This document shows, in pieces, positions 1 to 64,000 of a stretch of 64,000 nucleotides of DNA. The DNA comes from Stutzerimonas nosocomialis (GTDB taxonomy: Bacteria > Pseudomonadota > Gammaproteobacteria > Pseudomonadales > Pseudomonadaceae), in NCBI RefSeq assembly GCF_005876855.1, contig NZ_QLAE01000013.1, positions 1 through 64,000 on the forward strand. The letters are read 5' to 3'. The notes below the pieces were generated by a model, which was not told where the DNA came from, searched no databases, and was given only the letters and a program-made list of their open reading frames with translations. The position numbers and the translations under genes are program-made. How positions within the stretch are numbered: position 1 is the first letter of the stretch; each line of letters opens with the position of its first letter.

Positions 1-65
1 CAGAGACAGAGCGCCAAAAGGATGAGCAGCCAGGCACGTGAGGCAAGGGGAAAGGCGCGGGACAC
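1..65 (-). CDS. N-terminal fragment of a membrane or exported protein, cut by the window edge
   Basis: A GTG codon at 63-65 on the minus strand is preceded five bases upstream by GAGAG and opens a frame that stays open to the window edge. The 21 visible residues have a basic start followed by a leucine-rich hydrophobic stretch (AWLLILLALCL), as in a signal peptide or first membrane helix. It lies downstream of, and in the same direction as, the iron-uptake genes, so it may be the last member of that locus. The function cannot be told from this fragment. The call is uncertain because only 65 bases are visible. Confidence 0.4.
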   Translation of the reverse strand, partial: MSRAFPLASRAWLLILLALCL

Positions 66-223
66 GAAAACTCTCGATGGGGCTGGTGGGTTTTTCGGCC
101 GGCAGTATAAGGGGCGCGCGCCGCGGCGACAGTGATCGGGCCCCTGTATGCCGCGTGAAGAAGAACACCGCGCCGGCGTCAGCCTCGCACAGCGGCTGGC
201 CGGCAACCGCCACAGGCTTCCGG

Positions 224-403
224 TCAGCGGTGACGCTTGGTACGCCTCAACAGCGGCCAGCTCCCCAGCACGGCGGGAATGCCCAGCCCGAGCCAGGCCG
301 GCGCGTCCCACGCGCCGTCGCCGAGCAGGGCGGCGAACAGGCCGAACGCGCTCAGCAGGGCGATCAGCGTGGGCAACAGGAAGGTCGAACGGCGCCAGCT
401 CAT
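224..403 (-). CDS. Small two-helix membrane protein of the PepSY/receptor locus
   Basis: This is a 59-residue protein with two hydrophobic segments (roughly residues 7-27 and 30-48), a basic N-terminus (MSWRR) and a very basic tail (RRTKRHR). That pattern suggests an inner-membrane protein with both ends in the cytoplasm. I do not recognise a characterised family. Its ATG overlaps the stop of the upstream PepSY gene (ATGA), so the two are translationally coupled. The context suggests an accessory role in iron or siderophore handling, which is inference from position only. A longer in-frame start upstream lies inside the PepSY gene and gives no better protein. Confidence 0.7.
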   Translation of the reverse strand: MSWRRSTFLLPTLIALLSAFGLFAALLGDGAWDAPAWLGLGIPAVLGSWPLLRRTKRHR

Positions 404-1521
404 TGCAGCACCGCGCGGCCGACGGCGGCGTTGCGCCGGCGAGCCCACCAGAGGTAGAGACCGCTGACCAGCACGACGATGGTCAGCACGTCGAGCACCG
501 CCCACAGGATCTGCATCGGCCGCCCGCCGTAGTCGCCGAAATGCAGCGGCGAGGACAGCGCCAGTGCGTCCATGTACCAGGGGCGCTCGCCGACGGCGGT
601 GACCTCGAGGGTCTGGGCGTCGATCAGCACCGGCATCGACAGGTGCGAGATCAGGTGCGTGTTGCCTTTCATGAATACCGCATAGTGGTGCTCGCTGGAG
701 AAGCGGGTCCCGGGGAAGGCGATGAAATCCGTCTCCATGCCGGGCACCGCCTCGCTGGCGATCTGCAACAGCCTGTCCTGGGATGCGAGGTGCTCCGGCG
801 GGGGCAGATCGCGGTAGGGCGCGACCATTTCCATCAGCGACTCGTTGCGCCAGGCCGCGATCAGCAGGTCGGCGGTGGCGCTGATCACGCCGGTCACGCC
901 CACCACGCAGGCCCAGCTGAGCGTGACGATGCCGATCAGGTTGTGCAGGTCGAGCCAGCGGGTGCGGGTGGATTTCTCGTGACGTACCTGGGCGAAATCC
1001 AGCCGCCGCATGAAGGGTGCATAGAGCACCACCCCCGAGACGATCGCGACGACGAAGAGAATGCCCATGAAGGCCAGCAGCAGCTTGCCGGGCAGCCCGG
1101 CGAACATGTCCACGTGCATGCGCAGGAAGAACATCAGCAGCCCGCCGTTGGCGGCCGGCATCGCCACGGCTTCCCCGGTGCGGGCGTCGAGCATGAAGGT
1201 GTGCGACGAGTTCGGCTCGGTCGCGGCGGTCGCCGCCATGATCGCGACGACACCGTTCGGGTCGTCCTCGTCCCAGCCCATGTACTGCATGACCTCGCCC
1301 GGGCGCTGCCGCTCGGCGGCCTGGACCAGCTGCTGCAGGCTCAGGTGCGGCGTGCCTGCCGGCATCTCGCGAAGCTGCGGTGCCTCGCCGAGCAGGTGCT
1401 CGAGCTCATGGTGGAAGATCAGCGGCAGGCCGGTCACGGCCAGCAACAGCATGAACAGGGTGCAGATCAGGCTGGTCCAGGTGTGGACGAATGACCAGCG
1501 GCGGATGGTGGTGCTTTTCAT
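400..1521 (-). CDS. PepSY-associated transmembrane protein, iron-regulated type
   Basis: A 373-residue inner-membrane protein of the PepSY_TM type found next to TonB-dependent siderophore receptors in pseudomonads. Four membrane helices are visible at about residues 10-35, 145-168, 190-212 and 335-358, with periplasmic PepSY-like segments between them. The N-terminus carries the family's typical short basic segment followed by HTWTSLICTLFMLLLAVTG. Such proteins are thought to act in the periplasmic handling or reduction of ferric siderophores, but the exact reaction is not settled. It follows the receptor gene on the same strand but is separated from it by a strong terminator-like hairpin, so expression may depend on read-through. 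The downstream small membrane gene overlaps its stop. Confidence 0.85.
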   Translation of the reverse strand: MKSTTIRRWSFVHTWTSLICTLFMLLLAVTGLPLIFHHELEHLLGEAPQLREMPAGTPHLSLQQLVQAAERQRPGEVMQYMGWDEDDPNGVVAIMAATAATEPNSSHTFMLDARTGEAVAMPAANGGLLMFFLRMHVDMFAGLPGKLLLAFMGILFVVAIVSGVVLYAPFMRRLDFAQVRHEKSTRTRWLDLHNLIGIVTLSWACVVGVTGVISATADLLIAAWRNESLMEMVAPYRDLPPPEHLASQDRLLQIASEAVPGMETDFIAFPGTRFSSEHHYAVFMKGNTHLISHLSMPVLIDAQTLEVTAVGERPWYMDALALSSPLHFGDYGGRPMQILWAVLDVLTIVVLVSGLYLWWARRRNAAVGRAVLQ

Positions 1522-1527
1522 GACTAT

Positions 1528-1560
1528 CCAAAATAAAGGGCCGCTCGTCTTGAGCGGCCC
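1528..1560 (-). terminator. Rho-independent terminator between receptor and PepSY genes
   Basis: Perfect 9-bp arms (GGGCCGCTC at 1538-1546 and its complement at 1552-1560) enclose a 5-base loop. On the minus strand they are followed by TTTATTTT. The element lies after the receptor stop (1584) and ends only a few bases before the PepSY start region, so it could either end or attenuate the receptor transcript. Confidence 0.85.
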
Positions 1561-1583
1561 TGGGTGTCGGCTCGGTGCGGGGA

Positions 1584-3806
1584 TCAGAAGTCGATCGTTG
1601 CGCTCACGGAGAGGGTGCGTGGCGCGCCGAGGACGAGGTAGTTGGAGCCCGGATAGCCTCCCGTGGAGGCCCAGTAATCGCGGCCGGTGGCATTATCCAG
1701 GCGTGCGCGCAGGGTGACGTCACGATCTTCGATGGTCATCCGGTAGCGTGCGCCGAGGTCCAGTCGGGTCCAGGACGGGATTTCCAGGTCATTGGCAGTA
1801 TTCACGTACTGGCTGCTGGTATAGACGACCCGGCTGGTCAAGGTCAGTCCCGGTAATCCTGGTACGTCCCATTCGCCGCCGATATTGGCCTGGGTGCGCG
1901 GTACGCCTATGGCGTGGTTGCCTTCATCAAGGCCGTCCTGCGTTTTGGTCAGTTCGCTGTCGAGCAATGTCAGGCCACCCAGGACGCGCACGCCGTAAAC
2001 GGGCTCGCCAAACATGCTCAGCTCGATACCTCGATTGCGCTGCTCGCCGCCTTCGCGGAAGACGCGGTCGGAGAGAACACCGAACGGCCTCTCGGTGTTG
2101 AAGACCGCGAGGCTGCCGCCCAGGATTCCGCCGTCGTACTTGAGGCCGACTTCGGTCTGCTTGGCGACATGCGGTTCCAGTGACTGACCGGCGTTCTCCA
2201 CAGGCACGATCGTTCCATCGGGAAGCGTGGTGGTGCCAGGCGCAGTGTCGCCTCTGGCCAGGCCCTCGATGTAGTTCGCATAGGCCGAAAGCTCGTCGGT
2301 CAGCTTGTAGACCACGCCCGCGACCGGGGTGGTTTCATAGCGGTTGTCTTTCGAGGTGCGATTGCCGGTGTCGTTATTGTAGTTCCTGGTTTCGATGCCC
2401 TGACGGCGGGCTCCGAGGGTCACCAGCAGGCGGTCATCGAGGAAACCGAGGGTGTCGGCGATGGCCAGGCTCTGGGTCTGAATTCGCTGAGAACGCTTGG
2501 GATCGGACATGGAGCCACCGCTGAAGGTGATCGGCGCAAGGGCTGCGTCGAACGGGTCGTACAGATCCCCGGCGAAGTTCCCCGACATGGCCCAGGCGTT
2601 GCGTTCTTCCGAATGGAACGTGGCGGCCGACACGACCCATTGATGGCTGACCGTGCCCGTCAGAGCCATACCGCGCAGCCCGATTTCCCCCGTCGACACC
2701 TTGTCCTCCCGGCTGTTGTCGAAGCGCGAGAACGTGGTGGCGCCTGGGCCGGCATAGCTTGGGCCTGCCAGTCGATTCCTTTCCTCTCCATCGCGTACGC
2801 CGGCGGCCAGCCAGCCCGTCATCGAGTTGGAGAAATCGTACTCGGCGCGGAAGGTGCCGAATGTCTGCTTCTCCTTCGAATAAGTCCAGGGTTGGGCGAA
2901 GTTGTCCTTGGCATCCGGTGCGCTGGGGACGACGCCTACGGGCGTCACGCTCGGGCGAGGGGTATCGAGGAAGTGGTATTGGTGACCGATGTCGGCGGAC
3001 AGGCGGAAATTGTCACCCTGGTAGTCCAGACCGAGGGCGAACATATCGAGCGTGCGGCTTTCATCGTCGACCGTGGTGTCGCCGTCATGCTTGGCTGCAT
3101 TCAGACGCACGCCGAAGCGATCGTCCTCGCCGAAGCGGCGGCCTATGTCGGCCGCCGCGACGCCTTGACCTCCATTTTCCGCGCCCAGGGTCAGGCGGGT
3201 CAGCGGTTCGTTGGGCGCTCGCTTGGGCAGCAGGTTGATCATGCCGCCCATGCCGGTGCTACCAGGCGCTGCGCCGTTGAGGAAGGCGCTGGCGCCACGG
3301 AAGACTTCCGCCCGCTCGATGAATTCGGCGGCCACGTACTGGCGTGGCAGCAGGCCATACAGGCCGTTGTAGGAAATATCGTCCGAGAAGAGCGGGAAAC
3401 CGCGGACGACATACAGCTCCTGCATGTTGCCGAAGCCGCGCGCCACACGAACCGACGGATCGTTCTGCATGATGTCCGACACGCTGCGCGCCTGCTGATC
3501 CTGGATCAGCTGCGAGGTATAGGCCGTCGAGGTGAACGGCGTATCCATGTAGTCCTGGTTGCCGAGAATCCCCACCCGACCGCCGCGTGCGACCTGCTCG
3601 CCCGCGTAGGGCTGGGTCAGACCGCCTGCCGAGGCGTCGGCGGCGACCACGGTGGTGTCGGACAACTCGACTGGCTCGCTCGACGCTGGCGCATTGGCAG
3701 GTGCCTGCTGCGCCATGGCCGGAGCGGCGGCAAGGCTGATGGCCAGGCAGAGAGGCAGAAGGGCGAAACCGTGACCCGAAAGACGCGACGGATGGATGCT
3801 GGGCAT
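1584..3806 (-). CDS. TonB-dependent siderophore receptor
   Basis: A 740-residue outer-membrane receptor that would import a ferric siderophore using TonB energy. A signal peptide ends near residue 32 (AMA|QQ). A plug domain follows, with family motifs such as SDIMQNDPSVRVARG and YVVRGF, then a long beta-barrel ending in phenylalanine (SATIDF), as expected for outer-membrane insertion. No extended N-terminal signalling domain is apparent between signal peptide and plug, so a FecA/FpvA-type sigma-regulatory role is unlikely. The start at ATG 3806 is chosen because the more upstream TTG at 3881 overlaps the predicted -10 element. Siderophore specificity cannot be told from sequence alone. Expression is probably iron-repressed through the Fur-like box upstream. 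Confidence 0.9.
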   Translation of the reverse strand: MPSIHPSRLSGHGFALLPLCLAISLAAAPAMAQQAPANAPASSEPVELSDTTVVAADASAGGLTQPYAGEQVARGGRVGILGNQDYMDTPFTSTAYTSQLIQDQQARSVSDIMQNDPSVRVARGFGNMQELYVVRGFPLFSDDISYNGLYGLLPRQYVAAEFIERAEVFRGASAFLNGAAPGSTGMGGMINLLPKRAPNEPLTRLTLGAENGGQGVAAADIGRRFGEDDRFGVRLNAAKHDGDTTVDDESRTLDMFALGLDYQGDNFRLSADIGHQYHFLDTPRPSVTPVGVVPSAPDAKDNFAQPWTYSKEKQTFGTFRAEYDFSNSMTGWLAAGVRDGEERNRLAGPSYAGPGATTFSRFDNSREDKVSTGEIGLRGMALTGTVSHQWVVSAATFHSEERNAWAMSGNFAGDLYDPFDAALAPITFSGGSMSDPKRSQRIQTQSLAIADTLGFLDDRLLVTLGARRQGIETRNYNNDTGNRTSKDNRYETTPVAGVVYKLTDELSAYANYIEGLARGDTAPGTTTLPDGTIVPVENAGQSLEPHVAKQTEVGLKYDGGILGGSLAVFNTERPFGVLSDRVFREGGEQRNRGIELSMFGEPVYGVRVLGGLTLLDSELTKTQDGLDEGNHAIGVPRTQANIGGEWDVPGLPGLTLTSRVVYTSSQYVNTANDLEIPSWTRLDLGARYRMTIEDRDVTLRARLDNATGRDYWASTGGYPGSNYLVLGAPRTLSVSATIDF

Positions 3807-3880
3807 TGGGAGGCCTGTGGCGTGGTCCAGTGATGGAAAGCGCTGCCGATCGGCGTCGAGCGGCAGGGTGTAAGGCCGCA

Positions 3881-3909
3881 ACTATAGGCATGGTGATAAC
3901 GATTCGCAA
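3881..3909 (-). promoter_or_regulatory. Promoter with overlapping Fur-like box for the receptor gene
   Basis: On the minus strand a -35 element TTGCGA (3904-3909) is spaced 17 bases from a -10 element TATAGT (3881-3886). Overlapping the -35 and spacer is TGATAACGATTCGCA (3894-3908, plus-strand reading). It matches 12 of 15 positions of the Fur 7-1-7 core consensus TGATAATGATTATCA. Fur binding here would block RNA polymerase when iron is plentiful, which fits a siderophore receptor. Confidence 0.75.
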
Positions 3910-4007
3910 CATTGTTTCGATCTGGCTCCGCCGTGTCGCCGAGGGCTTTGTACCGGCCGTTCCAGACGGTGGCGCTTCGGAGCGAATGGGCTGGCAGTAA
4001 CGCTGCC

Positions 4008-4715
4008 TCAGCCTATGCGAGCCTTCTGCCGGCGGCGCCAGCCGGCGAGGCTTTCAGCCAGCGCCGCCGGGCTATCCAACCCCTGCCGCCGCGCGCGGCT
4101 GAACAGGATCAGGGCCAGCTCGGCGGTCACCAGGGCGTCGGCGCTGGCGTGGTGGCGCTGCTGGACCTGCAGGTCGAAGCGCTTCGCCCAGTCGTCCAGA
4201 CCGCCGTTGCGGGGGCGATCGTCCGGGCAGAGCATCGGGGCCAGCTCGGCCACGTCGAGGAAGGGATGGCGCAGCCGGTAACCCAGCGTCTGTTTCAGCG
4301 CGCGGGCAAGCATCTGCCGGTCGAAGCCGGCGTGAAAGGCGAGCAGGGGGCTGGTGCCGACGAAGGCCATGAAGTCCAGCAGCGCATCGGCCGGCTCGCT
4401 GCCCAGGGCCAGGGCGCTCGGGGCGATACCGTGGATGAGCACGCTTTCGCTGACCTTGTGGCCGGGGCGATAGAGGGTCCGCTCGAACTGCTCGCCCAGG
4501 TCGATGCCGCCGTCCTCGATGACCACCGCGCCGATCGACAGCACCTGGTCGCGCTTGACGTTCAGGCCGCTGGTTTCCAGATCGAGCACCACCAGGCGCT
4601 GCTGGCGCAGCGGGCGTTCGTCCAGCGGGTCGGGCTCCGGCAGCTCCGCCAGCCGGCGTTGCTGCTCGGCATCCAGCGCCTTCTGCTGCGGCTTGTTGAA
4701 CCAGGGAAAATTCAT
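4008..4715 (-). CDS. DnaQ-like 3'-5' exonuclease (DEDDh family)
   Basis: A 235-residue exonuclease of the DNA polymerase III epsilon superfamily. The acidic motif LDLETSGL places the first two metal ligands at D45 and E47. The second motif is HAGFDRQML near residue 130, and the third is HHASADA near residue 190, giving the DEDDh signature. It lacks the C-terminal tail used by true DnaQ to bind the polymerase, so it is more likely a stand-alone nuclease. Its ATG overlaps the stop of the upstream cNMP/CBS/DUF294 gene, an arrangement that I recall as common in pseudomonads. The substrate is unknown. Confidence 0.88.
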   Translation of the reverse strand: MNFPWFNKPQQKALDAEQQRRLAELPEPDPLDERPLRQQRLVVLDLETSGLNVKRDQVLSIGAVVIEDGGIDLGEQFERTLYRPGHKVSESVLIHGIAPSALALGSEPADALLDFMAFVGTSPLLAFHAGFDRQMLARALKQTLGYRLRHPFLDVAELAPMLCPDDRPRNGGLDDWAKRFDLQVQQRHHASADALVTAELALILFSRARRQGLDSPAALAESLAGWRRRQKARIG

Positions 4716-6646
4716 AGCTGATAACGCAGGGCGAGGCTGCTCTGCAGGCGCTGGGCCTGGCGGAAGGATTCGCGCAGGATGCGCCGATCCAGGTGGTTGA
4801 GGTTGTCCGGGTCCAGGCGGTTGGAGTAGGGCTGGCCCAGCCGCGCCTGGTTCTGGTGTTCCTGCATCCGGGTCTGCTGGATGAAGTGGTAGGCCTCCTC
4901 ATAGGCGGCGCCGTCCTTGGCGTCGATCACCTTGGCGTCGACCAGCAGGCGCAGGCGCTCGAGGGTATTGGTCGCGCCGATCCCGTGGCTCAGGGCGAGC
5001 AGCCGCGCGCCGTCGACGAAGGGCGTCAGGCCCTGCACCTTCAGGTCCAGGGTGTCCTTTTCGGCCCCCTTGCGCGCCACCACGAAGTCGCGGAAGCGGC
5101 CCACCGGCGGGCGGTGGCGCAGCGCGGTTTCGGCCAGCATGCGCTGGAATAGGCTGTTGCTCTGGATTTCCTCGAGCAGGGCGTGGCGAAGCTGCTCGCA
5201 GCCGTCGGGCGGGCCCCACACGGAGCGCAGGTCGAAGTAGATGGTGCAGCCGAGCAGGTTTTCCGGCGTCGACTCGCGCACGAAGGTCCTGAAGCGCTTG
5301 CCCCATTCCAGCCGGGACAGGCACAGCTGCGGATTGCCCGCCATGATGTTGCCCTTGCACAGGGTGAAGCCGCAGGTGGCCAGGTCGTGGTTGATGCGTT
5401 CGGCCAGGGGCAGCAGCCGACCGCGGATGCTGGCCGCTTCGGCGGCATCCTCGGCCTCGAACAGGATGCCGTTGTCCTGGTCGGTGTGCAGTGTCTGCTC
5501 GCGCCGCCCTTCACTGCCGAAGCAGAGCCAGGTGAAGGGCACGCCGGGGTCGCCCAGCTCCTCGATCGCCAGCTCGATCACGCGGCAGACGGTGTGGTCG
5601 TTGAGCAGGGTGATGATGTGGGTGATCTGGGTCGACGAGGCGCCGTGTGCCAGCATGTTGTCTACCAGCTGGCGAATGTCGCTGCGCATGGCCGCCAGCG
5701 TCTGCACCCGCGACGCATTGCGGATGGTCCGCGCCATGTGCACGAGGTCCACGCGCTGCAGGGAGAACAGGTCCCGCTCGGAGACCACCCCTCGCAGCTT
5801 GCCGTCGCTGACCACGCAGACGTGGGCGATATGGCGCTCGGTCATGGCGATCGCCGCGTCGAAGGCCGTGGCGTCCGGCGGCAGGTGGAAGGGCTCCTGT
5901 GTCATCAGCTCCTCGATGGCCTGGCCGAGGTCACAGGCGCCATCGGCAATGACCCGGCGCAGGTCGCGCAGGGTGAAGATGCCCAGCGGCCGGCGCTCGT
6001 CGTCGACGATGACGATGCTGCCGACATGCTGCTCGTGCATGGTCCGCACCGCTTCGTTGAGCGGCGTCGAAGGCGGACAGGACACCGGCTTCTGCAGGGC
6101 CAGGCTGCCGAGGCGGGTGTCGAGCGAATACTGCGCGCCGAGGCTTTCCACCGCGCGCAGCTGCACCTGCTGGTTGACCTGCTCGAGCAGGCTGCTGACG
6201 CCGCGCAGGGCGAAATCGCGCAGCGGCCCGGAGAGGGCGAAGAGCTTGATGAACGCAGGCTTGTTGAGCAGCAGGCAGAAGGTGTCGTCGGCGGCCAGGT
6301 GTTCGGTACGGGTCGCGCGCTCGCCGATCAGCGCGGCCATCGGAAAGCATTCGCCCGCGGTGATCTCGAAGGTGGTCTCCGTCCCGCGCCTTGCCGAATG
6401 CGGCCGCTCGCCATGCACGCGCCCCTGCTTGACGATATAGAAGTGCTCGACCGGGCCGTCGTCGGGTTTGATGATCGACTCCCCGGCGCTGTAGAAGCGC
6501 AGCTGGCAATTCTCCACCAGAAACGCCAGGTGGGCGCTTTCCATCTGGTTGAACGGCGGGTATCGACGCAGGAATTCCATGGTGCCGTGGATGTTCTGCA
6601 GCACTGCAGTTTTCCCCGCCTCGGCGAAGGCATCGGCTTTGCTCAT
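4712..6646 (-). CDS. cNMP-binding/CBS/DUF294 nucleotidyltransferase-like signalling protein
   Basis: A 644-residue cytoplasmic protein with a cyclic-nucleotide-binding-like fold (about residues 15-120), a tandem CBS pair (about 155-280) and a DUF294 putative nucleotidyltransferase. The transferase motif GSEGRREQTLHTDQDNG lies near residue 375 and resembles the GlnD active site. A DUF294 C-terminal substrate-binding region follows. By analogy it may modify a protein or sense adenylates, but no target is known. The ATG at 6646 (MSKADAF) is preferred to the ATG at 6703 because the extra 19 residues look non-homologous. It is coupled to the downstream exonuclease by an ATGA overlap, so the two probably act together. 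Confidence 0.85.
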   Translation of the reverse strand: MSKADAFAEAGKTAVLQNIHGTMEFLRRYPPFNQMESAHLAFLVENCQLRFYSAGESIIKPDDGPVEHFYIVKQGRVHGERPHSARRGTETTFEITAGECFPMAALIGERATRTEHLAADDTFCLLLNKPAFIKLFALSGPLRDFALRGVSSLLEQVNQQVQLRAVESLGAQYSLDTRLGSLALQKPVSCPPSTPLNEAVRTMHEQHVGSIVIVDDERRPLGIFTLRDLRRVIADGACDLGQAIEELMTQEPFHLPPDATAFDAAIAMTERHIAHVCVVSDGKLRGVVSERDLFSLQRVDLVHMARTIRNASRVQTLAAMRSDIRQLVDNMLAHGASSTQITHIITLLNDHTVCRVIELAIEELGDPGVPFTWLCFGSEGRREQTLHTDQDNGILFEAEDAAEAASIRGRLLPLAERINHDLATCGFTLCKGNIMAGNPQLCLSRLEWGKRFRTFVRESTPENLLGCTIYFDLRSVWGPPDGCEQLRHALLEEIQSNSLFQRMLAETALRHRPPVGRFRDFVVARKGAEKDTLDLKVQGLTPFVDGARLLALSHGIGATNTLERLRLLVDAKVIDAKDGAAYEEAYHFIQQTRMQEHQNQARLGQPYSNRLDPDNLNHLDRRILRESFRQAQRLQSSLALRYQL

Positions 6647-6821
6647 GGCTGGCTGTTCCGTTTTTTGTTCTTGATCTTGGCGAGGGCCTCGCAGGCCGCC
6701 CATTGGACGTAAGTCTAGTGAAGACCGCGAACGATGCGGATCGGTCGCTGCCAGCGGTTCTTTTCCCCTGCGGAACGAGAAACGCCCCCTTGCGGAGGCG
6801 TTCTATGCTCGTGGCGGCGTA

Positions 6822-8996
6822 TTACGTGCGCTGCCGGACCTTGAACTCGCGGCGGCGGCGGTGCAGGACCGGCTCGGTGTAGCCGTTGGGTTGGCGGGCA
6901 CCTTCGAGTACCAGTTCGACCGCGGCCTGGAAGGCGACGCTGTCGTCGAAATTCGGCGCCATCGGGCGATACAGCGGATCGCCCGCGTTCTGCCGGTCGA
7001 CCACGGCGGCCATCCGCTCGAGGCTTTCGCGCACCTGAGCCTCGGTCACCACGCCGTGGCGCAGCCAGTTGGCCATGTGCTGGCTGGAGATGCGCAGGGT
7101 GGCGCGGTCTTCCATCAGGCCGACGTCGTTGATGTCCGGCACCTTGGAGCAGCCGATGCCCTGTTCGACCCAGCGCACCACGTAGCCGAGGATGCCCTGT
7201 GCGTTGTTGTCCAGTTCGTTCTGGATCTCCTGCGCGCTCCAGTGCAAATCGGTGGCCAGCGGCAGCGTGAGGATGTCGTCCAGCGAGGCCTTGGCGCGCG
7301 TGGCGAGTTCGGCCTGGCGGGCGAAGACGTCGACCTGGTGGTAGTGCAGGGCGTGCAGCGTCGCGGCGGTGGGCGAGGGTACCCAGGCGGTGTTGGCGCC
7401 GCTCATGGGGTGGCCGATCTTCTGCTCGAGCATCGCGGCCATCAGGTCGGGCATGGCCCACATGCCCTTGCCGATCTGGGCGCGGCCCTGCAGCCCACAG
7501 GCGAGGCCGACGTCGACGTTGTTGTTCTCGTAGGCGGCTATCCATTTCTCGCCCTTCATCGCCGCCTTGCGCACCATCGGGCCGGCCTCCATCGAGGTGT
7601 GGATTTCGTCGCCGGTGCGGTCGAGGAAGCCGGTGTTGATGAACACGACGCGATCGCGCGCCTGGGCGATACAGGCCTTGAGGTTGACCGTGGTGCGGCG
7701 TTCCTCGTCCATGATGCCGATCTTCAGCGTATTGCGCGCCATGCCCAGGACGTCTTCCACGCGACCGAACAGCTCGGTGGCGAAGGCGACCTCTTCGGGG
7801 CCGTGCATCTTCGGCTTGACGATGTAGACCGAACCGGTACGCGAGTTGGTGCGGCTGGTGTTGCCCTTGAGGTTGTGCAACGCGATCAGGCTGGTGAAGA
7901 GCCCGTCGAGGATGCCTTCCGGCGCTTCGTTACCATCCTGGTCGAGAATCGCGTCGTTGGTCATCAGGTGGCCGACGTTGCGGATGAACAGCAGCGAGCG
8001 GCCGTGCAGGGTGAGTTCGCTGCCGTCGGGGCGGGTGTAGACGCGGTCGGGGTTCATGGTGCGGGTGAACCGGCTGCCGCCCTTGCTCACCGATTCGGCC
8101 AGGTCGCCCTTCATCAGGCCCAGCCAGTTGCGGTAGACCAGCGTCTTGTCGTCGGCATCGACGGCGGCGATGGAGTCTTCGCAGTCCATGATGGTGGTCA
8201 GCGCGGACTCCATGAGGATGTCCTTCACGCCGGCCGCATCGGTCTGCCCGATCGGGCTGTCGGAATCGATCTGGATCTCGAAGTGCAGGCCGTTGTGCGT
8301 GAGCAGGATCGCCTGCGGCGCGGTGTGATCGCCCTGGTAGCCGGACAATTGGGTCCGATCCCGGAGTGAGGTGGCACCGGCCGGCAGGTCGACCACCAGC
8401 CGGTCGCCCTCGATGCGATAGCCGCGGGCGTCGGCATGGGAGCCGCTTTCCAGTGGTGCGGCCTGGTCCAGGAAGTTGCGCGCGAAGGCGATGACCCGGG
8501 CACCGCGGACATCGTTGTAGCCCGGCCCCTTGCTCGCGCCGCCCTCTTCGGAGATGGCGTCGGTGCCGTACAGCGCGTCGTACAGCGAGCCCCAGCGGGC
8601 GTTGGCGGCGTTCAAGGCGAAGCGCGCGTTCATGATCGGCACCACCAGCTGCGGGCCGGCCATGCGCGCGATCTCCTCGTCCACGTTCAGGGTGCCGGCC
8701 TGGAAGTCCTCAGGCTGCGGCAGCAGGTAGCCGATGTCCTCCAGGAAGGCCTTGTAGGCCACCGGATCGTGCGCCTGGCCGGTGCGTGCCTGGTGCCAGG
8801 CGTCGATCTGCGCCTGCAGCGCGTCGCGTTTGGCCAGCAGCGCGCGGTTCTTCGGGGCGAGGTCGTGAATGACCGCCGCGGCGCCCTGCCAGAAGGCCTG
8901 CTGCTCGATGCCGGTGCCGGGGATCGCTTCGTCGTTGACGAAGTCGTAAAGAACCCTGGCGACCTGCAGCCCACCGATTTGAACGCGCTCAGTCAT
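6822..8996 (-). CDS. glcB: Malate synthase G
   Basis: A 724-residue enzyme that condenses glyoxylate with acetyl-CoA to give malate, in glyoxylate and glycolate use in the cytoplasm. The length matches the monomeric G isoform. Family segments include [20 protein letters not shown] at the start, [26 protein letters not shown] in the barrel, and [20 protein letters not shown] near the C-terminus. ATG 8996 is used rather than an in-frame codon four residues upstream because the family begins with MTERV. It is transcribed divergently from the gcvR-like gene. The 249-base gap holds spaced TGTAGT/ACTACA half-sites that may bind a regulator. Confidence 0.95.
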
Positions 8997-9111
8997 TGCT
9001 TGCCTCACTCTTGTTCAGCCTGGAATGTGTACGCCGACGGCCCCCGAACGTCGCACATACGACGTCGAGCCGGGCGTGCTATCAGCGCCCGGCGGGCAAT
9101 CAGCGGGTTTT

Positions 9112-9137
9112 TGTAGTGCTCGGCGGCGAATACTACA
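9112..9137. promoter_or_regulatory. Spaced inverted half-sites TGTAGT/ACTACA in the glcB-gcvR gap
   Basis: TGTAGT at 9112-9117 and ACTACA at 9132-9137 form an inverted pair separated by 14 bases. The same hexamers form the compact palindromes upstream of aceE. The wider spacing makes this a weaker candidate operator. Apart from this, the 8997-9245 region shows only a GC-rich inverted repeat around 9050-9065 and the gcvR ribosome site. Confidence 0.35.
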
Positions 9138-9245
9138 TGAACGTCCGGGCAAATAGCATGACGCCGGCGCGGGTGCTTTAATCAGGGCATCCGGCGGGCG
9201 CACCTGCGCCGTCACAACCGTATCGACCACCTGCGAGGAGCCTTC

Positions 9246-9764
9246 ATGAATCACTTGGTACTGACCATCATTGCCGAGGACCAGCCCGGGCTGGTCGGGC
9301 GCATCGCCGACTGCATCGCCGGACAGGGCGGCAACTGGCTGGAAAGCCGCATGTCGCGAATGGCCGGGCAGTTCGCCGGTATCCTGCGGGTGGCGGTGCC
9401 GGGCGATGATCCCGCGCCGCTGGTCGCGGCCCTCGAGGGGCTCAGCGGTCAGGGCATCCGCGTGCTGCTGGCGCCCAGCGGCAACGAGCCGCAGAGCGGC
9501 TGGCAGGCGATCGGGCTGCGGCTGGTGGGCAATGACCGCCCGGGCATCGTGCGCGACATCAGCCGCGTGCTGGCCGAGCAGGGCGTCAACGTCGAAAGCC
9601 TGGACACCGACGTGTTGCCGGCGCCGATGAGCAGCGAGCTGCTGTTCCATGCCGAGGCGCGGCTGGCGGTGCCGCCGCAGCTGTCGCTGGAACAGCTGCA
9701 GGCGCGCCTGGAAACGCTCGCCGACGACCTGATGGTCGAGCTGGAGCTGCAGCCGACCGAGTGA
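9246..9764 (+). CDS. gcvR: Glycine cleavage system repressor-like ACT protein
   Basis: A 172-residue protein made of two ACT domains (about residues 1-75 and 85-165), each opening with the pattern of GcvR (NHLVLTIIAEDQPGLVGRIA, then LRLVGNDRPGIVRDIS). In Escherichia coli GcvR binds glycine and antagonises GcvA at the gcv operon. Pseudomonads carry similar two-ACT proteins whose partner is less certain. A strong GAGGAG site lies seven bases before the ATG. It is divergent from glcB and converges with rarD so tightly that the two stop codons abut. The symbol is by family resemblance only. Confidence 0.75.
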   Translation: MNHLVLTIIAEDQPGLVGRIADCIAGQGGNWLESRMSRMAGQFAGILRVAVPGDDPAPLVAALEGLSGQGIRVLLAPSGNEPQSGWQAIGLRLVGNDRPGIVRDISRVLAEQGVNVESLDTDVLPAPMSSELLFHAEARLAVPPQLSLEQLQARLETLADDLMVELELQPTE

Positions 9765-10655
9765 TCAGGCGCGCCGCCGGCGCAGCAGGCGCCAGGTGTC
9801 GAAGCTGTACACCAGCAAGCCGGCCCAGATGAAGGCGAAGGCGAGCAGTTTGTCGGCGGGGAAGGGCTCATGGAACACCTGCACCGCCAGGATCAGGATC
9901 AGGGTCGGTGCGATGTACTGCAGGAACCCGAGGGTGGAATAGGGCAGATGCCGTGCGGCGGCGTTGAAGCACAGCAGCGGGATCAGCGTCACCGGCCCGG
10001 CGGCGACCAGCCAGAGCGCCTCCACCCGCTGCCATTGCGCGGGCTCGGCGTATTCGGGGTGGCCCGAGAACGCCAGCCAGGCCAGCGCCACGGGCAGCAG
10101 CAGCCACGTCTCCACCACCAGGCCCGGCAGCGCGGCCACCGGCGCCTGCTTGCGCAGCAAGCCGTAGACGCTGAAGGTCAGGGCCAGCGCCATCGACACC
10201 CAGGGTAGCTGGCCGAGGGTGAACACCTGCTGCGCCACGCCCAGCGCGGCGAGGGCGACCGCCAGCCACTGCAGCGGGCGCAGCCGCTCGCGCAGCAGCA
10301 CCAGGCCCAGCAGCACGTTGACCAGCGGATTGATGTAGTAGCCGAGGCTGGCCTCGACCATATGGTCGTTGTTCACCGCCCAGACGTAGATCAGCCAGTT
10401 GCTGGCGATCAGCAGGCCGCTCACCGCCAGCACGGCGATGCGCCTGGGATGCGCGAGCAGTTCCCGCCACCAGCCGGGATGTTTCCAGATCCACAGCGCC
10501 AGCGCGCCGAACAGCGCCGACCAGATCGCCCGCTGGGTGACGATGAGCATCGGATCGAAAACGGTGAGCAGTTTGAAGTAGAGCGGGAACAGGCCCCAGA
10601 TCAGGTAGGCGGCAAGGCCCAGGAGGTAGCCCTTGCGCAGGTCGGCGGTTGCCAT
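9765..10655 (-). CDS. rarD: RarD-like EamA-family permease
   Basis: A 296-residue inner-membrane protein with about ten hydrophobic segments, opening with RKGYLLGLAAYLIWGLFPLY, which is typical of RarD proteins of the drug/metabolite transporter superfamily. Two EamA repeats are visible, one in each half. RarD was named for chloramphenicol sensitivity, but its physiological substrate is not established. It ends directly against the gcvR stop with no intervening bases, and starts 83 bases from the msrA stop on the same strand. Confidence 0.88.
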   Translation of the reverse strand: MATADLRKGYLLGLAAYLIWGLFPLYFKLLTVFDPMLIVTQRAIWSALFGALALWIWKHPGWWRELLAHPRRIAVLAVSGLLIASNWLIYVWAVNNDHMVEASLGYYINPLVNVLLGLVLLRERLRPLQWLAVALAALGVAQQVFTLGQLPWVSMALALTFSVYGLLRKQAPVAALPGLVVETWLLLPVALAWLAFSGHPEYAEPAQWQRVEALWLVAAGPVTLIPLLCFNAAARHLPYSTLGFLQYIAPTLILILAVQVFHEPFPADKLLAFAFIWAGLLVYSFDTWRLLRRRRA

Positions 10656-10738
10656 GGGGGATGTTCGCAGGCAGTTGGAAACCGGCTATTGTGCGCCGGA
10701 ATCCAACTGCTGTCTGCGCTGCGTAGTGCCTGTGAACC

Positions 10739-11407
10739 TCAGGCCGGCGCGCCGGCGAGTTGCGGCGGCAGGCAGACGCCGGTGCCGCCCAGGCCGCAAT
10801 AGCCGTTGGGGTTTTTCGCCAGGTATTGCTGGTGGTAGGCCTCGGCGTAGTAGAACGTCGGCGCGTCGGCGATCTCCGTGGTGATCCCGCCGTGGCCGGC
10901 ACGCGCGAGCTCGGCCTGGAAGGCCTCGCGGCTGGCTTCTGCCGCCGCCTTTTGCTCGTCGTCGAAGCAGTAGATCGCCGAGCGGTACTGGGTGCCCAGG
11001 TCGTTGCCCTGGCGCATGCCCTGGGTCGGGTTGTGGGCTTCCCAGAACAGTTTGAGCAGCGCTTCGTAGCTGGTCTGCGCCGGATCGAACACCACCAGCA
11101 CCACCTCGGTGTGCCCGGTCAGACCGGAGCAGACTTCCTCGTAGGTCGGGTTGGGCGTCAGGCCGCCGGCATAACCGGCCGCGGTGGTCCAGACGCCGGG
11201 CTGTTGCCAGAACAGGCGCTCCACGCCCCAGAAACAGCCCATGCCGAAGACGGCCTGCTGCAGTCCGGCGGGGAAGGGCGCTTGCAGGGCATTGCCATTG
11301 ACGTAGTGGGTTTCGGGCACCGGCATGGGCGTCGAGCGGCCAGGAAGGGCCTGCTCGGCGCTCGGCAGCGCTTGTTTATCAACCAGGATTTGCGATCGCA
11401 GGACCAT
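10739..11407 (-). CDS. msrA: Peptide methionine sulfoxide reductase A
   Basis: A 222-residue enzyme that reduces methionine-S-sulfoxide in proteins and repairs oxidative damage. The catalytic motif [11 protein letters not shown] is at about residues 56-66. The N-terminal extension with [13 protein letters not shown] is typical of pseudomonad MsrA. Further family segments are TAAGYAGG and [17 protein letters not shown] ribosome site precedes the ATG. It lies 83 bases downstream of dipA on the same strand, the order I recall for P. aeruginosa. Confidence 0.95.
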
Positions 11408-11490
11408 GGACGACCTCGATTGTCGGCAGGGGAAAGCCCCTACGCTACAAGAGTGCGCGCGTGGATAGAAGCGTCAAGGCGTGCCGCAGG

Positions 11491-14166
11491 TCAGGCGCGT
11501 AGCCGGTAATGGCGCAGCCGCTCGACCAGGTCGCGGCCCGAAATCGCCTTGTCGAACAGGAAACCCTGGCCGATATCGCAGCGGTGGCGCCGCAGGAAGG
11601 CCAGCTGCGAGGCCGTCTCGATGCCCTCGGCGACCACCTTGAGCTTGAGGTTGTGGGCCATGGCGATCACCGCGGAGGTGATTTCCATGTCGTCCTGGCT
11701 GTCGGGGATGTCCTTGATGAAGCTGCGATCGATCTTGATCACGTCGATGGGAAATTTCTTCAGGTAGCTCAGCGACGAGTAGCCGGTGCCGAAGTCGTCC
11801 ATCGCCAGGGTCAGCCCCAGCGCCTTGAGGCCGAGCAACTGCTGGCGGGTGTCCTCGGTGGCGTCGAGCAGCAGGCTTTCGGTCAGTTCGAGTTCGAGCA
11901 GCGCCGGGGCGATCTGCTCCTCGGCCAGGATCGCGGCGATCGAGGTCAGCAGCTCCGGGTCGGAGAACTGCTTGGGCGAGACGTTGATGGCCACCGGCAG
12001 GTTGCCCAGGCCCAGGGCCGACAGCTGCAGGCTCATCCGGCAGGCCTGGCGGACGACCCATTTGCCGATCGGGATGATCAGCCCGGTTTCCTCGGCCACG
12101 CTGATGAACTGGTCCGGCTGGATCATGCCCTTTTCCGGGTGACGCCAGCGCAGCAAGGCTTCCATGCCCTGCAGCCTGCCGGTGCGCAGGCTCAGCTTGG
12201 GCTGATAGAAGACTTCCAGCTCGTTCTGGGTCAGCGCGCGGCGCAGGTTGTTCTCCACGAACAGTTTGTAATTGGCTTCGGCGTTGAGGGTCTCGGTGAA
12301 CACCTGCACCTGGTGCTTGCCGTTGGCCTTGGCCTTGTGCAGGGCGAGGCCGGCATGCTTCATCAGGGTTTGCGGGTCCCGCCCGTGGAGCGGGGCGCAG
12401 GCCAGGCCTACCGAGCCGCTCACGCTGATCAGCTGGCCGTCGACGAACAGCGGCTTGTCGAGCGTGCGCAGGACGTCGGCGGCCAGGCGCTGCCCGCCCT
12501 CCACGTCCATGTCGTCGAGAAGGATCGCGAACTCGTTGCTGGCGAAGCGTGCCAGTACGGTGTCGCGGCTCATGCTGTTACGCAGTCGGCGGGCGAGGCT
12601 GGTCAGCAGTTTGTCGCCGGTCTGGTGGCCGAGGGTGTCGTTGATCCGCTTGAAGTTGTCGATGTCGACCAGCATCAGCGACAACCGCGGCGGGGGCTCG
12701 CTGACGAAACGTTCTTCCAGGCTGCGGATGAAGTAGGGGCGGTTGCCGAGGCTGGTGAGGTTGTCGGTATAGGCCAGGCGTTCGATGTGCTGCTGGGCGA
12801 GCTTGCCCTGGGTGACGTCTTCGTAGATGCCGATGTAGTGGGTGAGCTCGCCGTTCTCGCCGAATACCTTGGAGATCGACAGCTGGCCCCAGTAGGGCTC
12901 CATGTTCTTGCGCCGGCTGCGGAATTCCCCCTGCCAGCTGTTGTTGCTCGCCAGCACCGATTTGGCGTCGAACAGCAGTTCGCTCAGGTTCTCGAACGCC
13001 GGGATGTCGGACAGGTGGCGGCCCTGGACTTCCTCGAGGCCGTACTGGGTGATGGCGGTGAAGCTCGGGTTGGCATATTCCACCAGGCCGTCGCGGTCGA
13101 CCAGGATGAAGGCGCTGGCGCTCTGCTCCACGGCCCGCTTGAACAGGTGCAGCGCGTGGGTGGCGCTCAGGCGCTGCTGGTTGGCGAGCACCTGCGCGTA
13201 CTGGTCCGCCAGCTCGCCGGCAAAGGCGATCTCGTCGCTCTGCCAGGTTCGCGCCGTGCCAAACTGCTCGAGGCAGAGCATGCCCACCAGTTCGCCGCCG
13301 ATACGGATGGCCGCATCCAGCCGGGACACCACCTCCGTGGCCAGGTGCTGGCCGGTCAGCTCGCGGATGCGCACGTCGTGGCGGGCATCGCCGGCATCGA
13401 TCGCGCGGTCGCTGTGCAGGGCTTCGAGGTAACGGGGGCACAGCCGGGTGTCGATGGCCGGCGGCAGCGCCTGGCCATCGTCTTCACCGCAATAGCGGGC
13501 GACCGGCGCCAGCTGGTCGTCCTTGAGCAGCCAGATGCTGGCCGACGACAGGTTGTACACCTCGCAGGCCGCCTGGCTGATGAGCTGGGCGGCCTCCAGG
13601 GACGGGTTGCCGGAGCTGTAGCGGTGGCGCGCCAGCTGGGCGATCAGCGCATGCTGGGCATGCGACCTGACCAGGTGCTGCAGGTGTTCCTGCTGGGCAT
13701 GCTGATACAGCCCCAGCGAGGCGCGCAGGCGGGCGTTCTGGGCCTGCAGTTCATGGTCGCAAGCGTCTTGCGCCGGGTCGGTGGCCAGCAGGTAGCCGCG
13801 TAGCAGCGGCCGTCCATGTTGCTGATAGGGCTCGCCGATCTCCAGCATGTTCAGTACGCCGCAGGGCGTGTGCAGGCGGTAGCTCACCTGGTAGTAGGGC
13901 TCGTCGGCCAGCTGTTTCTGGATATCGTCGTGGCGCTGGTGCCGGACCTCCGGCTCCATCAGGCTGGCGTAAGGCGAGCCGATCAGCGAGCAGAGTTCGG
14001 CCGCCGCCAGGCCGAATCGGCGTTCGCACATCGGGTCGAGAAAAAGCAGCGCCCAGCTGGGCTCGTTCAGGCGTTCGAAGCGCAGCATTCCCAGCCTGGA
14101 CGGCACTGGCAACTGCGTCACAACCTCGGTCGCCGTACGGCTGGCGGCATCGGTATGTATTATCAT
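11491..14166 (-). CDS. dipA: c-di-GMP phosphodiesterase DipA (PAS-GAF-PAS-GGDEF-EAL)
   Basis: An 891-residue regulator that would degrade cyclic di-GMP and favour dispersal and motility, orthologous in position and architecture to P. aeruginosa PA5017 (DipA). Domains in order are an N-terminal PAS-like region, GAF (about 170-330), PAS (about 340-460), a GGDEF domain whose signature is degenerate (ASNEF near residue 543), and an EAL domain with intact EALLRW (near 667) and DDFGTGYSSLSYLKKF. The cyclase half is therefore probably inactive or regulatory, while the phosphodiesterase half looks competent. ATG 14166 is used; a TTG at 14214 would add 16 plausible residues (MGHQPDAVSLLEAIRS) and cannot be excluded. 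It is divergent from the secreted-protein gene. Confidence 0.88.
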   Translation of the reverse strand: MIIHTDAASRTATEVVTQLPVPSRLGMLRFERLNEPSWALLFLDPMCERRFGLAAAELCSLIGSPYASLMEPEVRHQRHDDIQKQLADEPYYQVSYRLHTPCGVLNMLEIGEPYQQHGRPLLRGYLLATDPAQDACDHELQAQNARLRASLGLYQHAQQEHLQHLVRSHAQHALIAQLARHRYSSGNPSLEAAQLISQAACEVYNLSSASIWLLKDDQLAPVARYCGEDDGQALPPAIDTRLCPRYLEALHSDRAIDAGDARHDVRIRELTGQHLATEVVSRLDAAIRIGGELVGMLCLEQFGTARTWQSDEIAFAGELADQYAQVLANQQRLSATHALHLFKRAVEQSASAFILVDRDGLVEYANPSFTAITQYGLEEVQGRHLSDIPAFENLSELLFDAKSVLASNNSWQGEFRSRRKNMEPYWGQLSISKVFGENGELTHYIGIYEDVTQGKLAQQHIERLAYTDNLTSLGNRPYFIRSLEERFVSEPPPRLSLMLVDIDNFKRINDTLGHQTGDKLLTSLARRLRNSMSRDTVLARFASNEFAILLDDMDVEGGQRLAADVLRTLDKPLFVDGQLISVSGSVGLACAPLHGRDPQTLMKHAGLALHKAKANGKHQVQVFTETLNAEANYKLFVENNLRRALTQNELEVFYQPKLSLRTGRLQGMEALLRWRHPEKGMIQPDQFISVAEETGLIIPIGKWVVRQACRMSLQLSALGLGNLPVAINVSPKQFSDPELLTSIAAILAEEQIAPALLELELTESLLLDATEDTRQQLLGLKALGLTLAMDDFGTGYSSLSYLKKFPIDVIKIDRSFIKDIPDSQDDMEITSAVIAMAHNLKLKVVAEGIETASQLAFLRRHRCDIGQGFLFDKAISGRDLVERLRHYRLRA

Positions 14167-14242
14167 CGAACGGATCGCTTCCAGTAGGCTGACCGCATCG
14201 GGCTGATGGCCCAATAATATTAAACCTTAGCAAGGGTGCATC

Positions 14243-14770
14243 ATGCGAAGAGGACTGACAAGCCAGCTCTCCAAGTTACTGCTCATCCCGCTTTTCTGCG
14301 TGTGCGTTCCTACTGTTTCGGCGCAGAACCAGGGCTCTTTAGGGTCCGACGAGCCGGCTCGCTACCTGGCTCAGATCAAGGGGCTGTACCTCACCGAGAA
14401 CGAGCGTGATGCCCTGCTCGCACACAGCAACGATCTGCTCAACACCTACGCGCTGCGGGCCGCCTACCAGGTCGGTCAGCCCGACCCCCACGACCTGAAC
14501 TACCAGCTGAGCGTCGGCGGGCCGGGGGAGCTTCGGATTCGCGAGGAAATCCGCCACCAGAACGGAACGGTGGCGGTCAACAACCGTACGCTGTCGGTCT
14601 ACGGCGTCGATCCTTATCTTCACTATCAGTGCCCCGCGCAGGGGCTGGTCTGCGTGGTCGGCAGCCCCGCCGATGGCAGTCCGATGCTGACGCTGCTGCG
14701 CGACCCCAAGGGCGCCGAGGAACTGGCCAAGGCGCTGTCGTTCCTGATCCGCAACCTGCAGAAGGGCTGA
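14243..14770 (+). CDS. Conserved secreted protein of unknown function
   Basis: A 175-residue protein with a signal peptide ending near VSAQ (residue 28), so it is probably periplasmic. The mature part is mostly polar, with two cysteines (in YQCPAQGLVCVVG near residue 135) spaced to form a possible disulfide. No catalytic motif is recognised. An AAGGGTG ribosome site precedes the ATG. It is transcribed divergently from dipA with a very short gap, so the two probably share a control region. It converges with aceF at a terminator. Confidence 0.75.
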   Translation: MRRGLTSQLSKLLLIPLFCVCVPTVSAQNQGSLGSDEPARYLAQIKGLYLTENERDALLAHSNDLLNTYALRAAYQVGQPDPHDLNYQLSVGGPGELRIREEIRHQNGTVAVNNRTLSVYGVDPYLHYQCPAQGLVCVVGSPADGSPMLTLLRDPKGAEELAKALSFLIRNLQKG

Positions 14771-14824
14771 GCCCCGCGCTGCGCCGTCAGGCGTGGCGAT
14801 GCTTTTCGACCTGCTCCGTCGCGC

Positions 14825-14853
14825 AAAAAAAAAGCCCCGCCAATTGGCGGGGC
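14825..14853 (-). terminator. Rho-independent terminator of aceE-aceF
   Basis: Eight-bp arms (GCCCCGCC at 14834-14841 and GGCGGGGC at 14846-14853) enclose AATT. On the minus strand they run into nine T residues. The element lies just past the aceF stop at 14872. Confidence 0.92.
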
Positions 14854-14871
14854 AAGTGACGCTGATTCAAC

Positions 14872-16875
14872 TCACAGCAGCATCGTGCGGATGTCCGCCA
14901 GCAGCTCGCCCAGGCGTTTGGTGAAGCGCGCCGCGGCGGCGCCGTTGATCACCCGGTGATCGTAGGACAGCGACAGCGGCAGCATCAGCTTGGGCTGGAA
15001 GGCCTTGCCGTCCCATACGGGCTGCATGGTCGCCTTGCTGACGCCGAGGATCGCCACTTCCGGCGCATTGACGATCGGCGTGAAGCCGGTGCCACCGATG
15101 TGCCCGAGGCTGGAGATGGTGAAGCAGGCGCCCTGCATGGCATCCGGCGAAAGCTTCTTGGTGCGGGCCTTCTCGGCCAGCTCCGCGGCTTCGGCGGCCA
15201 GCTGCAGCAGGCTCTTCTGGTCGACGTTCCTGATCACCGGTACCAGCAGGCCATCGGGGGTGTCGACCGCAAAGCCCAGGTGCACGTATTTCTTGCGGAT
15301 CAGTGCCTTGCCGCTCGGGGCCAGCGAACTGTTGAAGTCCGGCAGTTCCTTGAGCAGATGCGCGCAGGCCTTGAGCAGCAGCGGCAGGACGGTCAGCTTG
15401 ACGCCGGCCTTTTCCGCCACGGCCTTCTGGGCGACGCGGAAGGCTTCGAGCTCGGTGATGTCGGCCTGGTCGAACTGGGTCACGTGGGGCACGTTCAGCC
15501 AGCTGCGATGCAGGTTGGCCGCGCCCACCTGCATCAGGCGGGTCATGGCGACTTCTTCGACTTCGCCGAACTTGCTGAAGTCCACGGTCGGGATCGGCGG
15601 GATGCCCGCGCCGCCACTGGCGCCCGCGGCGGCTGCCGGTGCGCTCTTGGCCTGCTGCATCATGGCCTTGACGTAGCTCTGTACGTCTTCCTTGAGAATC
15701 CGGCCTTTCGGACCGCTGCCGTTGACCTGGCTCAGCTCGACGCCGAACTCGCGGGCCAGCATGCGAACCGCCGGGCCTGCGTGGATTTTCTTGCCGTCTG
15801 CGCTCGGCGTCGCGGCCGGGGCTGGCGCTGCCGATGCCTTGGCTTCCGGCACGCCCTGCTTGTTCGGTGCGACCGACTGCTGGGGTGCTGCGGCCGGAGC
15901 CTTGTCGTCTGCCTTGGCCGCGGCCTTGGCAGGCGCTGCGGCGCCGGCGACTTTCAGGGTCAGGATCAGGTCGCCGGTCTTGGCTTCGTCACCCACCTTG
16001 ATCGACACGCTTTCGACGGTGCCGGCCTTGGGTGCCGGAATCTCCATGCTGGCCTTGTCGGACTCGAGGGTGATCAGCGACTGGTCGGCTTCGACCTTGT
16101 CGCCTGCCTTGACCATGACCTCGATGACATTGGCGGTGCCGCTGGAGCCGATGTCCGGAATCCGGATGTCCTCGGTGCTGTCGCCTGCCGGTTGTTCGGC
16201 GGCGGCTTGCTCGGGCTGCTCCTTGGGCTGGCTCTTTTGCGCCGGTGCGCTGGCCGCCTGCTTCGGCTTGGCCTGGGTCGCGCCCTTGAGCACGAGGATC
16301 AGATCGCCGGTGCCGACTTCGTCGCCGACCTTGACCGAGACGCTCTCGACCACGCCCGCGGCGGGAGAGGGGATCTCCATGCTGGCCTTGTCGGACTCCA
16401 GGGTGATCAGTGACTGCTCGGCGGCGATGGTATCGCCGGGCTTGACCGAAATTTCGATCACGCTCGCCTTGCCGGACGAGCCGATGTCCGGAACCTTGAT
16501 TTCCTGGGACTCGCCTTCCTCGGCCGAGGCGGACGGGTTCTCGTCACCAGGGGACGTCGGGGCTTCGGCTTCGTCGGCCGGACCGCCGGTGGCGGCTCCG
16601 GCAGGCTCGGCGGCTTCGGGCTTGCCCTCGCTTGCCTCGCCGTCGGCGCTTTCCATGTCCAGCAGCAGGTCGCCGGTCTTCAGGCTGTCGCCCAGCTTGA
16701 TGTGCAGCGCGGTGATCTTGCCGGCCTTGGGCGCGGGGATCTCCATGCTGGCCTTGTCCGACTCCAGCGTCAGCAGGCTCTGCTCGGCCTCGACGGTGTC
16801 GCCGACCTTGACCATCAGCTCGATGACCTCGCCTTCGCCACTGCCGATATCGGGTACGCGAATGGTTTCACTCAC
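14872..16875 (-). CDS. aceF: Dihydrolipoamide acetyltransferase, E2 of pyruvate dehydrogenase
   Basis: A 667-residue core subunit that passes acetyl groups from E1 to CoA. Three lipoyl domains are visible, each with the TLESDKASMEIP motif (first lipoyl lysine K41), joined by long Ala/Pro/Glu-rich linkers. A peripheral-subunit-binding domain follows (HAGPAVRMLAREFGVEL), then the catalytic domain with SLSYDHRVINGA near the C-terminus. The form I recall from P. aeruginosa has two lipoyl domains. The GTG start at 16875 is chosen because AGGAGA lies nine bases upstream and the protein then begins MSETIRVPDIG. It is 29 bases downstream of aceE and ends at a strong terminator, so the two form one operon. 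Confidence 0.95.
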   Translation of the reverse strand: MSETIRVPDIGSGEGEVIELMVKVGDTVEAEQSLLTLESDKASMEIPAPKAGKITALHIKLGDSLKTGDLLLDMESADGEASEGKPEAAEPAGAATGGPADEAEAPTSPGDENPSASAEEGESQEIKVPDIGSSGKASVIEISVKPGDTIAAEQSLITLESDKASMEIPSPAAGVVESVSVKVGDEVGTGDLILVLKGATQAKPKQAASAPAQKSQPKEQPEQAAAEQPAGDSTEDIRIPDIGSSGTANVIEVMVKAGDKVEADQSLITLESDKASMEIPAPKAGTVESVSIKVGDEAKTGDLILTLKVAGAAAPAKAAAKADDKAPAAAPQQSVAPNKQGVPEAKASAAPAPAATPSADGKKIHAGPAVRMLAREFGVELSQVNGSGPKGRILKEDVQSYVKAMMQQAKSAPAAAAGASGGAGIPPIPTVDFSKFGEVEEVAMTRLMQVGAANLHRSWLNVPHVTQFDQADITELEAFRVAQKAVAEKAGVKLTVLPLLLKACAHLLKELPDFNSSLAPSGKALIRKKYVHLGFAVDTPDGLLVPVIRNVDQKSLLQLAAEAAELAEKARTKKLSPDAMQGACFTISSLGHIGGTGFTPIVNAPEVAILGVSKATMQPVWDGKAFQPKLMLPLSLSYDHRVINGAAAARFTKRLGELLADIRTMLL

Positions 16876-16904
16876 AATAATGTTCTCCTGTTCGCTCGCG
16901 GCAA

Positions 16905-19550
16905 TCAGCAATCCAGCGGATTGCGCTTCTCGGGGTCGATACCGAACTGGGTGATGGCGTCAGCCACGACCTTGCGTTCGATGGCGCCTCGATCGGCGAG
17001 TGCTTGCAGCGCGGCGAGGGTGACCCAGCGACGATCGACTTCGAAGAAGTCGCGCAGCTTCTTGCGCGTGTCGCTGCGACCATAGCCGTCGGTGCCCAGC
17101 ACCTGGTATTCCTTGGATGGAACCCACTGGCGGATCTGGTCGGCGAACAGCTTCATGTAGTCGGTCGAGGCGACCACCGGGCCTTCGCGGCCTTCCAGGC
17201 ACTGCTCGACGTAGGTCTTGCGTGGCTCCTCGGTCGGGTGCAGGCGGTTCCAGCGGTCCACGGCCAGGCCGTCACGGCGCAGTTCGTTGAAGCTGGTGAC
17301 GCTCCACACATCGGCGCCGACGCCGAACTGGGCGAGCATTTCCACCGCGGCGCGCACTTCCAGCAGGATGGTGCCGCTGCCCAGCAGCTGCACGCGATGC
17401 TTGAAGTCGCCCTTGGCTTCCTCGAGCAGGTACATGCCCTTGATGATGCCGTCTTCCACGCCGGCCGGCATGGCGGGCTGCTGGTAGTTCTCGTTCATCA
17501 CGGTGATGTAGTAGTAGACGCTTTCCTGCTTCTCCATCATCTGATGCATGCCGTGGTGCATGATCACCGCCAGCTCGTAGCCGTAGGTGGGGTCGTAGCT
17601 GCGGCAGTTCGGGATGGTGCTGGCGAGGATATGGCTGTGGCCGTCCTCGTGCTGAAGGCCTTCGCCGTTGAGCGTGGTGCGCCCGGAGGTGCCGCCCAGC
17701 AGGAAGCCGCGGGTCTGGGCATCGCCCGCCGCCCAGGCCAGGTCGCCGATACGCTGGAAGCCGAACATCGAATAGAAGATGTAGACCGGCAGCATCGGCT
17801 GGTTGTAGTTGCTGTAGGCGGTGCCCGCGGCGATGAACGACGAGAAGGCACCGGCTTCGTTGAGGCCTTCCTGGAGGATCTGGCCGTCGCGCTCTTCGCG
17901 GTAGTACATCACCTGGTCGCGGTCGACCGGCTCGTACAGCTGACCTACCGGGGAGTAGATGCCCAGCTGGCGGAACATGCCTTCCATGCCGAAGGTGCGC
18001 GCCTCGTCGGCCAGGATCGGCACGATGCGCTTGCCCAGGTCCTTGTCCTTGACCAGTTGCGAGAGGATGCGGCCGAACGCCATGGTGGTGGAGATTTCAC
18101 GCTCGCCCGAGCCGTCGAGCACGGCCTTGAGGGTTTCCAGCGGAGGCGTCGGGATGCTGAAGCTCTTCGGACGACGCTGCGGCAGGTGCCCGCCGAGTTT
18201 CTCGCGGCACTTGCGCAGGTACTTCATTTCCGCGCTGTCTTCGGCCGGACGGAAGAACGGCAGCTCTTCGAGCTGCGAATCGTTGACCGGGATGTCGAAG
18301 CGGTCGCGGAATTTCTTCAGGCTGTCGATATCGACCTTCTTGGTGTTGTGGGCGATGTTCTTCGCCTCACCGGCACCGGTGCCGTACCCCTTGATGGTCT
18401 TGGCCAGGATCACGGTCGGCTGGCCCTTGTGGTTCACCGCCTGATGGTAGGCCGCGTATACCTTGTACGGGTCGTGGCCGCCACGGTTGAGCTTCCAGAC
18501 TTCCTCGTCGGACAGCTTCTCGACGCGCTTGAGCAGCTCCGGATCGGCACCGAAGAAGTGCTTGCGCACGTAGGCGCCGTCTTTGGCCTTGTAGTTCTGG
18601 TACTCGCCGTCGATCGCCTCGTCCATCCGGCGCTGCATGCGGCCGTCGTCGTCTTCGGCGAACAGCGGGTCCCACATGCGGCCCCAGATGACCTTGTTGA
18701 CGTTCCAGTTGGCGCCTTTGAAGACGCCTTCGAGCTCCTGGATGATCTTGCTGTTGCCGCGAACCGGGCCATCGAGGCGCTGCAGGTTGCAGTTGATGAC
18801 GAAGATCAGGTTGTCGAGGTTCTCGCGACCGGCCAGGGAGATGGCGCCGAGGGTTTCCGGCTCGTCGCACTCGCCGTCGCCGATGAAGCACCAGACGCGC
18901 TGCTTGCCGGCCGGGATGAAACCGCGGTTCTCCAGGTACTTCATGAAGCGCGCCTGGTAGATCGCCTGGATCGGACCCAGGCCCATGGAGACGGTCGGGA
19001 ACTGCCAGAAGTCCGGCATCAGGTGCGGATGCGGGTAGCTCGACAGGCCGTTGCCATCGACTTCCTGGCGGAAGTTGAGCATCTGCTCTTCGGTCAGGCG
19101 GCCTTCGAGGAAGGCGCGGGCATAGATGCCGGGCGATGCGTGGCCCTGGTAGTAGATCAGGTCGCCGCCGTGCTCTTCGGTCGGCGCCTGGAAGAAGTAG
19201 TTGAAACCGATGTCATACAGCGTGGCGCTGGAAGCGAAGGTGGAGATGTGGCCACCCAGGTCCGGGTCTTTCAGGTTGGCGCGCATCACCATCGCCAGGG
19301 CGTTCCAGCGGACCAGCGAGCGGATGCGACGTTCCATGAACAGGTCGCCGGGCATGCGCGCTTCGCGGGTGACCGGGATGGTGTTGCGGTAAGGCGTGGT
19401 GATCGCGTAGGGGAGCGGTGTTCCGCTACGGGTGGCCAGTTCGCCCATCCGGGTCAGCAGATAGTGGGCTCGGTCTTCACCTTCTCGATCGATGACGGAG
19501 TCGAGGGCATCCAGCCATTCCTGGGTTTCGACGGGATCAAGGTCTTGCAT
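16905..19550 (-). CDS. aceE: Pyruvate dehydrogenase E1 component, homodimeric type
   Basis: An 881-residue thiamine-diphosphate enzyme that decarboxylates pyruvate and acetylates the E2 lipoyl groups. The ThDP-binding motif GDGECDEPETLGA (near residue 222) with downstream NLIFVINCN is intact. Segments such as HISTFASSATLYDIGFNYFF and GRTTLNGEGLQHEDGHSH are characteristic of AceE. The length is close to the usual 885. It is the first gene of aceE-aceF. The 289-base gap to the divergent glnE carries two nearly identical palindromes, consistent with control by a pyruvate-responsive GntR-type repressor, which is inference. Confidence 0.96.
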   Translation of the reverse strand: MQDLDPVETQEWLDALDSVIDREGEDRAHYLLTRMGELATRSGTPLPYAITTPYRNTIPVTREARMPGDLFMERRIRSLVRWNALAMVMRANLKDPDLGGHISTFASSATLYDIGFNYFFQAPTEEHGGDLIYYQGHASPGIYARAFLEGRLTEEQMLNFRQEVDGNGLSSYPHPHLMPDFWQFPTVSMGLGPIQAIYQARFMKYLENRGFIPAGKQRVWCFIGDGECDEPETLGAISLAGRENLDNLIFVINCNLQRLDGPVRGNSKIIQELEGVFKGANWNVNKVIWGRMWDPLFAEDDDGRMQRRMDEAIDGEYQNYKAKDGAYVRKHFFGADPELLKRVEKLSDEEVWKLNRGGHDPYKVYAAYHQAVNHKGQPTVILAKTIKGYGTGAGEAKNIAHNTKKVDIDSLKKFRDRFDIPVNDSQLEELPFFRPAEDSAEMKYLRKCREKLGGHLPQRRPKSFSIPTPPLETLKAVLDGSGEREISTTMAFGRILSQLVKDKDLGKRIVPILADEARTFGMEGMFRQLGIYSPVGQLYEPVDRDQVMYYREERDGQILQEGLNEAGAFSSFIAAGTAYSNYNQPMLPVYIFYSMFGFQRIGDLAWAAGDAQTRGFLLGGTSGRTTLNGEGLQHEDGHSHILASTIPNCRSYDPTYGYELAVIMHHGMHQMMEKQESVYYYITVMNENYQQPAMPAGVEDGIIKGMYLLEEAKGDFKHRVQLLGSGTILLEVRAAVEMLAQFGVGADVWSVTSFNELRRDGLAVDRWNRLHPTEEPRKTYVEQCLEGREGPVVASTDYMKLFADQIRQWVPSKEYQVLGTDGYGRSDTRKKLRDFFEVDRRWVTLAALQALADRGAIERKVVADAITQFGIDPEKRNPLDC

Positions 19551-19658
19551 GGCTTGCTCCAGGGCGGAAAGGCTTCCAGAATCGGTCGCCTACGTCGCGG
19601 CTCGCTTTTTGAGCGGGCGCGTTTATTTTTTGGATGAGTGCCGGCTATGACCGGGCTC

Positions 19659-19673
19659 TGTAGTTTTACTACA
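19659..19673. promoter_or_regulatory. Palindromic operator 1 upstream of aceE
   Basis: TGTAGTTTTACTACA is a perfect 6-bp inverted repeat around TTT. The core GT-N3-AC fits the binding pattern of FadR-subfamily GntR regulators such as PdhR. It lies about 110 bases upstream of the aceE start and near a poor -35-like TTGTAG on the minus strand. Confidence 0.6.
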
Positions 19674-19711
19674 AATCGGACGGCATGTTCAGCCCCCGGG
19701 GCACAAACACC

Positions 19712-19726
19712 GGTAGTGAAACTACA
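19712..19726. promoter_or_regulatory. Palindromic operator 2 upstream of aceE/glnE
   Basis: GGTAGTGAAACTACA is a second copy of the same site in the opposite orientation (reverse complement TGTAGTTTCACTACC). Its centre is 53 bases from operator 1, close to five helical turns, so cooperative binding or looping is possible. Confidence 0.55.
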
Positions 19727-19839
19727 GCTGCGGGGTCCTTCGCGCCCTTCTCCAGTCACCCGGATCGGGCCGCAAAGCCGCGTCCTGCGCCGCTTCGCTT
19801 GGTCCTCGAACGCTTGCCCAAGGCCTGAAGGAAATTTTC

Positions 19840-22782
19840 ATGAGTCTGCCTTCGCAGGTAGCAGTGCCGGCCCCGCTTCTGGGTTTTGTCAGTCGTGCCG
19901 AAGGGTTGTTCCTCCCTGGCGAGGGCTGTCCGTCGGAAGCCGCGGACCGATTCGCTGCATGGCCTTCGGACAGGCGCGATGCCTTCAGGCGGATTGCCGC
20001 CGCCAGTGAATTCGTCGTCGATCAGGTTAGCCGAGATCGCGAAATGTTGCTGGAGCTGGCCGAAAGCGGGCTGCTCGAGCGCCCGATGGCCGAGGGGGAG
20101 CTGCGCCGGAGCCTGGCCGCGCAGCTGGAGGCCTGCGCCGACGAGGAAGCCCTGGCCCAGGTCCTGCGACGATTCCGCAACCGTCAACAGGTGCGCATCA
20201 TCTGGCGCGACGTGACGCGTCAGGCGGCGCTGGCCGAGACCTGTCGCGACCTGTCGGATCTTGCCGATGCGTGCATCGACCTGGCCTACCAGTGGATCTA
20301 TCCGCGCCATTGCGAGCAGTTCGGCACGCCCGTGGGGCGCCATAGCGGCGCGCCCCTGCACATGGTCATCCTCGGCATGGGCAAGCTCGGTGCCCACGAG
20401 CTCAACCTGTCGTCCGACATCGACCTGATCTTCGGTTACCCGGAAGGCGGGGAGACCGAGGGGGTCAAGCGCTCGCTGGACAACCAGCAGTTCTTCATCC
20501 GCCTGGGGCAGCGTCTGATCAAGGCGCTCGATGCCATCACCGTCGACGGTTTCGTCTTCCGTGTCGACATGCGGCTGCGCCCCTATGGCTCGGCCGGTGC
20601 GCTGGTGCTCAGTTTCAATGCGCTGGAACAGTACTACCAGGATCAGGGCCGCGACTGGGAGCGCTACGCGATGATCAAGGCGCGGGTGGTCGGCGGCGAC
20701 CAGCGCGCGGGTGGCGAGCTGCTGGCGATGCTGCGGCCCTTCGTCTATCGCCGCTACCTGGACTTCTCGGCGATCGACGCGATGCGCAGCATGAAGCAGC
20801 TGATCCAGCAGGAGGTCCGGCGCAAGGGCATGACCGAGAACATCAAGCTCGGTGCCGGCGGGATTCGCGAGGTCGAATTCATCGCCCAGTCGTTCCAGCT
20901 GATCCACGGCGGCCGCGACCTGAGCCTGCAGCAGCGCCCGTTGCTGACGGTGCTGGCCACCCTGGAGAGCCAGGGCTATCTGCCGGCCGAGGCGGTCGCC
21001 GAGCTGCGCGAGGGGTACGAGTTCCTGCGCTATTCCGAGCATGCCCTGCAGGCGATTGGCGATCGCCAGACGCAGATGCTGCCGGACGGGGAGCCGGACC
21101 GTACGCGGGTGGCCTTCATGCTCGGCTTCGACAGCTGGGAGGCGTTCCACGAACGGCTGCGGTACTGGCGCGAGCGCGTCGCCCGGCACTTCGCCAATGT
21201 CATCGCCGATCCGGACGAGGATGAGGCGGGGCAGGGCCAACCCTTGGCCGGGCTGGAGTGGCTGCCGTTGTGGCAGGAGCACTGGGACGAGGAGTTCGCC
21301 TGCCGCCAGTTGGCCGAGGCGGGGTTCGCCAATCCGCAGGGCGCCTGCGAGCGACTCGGCGCGCTGCGCAGCGGCAGCCAGGTGCGCACCATGCAGCGGC
21401 TCGGGCGCGAGCGGCTGGACAGCTTCATTCCGAGGCTGCTGGCGCAGGCGGTGGAGCACGAGGACCCGGACCTGGTGCTCGAGCGGGTGCTGCCGCTGAT
21501 CGAAGCCGTGGCGCGGCGCTCGGCCTACCTCGTCCTGCTGACCGAGAACCCGGGTGCGTTGCAGCGGTTGCTGGAGCTCTGTGCGGGCAGTCCGTGGATC
21601 GCCGAGCAGATCGCCCGTTTTCCGGTCCTGCTCGACGAGCTGCTCAACGCCGGCAGGCTCTACAGCCCGCCACAGGCGCCGGAGCTCGCCGCCGAACTGC
21701 GCGAGCGGCTGATGCGGATTCCGGAAGACGACCTGGAGCAGCAGATGGAGGCGCTGCGGCATTTCAAGCTGGCCCACCGGCTGCGGGTGGCCGCCTCCGA
21801 AATCGCCGGCACCCTGCCGCTGATGAAGGTCAGCGACTACCTCACCTGGCTTGCCGAGGCGATTCTCGAAGAGGTCTTCGCGCTGGCCTGGCGCCATACG
21901 GTGGCCCGCCACGGCCAGCCGACGCGCAGCGACGGTTCGCTCTGCGATCCGGCGTTCGTCACCGTCGGTTACGGCAAGGTCGGCGGCCTGGAACTGGGCC
22001 ACGGGTCGGACCTGGACCTGGTGTTCGTCCACGACGGCGACCCCAATGCCGAGACCGATGGCGCCAAGCCGATCGATGGGGCGCAGTTCTTCACCCGGCT
22101 GGGCCAGCGGATCATCCATTTGCTGACCACGCAGACCGTCAGCGGCCAGCTGTACGAGGTCGACATGCGGCTGCGCCCGTCGGGTGCCGCCGGGTTGCTG
22201 GTGAGTTCGCTGAAGGCCTTCGAGCGCTACCAGAGCGACGAGGCCTGGACCTGGGAACATCAGGCGCTGGTGCGTGCCCGGGTGCTGGTGGGTTGCCCGC
22301 GGCTGGCGACCGATTTCGAGCAGGTGCGCGTCGCGGTGCTCAGCCGCGAGCGCGATCTGGCCCGGCTGCGCAGCGAGGTCAGCGAGATGCGCGCCAAGAT
22401 GCGCGACAGCCTCGGGACGCGGCGAACCCAGGCCGGCCTTGGCGACAACGCCTTCGATCCGCAGGCCAGCTTCGACCTCAAGCAGGACGCCGGTGGTATC
22501 GTGGATATCGAATTTATGGTGCAATACGCGGCTTTGGCGTGGTCGCATGGGCACCCCGAGCTGCTGCGCTACACCGATAACATCCGCATCCTCGATGGCC
22601 TCCAGCAGGCCGGGCTGATGCCCGCGGGCGAGGTCGGTCTGCTGCAGGAGGCCTACAAGGCCTATCGCGCCGCAGCGCACCGCCTGTCGTTGCAGAAGCT
22701 GCCCGGCGAGGTGAGTGCGGACCAATTCCGTGAAGAACGCCAGGCGGTCATGCGCATCTGGCGCGAGCTGGGGCTCAGCTAG
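19840..22782 (+). CDS. glnE: Glutamine synthetase adenylyltransferase/deadenylylase
   Basis: A 980-residue bifunctional enzyme that attaches AMP to and removes it from glutamine synthetase in response to PII and glutamine. Two nucleotidyltransferase domains are visible. The N-terminal deadenylylase has GMGKLGAHELNLSSDIDLIF near residues 176-195, and the C-terminal adenylylase has GYGKVGGLELGHGSDLDLVF near 708-727. Each keeps its paired acidic residues. An AAGGAA site precedes the ATG. It is divergent from aceE and followed after 51 bases by ilvE on the same strand. Confidence 0.96.
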   Translation: MSLPSQVAVPAPLLGFVSRAEGLFLPGEGCPSEAADRFAAWPSDRRDAFRRIAAASEFVVDQVSRDREMLLELAESGLLERPMAEGELRRSLAAQLEACADEEALAQVLRRFRNRQQVRIIWRDVTRQAALAETCRDLSDLADACIDLAYQWIYPRHCEQFGTPVGRHSGAPLHMVILGMGKLGAHELNLSSDIDLIFGYPEGGETEGVKRSLDNQQFFIRLGQRLIKALDAITVDGFVFRVDMRLRPYGSAGALVLSFNALEQYYQDQGRDWERYAMIKARVVGGDQRAGGELLAMLRPFVYRRYLDFSAIDAMRSMKQLIQQEVRRKGMTENIKLGAGGIREVEFIAQSFQLIHGGRDLSLQQRPLLTVLATLESQGYLPAEAVAELREGYEFLRYSEHALQAIGDRQTQMLPDGEPDRTRVAFMLGFDSWEAFHERLRYWRERVARHFANVIADPDEDEAGQGQPLAGLEWLPLWQEHWDEEFACRQLAEAGFANPQGACERLGALRSGSQVRTMQRLGRERLDSFIPRLLAQAVEHEDPDLVLERVLPLIEAVARRSAYLVLLTENPGALQRLLELCAGSPWIAEQIARFPVLLDELLNAGRLYSPPQAPELAAELRERLMRIPEDDLEQQMEALRHFKLAHRLRVAASEIAGTLPLMKVSDYLTWLAEAILEEVFALAWRHTVARHGQPTRSDGSLCDPAFVTVGYGKVGGLELGHGSDLDLVFVHDGDPNAETDGAKPIDGAQFFTRLGQRIIHLLTTQTVSGQLYEVDMRLRPSGAAGLLVSSLKAFERYQSDEAWTWEHQALVRARVLVGCPRLATDFEQVRVAVLSRERDLARLRSEVSEMRAKMRDSLGTRRTQAGLGDNAFDPQASFDLKQDAGGIVDIEFMVQYAALAWSHGHPELLRYTDNIRILDGLQQAGLMPAGEVGLLQEAYKAYRAAAHRLSLQKLPGEVSADQFREERQAVMRIWRELGLS

Positions 22783-22833
22783 CCCCGCCGCAACCTTGCA
22801 ACCTACGTAGCGAATTTCGAGGAGCTGGCAACG

Positions 22834-23757
22834 ATGTCGATGTCCGACCGTGATGGCGTGATCTGGTATGACGGCGAACTGGTTCAATGGCGTGAGGCGA
22901 CCACCCACGTACTGACCCACACCCTGCACTACGGGATGGGCGTTTTCGAAGGCGTACGTGCCTACAACACCCCCGATGGCACCGCCATCTTCCGCCTGCA
23001 GGCGCACACCGACCGCCTGTTCGATTCCGCGCACATCATGAACATGAAGATCCCGTTCACCAAGGACGAGGTCAACGAGGCGACTCGCGCCGCGGTGCGC
23101 GAGAACAACCTGGAAACCGCCTACATCCGTCCGATGGTGTTTTACGGATCCGAAGGCATGGGCCTGCGCGCCACCGGGCTGAAGGTCCACCTGATCGTCG
23201 CCGCCTGGCACTGGGGCGCCTACATGGGCGAAGAGGCCCTGACCCAGGGCATCAAGGTCCGCACCAGCTCCTTCACCCGCCATCACGTCAACATCTCGAT
23301 GACCCGCGCCAAGTCCAACGGCGCCTACATCAACTCGATGCTGGCCCTGCAGGAAGCGATTTCCGGCGGCGCCGACGAAGCCCTGATGCTCGATCCCGAG
23401 GGTTACGTGGCCGAGGGTTCGGGCGAGAACATCTTCATCATCAAGGACGGCGTCATCTACACCCCCGAGGTGACCGCCTGCCTCAACGGCATCACCCGCG
23501 GCACCGTGCTGACGCTGGCCGAAGAGCTGGGCCTGAAGGTGGTCGAGAAGCGCCTCACCCGCGACGAGGTGTACATCGCCGACGAGGCCTTCTTCACCGG
23601 CACCGCCGCCGAAGTGACGCCGATCCGCGAAGTCGACGGCCGCCTGATCGGCCCCGGTCGCCGTGGCCCGGTGACCGAGAAACTGCAGAAGGCCTATTTC
23701 GATCTGGTCACCGGCCAGACCGCGGCGCACGCCGAATGGCGGACGTTGGTCAGGTAA
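22834..23757 (+). CDS. ilvE: Branched-chain amino acid aminotransferase
   Basis: A 307-residue class IV PLP enzyme for the last step of leucine, isoleucine and valine synthesis. The likely PLP lysine is K160 in SMTRAKSNGAYINSML. Family segments include HYGMGVFEGVRAY and EGYVAEGSGENIFI. A GAGGAG site lies about nine bases before the ATG. It sits between glnE and waaF, as I recall for P. aeruginosa. The 25-base gap to waaF suggests the LPS genes may be co-transcribed with it. Confidence 0.96.
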   Translation: MSMSDRDGVIWYDGELVQWREATTHVLTHTLHYGMGVFEGVRAYNTPDGTAIFRLQAHTDRLFDSAHIMNMKIPFTKDEVNEATRAAVRENNLETAYIRPMVFYGSEGMGLRATGLKVHLIVAAWHWGAYMGEEALTQGIKVRTSSFTRHHVNISMTRAKSNGAYINSMLALQEAISGGADEALMLDPEGYVAEGSGENIFIIKDGVIYTPEVTACLNGITRGTVLTLAEELGLKVVEKRLTRDEVYIADEAFFTGTAAEVTPIREVDGRLIGPGRRGPVTEKLQKAYFDLVTGQTAAHAEWRTLVR

Positions 23758-23782
23758 GCCGGAAGCTGAAGGCTTCGAGCTG

Positions 23783-24817
23783 ATGAATATTCTGATCATA
23801 GGTCCCAGCTGGGTCGGCGACATGGTGATGGCGCAGACCCTGTTCGCCTGCCTGAAACAGCGCCATGGCGAGTGCCAGATCGACGTGCTGGCGCCGGAAT
23901 GGAGCCGTCCGATCCTCGAGCGGATGCCCGAGGTGCGTGAAGCGCTGAGCTTCCCGGTCGGCCACGGTGCGCTGGAAATGGCCACGCGCCGCAGGATCGC
24001 TCAGGGGCTGCGCGGCCGTTACGACCAGGCCATCGTGCTGCCCAACTCGCTGAAGTCGGCGCTGGTGCCGTTCTTTGCCGGCATACCCAAGCGGACCGGC
24101 TGGCGCGGCGAGATGCGTTTCGGCCTGCTCAATGACATCCGCAAGCTGGACAAGGCGCGCTATCCGCTGATGATCGAGCGGTTCATGGCTCTCGCCTTCG
24201 AGCCGGGCGCCACGCTTCCCGAGCCTTATCCCCAGCCTGCGCTGCGCATCGAGGCGCAGAGCCGCGAGGCGGCGCTGGCCAAGTTCGAATTGAGTCTCGA
24301 TCGCCCGGCGCTGGCGCTGTGCCCGGGGGCGGAGTTCGGTGAATCCAAGCGCTGGCCCGCGGAGCACTTCGCCAAGGTCGCCGAGCTGAAGATTAGGCAG
24401 GGCTGGCAGGTCTGGCTGTTCGGCTCGAAGAACGACCGCGAGGTCGGCGAAGACATCCGGGCGCGCCTGATACCGGGTTTGCGGGAAGAGGCGATCAACC
24501 TGTCGGGCGAGACCAGCCTGGCCGAGGCGATCGACCTGCTGTCCTGCGCCGAGGCGGTGGTCTCCAACGATTCGGGGTTGATGCACGTGGCTGCGGCAGT
24601 CGCCAGGCCGCTGGTCGCGGTCTACGGCTCCACCTCGCCGGCGTTTACACCGCCGCTGTCGCAGCAGGTCGAAGTGGTGCGGCTCGGGCTCGACTGCAGC
24701 CCCTGCTTCGAACGCACCTGCCGCTTCGGCCACAACAACTGCATGCGCGAGCTCAAGCCGAGGCCGGTGGTCGAGGCGCTCGATCGCCTGGTCCCGCAGC
24801 CGGTCGAGGTCCGCTGA
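23783..24817 (+). CDS. waaF: ADP-heptose:LPS heptosyltransferase II
   Basis: A 344-residue GT9 enzyme that adds the second heptose to the LPS inner core on the cytoplasmic face of the inner membrane. The N-terminus MNILIIGPSWVGDMVMAQTL and the nucleotide-sugar segment VVSNDSGLMHVAAAVARPL near residue 255 are typical of WaaF. Its stop is immediately followed by the GTG of waaC, with no intervening base, indicating translational coupling. It is the first gene of the core cluster. Confidence 0.95.
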   Translation: MNILIIGPSWVGDMVMAQTLFACLKQRHGECQIDVLAPEWSRPILERMPEVREALSFPVGHGALEMATRRRIAQGLRGRYDQAIVLPNSLKSALVPFFAGIPKRTGWRGEMRFGLLNDIRKLDKARYPLMIERFMALAFEPGATLPEPYPQPALRIEAQSREAALAKFELSLDRPALALCPGAEFGESKRWPAEHFAKVAELKIRQGWQVWLFGSKNDREVGEDIRARLIPGLREEAINLSGETSLAEAIDLLSCAEAVVSNDSGLMHVAAAVARPLVAVYGSTSPAFTPPLSQQVEVVRLGLDCSPCFERTCRFGHNNCMRELKPRPVVEALDRLVPQPVEVR

Positions 24818-25819
24818 GTGCGTGTTCTGCTGGTCAAGACTTCCTCGCTGGGCGATGTCATCCATACGCTACCGGCGCTGACCGATGCGTTGCGTGCCCT
24901 GGGCGACGTGCGCTTCGACTGGGTGGTGGAGGAGGGTTTCGCCGAGATTCCGAGCTGGCATCCGGCGGTCGACCGAGTCATTCCCGTGGCGATCCGGCGC
25001 TGGCGCAAGCATCCGCTGCAAACGCTGCGCAGCGGCGAGTGGGCCCGCTTCAAGGCGAGCCTTCGCGAGCGCAAGTACGATCTGGTGATCGATGCCCAGG
25101 GCCTGCTCAAGAGCGCCCTGCTGACGCGCTATGCCGACGCCGACGTCGCCGGACTCGACCGGCATTCGGCGCGCGAGCCGCTGGCGTCGCGTTTCTATGA
25201 CCGCCGCTATGCCGTGCCGCGCGAGCAGCACGCGCTGGAGCGGGTCCGCCAGCTGGTCGCCCAGGCACTGGGATATCCGGTACCGGCCGGTCTCGGTGAC
25301 TACGGGCTGGACCGGGCACGGCTGCAACTGGGCAGCGGCGAGCCTTATCTGGTGTTCCTGCATGGCACCACCTGGCCGAGCAAGCACTGGCCCGAGCCCT
25401 ATTGGCGTGAGCTGGCCGAGCGCCTGAGCGCCGATGGCTGGGCGATCCGCCTGCCGTGGGGCAACGAGGTCGAGCGAGCCCGCGCCGAGCGAATCGCCGA
25501 GGGGCTTTCCCGGGTGTCGGTGTTGCCCCGCCTGAACCTGGCCGGCGTCGCCGGGCAGATCGCCGGCGCGAGAGGCTGCGTGGCGGTGGACACCGGGCTT
25601 GGGCATCTGGCGGCGGCGCTCGACGTGCCGACGGTATCGCTCTACGGCCCGACGCTGCCCGGGCGGGTGGGCGCCTATGGGCGCTCCCAGGTCCATCTGT
25701 GTGCCAGCGGCCCGAACGCCGGCAGCGGCGATCGGGAAAAGCCCTGTTTCGACGAGCTCCGTGCCGAGCGCGTCTTCAATGAACTTCAGACGCTGTTGCT
25801 GAAGCCGGAGAGTGTCTGA
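24818..25819 (+). CDS. waaC: LPS heptosyltransferase I
   Basis: A 333-residue GT9 enzyme that transfers the first heptose onto Kdo. It begins (M)RVLLVKTSSLGDVIHTLPAL, the classic WaaC opening, and has the acceptor/nucleotide loop VAVDTGLGHLAAALDVPTVS near residue 255. The start is GTG, directly abutting the waaF stop. Its own stop overlaps the waaG ATG. WaaF, WaaC, WaaG and WaaP act in sequence, and their genes are packed accordingly. Confidence 0.95.
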   Translation: MRVLLVKTSSLGDVIHTLPALTDALRALGDVRFDWVVEEGFAEIPSWHPAVDRVIPVAIRRWRKHPLQTLRSGEWARFKASLRERKYDLVIDAQGLLKSALLTRYADADVAGLDRHSAREPLASRFYDRRYAVPREQHALERVRQLVAQALGYPVPAGLGDYGLDRARLQLGSGEPYLVFLHGTTWPSKHWPEPYWRELAERLSADGWAIRLPWGNEVERARAERIAEGLSRVSVLPRLNLAGVAGQIAGARGCVAVDTGLGHLAAALDVPTVSLYGPTLPGRVGAYGRSQVHLCASGPNAGSGDREKPCFDELRAERVFNELQTLLLKPESV

Positions 25820-26940
25820 TGCAACTGGCCTTTATCCTCTACAAATATTTCCCGTTCGGCGGTCTGCAGCGCGATTTCATGCGCATCGCGCTGGAGTGCC
25901 AGCGCCGTGGCCATGCCATTCGTGTCTACACGATGATCTGGGAAGGCGACGTGCCCGAAGGCTTCGAGGTGCTCGTCGCGCCCGTGAAGGCGCTGTTCAA
26001 CCATGTCCGCAACGAGCGCTTCACGGCCTGGGTCGAGGACGACCTGGCCAGGCGGCCGGTCGATCGGGTCGTGGGCTTCAACAAGATGCCCGGGCTGGAC
26101 GTGTACTACGCGGCCGATCCCTGTTTCGAAGACAAGGCGCAAACGCTGCGCAACCCGCTCTATCGCCGCTGGGGTCGTTACAAGCACTTCGCCCGCTATG
26201 AGCGAGCGGTCTTCGACCCCCGTTCGAAGACCGAGATCCTGATGATCTCCGAGGTGCAGCAACCGCTGTTCGTCAAGCACTACGGGACGCCGGCCGAGCG
26301 CTTCCACCTGTTGCCCCCCGGCATTGCCCAGGACCGCCGCGCGCCGCCCGATGCCGAGGCCGTTCGCGCCGATTTCCGTGCGGAGTTCGGGCTGGACGAC
26401 GACCAGCTGCTGCTGGTGCAGATCGGCTCGGGCTTCAAGACCAAGGGCCTGGACCGCAGCCTCAAGGCCCTGGCGGCACTGCCGCGCGCGCTCAAGCAGC
26501 GCACGCGGCTGTTCGTCATCGGCCAGGACGATCCGAAGCCCTTTCAGCTGCAGAGCGCGGCGCTGGGCATCGCCGAGCAGGTCGTGTTCCTCAAGGGACG
26601 CAGCGACGTGCCGCGCTTCCTGCTCGGCGCCGACCTGCTGATCCATCCGGCGTACAACGAGAACACCGGTACCGTGCTGCTCGAGGCGCTGGTGGCGGGG
26701 CTGCCGGTGCTGGTGACGGACGTCTGCGGCTATGCCCATTACATCGAAGAAGCCGATTGCGGCCGCGTGGTGCCAAGCCCCTTCGACCAGCAGACCCTGA
26801 ACGCGCTGCTCGCGCAGATGCTCGCCAGCGACGAACAGCGCGCGCTCTGGCAGAGCAATGCGCTGGCCTATGCCGACCGGACCGATCTCTACAGCATGCC
26901 GGAGCGGGCCGCCGATGTGATTCTGGAGGCGCGTTCGTGA
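25819..26940 (+). CDS. waaG: LPS core glycosyltransferase WaaG
   Basis: A 373-residue GT4 (GT-B fold) enzyme that adds the first outer-core sugar (glucose in enterics, galactosamine in P. aeruginosa) to heptose II. The N-terminal loop FGGLQRDFMRIALECQRRGH and the C-terminal donor-binding motif EALVAGLPVLVTDVCG are clear. The ATG overlaps the waaC stop. A strong GGAGG within its last codons precedes a short frame that overlaps its stop and leads into waaP. Confidence 0.93.
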   Translation: MQLAFILYKYFPFGGLQRDFMRIALECQRRGHAIRVYTMIWEGDVPEGFEVLVAPVKALFNHVRNERFTAWVEDDLARRPVDRVVGFNKMPGLDVYYAADPCFEDKAQTLRNPLYRRWGRYKHFARYERAVFDPRSKTEILMISEVQQPLFVKHYGTPAERFHLLPPGIAQDRRAPPDAEAVRADFRAEFGLDDDQLLLVQIGSGFKTKGLDRSLKALAALPRALKQRTRLFVIGQDDPKPFQLQSAALGIAEQVVFLKGRSDVPRFLLGADLLIHPAYNENTGTVLLEALVAGLPVLVTDVCGYAHYIEEADCGRVVPSPFDQQTLNALLAQMLASDEQRALWQSNALAYADRTDLYSMPERAADVILEARS

Positions 26941-27020
26941 GTGTCCGTCCGCAGGATGCGGTTGGAGCGGGTCCGGCAATCTTCGACACGGGTGCATGTG
27001 CCCGGGGAGGTGTCCGATGA
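26937..27020 (+). CDS. Putative 27-codon linking ORF between waaG and waaP
   Basis: A GTG at 26937 overlaps the waaG stop (GTGA) and has GGAGG 8 bases upstream inside waaG. The frame runs 27 codons (SVRPQDAVGAGPAIFDTGA and so on) and its TGA overlaps the waaP ATG (ATGA). Both ends therefore have the geometry of translational coupling used throughout this operon. The peptide has no recognised domain or signal. It may be a coupling peptide that carries ribosomes to waaP, or a relic of an expanded spacer. Conservation was not checked. Confidence 0.4.
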   Translation: MSVRPQDAVGAGPAIFDTGACARGGVR

Positions 27021-27832
27021 AGCTGAAACTCGGCGAGCCGTTCGCCTCGCTGTGGGCCGGTCGCGACCCGTTCCAGGCGGTCGAGCAATTGCAGGGGCAG
27101 GTCTACCGTGAACTCGAGGCGCGGCGCACGTTGCGTACCGAGGTCGAGGGGCGCGGCTATTTCGTCAAGATCCACCGTGGCGTTGGCTGGGGAGAGATCC
27201 TCAAGAATCTGCTCACCGCCAAGGCGCCGGTGCTGGGTGCGGGGCAGGAGTGGCAGGCGCTCGATCGACTGCACCAGGTCGGTGTGCCGACCATGACGGC
27301 GGTGGCCTATGGCGAGCGGGGCAGCAATCCGGCGGCGCAGCATTCGTTCATCATCACCGAAGAGCTGGCGCCGACCATCAGTCTCGAAGACTTCTGCCGC
27401 GACTGGCCTCAACAGCCGCCGCCTGCCCGGCTGAAATGGGCGCTGATCGACGAAGTAGCGCGCATGACCGGGACCATGCACCGGGCCGGCGTCAACCATC
27501 GCGATTGCTACATCTGTCATTTCCTCCTGCATACCGACGTGCCGGTGACGGCCGATGCCGTCCGGTTGTCGCTGATCGACCTGCATCGAGCCCAGACGCG
27601 CGCCGCGACGCCCCGGCGCTGGCGTGACAAGGACCTGGCCGGCCTCTATTTTTCCGCGATGGACATCGGCCTGACCGATCGCGATCGCCTGCGTTTCTTG
27701 CGCCGTTATTTCCACAAGCCCCTGCGCGAGGTCCTGCGCGACGAGGCGCCACTGCTCGCGCGTCTGGCCCGCAAGGGCGCGCAGTTGCAGGCGCGCTACA
27801 TGCGCAAATATGCGCCGGATGCCGGGCAATGA
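27017..27832 (+). CDS. waaP: LPS core heptose (I) kinase
   Basis: A 271-residue kinase that phosphorylates heptose I of the inner core, a step essential for outer-membrane integrity in pseudomonads. The protein-kinase-like fold shows the ATP lysine in YFVKIHRGVGWGEILKN, the catalytic HRDCYICHFLL near residue 160 and the metal-binding [17 protein letters not shown] lies six bases before the ATG at 27017, which fixes the start; an upstream ATG at 26996 lacks such a site. Its stop overlaps the next kinase gene. Confidence 0.94.
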   Translation: MKLKLGEPFASLWAGRDPFQAVEQLQGQVYRELEARRTLRTEVEGRGYFVKIHRGVGWGEILKNLLTAKAPVLGAGQEWQALDRLHQVGVPTMTAVAYGERGSNPAAQHSFIITEELAPTISLEDFCRDWPQQPPPARLKWALIDEVARMTGTMHRAGVNHRDCYICHFLLHTDVPVTADAVRLSLIDLHRAQTRAATPRRWRDKDLAGLYFSAMDIGLTDRDRLRFLRRYFHKPLREVLRDEAPLLARLARKGAQLQARYMRKYAPDAGQ

Positions 27833-28566
27833 GCCAATGGCAGGTCGTTCCGGATGTCTCGCCGGCAGTCGCCTCGGCTTTCCGCTCGCTCGATGCGGTA
27901 TTCGCCCTCGAAGGCGAGCGCATCGCCAGTGATCCGTTGTCCGAAGTGGTCCGGGTGACGGTCGACGGGAAGCGTTATTACGTCAAGCGCTATCACGCGG
28001 CCGGCAAGGGGCTGCGCCGCTTCGTCGGCAGGCCCCGGGTCAAGGCGGAATGGCAGAATCTGCGCTATTTCGGGCGTCTGGGCATCCCGGTGGCGCCAAT
28101 GGTCGCCTGGGGGCTGGAGCGCCGCCATGGCTTCTTCGCCCGCGGCGCGCTGGTGACGCTGGAGGTGGAGAACACCACCGATATGGCAGCCATGGCCAAG
28201 GCCGGCGACCCCCGGTTGTCCGACCGGGCCTGGGTCGATCACATCAGCCGCCAGCTGGCCCAGGCGACCCGTGCCCTGCACGAGCACCGGTTCGCCCACA
28301 ACGATCTCAAATGGCGGAATCTGCTGGTGAACGAGGCGGACCAGCTGTTTCTCATCGACTGTCCCACCGGCGATTTCTGGTGGGGGCCGTTCCTGCGCCA
28401 CCGCGTCGTCAAGGACCTGGCCTGCCTGGACAAGGTGGCCAAGTACCGGCTGTCGCGTACCCAGCGTCTTCGCTTCTATCTTCAGTATCGGCAGCAGTCC
28501 TGTCTGACGCCGGCGGATCGCCCCATGATCCGGCAGATACTCACGTTCTTCGAGGGCCGCGAATGA
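27829..28566 (+). CDS. LPS core kinase-like protein (InaA/WapP family)
   Basis: A 245-residue protein of the lipopolysaccharide-kinase/InaA family, corresponding in position to PA5008 (WapP) of P. aeruginosa. It has the ATP-lysine segment YYVKRYHAAGKGLRR, the catalytic HNDLKWRNLL near residue 160 and LIDCPTGDFWWG as the metal-binding loop. It probably phosphorylates a core sugar, but its exact site is inferred, not known. The ATG overlaps the waaP stop and its own stop overlaps the next ATG. Confidence 0.85.
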   Translation: MSQWQVVPDVSPAVASAFRSLDAVFALEGERIASDPLSEVVRVTVDGKRYYVKRYHAAGKGLRRFVGRPRVKAEWQNLRYFGRLGIPVAPMVAWGLERRHGFFARGALVTLEVENTTDMAAMAKAGDPRLSDRAWVDHISRQLAQATRALHEHRFAHNDLKWRNLLVNEADQLFLIDCPTGDFWWGPFLRHRVVKDLACLDKVAKYRLSRTQRLRFYLQYRQQSCLTPADRPMIRQILTFFEGRE

Positions 28567-29318
28567 AGGATTTTTTCGCCGACGACGATCACGACGTTCT
28601 GCAGCGCAACGGCATCGCCGACTTCGATTCCCTGTGGGCGCTCGAGCTTCCCGCGGTAGACGAACTCAACCGCGGGCGCGGCGGTTGGAGCGGCGTTTAT
28701 CGGCTCGAGGTCGAAGGCCGGGCCTACTACCTCAAGCGGCAGTCCAATTACCTGGCGCGCTCGCTGTTCAGCCCCTTTGGCGAGCCGACGTTCGCTCGCG
28801 AGTTTCGCAATATCCTCCTGTACCGGCGCCGGGGTATTCCCGCGTTGCAGGCGGCGTTTTTCGGGCAGCGTCGGCAGGAAGGCGAGGTGCGGGCGATCCT
28901 GCTGACCCGTGCGCTGGACGGCTGGCGCGACCTGAGCGATTGGCTGTCGGGCTGGCGGGAACTGGAAAACGCCACCCGAGAATCCATACTCGAGGCGTGC
29001 GGTCGGCTGGCTCAGCGGCTGCACGAGGCCGGCCAGAAGCATGGCTGCCTGTACCCCAAGCACATCTTTCTACGCCAGGAAGACGATGGATTCGACGCCT
29101 GTCTGATCGATCTGGAGAAGACCCGGCCGCTGTTTTTCGGCCGCGGCGACCGGCTGCGCGATATCGAGACGCTGGTACGCCGCGCGCGTGGCTGGCGTGA
29201 AAGGGACGTGCGCGGTCTGCTTGCGGCCTATCTGGGGCTCGGTGCCGATGACGCGGCGCTCGACTCCTGGCTGGGGCGAATGTCGGCGCGCAGTCTGGAC
29301 AAAGGAGCTCGGGCGTGA
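28563..29318 (+). CDS. LPS core kinase-like protein (WapQ-type)
   Basis: A 251-residue member of the same kinase superfamily, in the position of PA5007 (WapQ). The ATP-binding region GRAYYLKRQSNYLARSLFSP is clear. The catalytic loop is degenerate (KHGCLYPKHIFL in place of HRD-x-N) but the metal-binding segment LIDLEKTRPL is kept. It may therefore be a weak kinase or a scaffold. The start overlaps the preceding stop (ATGA) and the end overlaps the next GTG (GTGA). Confidence 0.82.
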   Translation: MKDFFADDDHDVLQRNGIADFDSLWALELPAVDELNRGRGGWSGVYRLEVEGRAYYLKRQSNYLARSLFSPFGEPTFAREFRNILLYRRRGIPALQAAFFGQRRQEGEVRAILLTRALDGWRDLSDWLSGWRELENATRESILEACGRLAQRLHEAGQKHGCLYPKHIFLRQEDDGFDACLIDLEKTRPLFFGRGDRLRDIETLVRRARGWRERDVRGLLAAYLGLGADDAALDSWLGRMSARSLDKGARA

Positions 29319-30760
29319 GGCTCGCTGACCTGCGCCATGCTGGCCGTTCACCGGCCTTGCCGCTGACGCTCTCGCTCGATGGCGAGCCCCTCGAACTGAC
29401 GCAGTGGCTGCGGGTGCTGCCTGGTCAGCGTTATGTCGCCCGGGCCCGCTGGCAGGGGCGAACGGTGCTCGCCAAGCTGTTCGTCGGCAGCAAGGCCGAG
29501 CGGCATCTTGGACGCGAGCGTGACGGTGTCCGATGGCTTTCGCAGCAGGGGCTGCTCACCCCTGAACTGCTCGCCAGTGGTGCCGTTTCCGGCGAGGGTG
29601 GCTGGCTGCTGTTCGACTATCTCGAGGATGCGCAAAGTCTCGGCGAGGCATGGCGTGCCGTCGAGCGACAAGCGCCGTTGTCCGATCCGCAACAGGCGAT
29701 CCTCGGCGAGGCGCTGCAGTCGATAGCTGCGCTGCACGCCAGGGGCCTGTGGCAGAGCGATCTGCACCTGGACAACCTCCTCAAGCAGGACGGGCGGCTA
29801 TGGCTGATCGACGGTGGTGGCATCCAGGCCTCGGCGCCAGGCCAGCCGCTCGAGCGTGCGCGCGTGCTGGAGAACCTGGGCGTATTTTTTGCGCAGTTGC
29901 CCGCCACGCTCGAGCCATACCTGGAAGAGCTGGTGGTGCATTACCTGCTGGTCAATGGCACGCATGCCTTGCCGCTGGAAGGGCTGCTCAAGGAGATCGC
30001 GAAGGTCAGGCGGTGGCGGCTCAAGGATTTTCTCGGGAAGCTGGGCCGTGACTGCACGCTGTTCAGCGTGCGGCGCAGCGCGAGCGAGCTGCGTGCCATC
30101 TGTCGGGACCAGGTGCCGCTGTTGAGCGGGTTGCTGGACGATGCCGATGAAGCCATCGCCGGAGGACGCGCCCTCAAGCAGGGCGGCAGCGCCACCGTTG
30201 CGCTGGTCGAGCGCGAGGGGCGCCCGCTGGTGATCAAGCGCTACAACCTCAAGGGCGTCGGGCACTGGCTGCGCCGCTGCTGGCGGCCGACTCGCGCCTG
30301 GCACAGCTGGGTAGAAGGGCACCGGCTCAATTTCGTCGGTATCGCCACGCCCCGGCCGCTGGGCATGCTCGAGCATCGACGGCTGGGGTTGCGTGGGCGC
30401 AGCTACCTGGTTACCGAATACCTGGATGGGCAGGATATAATCGAGGCTTTCGCACCCTATCTCGACGGCGGGCTGCCTGAGCCTATGCTGCAAGCCGCTC
30501 GTGCGTTGTTTGCTGGTTTCATCCGGGAGCGAATCAGCCATGGCGACCTCAAAGGTACCAACCTGCTCTGGCGGGACGGGCAGCTCTGGCTGATCGACCT
30601 CGATGCGGTGCGCCAGCATCCGGACCCGGGCAGCTTCGCTCCCGCCTTCGCCAGGGACCGGGCGCGCTTCCTGCGCAACTGGCCTGCGGAGTCCGGCTTG
30701 TATCGCGTGTTGGACGAGCAATTGCCGAAGGCGAGTTCGGTGGACTCAGTCCGTCCATGA
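29315..30760 (+). CDS. Double kinase-domain LPS core protein
   Basis: A 481-residue protein, in the position of PA5006, with two kinase-like halves. The first has LWQSDLHLDNLLKQDGRLWL followed by IDGGG near residues 145-170. The second has ISHGDLKGTNLLWRDGQLWL followed by IDLDAV near 405-430. Both catalytic loops are complete enough to be active. It probably phosphorylates core heptose or works with WaaP, which is inference from position. It starts with GTG overlapping the previous stop. It is the last of the tightly coupled kinase series; a 54-base gap with a hairpin follows. Confidence 0.82.
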   Translation: MRLADLRHAGRSPALPLTLSLDGEPLELTQWLRVLPGQRYVARARWQGRTVLAKLFVGSKAERHLGRERDGVRWLSQQGLLTPELLASGAVSGEGGWLLFDYLEDAQSLGEAWRAVERQAPLSDPQQAILGEALQSIAALHARGLWQSDLHLDNLLKQDGRLWLIDGGGIQASAPGQPLERARVLENLGVFFAQLPATLEPYLEELVVHYLLVNGTHALPLEGLLKEIAKVRRWRLKDFLGKLGRDCTLFSVRRSASELRAICRDQVPLLSGLLDDADEAIAGGRALKQGGSATVALVEREGRPLVIKRYNLKGVGHWLRRCWRPTRAWHSWVEGHRLNFVGIATPRPLGMLEHRRLGLRGRSYLVTEYLDGQDIIEAFAPYLDGGLPEPMLQAARALFAGFIRERISHGDLKGTNLLWRDGQLWLIDLDAVRQHPDPGSFAPAFARDRARFLRNWPAESGLYRVLDEQLPKASSVDSVRP

Positions 30761-30774
30761 CATCAACACCAATC

Positions 30775-30795
30775 GCCGCTTCCAGTTGAAGCGGC
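30775..30795 (+). other. GC-rich hairpin before the carbamoyltransferase gene
   Basis: Eight-bp arms (GCCGCTTC at 30775-30782 and GAAGCGGC at 30788-30795) enclose a 5-base loop. There is no T-tract, so it is not an ordinary terminator. It could be a processing or stabilising structure in the operon transcript, lying 20 bases before the next start. Confidence 0.5.
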
Positions 30796-30814
30796 AGAGT
30801 TAAGAGGCTTACCT

Positions 30815-32566
30815 GTGGCATTGACGATTCTCGGCCTTTCCGGCGCCCTCAGTCATGATCCTTCCGCAGCGTTGTACATCGACGGAAAGTTGATCGCGGC
30901 TGCAGAAGAAGAGCGCTTCGTGCGCGACAAGCACGCGAAGAACCGCATGCCTTACGAGTCCGCCAAGTTCTGCCTGGAACAGGCCGGTATCAAACCTTCG
31001 GACGTTGATGTCGTCGCCATTCCGTTTGCCCCGATCAGCATTTTCGAAAAGGCCCGCTGGCACTATGCCAAGCGCTACTGGTATGCGCCGGATCGGGCGC
31101 TCGATGCGATTCTGATGGGGAACCGGCGGTACAAGCGCTATCACAAACGCATCCAGTGGTGCCTGCAGCAGCTCGGCTTCGATCTGAAGAAGATCCGCAT
31201 CGAGCCGGTCGAGCATCACCTGGCCCACGCCTCGAGCGCCTATCACTGCTCCGGTTTCAAGGAAAAGACCGCGATCCTCGGCATCGACGGCAAGGGCGAA
31301 TACGCCACGACCTTCTTCGGCTACGGCGAGAACGGCCGCATCCACAAGATCAAGGAATTTTACGATCCGGACTCGCTGGGCGGCTTGTACGGCGCCATTA
31401 CCGAATTCCTCGGTTTCGAGATGCTCGACGGCGAGTTCAAGGTCATGGGCATGGCGCCCTACGGCGATGCGAGCAAATACGATTTCTCGCGCCTGGCCAA
31501 GTTCGAAGATGGCGAGCTGGTCATCAATACGGAATACGCCAACGTCATCGGCTTTCGCCGCTACAAGGAAAAGGGCAAGGGCTATTACTTCTCGCCCAAG
31601 CTGATCGAGTGGCTGGGACCCAAGCGTGAAGGCGACATCGCCGACGACCCCTACATCCACTATGCCGCCAGCATGCAGGCTCTGTTCGAGAAGCTCGCCC
31701 TGGAGATGATGGATTACTACCTGGGCGACATCATCCGCGAGACCGGCAAGATCGCGTTCGCCGGTGGTTGCGCGCTCAACGTCAAGTTGAACCAGAAGAT
31801 CATCGCGCGCCCCGAAGTGAAAGAGCTGTTCGTGCAGCCCGCCTCCGGCGACGCCGGAACCGCCGTGGGTGCGGCCGCCTACGTCTCGCACCAGCGCGGC
31901 GTGCCGGTGGAGAAGATGGAGCACGTCTACCTGGGGCCGTCCTACAGCAACGAGGACGTGATCGCCGCCTGCGCCCGCCATCCGAGCCAGCCGCAGTGGC
32001 AGAAGATCGACGACATGCCGCAGCGCATCGCCAGGATCATGGTCGAGGGCAATCCCGTGGCCTGGTTCCAGGGCCGCATGGAGTTCGGGCCGCGCGCGCT
32101 GGGCGGGCGCTCGATCATCGGTTGCCCGAGCGTGCCGGGCGTGGCCGATCGCATCAACGAGCAGATCAAGTTCCGCGAGCGCTGGAGGCCGTTCTGCCCG
32201 TCGATGCTCGACACCGTGGCGCCGCAGATGCTCAAGGTCGATCATCCTTCGCCGTTCATGACCTTTACCTTCGAGGTCAACGAAGAATGGAAGACGCGGG
32301 TCGGGGAAGTGGTGCATGAGGACGGTACCTCGCGCGCCCAAGTTCTCGAGCGCCAATACAACCCGCGCTGGTACGACCTGATGGTCGAGCTGGAAAAACT
32401 GACCGGCAACGGTGTTTCCCTGAACACCTCGCTCAACCGCCGTGGCGAGCCGATGATCTGCTCGCCGACCGATGCGCTGAACATGTTCTATGGGTCGGAT
32501 CTGGAGTATCTGATCATGGAAGACATTCTGGTGGTGAAGGACGGCAAGGACTGGCATGAGCGCTGA
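30815..32566 (+). CDS. NodU/TobZ-type carbamoyltransferase of LPS core
   Basis: A 583-residue enzyme that uses carbamoyl phosphate and ATP to carbamoylate a hydroxyl group. In P. aeruginosa the inner-core heptose carries a 7-O-carbamoyl group, and the gene in this position (PA5005) is the expected source. The N-terminal Kae1-like domain begins (M)ALTILGLSGALSHDPSAAL, with the metal motif HHLAHASSAYH near residue 133. The C-terminal transferase domain contains GRMEFGPRALGGRSI near 420. The start is GTG with AGAGG 8-9 bases upstream. It overlaps the next gene by 11 bases. Confidence 0.92.
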   Translation: MALTILGLSGALSHDPSAALYIDGKLIAAAEEERFVRDKHAKNRMPYESAKFCLEQAGIKPSDVDVVAIPFAPISIFEKARWHYAKRYWYAPDRALDAILMGNRRYKRYHKRIQWCLQQLGFDLKKIRIEPVEHHLAHASSAYHCSGFKEKTAILGIDGKGEYATTFFGYGENGRIHKIKEFYDPDSLGGLYGAITEFLGFEMLDGEFKVMGMAPYGDASKYDFSRLAKFEDGELVINTEYANVIGFRRYKEKGKGYYFSPKLIEWLGPKREGDIADDPYIHYAASMQALFEKLALEMMDYYLGDIIRETGKIAFAGGCALNVKLNQKIIARPEVKELFVQPASGDAGTAVGAAAYVSHQRGVPVEKMEHVYLGPSYSNEDVIAACARHPSQPQWQKIDDMPQRIARIMVEGNPVAWFQGRMEFGPRALGGRSIIGCPSVPGVADRINEQIKFRERWRPFCPSMLDTVAPQMLKVDHPSPFMTFTFEVNEEWKTRVGEVVHEDGTSRAQVLERQYNPRWYDLMVELEKLTGNGVSLNTSLNRRGEPMICSPTDALNMFYGSDLEYLIMEDILVVKDGKDWHER

Positions 32567-33680
32567 GCGGCACGTCCTGCAGCTCTGCCATGGATATGAC
32601 GGTCCCTTTCTCGATTGCGCCCGCCAGTACGCGGCGCTGTTTGACGGTAGCGAATACAAGGTCACGACCGTTTATCTGACTGGCGCGCCGGATGCCGAGG
32701 TTGAGCAGGGCTCGGCCTCGGACGAGGTGATCTTTCTTGGTTACGACAGCAAGGCGGTACGTGGGCTCAAGCTCGCAGCGATACGTGATATCCGTCGGAT
32801 AGCTGCGGTCCGCGATTTCGCGTTCTGCATCGCCCATCGCTCCAAACCGGCCTACGTGGCGCTCCTCGGCACCGGCTTGCCGGTGATCAACGTTCATCAC
32901 GCCTTCGGCGACTACGCACGTCGCTCACGGCAGATGTTTGCCAACCTGTTTCGCCCGCGCCTCTGGTTGCTGGGGGTTTCGGACGCCGTGCGCGACGACA
33001 TTCGTCGTTGCTTGCCTGGCTGGCCTGCTGAACGAATTGAAACTCTCTATAACCGGATCGATATCGAGGCGGTGCGGAGCCAGCAAGTCGAGCGGAATGC
33101 AGCGCGCGAAACGATGGGCTTGCCCGCCGATGCCTGGGTCGTCGGTAATGTCGGACGCCTGCACCCGGACAAGGATCAGGCGACGCTGATTCGCGGTTTT
33201 GCACGCGCCTTGCCGCATTTGCCTAAAGATAGCCTGCTGGCCATTCTCGGTACCGGCCGCCTGGAAGGGCAGCTCAAGCAGCTTGCTACAGACGAGGGGG
33301 TTGCCAAGCGGGTCGTGTTTCTGGGGCAGGTGCCTCGGGCGCGTCGCTATTTCAAGGCGTTCGATGTATTTGCGCTGACTTCCGATCATGAGCCGTTCGG
33401 CATGGTGCTGCTCGAGGCGATGGCGGCCAGTGTGCCGGTGATCTGCAGCGATTGTGGCGGTGGGCGTGAGGTGGTAGGCGAGGCGGGAAGCCTCTTCCCA
33501 TTCGGCGACGCCGCGGCGCTGGCGCAGAAATTGATTGAAGTCGCTGCGGGAACACAGTCGGTGCAAGCGGGAGTCGTCGCCAGTCGGCTCGAGCGTTTTT
33601 TTTCCGATCGCTCCGCTCAGCACCGATTCGCTGCTTTGAGGGCGAGAGGGTTCGGTTGCAGCCGCGGCAGCGGGGCATGA
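32556..33680 (+). CDS. GT4 glycosyltransferase of LPS core (WapH-like position)
   Basis: A 374-residue GT-B transferase, in the position of P. aeruginosa PA5004 (WapH). The acceptor-side N-terminus is HVLQLCHGYDGPFLDCARQY. The donor site shows WVVGNVGRLHPDKDQATLI and the E-x7-E motif EPFGMVLLEAMAASVPVI near residues 285-300. It would add a glucose or related sugar to the outer core. It overlaps the carbamoyltransferase by 11 bases. The last residues (RARGFGCSRGSGA) look untypical, suggesting a slightly altered C-terminus. Confidence 0.85.
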   Translation: MSAERHVLQLCHGYDGPFLDCARQYAALFDGSEYKVTTVYLTGAPDAEVEQGSASDEVIFLGYDSKAVRGLKLAAIRDIRRIAAVRDFAFCIAHRSKPAYVALLGTGLPVINVHHAFGDYARRSRQMFANLFRPRLWLLGVSDAVRDDIRRCLPGWPAERIETLYNRIDIEAVRSQQVERNAARETMGLPADAWVVGNVGRLHPDKDQATLIRGFARALPHLPKDSLLAILGTGRLEGQLKQLATDEGVAKRVVFLGQVPRARRYFKAFDVFALTSDHEPFGMVLLEAMAASVPVICSDCGGGREVVGEAGSLFPFGDAAALAQKLIEVAAGTQSVQAGVVASRLERFFSDRSAQHRFAALRARGFGCSRGSGA

Positions 33681-33752
33681 CGACCTGTATGTTCACGAGC
33701 CCTGTGGCGCTCCCCGGTACACTCGCTAGACATTTTGAGGCCGACACTCCGC

Positions 33753-34829
33753 ATGGCGATGACTAAGCAGTTGCTGTATTTCCTGTATGGAGGTCACCCA
33801 ACCTATATACGGGAGGCCAAGTTCAGCATTCTCACCGCGCTGGAATACCTGGATGACGATGCAATCGTGATCCGGGTGATGACCGACCGACCCGAGGATT
33901 TCGACGGTTGGCCAGTCGTCACCGAGGCGCTTTCAGCAGAGCAGCTGTCGAGCTGGGCTGGTGAACATGGCTATACGCATCGCAAGAAGGCGTGTGCAAT
34001 GGCCGCTGGGCTGGCTCTCGCCGACAAGACCCTGTTCGTTGACTCGGATACCTTTTTCACGTCAGATCCCAGGCCGTTGTTCGATCAGATCGGTGACGGT
34101 AATTATCTGATGGACAGCTTGGAGTGGGAGTGGCGTGCCACGGCCGGCTTCAAAGAATTCATCGGGTTACGGGCCGCGTTGTCCGACCAGGGAACCATGC
34201 CTCCCGATGACATGCGGATGTACAACAGTGGCGTCTGTGGCCTGACGCGTGATGACGGATTCCTGTTCCAGCAATCGATCGGGCTCATCGACCAGTGGCA
34301 CCCGTTCTGCGCCGAAATCCCGATCGTCGAACAGGTGGCCCTGTCGTTCGCGCTCCACGGCAAGGCCGTGCATGAGGCGAACCGCTGCATCCATCATTAC
34401 TTCGGAAGCAAGCGTTACTTCCATGCGATGCTTGCCCTGTTCTTTTCCCGTCATGGCGAGGCTTACCGTCCATCCCTCGTGCCCCTTAGTCGAGAGGTTC
34501 CGCGCAGCAAGCCCTGTCCGAAGCCTTGGTGGCGCCTTTGGGCCAAGTGGCGGCTCAAGGCGTTTTCCAAAGCGGTCAAAAAGCAGGGACGATCCATCTT
34601 CTATGGTTGCCTGCTGCCTGAGGACGCGTACTCCCAGGCCTGTCGAACGGCTTGGTGGGACGGTGCTCTGCAGGATATGAATGGGGGCTCGTTCGAGCAA
34701 TCCTTCAGGTCGGGAGTCTGGCCGGGAGACCTGCCCAGGCCGCCGAGCAGAGCCGATGAGCAGGCAGCGCTCGAATATTTTCACCAGCGCCTTGCCTCCG
34801 CCGATCAGGTAAAGAATAGGCCGTCCTGA
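33753..34829 (+). CDS. Putative glycosyltransferase with DxD motif (GT8-like)
   Basis: A 358-residue protein. It opens MAMTKQLLYFLYGGHPTYIR and contains ADKTLFVDSDTFFTSDP near residue 95, a DxD nucleotide-sugar site as in GT-A transferases of the GT8 type. The second half is basic and ends without membrane segments, so it is probably peripheral at the inner membrane. An in-frame TTG 18 bases upstream and ATG 33759 are alternative starts. It begins the variable part of the core locus. The sugar and linkage are unknown. Confidence 0.7.
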   Translation: MAMTKQLLYFLYGGHPTYIREAKFSILTALEYLDDDAIVIRVMTDRPEDFDGWPVVTEALSAEQLSSWAGEHGYTHRKKACAMAAGLALADKTLFVDSDTFFTSDPRPLFDQIGDGNYLMDSLEWEWRATAGFKEFIGLRAALSDQGTMPPDDMRMYNSGVCGLTRDDGFLFQQSIGLIDQWHPFCAEIPIVEQVALSFALHGKAVHEANRCIHHYFGSKRYFHAMLALFFSRHGEAYRPSLVPLSREVPRSKPCPKPWWRLWAKWRLKAFSKAVKKQGRSIFYGCLLPEDAYSQACRTAWWDGALQDMNGGSFEQSFRSGVWPGDLPRPPSRADEQAALEYFHQRLASADQVKNRPS

Positions 34830-34887
34830 TGCCACACAGGCAAGTTATACGGCGCACCCGCAGTACAGTTTTGTTTGGGATCTGTCA

Positions 34888-35736
34888 GTGAAGTACATAG
34901 TTCTTGTCGTCATTTACAACCAGCGTTTGGCCGAAGGTGCGACGCTGGTGAGTCTGGAGCGCAGTCTTCCTGAAGCGCTCAGAGAGCACAGCTCTCTGGT
35001 TGTATGGAACAACGGCCCGAGCCTCCTTGAAGCTTCCGATATCGAAGCATTCCGTAGTGCTTCACGCTGGAAGTCCATCACAATCGAAAACCGGACGGAC
35101 AATCTTCCGTTGAGCATGGTGTACAACCGGATCGTGCAGATGGATGCCGAACGGTTCGTCTTTTTCGACCACGACACCGAAGTCACCGAATCTTATTGGC
35201 AGGCCTTGGAAAGCCAGCCTTCGCTCGATGTGCTCGCCCCTCGCATATGGGGGCAGCAGGTCTGCCATTACCCCAAGCAAGATAAGCAGGCCGTATTCAC
35301 CGAACAGCCTCTGGATGCTCAGGGTCTTGTCACCATAACGTCCGGTATGGCGTTGTCTCGTCGTTTGCTGACGGCATTGGCCGAACAAGAGGGCAAAGCG
35401 TTCGACGAGCGCTTTGCATTGTATGGCGTCGACGTCTCGCTCTTTGTGCGTATTCAGCGGCTAGCGCAGAAGCATCCAGTTGCGGCCGGTTGTTACGGTG
35501 ACCTGCAGCACTCCCTGTCGGAGCTGGAGCAGGAAAGTGAGCAGATCAGTGTCTTTCGCGACCTGGAAAAGTTCTATGTCGCGATTCTGTTGCGCTTGCA
35601 TTACAAGGGCGTCTCCAGGCTCAAGGTCTTGCGCTACATGGGGCGACAGCTATTGGGTAAGCGTCGTCATTTGATCCGCTATACACCGTCGTTGTTGCGT
35701 TGCCTGGTACATGGGAAACATCCGCGGGCGCTTTGA
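34888..35736 (+). CDS. GT2-type glycosyltransferase, outer core or O-chain
   Basis: A 282-residue protein with a rhamnosyltransferase-like GT2 start ((M)KYIVLVVIYNQ), a nucleotide-sugar motif VFFDHDTEVTESYW near residue 92 and a later GKAFDERFALYGVDVSLFVR that resembles the acceptor-site region of this family. The start codon is GTG with a weak GGGA upstream. The sequence is visibly more A/T-rich than waaF-waaP, suggesting transfer or rapid turnover of this part of the locus. The sugar is not predictable. Confidence 0.72.
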   Translation: MKYIVLVVIYNQRLAEGATLVSLERSLPEALREHSSLVVWNNGPSLLEASDIEAFRSASRWKSITIENRTDNLPLSMVYNRIVQMDAERFVFFDHDTEVTESYWQALESQPSLDVLAPRIWGQQVCHYPKQDKQAVFTEQPLDAQGLVTITSGMALSRRLLTALAEQEGKAFDERFALYGVDVSLFVRIQRLAQKHPVAAGCYGDLQHSLSELEQESEQISVFRDLEKFYVAILLRLHYKGVSRLKVLRYMGRQLLGKRRHLIRYTPSLLRCLVHGKHPRAL

Positions 35737-35789
35737 TGACGGGCGGGTTGGCCGCTCGATGAAGCGCAACTGACTTAAGAGGAAATGGC

Positions 35790-36410
35790 ATGGGGTGGTT
35801 TTCGCGGCGTAAGAAAAAGCAGATCAAGCAGCGGATTAAGGAGGACTTGTCCCGCTTTGAGCAGGGCCCGGCTTTGTTCCGATTTCGTTACCCTGATTAC
35901 GAAATCGGAGAGGGCAGCTACGGAGTGCCTGACGTTCGCGACTTCGGCGACGGCTCCACGCTCCGCATCGGAAGCTATACCTCGATCGCTGCGGATGTTC
36001 GAATCCTTTTGGGGGGCAACCATCGCGTTGACTGGCTGAGTTCGTTTCCTTTCCCGGCCATGTTCGAAGAGGTTTCGCACATTGACTATAACGGTACCCG
36101 AGGCGATGTGATCATAGGGAGTGACGTCTGGTTGTGCACCGGATGCATGGTGCTTTCTGGCATAACCATTGGCCATGGCGCCGTTGTGGCAGCCGGCGCG
36201 ATCGTTACCCGGGACGTGGAGCCTTACAGCATTGTGGCTGGCAATCCGGCGCGCCATATGCGGTGGCGGTTCGATGCCGAACACCGCGACGCCTTGCTGG
36301 CATCGCAGTGGTGGAGCTGGCCCGAGCGGGAAATTCGGTCCGTAGCGAAGTTGCTCTGTTCAACCGATATGACTGCCTTTACGGAATACGTCGCTCGCCG
36401 CGGTCAGTGA
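35790..36410 (+). CDS. Hexapeptide-repeat O-acyltransferase (CatB-related)
   Basis: A 206-residue left-handed beta-helix acyltransferase, probably an O-acetyltransferase acting on a core or O-chain sugar. Hexad repeats are visible from about residue 50 ([20 protein letters not shown]) and at 105-145 ([18 protein letters not shown], then [19 protein letters not shown]). Catalytic histidine candidates lie in GGNHRVDW. The ending [12 protein letters not shown] is typical of the family. The start has AAGAGGAAATGGC just upstream. It overlaps by seven bases the 3' end of the convergent minus-strand gene. Confidence 0.85.
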
Positions 36411-37690
36411 ATGGGTTTCCGTTCGCCCAGGGGATGCAGGGCAGGACCCGGTGCGCTGATAAGCTCGGGGTAGCGAAAGGTTTCGCTTCCCAGGAGATAG
36501 TCGGCCAATGCGGCTGGCGAGGTTGGGTTGGCCAGCAGGACGATCAACTCATCTACCGTTTGGAATTCAGGTATTTCGGGCGTTCGAAAGCTGTTGGTGC
36601 TCGCCAGGAAGATTGCACAAGGCACTTGGACGATCAAAGTTTCGAATAGGCTGGTCGTATTGAATCCTACTGCAGCGGTAAAGCGTTGCGCGCTTAGGGT
36701 ATCGGCTAGGTAAGTGCCTTCGTCCAATGTGGCTTGGCGCGGCAAAACGTCGAGCAGCCGTCTGGACTCCCTCATGAAAGGGTGCATGCGTACCGTTATC
36801 CTGTAATCCTCGGGAAGCTTGGATAAAAGCTCGAGCAATTCGACGCAGCCCTGCTCGTCCTTTGGGCCGGGAAGCAGGCAGAGGATATGCGGACGAGCGT
36901 TCGCTTCGGCTGGCATGGCCGGTGTCGGGCGAGCCGTTCCATATTTCAGATAGCCTGCCGTCAGCATCTCGAAGTCAATGTCGATGCCTTGCCTGCGGTG
37001 AAACACCGAAATCTGTTCGCGGCAGAACTCGCTCCAGACCAACAGGTACTGGGCCGTTACGTTTTCATAGTTGATCACGGCGAGTGGCGGCTTCTGGCCG
37101 TGATCATAATAAAAGCCATGTTGGAGCGAGAAGGTCGCGATGCCATGCGCTCTGCAGGCCGTTGTCAGAAAGCATTCCGGTACACTGGAACTGTTGTAGG
37201 CGATCAGTCGAGTTATTTTCTGAGTCAACCCTTTTTTGTCGATTACCTTGAAATGTTTGATCGCGTAGGTCGCGGCGCAGAAGATGAACGCGCGATTTAT
37301 CAGTGTTTCGTGGCTGCGCCACGCTATTCGAGCGGCCGACCAAAGCGCAGAGATGTCCACCTTCTTATATGAGTCTTCTGACAAGTCGCGGATGCGTACA
37401 AAGCGGAATCCTTGTCCTTGGTATTTGGAAATTCGTTGGATATCTTCAGCACTTCTCCTGTGGTCGTCTCTTTCGACTGACCAGGTGGACACGTTGCCGA
37501 CAAGCTCTGGCGCCATGGAGTATTTCGGCGTCGAGAGCAACAGCTTACGGGCTCGCTTCAGCTTTTTCCGGTTGGGCCGCTTGTCATAAAGAATACCGGC
37601 CATTATCGCTGCGATGGGTTTGGAAAGGTCGTAGATGCCATGGCGCTCGCCCTGTAATCGTTTTTTGATTCTTGCGTATACGTCGTACAT
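36404..37690 (-). CDS. Uncharacterised GT-B-like protein, inserted on the opposite strand
   Basis: A 428-residue protein that I do not firmly recognise. The C-terminal half has the look of capsule or glycerophosphate-type GT-B transferases: [18 protein letters not shown] (a nucleotide-binding-like loop near residue 195), [12 protein letters not shown] near 310, and [20 protein letters not shown] near 355. No signal peptide or membrane helix is apparent. It is the only minus-strand gene between waaF and waaL, and its base composition is clearly more A/T-rich than the flanks, both signs of acquisition. It probably modifies the core or O-chain. Confidence 0.6.
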
Positions 37691-37838
37691 GGGTATTTCG
37701 TGAGCCTGAAGCGTTCGATGCGGGAGGGCAGAATATTACGTCACAGCGCAGTGCGTCTCGATAGAGGCCGCTGTGGTTGCGTTGGGAAGGCTTCGGGCAA
37801 GCCGGTGGCGCAGGGGTGGCCTAAGGGCGCCTTCAGTC

Positions 37839-37869
37839 GTTATCCTGTCGCCTTTTTGTGGCGGATAAC
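37839..37869. other. Interrupted inverted repeat in the divergent promoter region
   Basis: GTTATC (37839-37844) and GATAAC (37864-37869) flank an inner CGCC/GGCG pair and a T-rich loop. The gap 37691-37919 is shared by the minus-strand gene above and the plus-strand gene below, so this could be an operator or transcript hairpin. I saw no clear -35/-10 pair in the gap. Confidence 0.35.
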
Positions 37870-37919
37870 GTTGTCCGTCGCGCTTTTTGGCGGCGCCTGC
37901 TGCGTAGTTTGAGGCTTGT

Positions 37920-38624
37920 ATGCGAGATTCTGTACTGAAGGTTTTCATTGGCTACGATCCGGTCGAGAGCGTGGCCTGGCACGTGATGGCGCATTCCATT
38001 CTTTCCCGTAGCTCCATTCCGGTCGCTCTGATTCCCGTGAACTTGAAGAACCTGACCGGCATCTACGATCGTCCGCGGGACGCGAAGCAATCGAATGAGT
38101 TCTCGTTTACCCGGTTTCTTACGCCCTATCTGAGCGACTACACCGGTTACGCCGTTTTCTTTGACTGTGACATGATGCTGCGTACCGATATCGCGGAAAT
38201 CCTGCAGGCGGTCGAGCGCGACCCTGGTAAGGCGGTGTATGTGGTCAAGCACGACTATGAGCCGCGAGACGATGTGAAATACCTCAATACCGTCCAATAC
38301 AAATACCCTCGAAAGAACTGGTCCTCTGTGGTGCTCTGGGACTGCGCGCATCCATCCAATCGTGTCGTGACCGATACCTACGTGGGCGAAGCGTCGGCCA
38401 TGCAACTGCATCGCTTCCAGTGGCTCGACGACAACGAGATCGGTGAGCTGGATATTCGCTGGAACTGGCTGGTGGGTGAATACCTGGAGCCCCCGGCCGA
38501 TGTGCGCAACGTGCATTGGACCGTGGGCGGGCCGTACTTCGAGGAGTATCGCAACGCTGACTTCGCCGAGGAGTGGTTCGCCGAGCATGCGAAGATGAAC
38601 TTCTGCCTGCAACGACCCAAGTAA
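37920..38624 (+). CDS. Glycosyltransferase, GT-A fold
   Basis: A 234-residue protein opening VLKVFIGYDPVESVAWHVMA, with AVFFDCDMMLRTDI near residue 80, a DxD motif for metal and nucleotide-sugar binding. ELDIRWNWLVGEY and a histidine-bearing VHWTVGGPYF near residue 200 resemble the GT8-like acceptor and metal sites. A GAGG site lies before the ATG. It is just upstream of msbA but separated from it by a promoter. It probably acts in core assembly. Confidence 0.75.
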   Translation: MRDSVLKVFIGYDPVESVAWHVMAHSILSRSSIPVALIPVNLKNLTGIYDRPRDAKQSNEFSFTRFLTPYLSDYTGYAVFFDCDMMLRTDIAEILQAVERDPGKAVYVVKHDYEPRDDVKYLNTVQYKYPRKNWSSVVLWDCAHPSNRVVTDTYVGEASAMQLHRFQWLDDNEIGELDIRWNWLVGEYLEPPADVRNVHWTVGGPYFEEYRNADFAEEWFAEHAKMNFCLQRPK

Positions 38625-38730
38625 GCGGCGCCGCGCCACGGATATTGCAGGGCAATAGGGTGGCGCTTGCGTTGTGGTGTCTCGGCACCTGCCTGGCGGT
38701 GGGCATACACCGCGTCCATTCCAGGCGAGA

Positions 38731-38739
38731 TGCTACAAT
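38731..38739 (+). promoter_or_regulatory. Extended -10 promoter for msbA
   Basis: TGCTACAAT is an extended -10 element (TGn plus TACAAT), 30 bases before the msbA ATG. The -35 region (near 38711) is poor, as is common with extended -10 promoters. It would give msbA independent expression. Confidence 0.5.
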
Positions 38740-38769
38740 CCGCCTCATATCTTTTGAGCTGCCCGATCT

Positions 38770-40581
38770 ATGCCCGAGTCCTCCAGTGACCGCTTGTCCA
38801 GCCTGAAACTGTATATCCGGCTGCTTTCGTATGTGCGCCGCTATTGGTTCATGTTTGCCGTGAGCATGGTGGGCTACGTGATCTTCGCTTCGACGCAGCC
38901 CATGATGGCGGGATTGCTGAAATATTTCGTCGACGGCTTGGCGCAGCCTGAACAGAGCGTGACCCAGTTGCCGCTGCTTGGAGAGATGCAGCTCCTCTAT
39001 GGCGTGCCGCTGGCGCTGCTTCTCATCACGGTGTGGCAGGGAATCGGCTCGTTTCTCGGTGGTTATTATCTGGCGCGCGTATCCCTGGGGCTCGTACAGG
39101 ATCTGCGCCTTGCGCTGTTCGATAGCCTGCTCCGGCTGCCCAACCGGTACTTCGACAACCATGCCTCGGGGCATCTGATCTCGCGGATCACCTTCAACGT
39201 CACCATGGTGACGGGCGCCGCGACCGACGCGCTCAAGGTCATCGTGCGTGAGGGCCTTACAGTGCTCGCACTGTTCGGTTACCTGCTGTGGATGAACTGG
39301 AAACTTACCCTGGTGATGGTGGCGGTCCTGCCAGTCATTTCCCTGATGGTGAACGCGGCTAGCCGGCGTTTCCGTAGCCAGAGCCGCAAGATTCAGGGTG
39401 CGATGGGCGAGCTCACCCACGTGGCCTCGGAAACGATTCAGGGTTATCGGGTGGTTCGCAGCTTTGGCGGGGAGAGTTATGAGAGCAAGCGCTTCTACGA
39501 GGCGAGCGAGGACAACTCCCGCAAGCAGCTGAAAATGATCCGCACTTCCGCAGTCTATACGCCGATGCTGCAGCTGGTTACCTACAGCGCAATGGCGCTG
39601 CTGATGTTCCTGGTGCTCTTCCTGCGCGGTGATGCAACGGTGGGAGACCTGGTGGCCTATATCACTGCGGCGGGGCTGCTGCCCAAGCCGATTCGGCAGC
39701 TTTCGGAGGTCAGCTCGACCATCCAGAAAGGCCTCGCCGGTGCTGAAAGCATCTTCGAGCAACTGGATGAGGAGCCCGAGGTCGATCGGGGCACTGAAGT
39801 GCGCGAGCGTGCTCAGGGGCGTCTGGAGGTTCGCAATCTGAATTTCACCTACCCTGGCACCGATAAGGTGATCCTCAAGGGAATCAATTTCACGGTCGAA
39901 CCGGGGCAACTGGTCGCCTTGGTGGGGCGTTCGGGGAGCGGCAAATCGACGCTGGCCAACCTCATTCCTCGTTTCTATCAGCATCAGGAAGGCGAAATCC
40001 TGCTCGATGGACTGGACGTCGAGCGCTATACGCTGGCCAACCTGCGCAAGCACATCGCCCTGGTAACCCAGCAAGTCACGCTGTTCAATGCAACCGTAGC
40101 CGGCAACATTGCCTACGGGGATCTTGCTTCTGCGCCTCCGGGCGCCATCCGCAAGGCCGCGGAGGATGCCTATGCGGTGGAATTCATAGACAACCTTCCT
40201 CAGGGCTTCGAAACGCTGGTCGGCGAGAACGGCGTGCTGCTGTCCGGTGGGCAGCGTCAGCGGCTGGCGATTGCCAGGGCGTTACTGAAGGATGCGCCGG
40301 TGCTCATCCTCGACGAGGCAACGTCCGCTCTCGATACCGAGTCCGAGCGCCACATTCAGGCCGCTCTCGATGTGGCCATGAAAGGTCGTACCACCCTGGT
40401 GATTGCCCACAGACTGTCGACCATCGAAAAGGCGGACCTCATCCTGGTGATGGATCAGGGCATGATCGTCGAACGGGGTACGCATGCCGAACTGTTGGCT
40501 CAGGGTGGGTACTACGCGAGGCTTCATTCGCGTCAGTTCGCCGATGAAAAGCCGGAAGAGGCGAGCGATGCTCTCACGTGA
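38770..40581 (+). CDS. msbA: Lipid A-core flippase MsbA
   Basis: A 603-residue ABC half-transporter that flips lipid A-core across the inner membrane. Six membrane helices fill residues 15-320. The nucleotide-binding domain has Walker A GRSGSGKSTL near residue 390, signature LLSGGQRQRLAIARAL near 488 and Walker B PVLILDEATSALDTES near 510. The protein acts as a homodimer. In P. aeruginosa it lies close to hldE and waaL, as here, though two extra transferase genes separate them in this window. Confidence 0.95.
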   Translation: MPESSSDRLSSLKLYIRLLSYVRRYWFMFAVSMVGYVIFASTQPMMAGLLKYFVDGLAQPEQSVTQLPLLGEMQLLYGVPLALLLITVWQGIGSFLGGYYLARVSLGLVQDLRLALFDSLLRLPNRYFDNHASGHLISRITFNVTMVTGAATDALKVIVREGLTVLALFGYLLWMNWKLTLVMVAVLPVISLMVNAASRRFRSQSRKIQGAMGELTHVASETIQGYRVVRSFGGESYESKRFYEASEDNSRKQLKMIRTSAVYTPMLQLVTYSAMALLMFLVLFLRGDATVGDLVAYITAAGLLPKPIRQLSEVSSTIQKGLAGAESIFEQLDEEPEVDRGTEVRERAQGRLEVRNLNFTYPGTDKVILKGINFTVEPGQLVALVGRSGSGKSTLANLIPRFYQHQEGEILLDGLDVERYTLANLRKHIALVTQQVTLFNATVAGNIAYGDLASAPPGAIRKAAEDAYAVEFIDNLPQGFETLVGENGVLLSGGQRQRLAIARALLKDAPVLILDEATSALDTESERHIQAALDVAMKGRTTLVIAHRLSTIEKADLILVMDQGMIVERGTHAELLAQGGYYARLHSRQFADEKPEEASDALT

Positions 40582-40675
40582 CTGCCGTGCCGAGTGCAAG
40601 TGCTTCTGTTCTGTCGCCGTATCGCTCCAGACAACCGTCTTCGCCGCCACAACGGCCTACGAACTGAAAAACTAA

Positions 40676-41635
40676 ATGCTTAAAATCCTGTTCTTGGTTC
40701 AGAGCGAGCAGCGTGCAATTCTGGACCGGCTTTATCAGGCGATTGGTGACAATTCGATTTGCGACATCCGCTGGCTCGACAAGAAACAGCAATCGAACCT
40801 GCGGCTTTACTTCAAGCAGCATGTCGATGTCTCCCGTTATGACCGTATCGTTTTCTTCCTGCGCTTCAAGCAGGAAATCCGTCAGGCTGGCTTCATTCGC
40901 AACATCCCCAATCTCGTGATACTCGAGCACGATGCCTATCAGAACTACATCCCTTGCAAGTACAAGGGAAAGTTCAGCAGGCACTACCGCCGCTTGCCCG
41001 GCGCCCGGATTCTGGTATCCAGCGCAGTCGTCGCGCGGCGATTGCAGGAAGAAGGGTTCGACGCGGTCTTCGTGCCGAAAGGGTACGACCAGGCGCTACT
41101 GAGAAACCTGGATGCTCCTCGCGATATCGAACTCGGCTTTCTGGGAAGCACCAAGAGCCAGGCTTACGCAGGGCGCAAGCTGCTGCTGGATGAGCTGGCG
41201 AAAGCGGAAAATCTGGTCGTCGCCCGGACCAAGTCAGGTGAGGAATATCTGGAGACCCTCAATCGCATCCGTTTCTTCGTCAGCGCGGACGTGGGAATGG
41301 GCGAGTACATGATCAAGAACTTCGAGGCCATGGCCTGTGGCTGCGTCCTGCTGGCGTTCGACCAAGGTGCTGAGGAGAATCGGGCGCTCGGGTTCGTCGA
41401 CATGGAAAACATTGTGCTCTACAAAACGGTGTCCGAGCTGACAGCGAAGCTTGCGATATTGCGGGCTGATTCCGGGCTGGCCGATCGGATCGCTCTCAGC
41501 GGACAACGCCTGGCCGAGAGTCGCTACAGTTTCGACCGGATCGGCGCGGCAGCGGTGGACGCGATGAAACCGCCGTTACGGGCCGTGCCGCCGCCCAACT
41601 GGCTCGATAAACTCCGCTACCGCTTTGGATGGTGA
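40676..41635 (+). CDS. GT-B-like glycosyltransferase
   Basis: A 319-residue protein with a C-terminal glycosyltransferase motif (GEYMIKNFEAMACGCVLLAF near residue 215) of the type that binds donor sugar, and a mid-region ELGFLGSTKSQAYAGRK forming the start of the second Rossmann domain. The N-terminal domain is short, as in CgeB-like transferases. It lies between msbA and waaL with no recognised counterpart in the P. aeruginosa order, so it is probably a strain- or species-specific core enzyme. The next gene starts within three bases of its stop. Confidence 0.72.
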   Translation: MLKILFLVQSEQRAILDRLYQAIGDNSICDIRWLDKKQQSNLRLYFKQHVDVSRYDRIVFFLRFKQEIRQAGFIRNIPNLVILEHDAYQNYIPCKYKGKFSRHYRRLPGARILVSSAVVARRLQEEGFDAVFVPKGYDQALLRNLDAPRDIELGFLGSTKSQAYAGRKLLLDELAKAENLVVARTKSGEEYLETLNRIRFFVSADVGMGEYMIKNFEAMACGCVLLAFDQGAEENRALGFVDMENIVLYKTVSELTAKLAILRADSGLADRIALSGQRLAESRYSFDRIGAAAVDAMKPPLRAVPPPNWLDKLRYRFGW

Positions 41636-41637
41636 GC

Positions 41638-42510
41638 ATGTCCACTCCGCGCCTCGTATTTCTCATTCCCTACTTCGGGCGATGGCCGTTCTGGATGCCA
41701 TTCTTCCTGAAAAGCGTGGAAGCCAATCCTGACATTCAGTGGATATTCTTCTCTGATTGCGGCGTTCCTGACGACCTGCCGGCCAACGTCGCCCTGCGGC
41801 CGATAAGCTTCGAGGGCTACTGTGACCTGGTGTCGCAACGGCTGGGAATCGAATTTCGTCCATCCAATCCATACAAGCTATGCGACATCAAGCCGGCGCT
41901 TGGCTACATCCACGCTGACGAACTCGACGGCTACGATTTCTGGGGCTTTAGCGACATCGATCTGGTGTACGGCAATCTGAGAGCCTATTTTTCGCCGCAG
42001 CGTCTGGCTCGCTTCGACCTGCTCTCGACCCATGACCGGCGCGTTTCTGGTCACCTCTGCCTATTGCGCAACACGACGAAGATGCGTGAAGCCTTCAAGC
42101 AGGTGCCCGGATGGCGGCAGAAATTCACGGTCGATGAGCACAACGCCTTTGACGAAGGGGCGTTCAGTCGTCTGTTCATCCGCCACAAGAACTGGCCCGA
42201 GCCGATGAGGCGATTGGCAGACAGATTCAATCCGTGGCGTCGCAACAGTGAGTTCGTCGAGGCCTTCACGACGCCCAATGCGCGGATCGTTTGGCACAAC
42301 GGCGAGGCGGGTTTCCCCTCACGCTGGATCTGGCGCGACGGTGAATTGACCAACGATCTCGATGGCGCTCGTTCCTTTCCGTACTTCCACTTCATCACCT
42401 GGAAGTCGAAGGTTTGGCCCACCCTTGCGCCGGAAAGCCTGGTACCGCAGGCCGATCTAGTGCAGGCCACGGCGTGGAGCGTAACGTCCGAAGGGTTTCG
42501 CTCTGTCTAG
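41638..42510 (+). CDS. DUF6625-like putative glycosyltransferase
   Basis: A 290-residue protein opening LVFLIPYFGRWPFWMPFFLK, with YDFWGFSDIDLVYGNLRAYF near residue 100, an acidic DIDxxYG motif like the metal/nucleotide site of GT-A transferases. HLCLLRNTTKMREAF follows, typical of this uncharacterised family found in polysaccharide loci. ATG 41638 is used; an in-frame ATG nine bases upstream overlaps the preceding gene. It is tightly linked to the preceding transferase and precedes waaL, so a role in outer-core completion is likely but unproven. Confidence 0.65.
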   Translation: MSTPRLVFLIPYFGRWPFWMPFFLKSVEANPDIQWIFFSDCGVPDDLPANVALRPISFEGYCDLVSQRLGIEFRPSNPYKLCDIKPALGYIHADELDGYDFWGFSDIDLVYGNLRAYFSPQRLARFDLLSTHDRRVSGHLCLLRNTTKMREAFKQVPGWRQKFTVDEHNAFDEGAFSRLFIRHKNWPEPMRRLADRFNPWRRNSEFVEAFTTPNARIVWHNGEAGFPSRWIWRDGELTNDLDGARSFPYFHFITWKSKVWPTLAPESLVPQADLVQATAWSVTSEGFRSV

Positions 42511-42552
42511 GTAGTCGACCGTCCGCACCCGGACCTGCCCTTGGAGGCTCCA

Positions 42553-43713
42553 TTGAAAGCCTTGGCGTCATTTTTCGCGGCGGATCGCCGTTCCGCATAC
42601 TTCACCATGGCGCTGCTGGTGTTCGTGGCCAGCTATCTGGTATTGCCGACGGCCAAGATGGTCAACAACGTGTATTACACGCTGCTGGCGCTGCCGTCGC
42701 TGGGGGTGCTGCTTTGTTACCGTGGGGCGGGAATCAAGACATCTCCCGATCTGCTGCTTTGGGCGCTGCTGCTGGCATGGTTCGCCGTGGTAGGTATCTG
42801 GTCGGGCGATGCCCAGCACTACAAGCATCTGCTCTATGTCGGGCTTTTCGTTCTCACGGTCAGCCGTCTAATCGATCCTCAGCCGTTGCGTCATCCGCTG
42901 TTCGCCAGAGGGCTGTACTGGATCCTTGTCGGCTATGTATCGGGTTCAGCGCTGTTCTATTGGGCGACCGGTCATTATGCGGTGGGCGAACGAGTACTCT
43001 GGCTACCTTCGAGGATGACCGGGCCGATCTACACGAGCATGTGGATAGCCTGCTGCTTTGCCCTGGCGGTGCCTGGCTGGCTTCGGTCGCGCCAGTTCAT
43101 CGAGTTGGTGCTCGCGTTTGTGGTGGCGTTGTTCTGCATGGGGTACGTCCTGCAGAGCCGCTCCGGATTGGTGGCGTTGGCTGCATTCGTGTTGCTGGCG
43201 TCAATCTATCTCTCGCTTCGCCGCCTTCGCGATTCGCTGTGGTTGGCGGGCAGCCTGCTGGTAATAGGCGGTGCCGCGCTCTGGGCGGGTATGACATTTC
43301 CCGAGGTGGGCAGCCTGTTCGAGCGCGCCGACGCGGGGCGGCTCCATCTCTGGAACATCATGCTGAACGAGTGGTACGCGTGCGGTCTGTGGATGGGCTG
43401 CGGGCTCGAGCATCGAACCGATCAGCTGTTGCTCAATGGTGAACCAATCGCTCATCCGCACAGCGTCTTTCTTTCGCTCGGCGTCTTCGGTGGCGTCGTG
43501 GCGCTCGCCATCTTCGTGGCGTTGATAGTCGTTGTGCTGAGGCGTGCCTGGCTATGCCGAGACCCCTGGGGGCTGTACCTCGCTACGGCCCTGGTCGGCT
43601 TGAATTTCGATGGAACCAAGCTGGTCGGCAATCCCGACGAGCTCTGGTTGCTGGTCATTCTTCCTGCCTGTCTGATCGGCCATCCGCGTCTTTCTGCTTC
43701 GCACTCAAGCTAG
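42553..43713 (+). CDS. waaL: O-antigen ligase family protein
   Basis: A 386-residue inner-membrane protein with about ten to twelve hydrophobic segments and a periplasmic loop around residues 255-300 containing ADAGRLHLWNIMLNEWYACG and the conserved histidine region PIAHPHSVFLSLG, as in O-antigen ligases. It would transfer O-chain from undecaprenyl pyrophosphate to the core. The start is TTG at 42553 because GGAGG (42543-42547) lies five bases upstream; the next ATG (42607) would cut into the first helix. The position next to the kinase gene and hldE matches P. aeruginosa waaL (PA4999). Confidence 0.85.
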   Translation: MKALASFFAADRRSAYFTMALLVFVASYLVLPTAKMVNNVYYTLLALPSLGVLLCYRGAGIKTSPDLLLWALLLAWFAVVGIWSGDAQHYKHLLYVGLFVLTVSRLIDPQPLRHPLFARGLYWILVGYVSGSALFYWATGHYAVGERVLWLPSRMTGPIYTSMWIACCFALAVPGWLRSRQFIELVLAFVVALFCMGYVLQSRSGLVALAAFVLLASIYLSLRRLRDSLWLAGSLLVIGGAALWAGMTFPEVGSLFERADAGRLHLWNIMLNEWYACGLWMGCGLEHRTDQLLLNGEPIAHPHSVFLSLGVFGGVVALAIFVALIVVVLRRAWLCRDPWGLYLATALVGLNFDGTKLVGNPDELWLLVILPACLIGHPRLSASHSS

Positions 43714-43725
43714 GCGCCGCCGAAC

Positions 43726-44388
43726 CTAAGAACTGGCCGGCAGGCGTGTGGCCTGGGCTCGCTCGCAGGCGGCCCAAAGTGTTCCAGGCTCGAGCGGCAG
43801 CCGTTCCTTGCGCGCATGTTTTTCGAAATGTTCGCGGTTGCGCCTGATCAGCGCTTTCGACAGGGGCCTGCGGCGCAGTCGCATATCGGCCACGTCGATC
43901 AGTCCGAACTCACCATTGGCAGTGATCACGATGTTGCCCGCGTGCAGCGATCGGAAGTAAACGCCCTGTGCATGCAGTTGGTTGATGAAGCTCGCCAGCG
44001 GGGGGAGTATGTCTCGCCATTGCTCTGGAGAGTGTCTGAGCCTGTCGCTCAGGGTCTCTCCGGGCAAGGGCTGATAGCGGACGGCCGTGCGGCGTGCATC
44101 GTCGAGGCGATAGCATGCAAGTGGTGTAACGGTCGGGATCCCGAGAGCGGAAAGCCCCACGGCGTTGTCGTGGAAGCGTTGTGAGCTCGGGCGAAGCAAG
44201 GTTGATGAAAACATACGCTTGCGGCGAAAGACCTTGAGGATCTCGCCATTGTTCAGTGCGTAGACTTTCGGTCCGAAGCTGTCCTTCTCCAGAATGCGAG
44301 CGCCCACAAGCATCTGCTGCAGCTCTGCATCGGTAAGTTTGCGGTGTATGTTCAAAGCGGGACCAGTCGTTGCTTGCAAAGCGCACAT
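43726..44388 (-). CDS. Kinase-like protein of the LPS locus (PA4998-like)
   Basis: A 220-residue protein of the WaaP/InaA kinase superfamily. The ATP-lysine region is [18 protein letters not shown], the catalytic loop [12 protein letters not shown] near residue 155 and the metal segment [16 protein letters not shown]. It corresponds to the kinase-like gene I recall between waaL and msbA in P. aeruginosa. It is on the opposite strand to waaL and converges with it. The start is uncertain: ATG 44388 lacks a good ribosome site, and a TTG 12 codons later ([11 protein letters not shown]) would match the family start. Confidence 0.78.
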
Positions 44389-44490
44389 GATGCCGCAGAG
44401 GCCTGCTCGAATGCCATGCGGCTTACCGGCGCGTGTTTCCCCGTCGAGGTGGCCAGTCGAGTCTGCCTGCGCAGAGGTCTTTGTGCGGCA

Positions 44491-44499
44491 TGTTATTAT
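44491..44499 (+). promoter_or_regulatory. Extended -10 promoter for hldE
   Basis: TGTTATTAT is an extended -10 element (TGn plus TATTAT), 29 bases before the hldE ATG. No good -35 is seen. The A/T-rich core GTTATTATTATCG also reads as -10-like on the minus strand (GATAAT) and may serve the divergent kinase gene. Confidence 0.5.
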
Positions 44500-44527
44500 T
44501 ATCGATTCCGCCCGTCCGAGAGTTCCC

Positions 44528-45949
44528 ATGAAATTATCCCTGCCCCGTTTCGATCGCGCGCCCGTTCTGGTGGTGGGCGACGTCATGCTCGACCGCTACT
44601 GGCATGGCGGTACGTCGCGGATTTCTCCGGAAGCGCCGGTGCCGGTGGTGCGTGTCGAGCAGATCGAGGACCGGCCGGGCGGCGCGGCCAACGTCGCACT
44701 GAATATCGCGGCGCTCGGCGCGCCTGCATCGCTGGTTGGCGTGACGGGCGTCGACGAAGCGGGGCAGAGCCTATCCGACAGTCTGGCTGCGGCAGGTGTC
44801 CAGGCGCACTTCCAGCAGATCGAGCGCCAGCCGACCATCGTCAAGCTGCGTGTCATGAGCCGCCACCAGCAATTGCTGCGGATGGACTTCGAGGAGCCTT
44901 TCGAAACCGATCCCGCACAGCTGTTGGCTTCGACCGAAACGTTGCTTTCGGGGGTCAAGGTGCTGGTGTTGTCGGATTACGGCAAGGGTGCGCTGAAGAA
45001 TCATCAGGCCCTCATCCAGGCTGCGCGGGCGAAAGGCATTCCGGTGCTGGCCGATCCCAAGGGCAAGAACTTTGAGGTCTATCGCGGCGCCACGCTGATC
45101 ACGCCGAACCTGGCGGAGTTCGAGGCGGTGGTGGGGCCTTGCATCGACGAGGCCGATCTCGTCGCCAAGGGGCTTGCGCTGATCGAGCAGCTGGACATGC
45201 AGGCGCTGCTGGTCACGCGCGGCGAGCATGGCATGACCCTGCTGCGCCCCGGTTGCCCGGAGCTGCACCTGCCGGCGCGCGCTCGGGAAGTCTTCGATGT
45301 GACCGGCGCCGGCGATACGGTGATTTCTACCCTGGCGGCGAGTCTCGCGGCGGGCGAGCCGTTGCCCCAGGCGGTGGCGCTGGCGAACCTGGCGGCAGGG
45401 ATCGTGGTCGGCAAGCTCGGGACCGCCTGCATCAGCGCGCCGGAGCTGCGCCGCGCGGTGCAGCGTGAAGAGGGCTCGGAGCGGGGCGTGATGACGTTCG
45501 AGCAGCTGCTGACGGTGATCGAGGATGCCCGCGCCCAGGGCGAGAAGATCGTCTTCACCAACGGCTGCTTCGACATCCTGCATGCCGGGCATGTGACCTA
45601 TCTCGAGCAGGCGCGCGCGCAGGGCGATCGGCTGGTGGTCGCGGTCAACGACGACGGCTCGGTCAGCCGTCTGAAGGGCCCGGGTCGGCCGATCAACTCC
45701 GTCGACCGGCGCATGGCCGTGCTGGCCGGGCTCGGTGCGGTGGACTGGGTGGTCTGTTTCCCCGAGGACACGCCGGAAAACCTGTTGGCGCAGGTCAAGC
45801 CCGATGTGCTGGTCAAGGGGGGCGACTACGGGGTCGACCAGGTGGTCGGTGCCGATCTGGTCAAGGCCTATGGCGGCACGGTGAAGGTGCTCGGGCTGGT
45901 CGAGAACAGCTCCACGACCGCCATCGTCGAGAAGATCCGCAGCCGCTGA
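44528..45949 (+). CDS. hldE: Bifunctional heptose-7-phosphate kinase/heptose-1-phosphate adenylyltransferase
   Basis: A 473-residue two-domain enzyme that makes ADP-heptose for the LPS inner core. The N-terminal ribokinase-like domain (1-320) carries [17 protein letters not shown] and the catalytic [15 protein letters not shown] near residue 256. The C-terminal nucleotidyltransferase (about 340-473) has [17 protein letters not shown] with the HxGH motif. The start at ATG 44528 ([20 protein letters not shown]) follows the promoter. Its product feeds WaaC and WaaF in this window. A GCTGACG/CGTCAGC inverted repeat covers its stop and that of the convergent gene. Confidence 0.96.
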
Positions 45950-45964
45950 CGTATCGCGAGCGCG

Positions 45965-46879
45965 TCAGCTGGCGTTCTGCCGGGCGCGCGTCGGCACCGG
46001 TGGCTGGATGTTCTGCTGGCTGACCCAGTCCTTCCAGCGGGCGCGCTCCTCGCGCACGGTCCAGCCGATCTGCGGTGCGAAACTCTCCGAAAGGTACAGG
46101 CCTCGGGTACTGGCCGGTGTCAGCATGCCCTTGCGCAACGTCAGCAGCTCCGCCGTCGGGCGGCCTTCGTGCAACGGAATCAGGTAGAGGTCAGGCTTGC
46201 TGCGCTCCAGGCGGGCGACCAGCTTGTCGTCCTCGATGCGCTCGTCGACATGAAACAGGCTCAGTTGCTTGCAGTCCTTGGGCAGGTCCAGGCGCATGTC
46301 ATAGACCAGCTGCAGCGAGGCGGTGGGCAGGTGCACATAGGCCCGCGGCCGTTCCATCAGGGTCATGCTGCCGCATTGCACGGGCCGCGCCGACCCCGAC
46401 AGCGAGCCCAGGTTGAAATTGGCCGATTCGCGGTAGCGCAGCGCGTTGGCGTAGGGTGTCGGCAGCCAGGTATCGCCAAAGCGGCCGGCGAGCCAGCCGT
46501 CGCTGGTTTCGAGCAGGCACTCCTCGGCGATTTCCTGGATGGCGGTGAGCAGTGGCAGGTTGAGCTCATGGGCCGGAACGTAGCCGGATATCAGCTTGAG
46601 AACGACGTCGCCGCGATCCAGGCGTTGCTGGCGCACCAGGATCCAGTATTCGCGCCCCTGCCACGCGAGGGTCAGGCGAACCGAAACGCCCAGGTTGGCC
46701 AGCTCGACGGAGAACCGCTCCGGATCCTCGACGTCGATCGGGCGACGTCGTTCGAGCATCTGGCTGAAGTTGAGCGGCGTGCCCAGGCTCTGGTAGCGCA
46801 GGCCTTCGGGGCTGGCCTCGACGCTCAGGGGCAGGGTCTTGAAGGAAGCAGGGTTCTTTCGAATGAGGACTCGCGGCAT
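45965..46879 (-). CDS. Conserved pseudomonad protein of unknown function
   Basis: A 304-residue soluble protein opening MPRVLIRKNPASFKTLPLSV. I recall similar proteins being annotated loosely as a metal ABC transporter ATPase, but no Walker motif is visible, so that label is not supported. The sequence has no signal peptide or membrane helix. It follows the aldo/keto reductase on the same strand after 41 bases, so it may be the last gene of an operon running emrE-like, FAD oxidoreductase, aldo/keto reductase and this gene. The function is unknown. Confidence 0.75.
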   Translation of the reverse strand: MPRVLIRKNPASFKTLPLSVEASPEGLRYQSLGTPLNFSQMLERRRPIDVEDPERFSVELANLGVSVRLTLAWQGREYWILVRQQRLDRGDVVLKLISGYVPAHELNLPLLTAIQEIAEECLLETSDGWLAGRFGDTWLPTPYANALRYRESANFNLGSLSGSARPVQCGSMTLMERPRAYVHLPTASLQLVYDMRLDLPKDCKQLSLFHVDERIEDDKLVARLERSKPDLYLIPLHEGRPTAELLTLRKGMLTPASTRGLYLSESFAPQIGWTVREERARWKDWVSQQNIQPPVPTRARQNAS

Positions 46880-46920
46880 CTCGGGCTCCTTCTCGCGTCG
46901 GGCGTGGCCGCTCGAGCGGC

Positions 46921-47730
46921 TCAGGATTGTTGATCTAATACGGCCGCAACGCTGGCGACGTTATCCGACAGATGTTGCAGGTTGATGGTTCCGACGATGG
47001 CGCTGGCGACACCGGGCTCGCCGAACAGCAGTTCGAAGCTGCGCCTCACCGGGTCTTCGCCGTTGGCAAGGCACGCATGGCCGCTGGCCAGGGCCTTTTT
47101 CACCAGGATGCCTTTGGCGTGCGCGGCGGCGTAGTCGATCACCGCTTTCTCCTCGCGCGCCTGCAGGTTGTAGGTGACCATCGCGCAGTCGCCCTCGCGC
47201 AGAGCGAGCAGGCCACCCTCGACGGTCTTGCCGGAGAACCCGAACGCCAGCAGCTTGCCCTCGCGCTTGAGGTCGGCGAGCGTCTGGTAGACGTCGGATT
47301 GCTCGAGGATCGCCAGGTCGTTGCCGTCGGAATGGACCAGCACCAGGTCGATCCGGTCGGTTTTCAGGCGCTTGAGGCTGCGCTCGACCGAATAGCGGGT
47401 GTGGGCGGCGGAAAAGTCGAAGCGCGACTGCCCGTTCTCGAATTCCTCGCCGACCTTGCTCACCAGCACCCAGTCGTTCCGCCGACCCTGCAGCAGCGGG
47501 CCGAGTCGCTCCTCGCTGGTGCCGTATGCCGGCGCGGTGTCGATCAGGTTGATGCCCAGTTCGCGGGCGCAGGCGAGCAGCCGGAGGGCCTGCTGGTCGT
47601 CGGGAATGGTGAATCCGTTGGGGTACTTGACGCCCTGGTCGCGCCCGAGCTTCACGGTGCCCAGGCCCAGCGGCGACACCCGAAGGCCGGTGCTGCCCAA
47701 CGGGCGATGCAGGTCATGCAGCGTCTTCAC
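46921..47730 (-). CDS. Aldo/keto reductase
   Basis: A 269-residue TIM-barrel NAD(P)H-dependent oxidoreductase. Catalytic residues are visible: Asp and Tyr in LIDTAPAYGTSEERLG, Lys in VLVSKVGEEF and His in LVLVHSDGND. The start is GTG at 47730, with GGAGGAG eight bases upstream and a GTGA overlap with the stop of the upstream FAD oxidoreductase gene. This fits better than any longer frame on that strand. The substrate is unknown. The coupling suggests the two redox enzymes act on related metabolites. Confidence 0.88.
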   Translation of the reverse strand: MKTLHDLHRPLGSTGLRVSPLGLGTVKLGRDQGVKYPNGFTIPDDQQALRLLACARELGINLIDTAPAYGTSEERLGPLLQGRRNDWVLVSKVGEEFENGQSRFDFSAAHTRYSVERSLKRLKTDRIDLVLVHSDGNDLAILEQSDVYQTLADLKREGKLLAFGFSGKTVEGGLLALREGDCAMVTYNLQAREEKAVIDYAAAHAKGILVKKALASGHACLANGEDPVRRSFELLFGEPGVASAIVGTINLQHLSDNVASVAAVLDQQS

Positions 47731-48902
47731 GGTAGCAACTCCTCCCAGAAGGGCCTGGCCAGCGGCGGACGCGGCAGGGTCGGAAGCGGCGCGTGGGGCA
47801 GGGGGTGGATGCCGTCGTTTCGGAGCGCGGCTTCGACGCGGTCGGAAAAGTCCGGCGCGAGGGCGAGCTTGGTCGGCCAGCCGACCAGCAGGCGGCCCTG
47901 TTCGGCGAGAAAGGCGTTGTCCGGTCGGACCTGGTTCGATTGCGCCGGCTCGGCGCGCTCGACCCGCAGCGTGGCCCACTGCGCATCGCTGAGGTCGATC
48001 CAGGGCACCAGGTCCGCCAGCTCGCGCCTGGCGGCTTCGATCTGCGCTTCGGGCGCGCGCGCCACGCCGTCCGCCTCGGCAAGGTCGCCGCCCAGGTACC
48101 AGACCCAGCGGCCGTCGCTCGCCGGATGGCTGGTCACCGTGACGCGCGGCTTGGTGCCGCCCCCCAGGCAATGGGCGTACAGCGGCTTGAGGTTGACCGA
48201 CTTGACGATGACCATGTGCAGCGGTCGCCGCTGCATCGCGGGTTGGTCCAGCCCCAGCGAGGCGAGCAGCTCGGCATTGCCGGCGCCGGCGTTGAGCACG
48301 ATGCGCTGGGCCCTTATCGCGATGCCGTCGACCGTCAGCCCGACGAGTTCCGCGCCTTCGTGCAGAGGCTCGATCCGCGTGGCCGCCATCAGGCTGTCAC
48401 CGGCCAGCTGCGCCAGGCGCGCGATCAGGCTGGGAACGTCGAGCACCAGCTCGCTCAGGCGGTACACCTTGCCCTTGAAGCGGGAATTCTGCAGCGCCGG
48501 GGGCAGCGCGTCGCCCTTGACCTGTTCGACGCGCGAACGCACCGCCTTGCTGGCGAAGAAGCTGGTGAGGTTGCCGGCCAGCGTGCCGGGCGACCACAGG
48601 TAATGCGCATCCGACAGCAGGCGTACGCCGGCCAGATCGAGTTCGCCGGTGCCGGCGATCGCCTCGCGCCAGCGGCGGGGCATGTCGGCGATGGCCTCGG
48701 AGGCGCCGGTCAGCGCGCCGTGCAGCGCATACTTGGTGCCGCCGTGGATGATGCCCTGGGATTTGATGCTCTGTCCGCCACCCAGCGCGCCGCGCTCGAG
48801 CAGTACCGTCGAATAGCCCTGCTGGCGCAGGCGTGCATTGAGCCATAGTCCGGCGACGCCGCCGCCGACGATCAGTACGTCTGTGCTCAGGGATGTGGAC
48901 AT
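47727..48902 (-). CDS. FAD-dependent oxidoreductase, DAO family
   Basis: A 391-residue flavoprotein of the D-amino-acid oxidase/glycerol-3-phosphate dehydrogenase superfamily. The ADP-binding motif VLIVGGGVAGLWLNARLRQQ is at residues 8-27, and the second-domain GRLLVGWPTKLA lies near the C-terminus. KSQGIIHGGTKYAL near residue 46 forms part of the flavin pocket. ATG 48902 has GAGG seven bases upstream. It corresponds to PA4991 by position. The substrate is unknown. It is translationally coupled to the aldo/keto reductase. Confidence 0.87.
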   Translation of the reverse strand: MSTSLSTDVLIVGGGVAGLWLNARLRQQGYSTVLLERGALGGGQSIKSQGIIHGGTKYALHGALTGASEAIADMPRRWREAIAGTGELDLAGVRLLSDAHYLWSPGTLAGNLTSFFASKAVRSRVEQVKGDALPPALQNSRFKGKVYRLSELVLDVPSLIARLAQLAGDSLMAATRIEPLHEGAELVGLTVDGIAIRAQRIVLNAGAGNAELLASLGLDQPAMQRRPLHMVIVKSVNLKPLYAHCLGGGTKPRVTVTSHPASDGRWVWYLGGDLAEADGVARAPEAQIEAARRELADLVPWIDLSDAQWATLRVERAEPAQSNQVRPDNAFLAEQGRLLVGWPTKLALAPDFSDRVEAALRNDGIHPLPHAPLPTLPRPPLARPFWEELLP

Positions 48903-48976
48903 GTCCGGCCTCGCGTTGGAAACAGGGCGGCAGTATAACCCGCGCCGTTCAGGCGGGTTTCGGCGGCGCTGCCGGG

Positions 48977-49309
48977 TCAGTGCCCGGTGCTGCTGGAAAA
49001 CAGCTGGATCACCACCACGCCCGCGATGATCAGCACCATCCCCAGCACGGCCGGCAGGTCGAGCTTCTGGGCGTAGAGGACCGAGGCGGCGACGCTCACC
49101 AGGACGATGCCCAGGCCTGCCCAGATCGCATAGGCGATACCCACCGGGATGCTCTTGACCACGAGGCTCAGCATCCAGAACGAAATGCAATAGCCGAACA
49201 CGACCAGCGCCAGCGGCAACGGCTTGTTGAACCCGTCGAGCGCTTTCATCGAGGTGGTGGCGATCACTTCTGCGGCGATGGCCAAGGCGAGGTAGAGGTA
49301 GGCGGGCAT
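48977..49309 (-). CDS. emrE: Small multidrug resistance (EmrE-like) transporter
   Basis: A 110-residue four-helix proton-coupled antiporter. The essential membrane glutamate is E14 (AIAAEVIATTS), and the signature GIAYAIWAGLGIVLV is in helix 3. It acts as a dimer that exports quaternary cations. ATG 49309 is preferred over longer in-frame starts because AAGGA precedes it and the first helix begins directly. It is 74 bases upstream of the FAD oxidoreductase gene, as I recall for PA4990. Confidence 0.9.
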   Translation of the reverse strand: MPAYLYLALAIAAEVIATTSMKALDGFNKPLPLALVVFGYCISFWMLSLVVKSIPVGIAYAIWAGLGIVLVSVAASVLYAQKLDLPAVLGMVLIIAGVVVIQLFSSSTGH

Positions 49310-49453
49310 GGGCAGTCCTTGAGCGAAGGCGGGCGGTTGCGCGTCGAGAATGACAGGCAACGCTAGCATTGATCGTACGTCCGGCGCATGGCTGGCCGCG
49401 TCCCGCATCGGTACGCTCCGCGCCACCGCCGCCTTTTGCTAAGCTGCGCGGCC

Positions 49454-50722
49454 ATGAACAGACCCCTCTATACGCTGCTTTTTCACCTCGCCCTGCCGCT
49501 GATCGCGTTGCGCCTGCTGTGGCGCGCCTGGCGGGCTCCGGCCTATTCGCGCCGAGTCGGCGAGCGCTTCGCCGTGGGCCTGCCACCCCTGCGCCAGGGC
49601 GGCATCTGGGTGCATGCGGTCTCGGTTGGCGAAAGCATCGCCGCCGCGCCGATGATCCGTGAGCTGATGGCGCGGTATCCGCAGATGCCGATCACCGTCA
49701 CCTGCATGACTCCCACCGGTTCCGAGCGCATTCGGGCGCTGTTCGGCGACAGCGTCCAGCATTGCTACCTGCCCTACGACCTGCCCTGGGCGGCGGCGCG
49801 CTTTCTCGATCGCCTGCGCCCGCAGCTGGCGGTAGTGATGGAGACCGAACTGTGGCCCAACCACATCCACCAGTGCGCCCGACGCGGCATTCCGGTGGTG
49901 CTGGCCAATGCGCGGTTGTCCGAGCGTTCGGCCCGTGGCTATGGGCGGTTCGGCGGGCTCGTCGCGCCGATGCTGGCCGAGCTGGCCTGCATCGCCGTGC
50001 AGACCGAGGCCGAGGCCGAGCGTTTCCGGGCGCTGGGCGCGCGGGCGGAGGCGGTGCAGGTGACCGGGTCGATCAAGTACGACCTGGCCATCGATCCGCA
50101 GCTCTGCGAGCGCGCTGCCCTGCAGCGGCAGGCATGGCGGGAGCGGCCGGTGTGGATCGCGGCCAGTACCCATCGTGGGGAAGACGAGGTCGTCCTTTCG
50201 GCTCACCGCCAGCTCCTGGCGGATCGTCCCGACGCGTTGCTGATTCTGGTGCCGCGTCATCCCGAGCGGTTCGGCGACGTGCATGCGCTGGCGCGCAGGC
50301 AAGGGTTCGCCACGGTCAGGCGATCGCTCGACGAGCCGGTCGGTGCAGATACCCAGGTTCTGCTCGGAGACACCATGGGCGAGCTGCTCTATTTCTATGC
50401 GCTGGCGGATCTCGCCTTCGTCGGCGGCAGCCTGGTGCCCAACGGCGGGCACAACCTGCTCGAGCCGGCGGCGCTGGGCAAGCCGGTGCTCAGCGGTCCG
50501 CACCTGTTCAACTTCGAGGAAATCGCTGCGCGGTTGCGTGAAGGTGGTGCCCTGGTGCAGGTCGAAGACGCCGAAGGGCTCCATGCGCAACTGCTGCGCC
50601 TATGGAGTGATGATGCGGCTGCGGCGCGGATGCGCGAGGCCGGGCTCTCGGTGGTCAGGGCCAACCAGGGAGCGTTGCGGCGCCTGCTGGACATCCTCGG
50701 TGCGGCCCTGGCGCGCCCTTGA
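49454..50722 (+). CDS. waaA: 3-deoxy-D-manno-octulosonate (Kdo) transferase
   Basis: A 422-residue GT30 membrane-associated enzyme that adds Kdo residues to lipid IVA, the first committed core step. A hydrophobic N-terminal anchor (YTLLFHLALPLIALRLLW) precedes GIWVHAVSVGESIAAAPMIR near residue 50. The donor-site motifs are VAVVMETELWPN-like (VVMETELWPNHIHQCARRGI) near 127 and GGSLVPNGGHNLLEPAALGK near 320. ATG 49454 is used; an ATG 22 codons upstream adds a non-hydrophobic arginine-rich stretch foreign to the family. It converges with tolC at a shared terminator. Confidence 0.95.
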   Translation: MNRPLYTLLFHLALPLIALRLLWRAWRAPAYSRRVGERFAVGLPPLRQGGIWVHAVSVGESIAAAPMIRELMARYPQMPITVTCMTPTGSERIRALFGDSVQHCYLPYDLPWAAARFLDRLRPQLAVVMETELWPNHIHQCARRGIPVVLANARLSERSARGYGRFGGLVAPMLAELACIAVQTEAEAERFRALGARAEAVQVTGSIKYDLAIDPQLCERAALQRQAWRERPVWIAASTHRGEDEVVLSAHRQLLADRPDALLILVPRHPERFGDVHALARRQGFATVRRSLDEPVGADTQVLLGDTMGELLYFYALADLAFVGGSLVPNGGHNLLEPAALGKPVLSGPHLFNFEEIAARLREGGALVQVEDAEGLHAQLLRLWSDDAAAARMREAGLSVVRANQGALRRLLDILGAALARP

Positions 50723-50741
50723 TTCTGCAGCCCGCAAAGAA

Positions 50742-50765
50742 AGCCCGGCAATGCCGGGCTTTTTT
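50742..50765. terminator. Bidirectional terminator between waaA and tolC
   Basis: Nine-bp arms (AGCCCGGCA and TGCCGGGCT, 50742-50760) are followed by T residues on the plus strand and preceded by AAAGAA, so the minus strand also ends in a short T-run. It can end both convergent genes. Confidence 0.9.
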
Positions 50766-50767
50766 CG

Positions 50768-52222
50768 TCAGCGATCCAGGTTGGCCGGGCGGCCGAGGTT
50801 CTGCGACAGGTCCGGCGGCAGGAAGTCGGTGTCCGGGTCGTAGTCCGGCTTGAGGTACTGGCCGAGCGTCTCGAGGTCCGCCGGGCTCAGCGTGCCGGCC
50901 GCCTGCTTGAGCCGCAGGTTGTCGAGGATGTAGTCGTAGCGCGCGTTGTTGTAGTCGCGCACGGCGGCGAACAGGCGACGCTGGGTGTCGAGCACATCGA
51001 CGATGTTGCGGGTGCCGACCTGATAGCCGATTTCGGTGGCTTCCAGCGCGCTCTGGTTGGAGACGATCGACTGGCGGCGGGCCTGGACCTGTTCCACGTC
51101 GGTGTTCACCGCCCGATGCAGGTTGCGGGTGTTTTCCACCACCTGGCGGCGCAGGCTCTCGCGCTGCTGCTCGGTCTGGTCGAGACGGTAGTAGGCTTCG
51201 CGCGACTGCGAGGTGGTCAGGCCGCCACTGTAGAGGGGGATGTTGAGCTGCAGGCCGATGGTGCGCTGCTCGACGTCACCGTTGTAGCGCGGGTAGCCGG
51301 GCACCGCCGAAACACCGGTGTTGGTGAAGCCCAGGCTGTCGTTGTCGCCACGGCGATAGGAGGCCACCGCATCGACCGTCGGGGCATGTCCGGCGCGACG
51401 CTGGCGCAGCGTCTCCTCGGCGGCGGTGACGGCGTGGTTGACCGCCTGCAGGTTGAGGTTCTGGCGGGCGGCGGTGTCCACCCAGGCCTTGGCGTCGTTG
51501 GGGACGGGCGCCAGTACCGGCAGGCTGTGTTCGATGCCTTCGAGGGCGACGTATTCCCGGTTGGTCAGGGTGAAGAGCGCCTGGAAGGCGTCGTCGACCT
51601 GGCGCTGGGCAAGCATCCGGTTGGCGCGTGCGGTGTCGTAGCCGGCCTGGGCTTCGAGCATGTCGGTGCGGTCCGAGAGGCCGACCTCGAAGCGCTCGTT
51701 GGCCTGGTCCAGCTGACGCCTGAACGCCGCCTCCTCGGATTTGACCGCGGCCAGGTTGTCCTGGGCGCGCAGCACCGCGAAATAGCTTTGCGCGCTCTGC
51801 AGGATGAGGTCCTGCTGGGCGATGGAGAATTCCAGCGCCGCCTGCTCGCTGGTGGCTTCGGCGGCCCTGAGTCCGAACCAGCGATCGGCGCGGAACAGTG
51901 GCTGGCTCAGGCTGGCCTGGTAGACGTTGCCGCTGCGCGAAATCGACTGCGAGCCCATGCTGGTGTCGACATCGGTGTGCGTATTGCTGATCTCGGCCCC
52001 GGCGCTCAGCTGCGGCAGCAGGCCGGCGCGTGCCTGGGGCACCACTTCCTGCAGGGCGTTGAACTGCGCACGGGCGGCGGCGAGGTCGGCGTTGTTGGCG
52101 ACCGCCTCGCGGTAGACGCTAACCAGATCCGTACGAAGGGGAAGTGGAGCCGCGGTTTGCTGAGCGCTGGCGACACCGGTCGCAGCGGCCACCGCGATTG
52201 CCAGAGAGAATCTGCGCAACAT
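50768..52222 (-). CDS. tolC: TolC-family outer-membrane efflux protein
   Basis: A 484-residue outer-membrane channel for type I secretion and drug efflux. A signal peptide ends near residue 20 (GVASAQQ). Two repeated coiled-coil/barrel halves are visible, with SLSQPLFRADRWFGLRAAEA near residue 105 and LQLNIPLYSGGLTTSQSREA near 320. In P. aeruginosa the TolC homologue OpmH lies next to thiC, as here. ATG 52222 is chosen because it directly opens the signal peptide. It is divergent from the thiC riboswitch. Confidence 0.9.
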   Translation of the reverse strand: MLRRFSLAIAVAAATGVASAQQTAAPLPLRTDLVSVYREAVANNADLAAARAQFNALQEVVPQARAGLLPQLSAGAEISNTHTDVDTSMGSQSISRSGNVYQASLSQPLFRADRWFGLRAAEATSEQAALEFSIAQQDLILQSAQSYFAVLRAQDNLAAVKSEEAAFRRQLDQANERFEVGLSDRTDMLEAQAGYDTARANRMLAQRQVDDAFQALFTLTNREYVALEGIEHSLPVLAPVPNDAKAWVDTAARQNLNLQAVNHAVTAAEETLRQRRAGHAPTVDAVASYRRGDNDSLGFTNTGVSAVPGYPRYNGDVEQRTIGLQLNIPLYSGGLTTSQSREAYYRLDQTEQQRESLRRQVVENTRNLHRAVNTDVEQVQARRQSIVSNQSALEATEIGYQVGTRNIVDVLDTQRRLFAAVRDYNNARYDYILDNLRLKQAAGTLSPADLETLGQYLKPDYDPDTDFLPPDLSQNLGRPANLDR

Positions 52223-52400
52223 TGCATCTATCCATGAGGCGGGCAAGGGAGACGGCAAGGCTATGCCGGGTCCGATAGAGGGTCAAGAAGTGTCTCGGGG
52301 CGCGCCATGCGGGACGTCGAGGGGGCGACAGCCCGTCTCGCGCGTGAATTGCCGGTCAGGCGCGTGGCAATGCTGGCCACTCTTGATTAGACTCGACCCG

Positions 52401-54485
<2,085 letters not shown>

Positions 54486-54680
54486 CGGGCCCGAACGCTG
54501 CATGTGCTGTATGTGCAGCTTCTGGTCGCGGGCGGGGCGCAAAGCGTCCCGTCGGCTTCCAAAATGAACGATAACCGAGGCTGTTGGGATGAATACCTTG
54601 CTGGTTGTGATTTCTCAGATTGCCTCCGGATATTTGCGCAATCTGGAATGCGACCAACCAGTTCTTCTCATGATCCCCTG
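54486..54680. other. Gap after thiC with a possible 30-codon ORF
   Basis: No clear terminator is seen; GGGGCGCAAAGCGTCCC (about 54535-54551) is a weak hairpin without a T-run. An ATG at 54589 with GAGG eight bases upstream opens a 30-codon frame (MNTLLVVISQIASGYLRNLE and so on) ending at 54681, just as the transposase remnant begins. It could be the cut-off 5' end of an older gene or chance. Confidence 0.3.
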
Positions 54681-55057
54681 ATGAGACTGCAGCAAGCACG
54701 CCTCACGGTCAGCCCTTTGGTTCATGCCCAGCAGGGCTTGCGTGCCGAGGAGGCTGCTCGGGCCTCCGGCGACATGGCAAAGCGACGACGCGCCTCATGC
54801 TATGTCCGAAGTCTTGATGGTACGCCTCGCCGAACAACGCTGTGCTCGCAAGATTGGTCGGCAGTTGCAAACGAGCTGGGCTTGGCCCTAAGCACAGCGG
54901 CACATCGCCTCGAATGGTTGGCTTGCATCATCTGGCCGAGCTGAATCCAGCACGTCCGGTGATCTGCTATGAGTACCAGGGATGGTATCTGGACTCAAAG
55001 AAGTGGGTCGATTTTTCGCAAGCCGGCCATCTCGTTACGGGAGACTGCAAGCAGTAG
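54681..55057 (+). pseudogene. Decayed IS481-family transposase fragment
   Basis: Three stretches match, from memory, the N-terminal half of IS481 transposases. The first is QQARLTVSPLVHAQQGLRAE with EEAARASG, the start of the HTH region. The second, in the same frame, is VANELGLALSTAAHRLE. The third, after a frame change, is GLHHLAELNPARPVICYEYQ, then SKKWVDFSQAGHLVTGD. The region between the first two is scrambled or deleted, and the DDE catalytic core and 3' end are missing. The reading frame is broken, so it is inactive. Terminal inverted repeats were not identified. It marks the boundary between thiC and the accessory glycosylation cluster. Confidence 0.82.
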
Positions 55058-55461
55058 CTCGGATAGCGCCGGCTGGGAGTTGTCCATAGGGCCATCGACG
55101 AGGCCAGTCGATACCGTTCAGCTCGGATGAATCCGAAACCGTTCGTTTGGTTTTGTAATTTGTCGACGTGCCCGGTTGGCTATGCCGGTCGGTTTATCGC
55201 TACCACAAAGGCGATAAATGCCCACTTGCGGAAACTTTTTAGGCTTTCCGCCCTCCAATATCCGCTCCAGTCTAAGAGCTGTTAGCAGAACGCCTAAGCA
55301 CTTCTTGACGGAGGGCTCCGAAGGTATCGGAACCGGTCGCGTTAAAGCTCGTTCTCTTTGGGTCTAGGGTAAGCCTGATTCTGCAAGCTGCTGTGCAGGC
55401 CCTTCCTATGGGCGATGTAACGCAATGACTATCAATATGGAGTTCACGAGGTAAGTTCTGC
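55058..55461. other. A/T-richer non-coding stretch with paired hairpins
   Basis: No supportable gene is seen in these 404 bases. They hold two adjacent hairpins, each with 7-bp arms and a 10-base loop: TTATCGC/GCGATAA at 55194-55217 and GCGGAAA/TTTCCGC at 55228-55251. CCGG repeats lie just before them. The right end carries the GAGG ribosome site of the next gene. The stretch probably contains the promoter of the accessory cluster, but no convincing -35/-10 pair was found by eye. Confidence 0.55.
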
Positions 55462-56433
55462 ATGAGTTTCTCCGATGTGAATCCGCCAAGAGCTCTGACA
55501 AGGGATGGGGCTGGCTTGCATGTCGCAATCCTGCTCACCACCTTTAATGGGGGACGGTTTCTTGAAGAGCAGCTGAACTCCATCGCCGGGCAAACTCATC
55601 GCGACTGGACGTTGTACATCTCTGACGATGGGTCATCGGATGCTACGCCGCATATCATTGAGCGTTTTCAGCAGCGGCTCGGTTCGGATCGGGTGCACTT
55701 GCTCAACGGCCCCCGGGTTGGCTTTGCGCAAAACTTTCTTTCGTTGGTGCGCAATTCAAAGATCGAAGCGGATTTTTTCGCCTTCAGCGATCAGGACGAT
55801 ATCTGGTTTCCGGACAAGCTCGAGAGGGCTCTGGCACGGCTTCCGCAGGTGGCTGGCAAGTGCCCGGCGATGTATTGCTCCAGAACACGGCTGGTCGACG
55901 AATCGGGTAATTTTATCGGTTATTCGCCGCTGTTCGTCCGGACGCCGAGTTTCCAGAATGCGCTGGTACAAAGCCTGGCCGGCGCCAATACCATGCTGCT
56001 GAACAGGTCAGCACGCGACCTGCTCGCGGCAGTTCCGTCGACGGCGCCCGTTGTATCCCATGATTGGCTTTGCTATCTGCTGGTCAGCGGTTGTGGTGGT
56101 CAAGTCTTCTATGATGCTCAGCCAACCATCGACTACCGGCAGCATGGAGGCAACGTTATTGGCTCCAACACCGGCCTGTTGGATCGCTGGCTGCGTATCC
56201 GTAGGATGTTGTCCGGCACCTTTCGCGACTGGAATCAGAACAACCTAGTCGTGCTGCGACATTTTCGCTCACAGCTTACCGCCGAAAATCGGGACGTGCT
56301 CTGCCAGTTCGTGCTTGCGCGCAAGAGCTGTTTCGCCGCCCGTCTGCGGCTGCTCTGGGAAGCCGGTCTATATCGTCAGACCATCCTCGGTAATATCGGG
56401 CTCGTCGTTGCGGTCAGCATGAGGAAGATCTAA
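55462..56433 (+). CDS. GT2 glycosyltransferase (rhamnosyltransferase-like)
   Basis: A 323-residue GT-A enzyme. It has LHVAILLTTFNGGRFLEEQL near residue 20, the nucleotide motif WTLYISDDGSSDATPHIIER near 52, FFAFSDQDDIWFPDKLERAL near 100 (the DxD region) and SHDWLCYLLVSGCGG near 197, all typical of family-2 rhamnosyl- or glucosyltransferases. It is the first gene of the right-hand cluster and is separated from the next by 85 bases. Donor and acceptor are unknown; it could extend an O-chain or decorate the core. Confidence 0.85.
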   Translation: MSFSDVNPPRALTRDGAGLHVAILLTTFNGGRFLEEQLNSIAGQTHRDWTLYISDDGSSDATPHIIERFQQRLGSDRVHLLNGPRVGFAQNFLSLVRNSKIEADFFAFSDQDDIWFPDKLERALARLPQVAGKCPAMYCSRTRLVDESGNFIGYSPLFVRTPSFQNALVQSLAGANTMLLNRSARDLLAAVPSTAPVVSHDWLCYLLVSGCGGQVFYDAQPTIDYRQHGGNVIGSNTGLLDRWLRIRRMLSGTFRDWNQNNLVVLRHFRSQLTAENRDVLCQFVLARKSCFAARLRLLWEAGLYRQTILGNIGLVVAVSMRKI

Positions 56434-56518
56434 TCATTCTCCCGATCACCACAGACCGCATGCCCCGGACGTCGAGTGATTGCTGGCTCGGCAGTCCAAT
56501 ACTTCAAGGAACAGTGCC

Positions 56519-57550
56519 GTGATTCATCCCATCTTTCTGTCGGTCGTCATTACTGTTCGAAATCAGTCTAGTGTGCTCGAGGGGCTAGTAGCAGGTCTGG
56601 GGCAGGGGCTCGGTGGGCTGGTTAGGGACTACGAGTTGATTATCGTGGACAATGCGTCGGAGGATGACTCGCTGGCTAGGCTCAAGGCCTTGACCGATGA
56701 GGGCGGGCTGCCCAACTTGCAGGTCTATGCTCTGACCAAAGAGGTGGATGCCGACACCGCTTCCTGGGCCGGCATGGAAAACGCCCTAGGCGATTTTGTC
56801 GTGGTCATCGATCCGCTTGTAGACGACGTGGCCTTCCTGCCCTCGATGCTCGAGCACTCTATCGGCGGCGCCGACGTGGTGTTTGCCTGCAACCGCCAGA
56901 AGCCAGCGCGTAGCCTTGCCTACAAGGCAGCCAGCGCAGTGTTCGACAGTCTCTATAAGAGGTTCAACGGCATTCACTTGAGCAAGGAAGCGCCGCAGTA
57001 CCGGGTGCTCAGCAAGCGTGTGGTGAACTTCATGCTGCAGCACCCGCAGCCGGCCCTGGCATACCGCTATCTGCCTGCTACTGCCGGGTTCATCAAGGTG
57101 AATCTGAGCTACAGCGCCTCACCACGGATTCGCCATACCAAGCGCTTGGGCGAAAGCGTGGACCGGGGCCTGCGGTTGCTGGTCTCGACCACCCGGGCGC
57201 CGATGCGCATCGTCACCTCGCTGGCCCTGTTTGGCGCTGTGGCCAACCTCGTCTATTCGGTCTATGTGGTGCTCGTCGGCCTGCTGAAGGAGGATGTCGC
57301 GCCCGGTTGGGTCAGTCTGTCGTTGCAACAGTCTGGTATGTTCTTTCTGATCTCCATGGTTCTGCTAGTGCTCGGTGAGTACATCTTGCATATGGCAAGC
57401 CTGTCCAACGAGGGGCCTCCCTATCATGTAGGGCAGGAATTCACGAGCGCTCACATGTCGCGGCGCGAGAAGCTCAATATCGAGGAAGTGGGCGGTGAAG
57501 AGGCTGAGGCGGCCCGCCCTTTTCCGGAGTATGTAGCCAATGGGCACTGA
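56519..57550 (+). CDS. Polyprenol-phosphate-type GT2 with two C-terminal membrane helices
   Basis: A 343-residue enzyme resembling GtrB/ArnC/DPM1-type transferases that load a sugar onto undecaprenyl phosphate at the cytoplasmic face. The GT2 core has VVITVRNQSSVLEGL, YELIIVDNASEDDSL and DFVVVIDPLVDDVAF (acidic motif near residue 97). Two membrane helices lie at about 225-252 and 270-298. The start is GTG at 56519, with AAGGA eight bases upstream; an upstream TTG frame is less likely. It overlaps the next gene by 11 bases. Confidence 0.83.
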   Translation: MIHPIFLSVVITVRNQSSVLEGLVAGLGQGLGGLVRDYELIIVDNASEDDSLARLKALTDEGGLPNLQVYALTKEVDADTASWAGMENALGDFVVVIDPLVDDVAFLPSMLEHSIGGADVVFACNRQKPARSLAYKAASAVFDSLYKRFNGIHLSKEAPQYRVLSKRVVNFMLQHPQPALAYRYLPATAGFIKVNLSYSASPRIRHTKRLGESVDRGLRLLVSTTRAPMRIVTSLALFGAVANLVYSVYVVLVGLLKEDVAPGWVSLSLQQSGMFFLISMVLLVLGEYILHMASLSNEGPPYHVGQEFTSAHMSRREKLNIEEVGGEEAEAARPFPEYVANGH

Positions 57551-58706
57551 GCAGTACGATGCCGATGCGGTGATCATCGGCGGCGGCTTCTACGGAGCGG
57601 CGATCGCCATCTACCTGGCGAAGCAGCGCGGCCTACGCCGTATTGTCTTGTTCGAACGCGAGGCGGCGCTACTGCAGCATGCTTCCTATAACAACCAGGC
57701 GCGGGTGCACAACGGCTACCATTATCCACGCAGTTTCACCACGGCGTACCGCAGCCGGATCAATCTGCCCCGCTTCGTGCGCGATTGGCCTCAAGCGGTG
57801 AAGCAGGACTTCACCAAGTTGTACGCTATCGCCCGGCGTAACTCCAAGGTGACCGCCCGGCAGTTCGAGCGCTTCTGTCGGGACATCGGCGCTTCGATCG
57901 CAACGGCCGACAAGGCGCAGCGCGAGCTGTTCGAATCTCGTTTGATCGAGAACGTGTTTATCGTGCAGGAGTACGCCTTCGATACCACCAGGCTGGCGGA
58001 GTGGGCGCTTGCCGAACTGTCCGATCTAGGCGTAGAGCTCCGCTGCGAAGTCCAGGTCGCAAACATTTTCAGGGGCGCCGGCAGTTCGCTGCGGGTCGAG
58101 GCCGAGTCTCGTCGTGGGGAGGGCATCACTTGCACCAGCCGCTATGTCTTCAACTGCACCTACAGTGGCCTGAACCAGTTCGGCGGAGACTTCCCCGGTA
58201 CCAGCACCCGGCTCAAGCAGGAAATCACCGAGATGCCGCTGATGCAGGTGCCGCCTGCACTACGTGATATTGGGGTAACGGTGATGGACGGGCCGTTCTT
58301 TTCCATGATGCCGTTCCCGGCGCGATGCCTTCATACGTTGTCCCATGTCCGTTACACACCGCACCTGAACTGGAACGACGTGCGGGGCATCGATCCCTAT
58401 CAGCGACTCGAGCAGTACGCCCGGGCTTCCCGGGTCGACCGCATGGTGCGGGATGTTGGGCGCTACCTGCCGGCGGTGCTAGACGCCTGGCATATCGATT
58501 CGCTGTTTGAGGTCAAGACTGTGCTGGTCAAGAACGAGGGCGACGATGGTCGGCCGATCCTGTTCGAGCGGCACGCCGAACTGCCCGGTTGCTATTCGGT
58601 GCTCGGCGGCAAGATAGACAATATCTACGACGTTCTCGAAAAACTCGATGCCGAGGTTTTCGAACCCACCAGGGGCAGTTTCATGTTGAGGAGTTCCAAT
58701 GGCTGA
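57540..58706 (+). CDS. FAD-dependent oxidoreductase of the glycan cluster
   Basis: A 388-residue DAO-superfamily flavoprotein. The Rossmann motif ADAVIIGGGFYGAAIAIYLA is at residues 8-27, ending the strand with VLFERE. NNQARVHNGYHYPRSFTTAY near residue 52 belongs to the flavin/substrate region of polysaccharide-locus members of this family. It would oxidise a sugar or sugar-linked substrate; the identity is unknown. It overlaps both neighbours (11 and 8 bases), tying it to the GT2 upstream and the SDR downstream. Confidence 0.8.
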   Translation: MGTEQYDADAVIIGGGFYGAAIAIYLAKQRGLRRIVLFEREAALLQHASYNNQARVHNGYHYPRSFTTAYRSRINLPRFVRDWPQAVKQDFTKLYAIARRNSKVTARQFERFCRDIGASIATADKAQRELFESRLIENVFIVQEYAFDTTRLAEWALAELSDLGVELRCEVQVANIFRGAGSSLRVEAESRRGEGITCTSRYVFNCTYSGLNQFGGDFPGTSTRLKQEITEMPLMQVPPALRDIGVTVMDGPFFSMMPFPARCLHTLSHVRYTPHLNWNDVRGIDPYQRLEQYARASRVDRMVRDVGRYLPAVLDAWHIDSLFEVKTVLVKNEGDDGRPILFERHAELPGCYSVLGGKIDNIYDVLEKLDAEVFEPTRGSFMLRSSNG

Positions 58707-59487
58707 CGCGCTGATAGGCTATACCGGTTTCGTAGGGAGTACCCTGCTCCGGCAGACCCGCTTCGACCACCTGTACCGCTCGACAAATATCGCCGAGATC
58801 GAGGGGCACGCTTTCGGCACTGTGGTCTGCGCTGGGGCGCCGGCCCAGAAGTGGATCGCCAACCGCGACCCCGAGGGCGATCGCCGGAAGATCGAGGCGC
58901 TGATCGCTCACCTCCGGGGGATGACCTGCGAGCGCTTCATCCTTATCAGTACGGTGGATGTGTTCAAGTCCGCAGTGGACGTCGACGAACGCACGCCGGT
59001 GGACGAGGAGGGGCTGCATGCCTACGGACTCAACCGCCGGCTGTTGGAGCGATTCGTCGAGGATCATTTCCCGAATCACCTGATTGTGCGCCTGCCCGGG
59101 CTGGTGGGGCCGGGACTACGCAAGAACGTCATCTACGACTTCCGCAACGACAACAATCTGCAAGCCATCGATAGCCGCGGGGTGTTCCAGTTCTATCCAA
59201 TGGTCAACCTGTGGGCGGATATTCGCACCGCACTCGACGCCGGGCTGCGCCTGGTGCACCTGACCGCCGCACCGATCAGCGTGGCCGATGTCTCTCTGCA
59301 AGGCTTCGGTCGTCCCTTCGAGCAGGTCAAGGATGGCGCGGCGGCCCGCTACGACATGCAAAGCTGCCATGCCGCTCTGTTCGGAGGTCTGGGGGGCTAC
59401 CAGTACAGCGTCCGCGAGACCTTGTCAGCCATCCGGGCCTATGCCCAGTCCGAGCCGCCTGCACGAATGACAGAGGACGGCAAATGA
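58699..59487 (+). CDS. Short SDR/epimerase-like protein of the glycan cluster
   Basis: A 262-residue NAD(P)-dependent sugar epimerase/dehydratase-like protein. The nucleotide motif ALIGYTGFVGSTLLRQ starts at residue 4, and FILISTVDVFKSA forms the mid-sheet. The catalytic tyrosine region reads LHAYGLNRRLLE, giving Y-x3-R where most SDRs have Y-x3-K. GAGGAG precedes the ATG. It overlaps the FAD gene by 8 bases and the isomerase gene by 4. It may complete a redox or epimerisation step begun by the FAD enzyme. Confidence 0.78.
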   Translation: MADALIGYTGFVGSTLLRQTRFDHLYRSTNIAEIEGHAFGTVVCAGAPAQKWIANRDPEGDRRKIEALIAHLRGMTCERFILISTVDVFKSAVDVDERTPVDEEGLHAYGLNRRLLERFVEDHFPNHLIVRLPGLVGPGLRKNVIYDFRNDNNLQAIDSRGVFQFYPMVNLWADIRTALDAGLRLVHLTAAPISVADVSLQGFGRPFEQVKDGAAARYDMQSCHAALFGGLGGYQYSVRETLSAIRAYAQSEPPARMTEDGK

Positions 59488-60317
59488 GACTGGCCATTTC
59501 CAACATCGCCTGGGAAGTGGACGAAGACGAGGCCATCGTTGCTCTGCTCCAGCGATATGCAATCGACGCCATCGATATCGCACCGGGCAAGTATTTTCCC
59601 GAGCCGGCTCGCGCCACTGACCAGGATATCGCCCGCGTCCGGGCCTGGTGGGGCGAGCGGGGCATCGAGCTCACCGGGATGCAAGCGCTGCTGTTCGGCA
59701 CCACAGGGCTGAACCTGTTCGCCGAGCAATCGGTGCAGCAGGCCATGCTCGCGCATCTGGGCGCCGTCTGTCGCATCGCCGGCGGACTGGGCGCCACGCG
59801 CCTGGTGTTCGGCTCGCCGAAGAATCGCGACCGTTCGGGACTGGACGACCGGCAGGTAAAGGAGAAATCCACCCGCTTTTTCCGGCAGCTCGGTGACATC
59901 GCGCAAAGCCATGGTGTGATGATCTGTCTAGAGCCCAACCCGGCCTGTTACGGGGCCAATTTCATGACCGGCAGTCTGGAAACGCTCGCGGTGGTCGAGC
60001 AGATCGAACATCCGGCCGTGCGCATGCAGCTAGACACCGGGGCGATCACTCTCAATGAGGAGAATGCTGCCGAGGTGGTTGAGTGCTGCGCTCCGTATAT
60101 TGGACACGTGCACGCCAGCGAGCCGAATCTGGTGCCGCTGGGCGATGGCGGCTGCGATCACGCCGGCGCGGCGCACGCCCTGACCGAGCGCCTGCCCTCC
60201 CATCTGGTCACCATCGAGATGGTGGCGACACGGAACGAACCCCACGTCGTGTCGATCGAGCGCGCGTTGCAAGTCGCTGTCTCTTACTATCGCCAGGACG
60301 GCAGGGCCAGTACATGA
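59484..60317 (+). CDS. Xylose-isomerase-like TIM-barrel sugar isomerase/epimerase
   Basis: A 277-residue protein of the AP-endonuclease-2/xylose isomerase-like family. Metal-ligand candidates are E in MICLEPNPACYG near residue 152, D in VRMQLDTGAITL near 185, H in IGHVHASEPN near 212 and E in LVTIEMVATRNE near 248. It would isomerise or epimerise a small sugar or sugar phosphate. The ATG at 59484 overlaps the SDR stop (ATGA); longer frames upstream are out of the family. Its stop overlaps the next ATG. Confidence 0.82.
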   Translation: MRLAISNIAWEVDEDEAIVALLQRYAIDAIDIAPGKYFPEPARATDQDIARVRAWWGERGIELTGMQALLFGTTGLNLFAEQSVQQAMLAHLGAVCRIAGGLGATRLVFGSPKNRDRSGLDDRQVKEKSTRFFRQLGDIAQSHGVMICLEPNPACYGANFMTGSLETLAVVEQIEHPAVRMQLDTGAITLNEENAAEVVECCAPYIGHVHASEPNLVPLGDGGCDHAGAAHALTERLPSHLVTIEMVATRNEPHVVSIERALQVAVSYYRQDGRAST

Positions 60318-60670
60318 AATGGATGATTCTGCTGCTGGGGATTCTCTCCAATGCCCTGGCAAGCGTGCTGGTGAAGGTGGCCATGACGCCCCCGAGGCAG
60401 TTCCCCTCTCTTCGCGACCCCCTCGCCGCGCTGACAAACTGGCCGTTCTGGTTGGGACTGGCGCTTTATGGCGGCGCCTTCTTGCTGTATGCCGCAGCTC
60501 TTGCCCGGCTGCCGCTGAACGTGGCGCACCCCATCCTAACCTCCGGTGCGGTCGCGACCGTCGCCCTGTTCTCGGTGTTCCTGTTCAGGGAAACCCTGCA
60601 CTGGACGACCCTGGCTGGCATCGTGCTGGTCATAGCCGGCGTGGCGCTGATCACAGCCAAGGCGGCCTGA
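60314..60670 (+). CDS. ArnE-sized EamA/SMR-like membrane protein
   Basis: A 118-residue protein with four hydrophobic segments: MILLLGILSNALASVLVKVA, FWLGLALYGGAFLLYAAALA, HPILTSGAVATVALFSVFLF and LAGIVLVIAGVALITA. Its size and topology match half-flippases such as ArnE/ArnF that move lipid-linked sugars across the inner membrane. It is coupled by ATGA to the isomerase gene and is four bases from the following GT2. Only one such protein is seen in the window, so it may work as a homodimer or with a partner beyond the edge. Confidence 0.8.
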   Translation: MKWMILLLGILSNALASVLVKVAMTPPRQFPSLRDPLAALTNWPFWLGLALYGGAFLLYAAALARLPLNVAHPILTSGAVATVALFSVFLFRETLHWTTLAGIVLVIAGVALITAKAA

Positions 60671-60674
60671 ACCT

Positions 60675-61511
60675 ATGAATGAAATGAACATGATCCATGA
60701 CATCGCACCCGAGGTGCGCGCCCACTGGCAAGTGCCGACCTACGAGGCCCGCCTCTGGCAGGGCCGCACGCAACCCTGGTGTGTGGTGATCCCGGTGATC
60801 AACGAGGGCGAGCGGATCAGGAACCTGATCAGCCGCATGGCAGATCTGGCTATCCCGGGCATTGCCGACATTGTCATCGTCGATGGCGGCAGCACCGATG
60901 GTTCTCTGGCCACCGACTGGTTGGAGGGTAAAGGGGTGCGTGCCCTGCTGGTGAAGACCGGGCCGGGCAAGCTGAGTGCCCAACTGCGCTGCGCCTATGC
61001 CTTCGTCTTGGAGCAGGGCTACGAGGGCATCGTGACCATCGATGGCAACAACAAGGACGACCCCGACACCATCCGGGACTTCATCGACGCGCTGCGCCTG
61101 GGCGTCGACTTCGCCCAGGCCTCCCGCTTCGTGCCGGGCGGGATTGCCGAGAACACGCCCAAATCGCGGAATCTGGCGATAAAGTACATCCATGCGCCGA
61201 TGCTGAGCCTGGCTTCGGGCTTCAAGTGGACGGACACCACCCAGGGCTACCGAGGCTACAGTCGCAGGATGCTGCTCGATCCGCAGATATCGATCTTCCG
61301 CGACGTGTTCGTCAAGTACGAACTCCTGGCCTATCTCTCCTATCGCGCGCCGAAGCTCGGCTACTGTTGCAAGGAGTTGCCCACCACGCGACGCTATCCG
61401 AAGGATGAGGTGCCAACCAAGATCAGCGGCCTCAAGGGTAATCTCGAGGTGTTCTTAGTGCTGTCCAACGCCTGTATGGGGCGCTACAACCCAAGTGAAA
61501 AGGACGTCTAA
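60675..61511 (+). CDS. DPM-like GT2 glycosyltransferase without membrane tail
   Basis: A 278-residue GT2 with WCVVIPVINEGERIRNLISR near residue 35, IADIVIVDGGSTDGSLATDW near 63 and GIVTIDGNNKDDPDTIRDFI near 117 (the acidic metal site), as in dolichol-phosphate-mannose synthase-like enzymes. Unlike the GT2 at 56519 it has no obvious C-terminal membrane helices. It could load a second sugar on a lipid carrier or use the product of the neighbouring redox enzymes. It is separated by five bases from the next gene. Confidence 0.82.
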   Translation: MNEMNMIHDIAPEVRAHWQVPTYEARLWQGRTQPWCVVIPVINEGERIRNLISRMADLAIPGIADIVIVDGGSTDGSLATDWLEGKGVRALLVKTGPGKLSAQLRCAYAFVLEQGYEGIVTIDGNNKDDPDTIRDFIDALRLGVDFAQASRFVPGGIAENTPKSRNLAIKYIHAPMLSLASGFKWTDTTQGYRGYSRRMLLDPQISIFRDVFVKYELLAYLSYRAPKLGYCCKELPTTRRYPKDEVPTKISGLKGNLEVFLVLSNACMGRYNPSEKDV

Positions 61512-61516
61512 TACAC

Positions 61517-64000
61517 ATGCACCTTCGTAAGCTCACGGCGCTCTGCAGAAGTGACCGCGTGGCTGTCATGATGCTCATCACGCTAATGCTGCTGTTACTG
61601 CTGGTCTTTAGCCTTGGGAAATCCCTGTTCTTTAATAGCATACCTATAGATGGGGCATTTCAGCACCTGAACCCGATGCGTCGTATCGCTGCGGGTGAGT
61701 TGCCTGGACAGGATTTTCATGTTTTCCATGGCTTAGCAATTTCGTACCTGCACTACCCACTGTATTTGCTGTTCGGTGAAACGTTATTCGCATCGGAAAT
61801 GTCGCGTTATTTTCTTAATGGCTTAGCTGGCTATGCAGCGGTGTTGGCCCTGTTCGCCGGCTCCGAGCGCTGGCGGACCGCTCTGGTGCTGGCAGTGGCC
61901 TACGTAGTCTTGACCCGTCTGCTGGGACTTTTCTGGCTGACCGATCCTTTTGGCAATGCTTATTCGTCACTGGCGGTGCGCACATTAGTACCAGCGCTGG
62001 CTTTTGGCTACCTGCTCTATGCGAACAGGCGAGGTATGCTGGAGTCACATTCGGTAACCCGTATTGTGATGCCGCTGGCATTGGCCAGCGCAGCGGCAAT
62101 GGTCGCGGCGACTGAGCAGGGGGCTGCCTTGTTCCTAGCATCCGCGGGCGGATTGCTGATCCTGCGAATCGGCCATTCAAGTTTGCTGGTTTGTCTGCGC
62201 GACGTGCTGGTGCTAGTGGTGGCTTCCGTGCTGCTTTATTTGCTGCTGGTCTTTGTGGCTAGCGGCGGCACACCGCTGGCAGCGCTGCGTTTCACTTGGC
62301 GCGATCTACCTTCCGACCAGTTCTGGTACTTCGGAGCCTATCCGAACATCTTCGCCCAGCGCTTCTCTGATCTGTTTTTGGTGCCTGGTACTAGCCGGCC
62401 GTTAACAGTATTTTTCGTCGCAGGATTGGCAACCTTGTGGGCATTGGCGCGCCTGCCGTTGCTTGGTGTGCCCGTTGAACGGCGAGCCAACAAGATTTGG
62501 CTGATGGCGCTCGCATACGGCTACGTGACGCTCATTTCCAATTTAGGAATGGTGTCATCGCACTACAGCGAGGCATTGCTTCGCATTTCAAGTGCATTTC
62601 TGTTTCTATCGGTTTTTGCCGTTGTGCGTCAGCATATAGGTGTTGACCGCTGGCAAGCCTGGCGCGCCCCTTTTGCTTGGGTGTTGGTGTTAGTGGTAAT
62701 GCTGTTCCCTGGCCGTTTTCAAGGGCTGGCTTGGGCAGGGGTAGATCTGTACCGAAACTATCGGGAGACCGTTCTGCTACCTCGCCACTCCGGAGTGTTG
62801 CCGGTGGGGCGGGAATATCAAGGCTTGTTCGATGTGGCTGCGCGGATCATCCCCCCCGCGCCTCTTATGGGGGGCCGCCTAGATGCCGGGCCGCAACCAA
62901 TTGCATCCACTGGCTACCTCCTAATAAGAGCGCCAGAGTCGGTGTTGGCTTCGTCGTTGCAACAGGGGGATTCGATCACGGTGAACGGTGTGTCCGAGAC
63001 GTTGGCACAGGTGGCACCATCTCATGTACTGATGACTTCCAAAAATGCGGCCGAGCGGTACGAATTCCGCTATGTCGGGCGCGGTGGTCGCGAGATCCGC
63101 TTGGCGCCAACACCCTACTATTCCGCTATCTCTGGTCTCTGGCGCAACGGCGTGGCTCTGCCTGACGATAGGGGTGGATGTCTTATGGTGGAGCACAGCA
63201 GGAAGCTGCGCGGGGTGACGCGTCATCGAGTGGTACGCTTTGACGGAGAAGCGGAAGAGCGACAGGTCACTTCCATACACGGCAACATCCTCTGCGTCTC
63301 TGGCGAGCGGCTAGAGCCCTATACCCATGGCTTCCCTGTTCGCTTCACGGTGGCGGCCGAAATGGCCTTCAGCTTGCCGTCGTTCGAGCTGGCGGATTAC
63401 CAAGGCACGGCCCGAGCCCTGTATGAGATTGAGCAAAAATCCAATTCGGCGGTGCGGACGCATGATTACTATGAGAGCTATCTTTGGGACCGTACCTATT
63501 CACAGTATAGTCATTCGCCTTTAGCCGCATACAAGCGTCAGGTGGCTCGCTGGGAAGGAGACCCTTGTGCTCCGGGGGAGCAGCCGACGCTATGGTCCAC
63601 CTACACTGGATTCCTCGCCCTACAGGCGGAGGTGGTTAATCCGGCGCAAACCGACTACATCATCCATGCCTTAGGTAGCGATGCGCGCAAACGTTATGTC
63701 GAGCGATTCGCTCAGGTTCGCCCGACTTACGTGCACACCTTGCGTTCCTCGTATACCGCTTATGAACGATGGTTGCAGACTACGACTTGGGAGTTCTATC
63801 AACTTCTGCTGGCCAACTATGAGGTGGTGGGGCGTACAGCCTACAGTCTTATCTGGCAACGCAAGCCTGTTAACGGGAGCATCGCCTGGTTTGAACGTCC
63901 CGGTGCTATTTGTAAGGCCAGTCATGCGGCTTGGCACGATGCGGACTATGTCTGGGAAGGCGAAATCGAAGTCCCACCAGGCGCCCAGGAAATCGATCTC
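61517..64000 (+). CDS. Very large GT-C-like membrane glycosyltransferase, incomplete at window end
   Basis: The frame from ATG 61517 stays open for 828 codons to the last base of the window, so the true size is larger. About ten hydrophobic helices occupy roughly residues 15-430. An early periplasmic loop has SIPIDGAFQHLNPMRRIAAG followed by GQDFHVFHG, with the acidic residue placement of GT-C enzymes. From about 430 onward a long soluble, presumably periplasmic, region follows. Codon use (frequent TTA, CTA, ATA, AGG) differs from the flanking core genes. It probably transfers a lipid-linked sugar made by the genes upstream. The ribosome site is weak, AAAAGGA about 12 bases before the ATG. 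Confidence 0.75.
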   Translation, partial: MHLRKLTALCRSDRVAVMMLITLMLLLLLVFSLGKSLFFNSIPIDGAFQHLNPMRRIAAGELPGQDFHVFHGLAISYLHYPLYLLFGETLFASEMSRYFLNGLAGYAAVLALFAGSERWRTALVLAVAYVVLTRLLGLFWLTDPFGNAYSSLAVRTLVPALAFGYLLYANRRGMLESHSVTRIVMPLALASAAAMVAATEQGAALFLASAGGLLILRIGHSSLLVCLRDVLVLVVASVLLYLLLVFVASGGTPLAALRFTWRDLPSDQFWYFGAYPNIFAQRFSDLFLVPGTSRPLTVFFVAGLATLWALARLPLLGVPVERRANKIWLMALAYGYVTLISNLGMVSSHYSEALLRISSAFLFLSVFAVVRQHIGVDRWQAWRAPFAWVLVLVVMLFPGRFQGLAWAGVDLYRNYRETVLLPRHSGVLPVGREYQGLFDVAARIIPPAPLMGGRLDAGPQPIASTGYLLIRAPESVLASSLQQGDSITVNGVSETLAQVAPSHVLMTSKNAAERYEFRYVGRGGREIRLAPTPYYSAISGLWRNGVALPDDRGGCLMVEHSRKLRGVTRHRVVRFDGEAEERQVTSIHGNILCVSGERLEPYTHGFPVRFTVAAEMAFSLPSFELADYQGTARALYEIEQKSNSAVRTHDYYESYLWDRTYSQYSHSPLAAYKRQVARWEGDPCAPGEQPTLWSTYTGFLALQAEVVNPAQTDYIIHALGSDARKRYVERFAQVRPTYVHTLRSSYTAYERWLQTTTWEFYQLLLANYEVVGRTAYSLIWQRKPVNGSIAWFERPGAICKASHAAWHDADYVWEGEIEVPPGAQEIDL

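What the first reader, a model, noticed from the sequence alone, without database searches (positions are those of the whole stretch)
56519..64000. Candidate undescribed lipid-linked sugar modification pathway
The genes are arranged as a polyprenol-phosphate GT2 with membrane anchors, an FAD oxidoreductase, an SDR, a TIM-barrel isomerase, an ArnE-sized flippase-like protein, a second GT2, and a very large GT-C-like protein. Overlaps of 4-11 bases at four junctions and gaps of 4-5 bases at the last two imply one operon. Known three-gene gtrABC systems have a flippase, a GT2 and a transferase but no sugar-converting enzymes. The FAD enzyme plus SDR recall the two-step oxidation/reduction of lipid-linked ribose to arabinose by DprE1/DprE2, though the flavoprotein fold here is different. 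The model is: charge the lipid, oxidise/reduce/isomerise the sugar, flip, then transfer in the periplasm. Junctions and motifs are seen; the pathway is inference.
Basis: partly seen in the sequence, partly recalled or inferred. Interest (0 to 1): 0.78.

Follow-up and report, generated by a model that had tools for sequence, protein, structure and literature searches.

The report
Sugar-remodelling cassette for lipid-carried sugars
A conserved set of six genes, found in many bacteria and, in diverged form, on a small plasmid and in a prophage-like contig, likely oxidises, rearranges and re-reduces a sugar that is predicted to hang on a membrane lipid, after which the sugar would be flipped outward and attached to the cell surface.

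Summary
The operon is real but extends beyond the reported interval on both sides. So the FAD enzyme always has a reductase-type partner: SDR plus TIM barrel, or AKR. Diverged sets sit on a 10.8-kb mobilisable plasmid and in a prophage-like contig; five viral contigs keep only FAD-SDR-TIM, once with SDR and TIM fused. GT2b has lost three of five GtrB active-site residues; GT2c keeps both acceptor-phosphate arginines of DPMS but not its metal ligands, so which GT2 charges the lipid is unsettled. Best model: gtr-like periplasmic glycosylation with oxidation, epimerisation and reduction of a lipid-linked sugar, comparable with DprE1/DprE2 but with other enzymes. Linkage, order, families and folds are shown; substrate, sugar and acceptor are inferred. 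Eight paper searches, five of which listed nothing, found no description. Closest published work: Kelly et al. 2024.

The parts
55462..56433 (+). GT2a, family 2 glycosyltransferase; probably the first gene of the operon
   Evidence: PF00535 E 3e-18; same position in L046 and L047, the only 2 of 80 loci with a match of at least 80% cover
56519..57550 (+). GT2b, GtrB/ArnC-like membrane-anchored protein with a degenerate catalytic site (GTG start)
   Evidence: PF00535 E 1e-9, phrog_841 GtrB-like E 2e-28; match in 80 of 80 loci, which were collected by FAD, and in the same 22 of 398 genomes as FAD; residue mapping
57540..58706 (+). FAD enzyme of the DAO superfamily with the motif NQxR[LV]HxGxHYPR
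58699..59487 (+). SDR-fold protein, RmlD/GalE-like, with YxxxR in place of YxxxK
59484..60317 (+). TIM-barrel epimerase/isomerase, AP_endonuc_2 family
   Evidence: PF01261 E 9e-19; matches D-tagatose/D-psicose 3-epimerases; E151, D185, H211, E246 invariant in 72 of 72 and 12 of 12 (these numbers count from 59481, one codon before the ATG)
60314..60670 (+). Small EamA/SMR protein, predicted lipid-linked sugar flippase (ArnF-like)
   Evidence: PF10639 E 1e-8, PF00892 E 6e-8; ArnF NF002816 E 2e-6, below its cut-off
60675..61511 (+). GT2c, DPMS-like GT2, the better but unproven candidate for charging the lipid
   Evidence: PF00535 E 8e-8; best PDB match DPMS 5mlz E 1.4e-8; D123, R151, R165 kept, DPMS metal ligands D91 and Q93 changed to N and K in 64 of 65
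61517..64000 (+). Large polytopic membrane protein, GT-C-like by hydropathy only; cut by the window, ends at contig base 64336 (939 aa)
   Evidence: no Pfam family above cut-off and no PDB match

Best explanation
The seven genes form an operon that likely works as a periplasmic glycosylation system of the gtr kind with a predicted built-in sugar-remodelling step: a sugar would be loaded onto undecaprenyl phosphate by GT2c, oxidised to a keto sugar by the FAD enzyme, epimerised or isomerised next to the ketone by the TIM barrel, reduced by the SDR, flipped by the EamA protein and transferred outside by the large membrane protein. GT2b, a GtrB relative that has lost three of the five GtrB active-site residues, would be the membrane partner that presents the lipid-phosphate sugar to the FAD enzyme. 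A second version of the system replaces SDR+TIM with an aldo/keto reductase, and so would invert one centre only; in both versions the flavin step would drive the epimerisation forward, as in DprE1/DprE2. Shown: gene order, co-occurrence, the swap of reductase, GT2 and flippase families, family and fold assignments, and conserved or lost residues. Inferred: the lipid-linked substrate, the order of steps, the sugar's identity, the acceptor (probably LPS, because the operon lies in an LPS locus) and the roles of GT2b and GT2c.
For: At E <= 1e-40, GT2b in 22 of 398 and FAD in 22 of 398 genomes of one genus, the same 22, with adjacent coordinates; SDR in 19 of 398, all within the 22 and within about 1.5 kb of FAD; AKR in 3 of 398, exactly the other 3; TIM and GT2c, sought only in the 22, in the same 19. 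Best 80 of 311 related named loci: GT2b 80, SDR 72, TIM 71, GT2c 67, EamA 66; 5 carry GT2-AKR-GtrA instead; the other 3 lack SDR on contigs that end within 2.3 kb of FAD. Five plasmid records read of 10: SDR and TIM in the same gene run as FAD in all five, an SMR protein in one, GtrA in three; one is a 10.8-kb plasmid with mobilisation genes. All six core genes plus a membrane protein lie between tail genes and a CI-like repressor in L149. SDR and TIM are one 501-aa frame in L152; a polytopic membrane protein is fused to GT2b in L092. TIM metal-ligand positions invariant. GT2b lacks GtrB residues D96, R122, D157 (roles from PMC4728340).
Against: Nothing shows directly that the substrate is lipid-linked. 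Five viral contigs (L150-L154) keep FAD-SDR-TIM with no GT2b, EamA or GT2c match in the stretch held, and in L150 the next gene is T4 beta-glucosyltransferase-like, which would fit a soluble or DNA-linked substrate. GT2c has lost the DPMS metal ligands D91 and Q93 and the acceptor Ser135, so its charging role is not assured. The SDR has YxxxR, not YxxxK. GT2b keeps D98, D102 and D103 in most copies and may be active. The GT-C-like proteins have no family match above cut-off. 13 of 81 loci show no large polytopic protein in the same-strand run by a crude hydropathy test, which also counts Wzx-like proteins. The loci were collected by FAD, so its GT2b count is conditional. In the census, G294's GT2b came as two pieces and four FAD matches carry a stop. 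The counts ignore phylogeny. In the order-level sample FAD is in only 2 of 245 genomes, one of them the window's own.
Confidence: 0.48

Rival explanations
1. The FAD-SDR-TIM trio makes a soluble activated sugar (NDP-sugar or sugar phosphate), and a GT2 then loads the finished sugar onto the lipid; remodelling comes before lipid loading, not on the lipid.
For: Viral contigs L150-L154 carry the trio without a match to the lipid machinery in the stretch held, beside other glycosyltransferases: phrog_14945 in L151 and L154, a T4 BGT-like protein in L150, a GT2 in L152. RmlD and GalE, among the nearest folds of the SDR, act on NDP-sugars (substrates from the entry titles and recall).
Against: It does not explain why a membrane-anchored GtrB relative with a degraded active site is tied to FAD in 80 of 80 loci and 22 of 22 genomes, in both versions of the system.
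Confidence: 0.28
2. GT2b is an active glycosyltransferase with a non-classical site, so that it charges the lipid itself or makes a second lipid-linked sugar for the same membrane transferase.
For: Two GT2 proteins in the complete systems; GT2b keeps D98 (72 of 78), D102 (77 of 78) and D103 (75 of 78) and is 60-72% identical among the relatives aligned; GT2c has lost the DPMS metal ligands.
Against: Position 100 of GT2b is never acidic or amide in 78; R122 of GtrB is Asn in 78 of 78; D157 is Asp in 1 of 78; in diverged members the DxD region is gone.
Confidence: 0.14
3. The genes are ordinary neighbours in a variable LPS gene cluster, and FAD, SDR and TIM serve unrelated small-molecule reactions.
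For: LPS loci gather many unrelated genes (recalled); the families DAO, SDR and AP_endonuc_2 are broad.
Against: Co-occurrence and adjacency in many genera, on plasmids and in viral contigs, the SDR-TIM fusion in L152, and mutual exclusion with the AKR version.
Confidence: 0.04

Closest known systems
gtr three-component periplasmic glucosylation (GtrA flippase, GtrB, GtrC)
   Same: Small flippase, GtrB-like GT2 and polytopic membrane protein; the AKR version carries a GtrA-family protein (PF04138, tested in L054); a complete set lies in a prophage-like contig (L149)
   Different: Adds a flavoenzyme, a reductase and often a TIM-barrel epimerase; the GtrB relative has lost three of five active-site residues and a second GT2 is present
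DprE1/DprE2 epimerisation of decaprenyl-phosphoryl ribose
   Same: A flavin-dependent enzyme and an NAD(P)-type reductase in one pathway, predicted to act on a polyprenyl-phosphate sugar
   Different: The flavoprotein is of the DAO superfamily (PF01266), not the DprE1 type (DprE1's family is recalled); no phosphoribosyltransferase-type entry gene among the 14 operon and flank proteins scanned; a TIM barrel is added; the reductase can be an AKR
Pentofuranose three-component systems with auxiliary epimerase (Kelly et al. 2024, PMC11127046)
   Same: Predicted polyprenyl-phosphate sugar, epimerising enzymes, flippase and membrane transferase in one surface-glycan cluster
   Different: Their donor enzyme is a phosphoribose synthase and their epimerase a single SDR; here a GT2-based route with FAD plus SDR/TIM or AKR. 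The authors compare theirs with DprE1/E2 and write that they are not aware of other epimerases in O-antigen side-chain systems
Arn pathway (ArnC, ArnD, ArnE/F, ArnT; recalled)
   Same: GT2 with membrane anchors, ArnF-like flippase, lipid-linked sugar altered before flipping (ArnD deformylation)
   Different: No deformylase seen in the operon; redox and isomerase-type enzymes instead

Membership tests
GtrB / polyisoprenyl-phosphate glycosyltransferase (for GT2b) | DXD metal motif (D94, D96 of GtrB) | tested here: not met
   D98 kept in 72 of 78, but position 100 is Leu, Met, Phe, Trp, Thr, Ser or Ile in 78 of 78; D96 falls on a gap in the alignment
GtrB / polyisoprenyl-phosphate glycosyltransferase (for GT2b) | Lipid-phosphate arginines R122 and R200 and catalytic acid D157 | tested here: not met
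   R122 is Asn in 78 of 78; D157 is Gln in 63 and Asp in 1 of 78; R200 is the exception, Lys in 46 and Arg in 13 of 78; roles from PMC4728340 passages
DPMS-like lipid-charging GT2 (for GT2c) | PfDPMS residues D89, D91, Q93, R117, R131, S135 | tested here: inconclusive
   D89, R117 and R131 kept in 64 of 65; D91 is Asn and Q93 Lys in 64 of 65; S135 is Ile in 63 of 65 (roles from PMC5526996 passages)
gtr three-component system | Small membrane flippase | tested here: met
   PF10639 and PF00892 above cut-off; GtrA PF04138 in the AKR version, L054. Flippase activity itself not tested
gtr three-component system | Polytopic GT-C transferase | tested here: inconclusive
   Seven or more hydropathy peaks, but no family above cut-off and no PDB match
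gtr three-component system | No sugar-converting enzymes in the operon | tested here: not met
   FAD, SDR and TIM genes overlap within the operon
DprE1 | DprE1-type flavoprotein family (FAD_binding_4; recalled) | tested here: not met
   Best family is DAO PF01266, E 4e-21; FAD_binding_4 is not among the nine families listed
Pentofuranose three-component system (Kelly 2024) | Polyprenyl phosphoribose synthase gene in the cluster | tested here: not met
   None among the 14 operon and flank proteins scanned against Pfam; the rest of the genome was not searched for one
DAO superfamily | PF01266 above its cut-off | tested here: met
   76.5 bits, cut-off 27.9
AP_endonuc_2 sugar epimerases/isomerases | PF01261 above cut-off and E-D-H-E metal ligands | tested here: met
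   68.6 bits, cut-off 31.1; E151, D185, H211 and E246 invariant; that these are the metal ligands is recalled, and E246 lies outside the alignments printed
Classical SDR | GxxGxxG nucleotide motif | tested here: met
   G7, G10, G13 in 69 of 70, the other row a gap, and 13 of 13 diverged members
Classical SDR | YxxxK | tested here: not met
   Y109xxxR113 in 70 of 70 and 13 of 13
Aldo/keto reductase (second version of the system) | PF00248 above cut-off and D-Y-K-H tetrad | tested here: inconclusive
   54.1 bits in L054 and 66.1 in L033, cut-off 24; D-Y and H motifs in 11 of 11 rows and the K motif in 9 of 11, the two misses both from G385; several rows are the same genome twice; the tetrad is recalled

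The most novel reading that the evidence does not exclude
FAD-SDR-TIM is a portable sugar-remodelling module that inverts centres on a sugar already attached to its carrier. Bacteria use it on lipid-phosphate sugars, presented by a glycosyltransferase turned pseudoenzyme, to make unknown surface sugars, and some large phages would use a diverged form on sugars attached to their DNA.
Probability: 0.25. Interest if true: 0.88.

Novelty: new variant of a known kind. Interest (0 to 1): 0.72.

Why it matters
If true, serotype-type surface modification is not limited to sugars that arrive ready-made as NDP-sugars: a redox epimerisation line can work on the carrier, and exchangeable parts (SDR+TIM or AKR, SMR or GtrA, many different membrane proteins) would give bacteria a modular way to vary surface sugars. 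It would be a second, unrelated enzymatic solution to the problem that DprE1/DprE2 solve, and a likely case of a GtrB-type enzyme turned pseudoenzyme. The system is not rare: FAD is in 22 of 398 genomes of one genus, and 7985 of 7999 scored candidates matched FAD at E <= 0.001 in the protein search, which was capped and listed only the best 120, at 73% identity or more; how many of the rest belong to this subfamily was not determined.

Tried and rejected
Rejected: chance clustering. Rejected: GT2b as an ordinary GtrB. Rejected: membership of FAD in DprE1. A JUMPStart-like GGCGGTAG element upstream of the operon: none in 54486-55461; 3 matches in the whole window against 1.9 expected. Sigma-70-type promoter scan of 54400-56600: none found, 1.1 expected by chance. 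Phage records: no match for FAD at E 1e-30 in 50,697 records. Families for the membrane proteins: no Pfam above cut-off for the seven tested, nor for those (the Wzx-like protein apart), where L149's protein has a PMT_2 match below cut-off; no PDB match. NCBIfam: none of the listed matches of the eight proteins reaches its cut-off; for FAD 25 of 33 were listed. Same-genus relatives: 0 of 24 have the FAD gene, 9 of them have weak DAO matches only.

Literature: searches (open-licence PMC full text) looked for this system or its parts; others listed no paper at all, being strict, so the absence is weak evidence. One search was for GtrB structure papers. I read PMC11127046 in part (outline with abstract, section 11, first part of the Discussion) and passages of PMC4728340 and PMC5526996; the other papers I saw only in listings.

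Full report
Observation. The window is bases 1-64000 of a 107,269-base contig in a 4.76-Mb genome. The ORF listing shows the seven reported genes, and the junctions computed from the sequence are overlaps of 11, 8, 4 and 4 bases and gaps of 4 and 5 bases. The last gene continues outside the window to contig base 64336, followed on the same strand by a 536-aa membrane protein, a Wzx-like flippase (PF01943), an SDR, gmd and an rmd-like gene. A GT2 gene ends 85 bases upstream of the reported start. Further upstream lie genes that look like msbA, hldE, waaA, tolC and thiC (names by eye and recall), so the operon sits in an LPS-type neighbourhood. G+C falls from about 0.65-0.70 (48-54 kb) to 0.55-0.64 over the operon, and 0 of 24 other same-genus genomes have the FAD gene beyond weak DAO matches, so acquisition by transfer is likely.

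Conservation. A pattern scan of one genome for each of 84,980 species, with two peptide patterns of the FAD alignment, gave 311 relatives, of which the best 80 were kept. tblastn of window proteins on these 80: GT2b 80, FAD 80, SDR 72, TIM 71, GT2c 67, EamA 66, at 58-85% identity except EamA (49-83%). The outer genes are rarer: GT2a 6 and the large membrane protein 6 (2 each at 80% cover or more), the second membrane protein 4, Wzx 5. The loci come from Pseudomonas, Azotobacter, Burkholderiales, Methylobacter, Legionella santicrucis, a Candidatus Roseilinea and others. The usual order is that of the window, but in some loci a membrane-protein gene sits between FAD and SDR, and in L055 the two blocks are exchanged, so GT2b-FAD and SDR-TIM-EamA-GT2c behave as two blocks. 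68 of 81 loci (the 80 and the window's own) have at least one protein of 350 aa or more with seven or more hydropathy peaks in the same-strand run; 13 do not.

Second version. Five of the 80 loci (L028, L033, L054, L071, L072) have GT2b-FAD followed by another GT2 with an intact DxD, an aldo/keto reductase (PF00248; tested in L054 and L033) and a GtrA protein (PF04138; tested in L054). TIM and GT2c were sought only in the 22: 19 of 22 each, the SDR genomes. Under random placement the overlaps would have probabilities of 1e-36 (GT2b with FAD) and 1e-7 (AKR); these ignore phylogeny and are given for scale only. The AKR of G493 is 100% identical to the query from L054, so one of the three is the query's own species or a twin. 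Some matches are imperfect: GT2b of G294 came in two pieces and four FAD matches carry a stop. At order level FAD is in 2 of 245 genomes at E <= 1e-60, the window's own and a diverged one, G251.

Far relatives. Ten plasmid records hold FAD relatives at 42-54% identity; I read five. All five have SDR and TIM in the same gene run as FAD; three have a GtrA protein and one an SMR protein; GT2b is recognisable at 22-42% in four, and an unmatched ORF of about 340 aa fills the place in the fifth. The Psychrobacter plasmid pA22P4 is 10,782 bases and holds SDR, TIM, SMR, FAD, GT2b, GT2c and a 479-aa hypothetical protein beside mobilisation and replication genes. Seven viral contigs carry relatives: all seven have SDR in the same run as FAD and six also TIM. 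L149 has all six core genes between tail genes and a CI-like repressor. L150-L154 have the trio at 24-41% identity without GT2b, EamA or GT2c matches; in L152 SDR and TIM are one open frame of 501 aa, a natural fusion that ties the two enzymes together.

GT2b and GT2c. Mapping on GtrB through the alignment (all 12 GtrB letters agreed with those named in PMC4728340) shows D96 without counterpart (position 100 never acidic or amide in 78 sequences), R122 replaced by Asn in 78 of 78, D157 by Gln in 63 of 78; D94 is kept in 72 and R200 is Lys or Arg in 59 of 78. In diverged members the DxD region reads DPA, DPF, NIE, NPE or TTP, whereas the GT2c motif DGNxKD is the same in all seven compared. GT2c keeps D89, R117 and R131 of DPMS in 64 of 65, but D91 is Asn, Q93 is Lys and S135 is Ile in nearly all. 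I conclude that GT2b likely no longer transfers sugar and propose that it presents the lipid-phosphate sugar to FAD, with GT2c as the better charging candidate; both conclusions are inference, and the altered metal site of GT2c speaks against certainty.

Mechanism. The FAD enzyme would oxidise a hydroxyl, the TIM barrel would move or invert the neighbouring centre, and the SDR would reduce; the AKR version would omit the middle step. The choice between a lipid-linked and a soluble substrate is not settled: GT2b argues for lipid, the viral contigs argue for a more general substrate. I give 0.48 and 0.28.

Known systems. Kelly et al. 2024 (PMC11127046; abstract, section 11 and first part of the Discussion read) describe pentofuranose three-component systems with an SDR epimerase, compare it with DprE1/E2, and write that they are not aware of other epimerases in O-antigen side-chain systems. 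The present system would fit that gap but uses other families for the flavoprotein, the lipid-charging step and, in one version, the reductase. Eight paper searches aimed at it listed no description; five of them listed nothing at all, and they covered open-licence PMC texts only.

Noticed in passing
L150, 5989-9764 (viral contig of 386 kb): The FAD-SDR-TIM trio is followed directly by a T4 beta-glucosyltransferase-like gene (PF09198, E 6e-15), which suggests remodelling of sugars on phage DNA or of the donor for it.
   Followed up: partly
L149, 312-12775 (viral contig of 35.7 kb): All six core genes and a membrane protein (PMT_2 below cut-off) sit between tail genes and a CI-like repressor, the kind of place where serotype-converting gtr genes are found (recalled).
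   Followed up: partly
L152, 4485-5990: SDR and TIM are fused in one open frame of 501 aa.
   Followed up: partly
L159 (Psychrobacter plasmid pA22P4, 10.8 kb): A small plasmid with mobilisation genes whose cargo is the pathway; GT2b is not in the listed gene table but is found by tblastn at 5425-6399.
   Followed up: partly
L092, 3197-6196: A single 999-aa frame joins a polytopic membrane protein to GT2b; it comes from one MAG.
   Followed up: no
G381 and G419: Two genomes have a second GT2b about 12 kb from the first, without a second FAD match.
   Followed up: no
window 46921-49586, minus strand: Another FAD-type oxidase and aldo/keto reductase pair lies beside the waaA-like gene; judged by eye only.
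   Followed up: no
contig bases 68840-70791, outside the window: gmd and an rmd-like reductase downstream of the operon suggest GDP-D-rhamnose as a neighbouring sugar (recalled pathway).
   Followed up: no
window 59023-59037 (SDR residues 109-113): YxxxR in place of YxxxK in all SDR members compared (70 of 70 and 13 of 13), the most diverged ones included; whether it changes the chemistry is unknown.
   Followed up: partly
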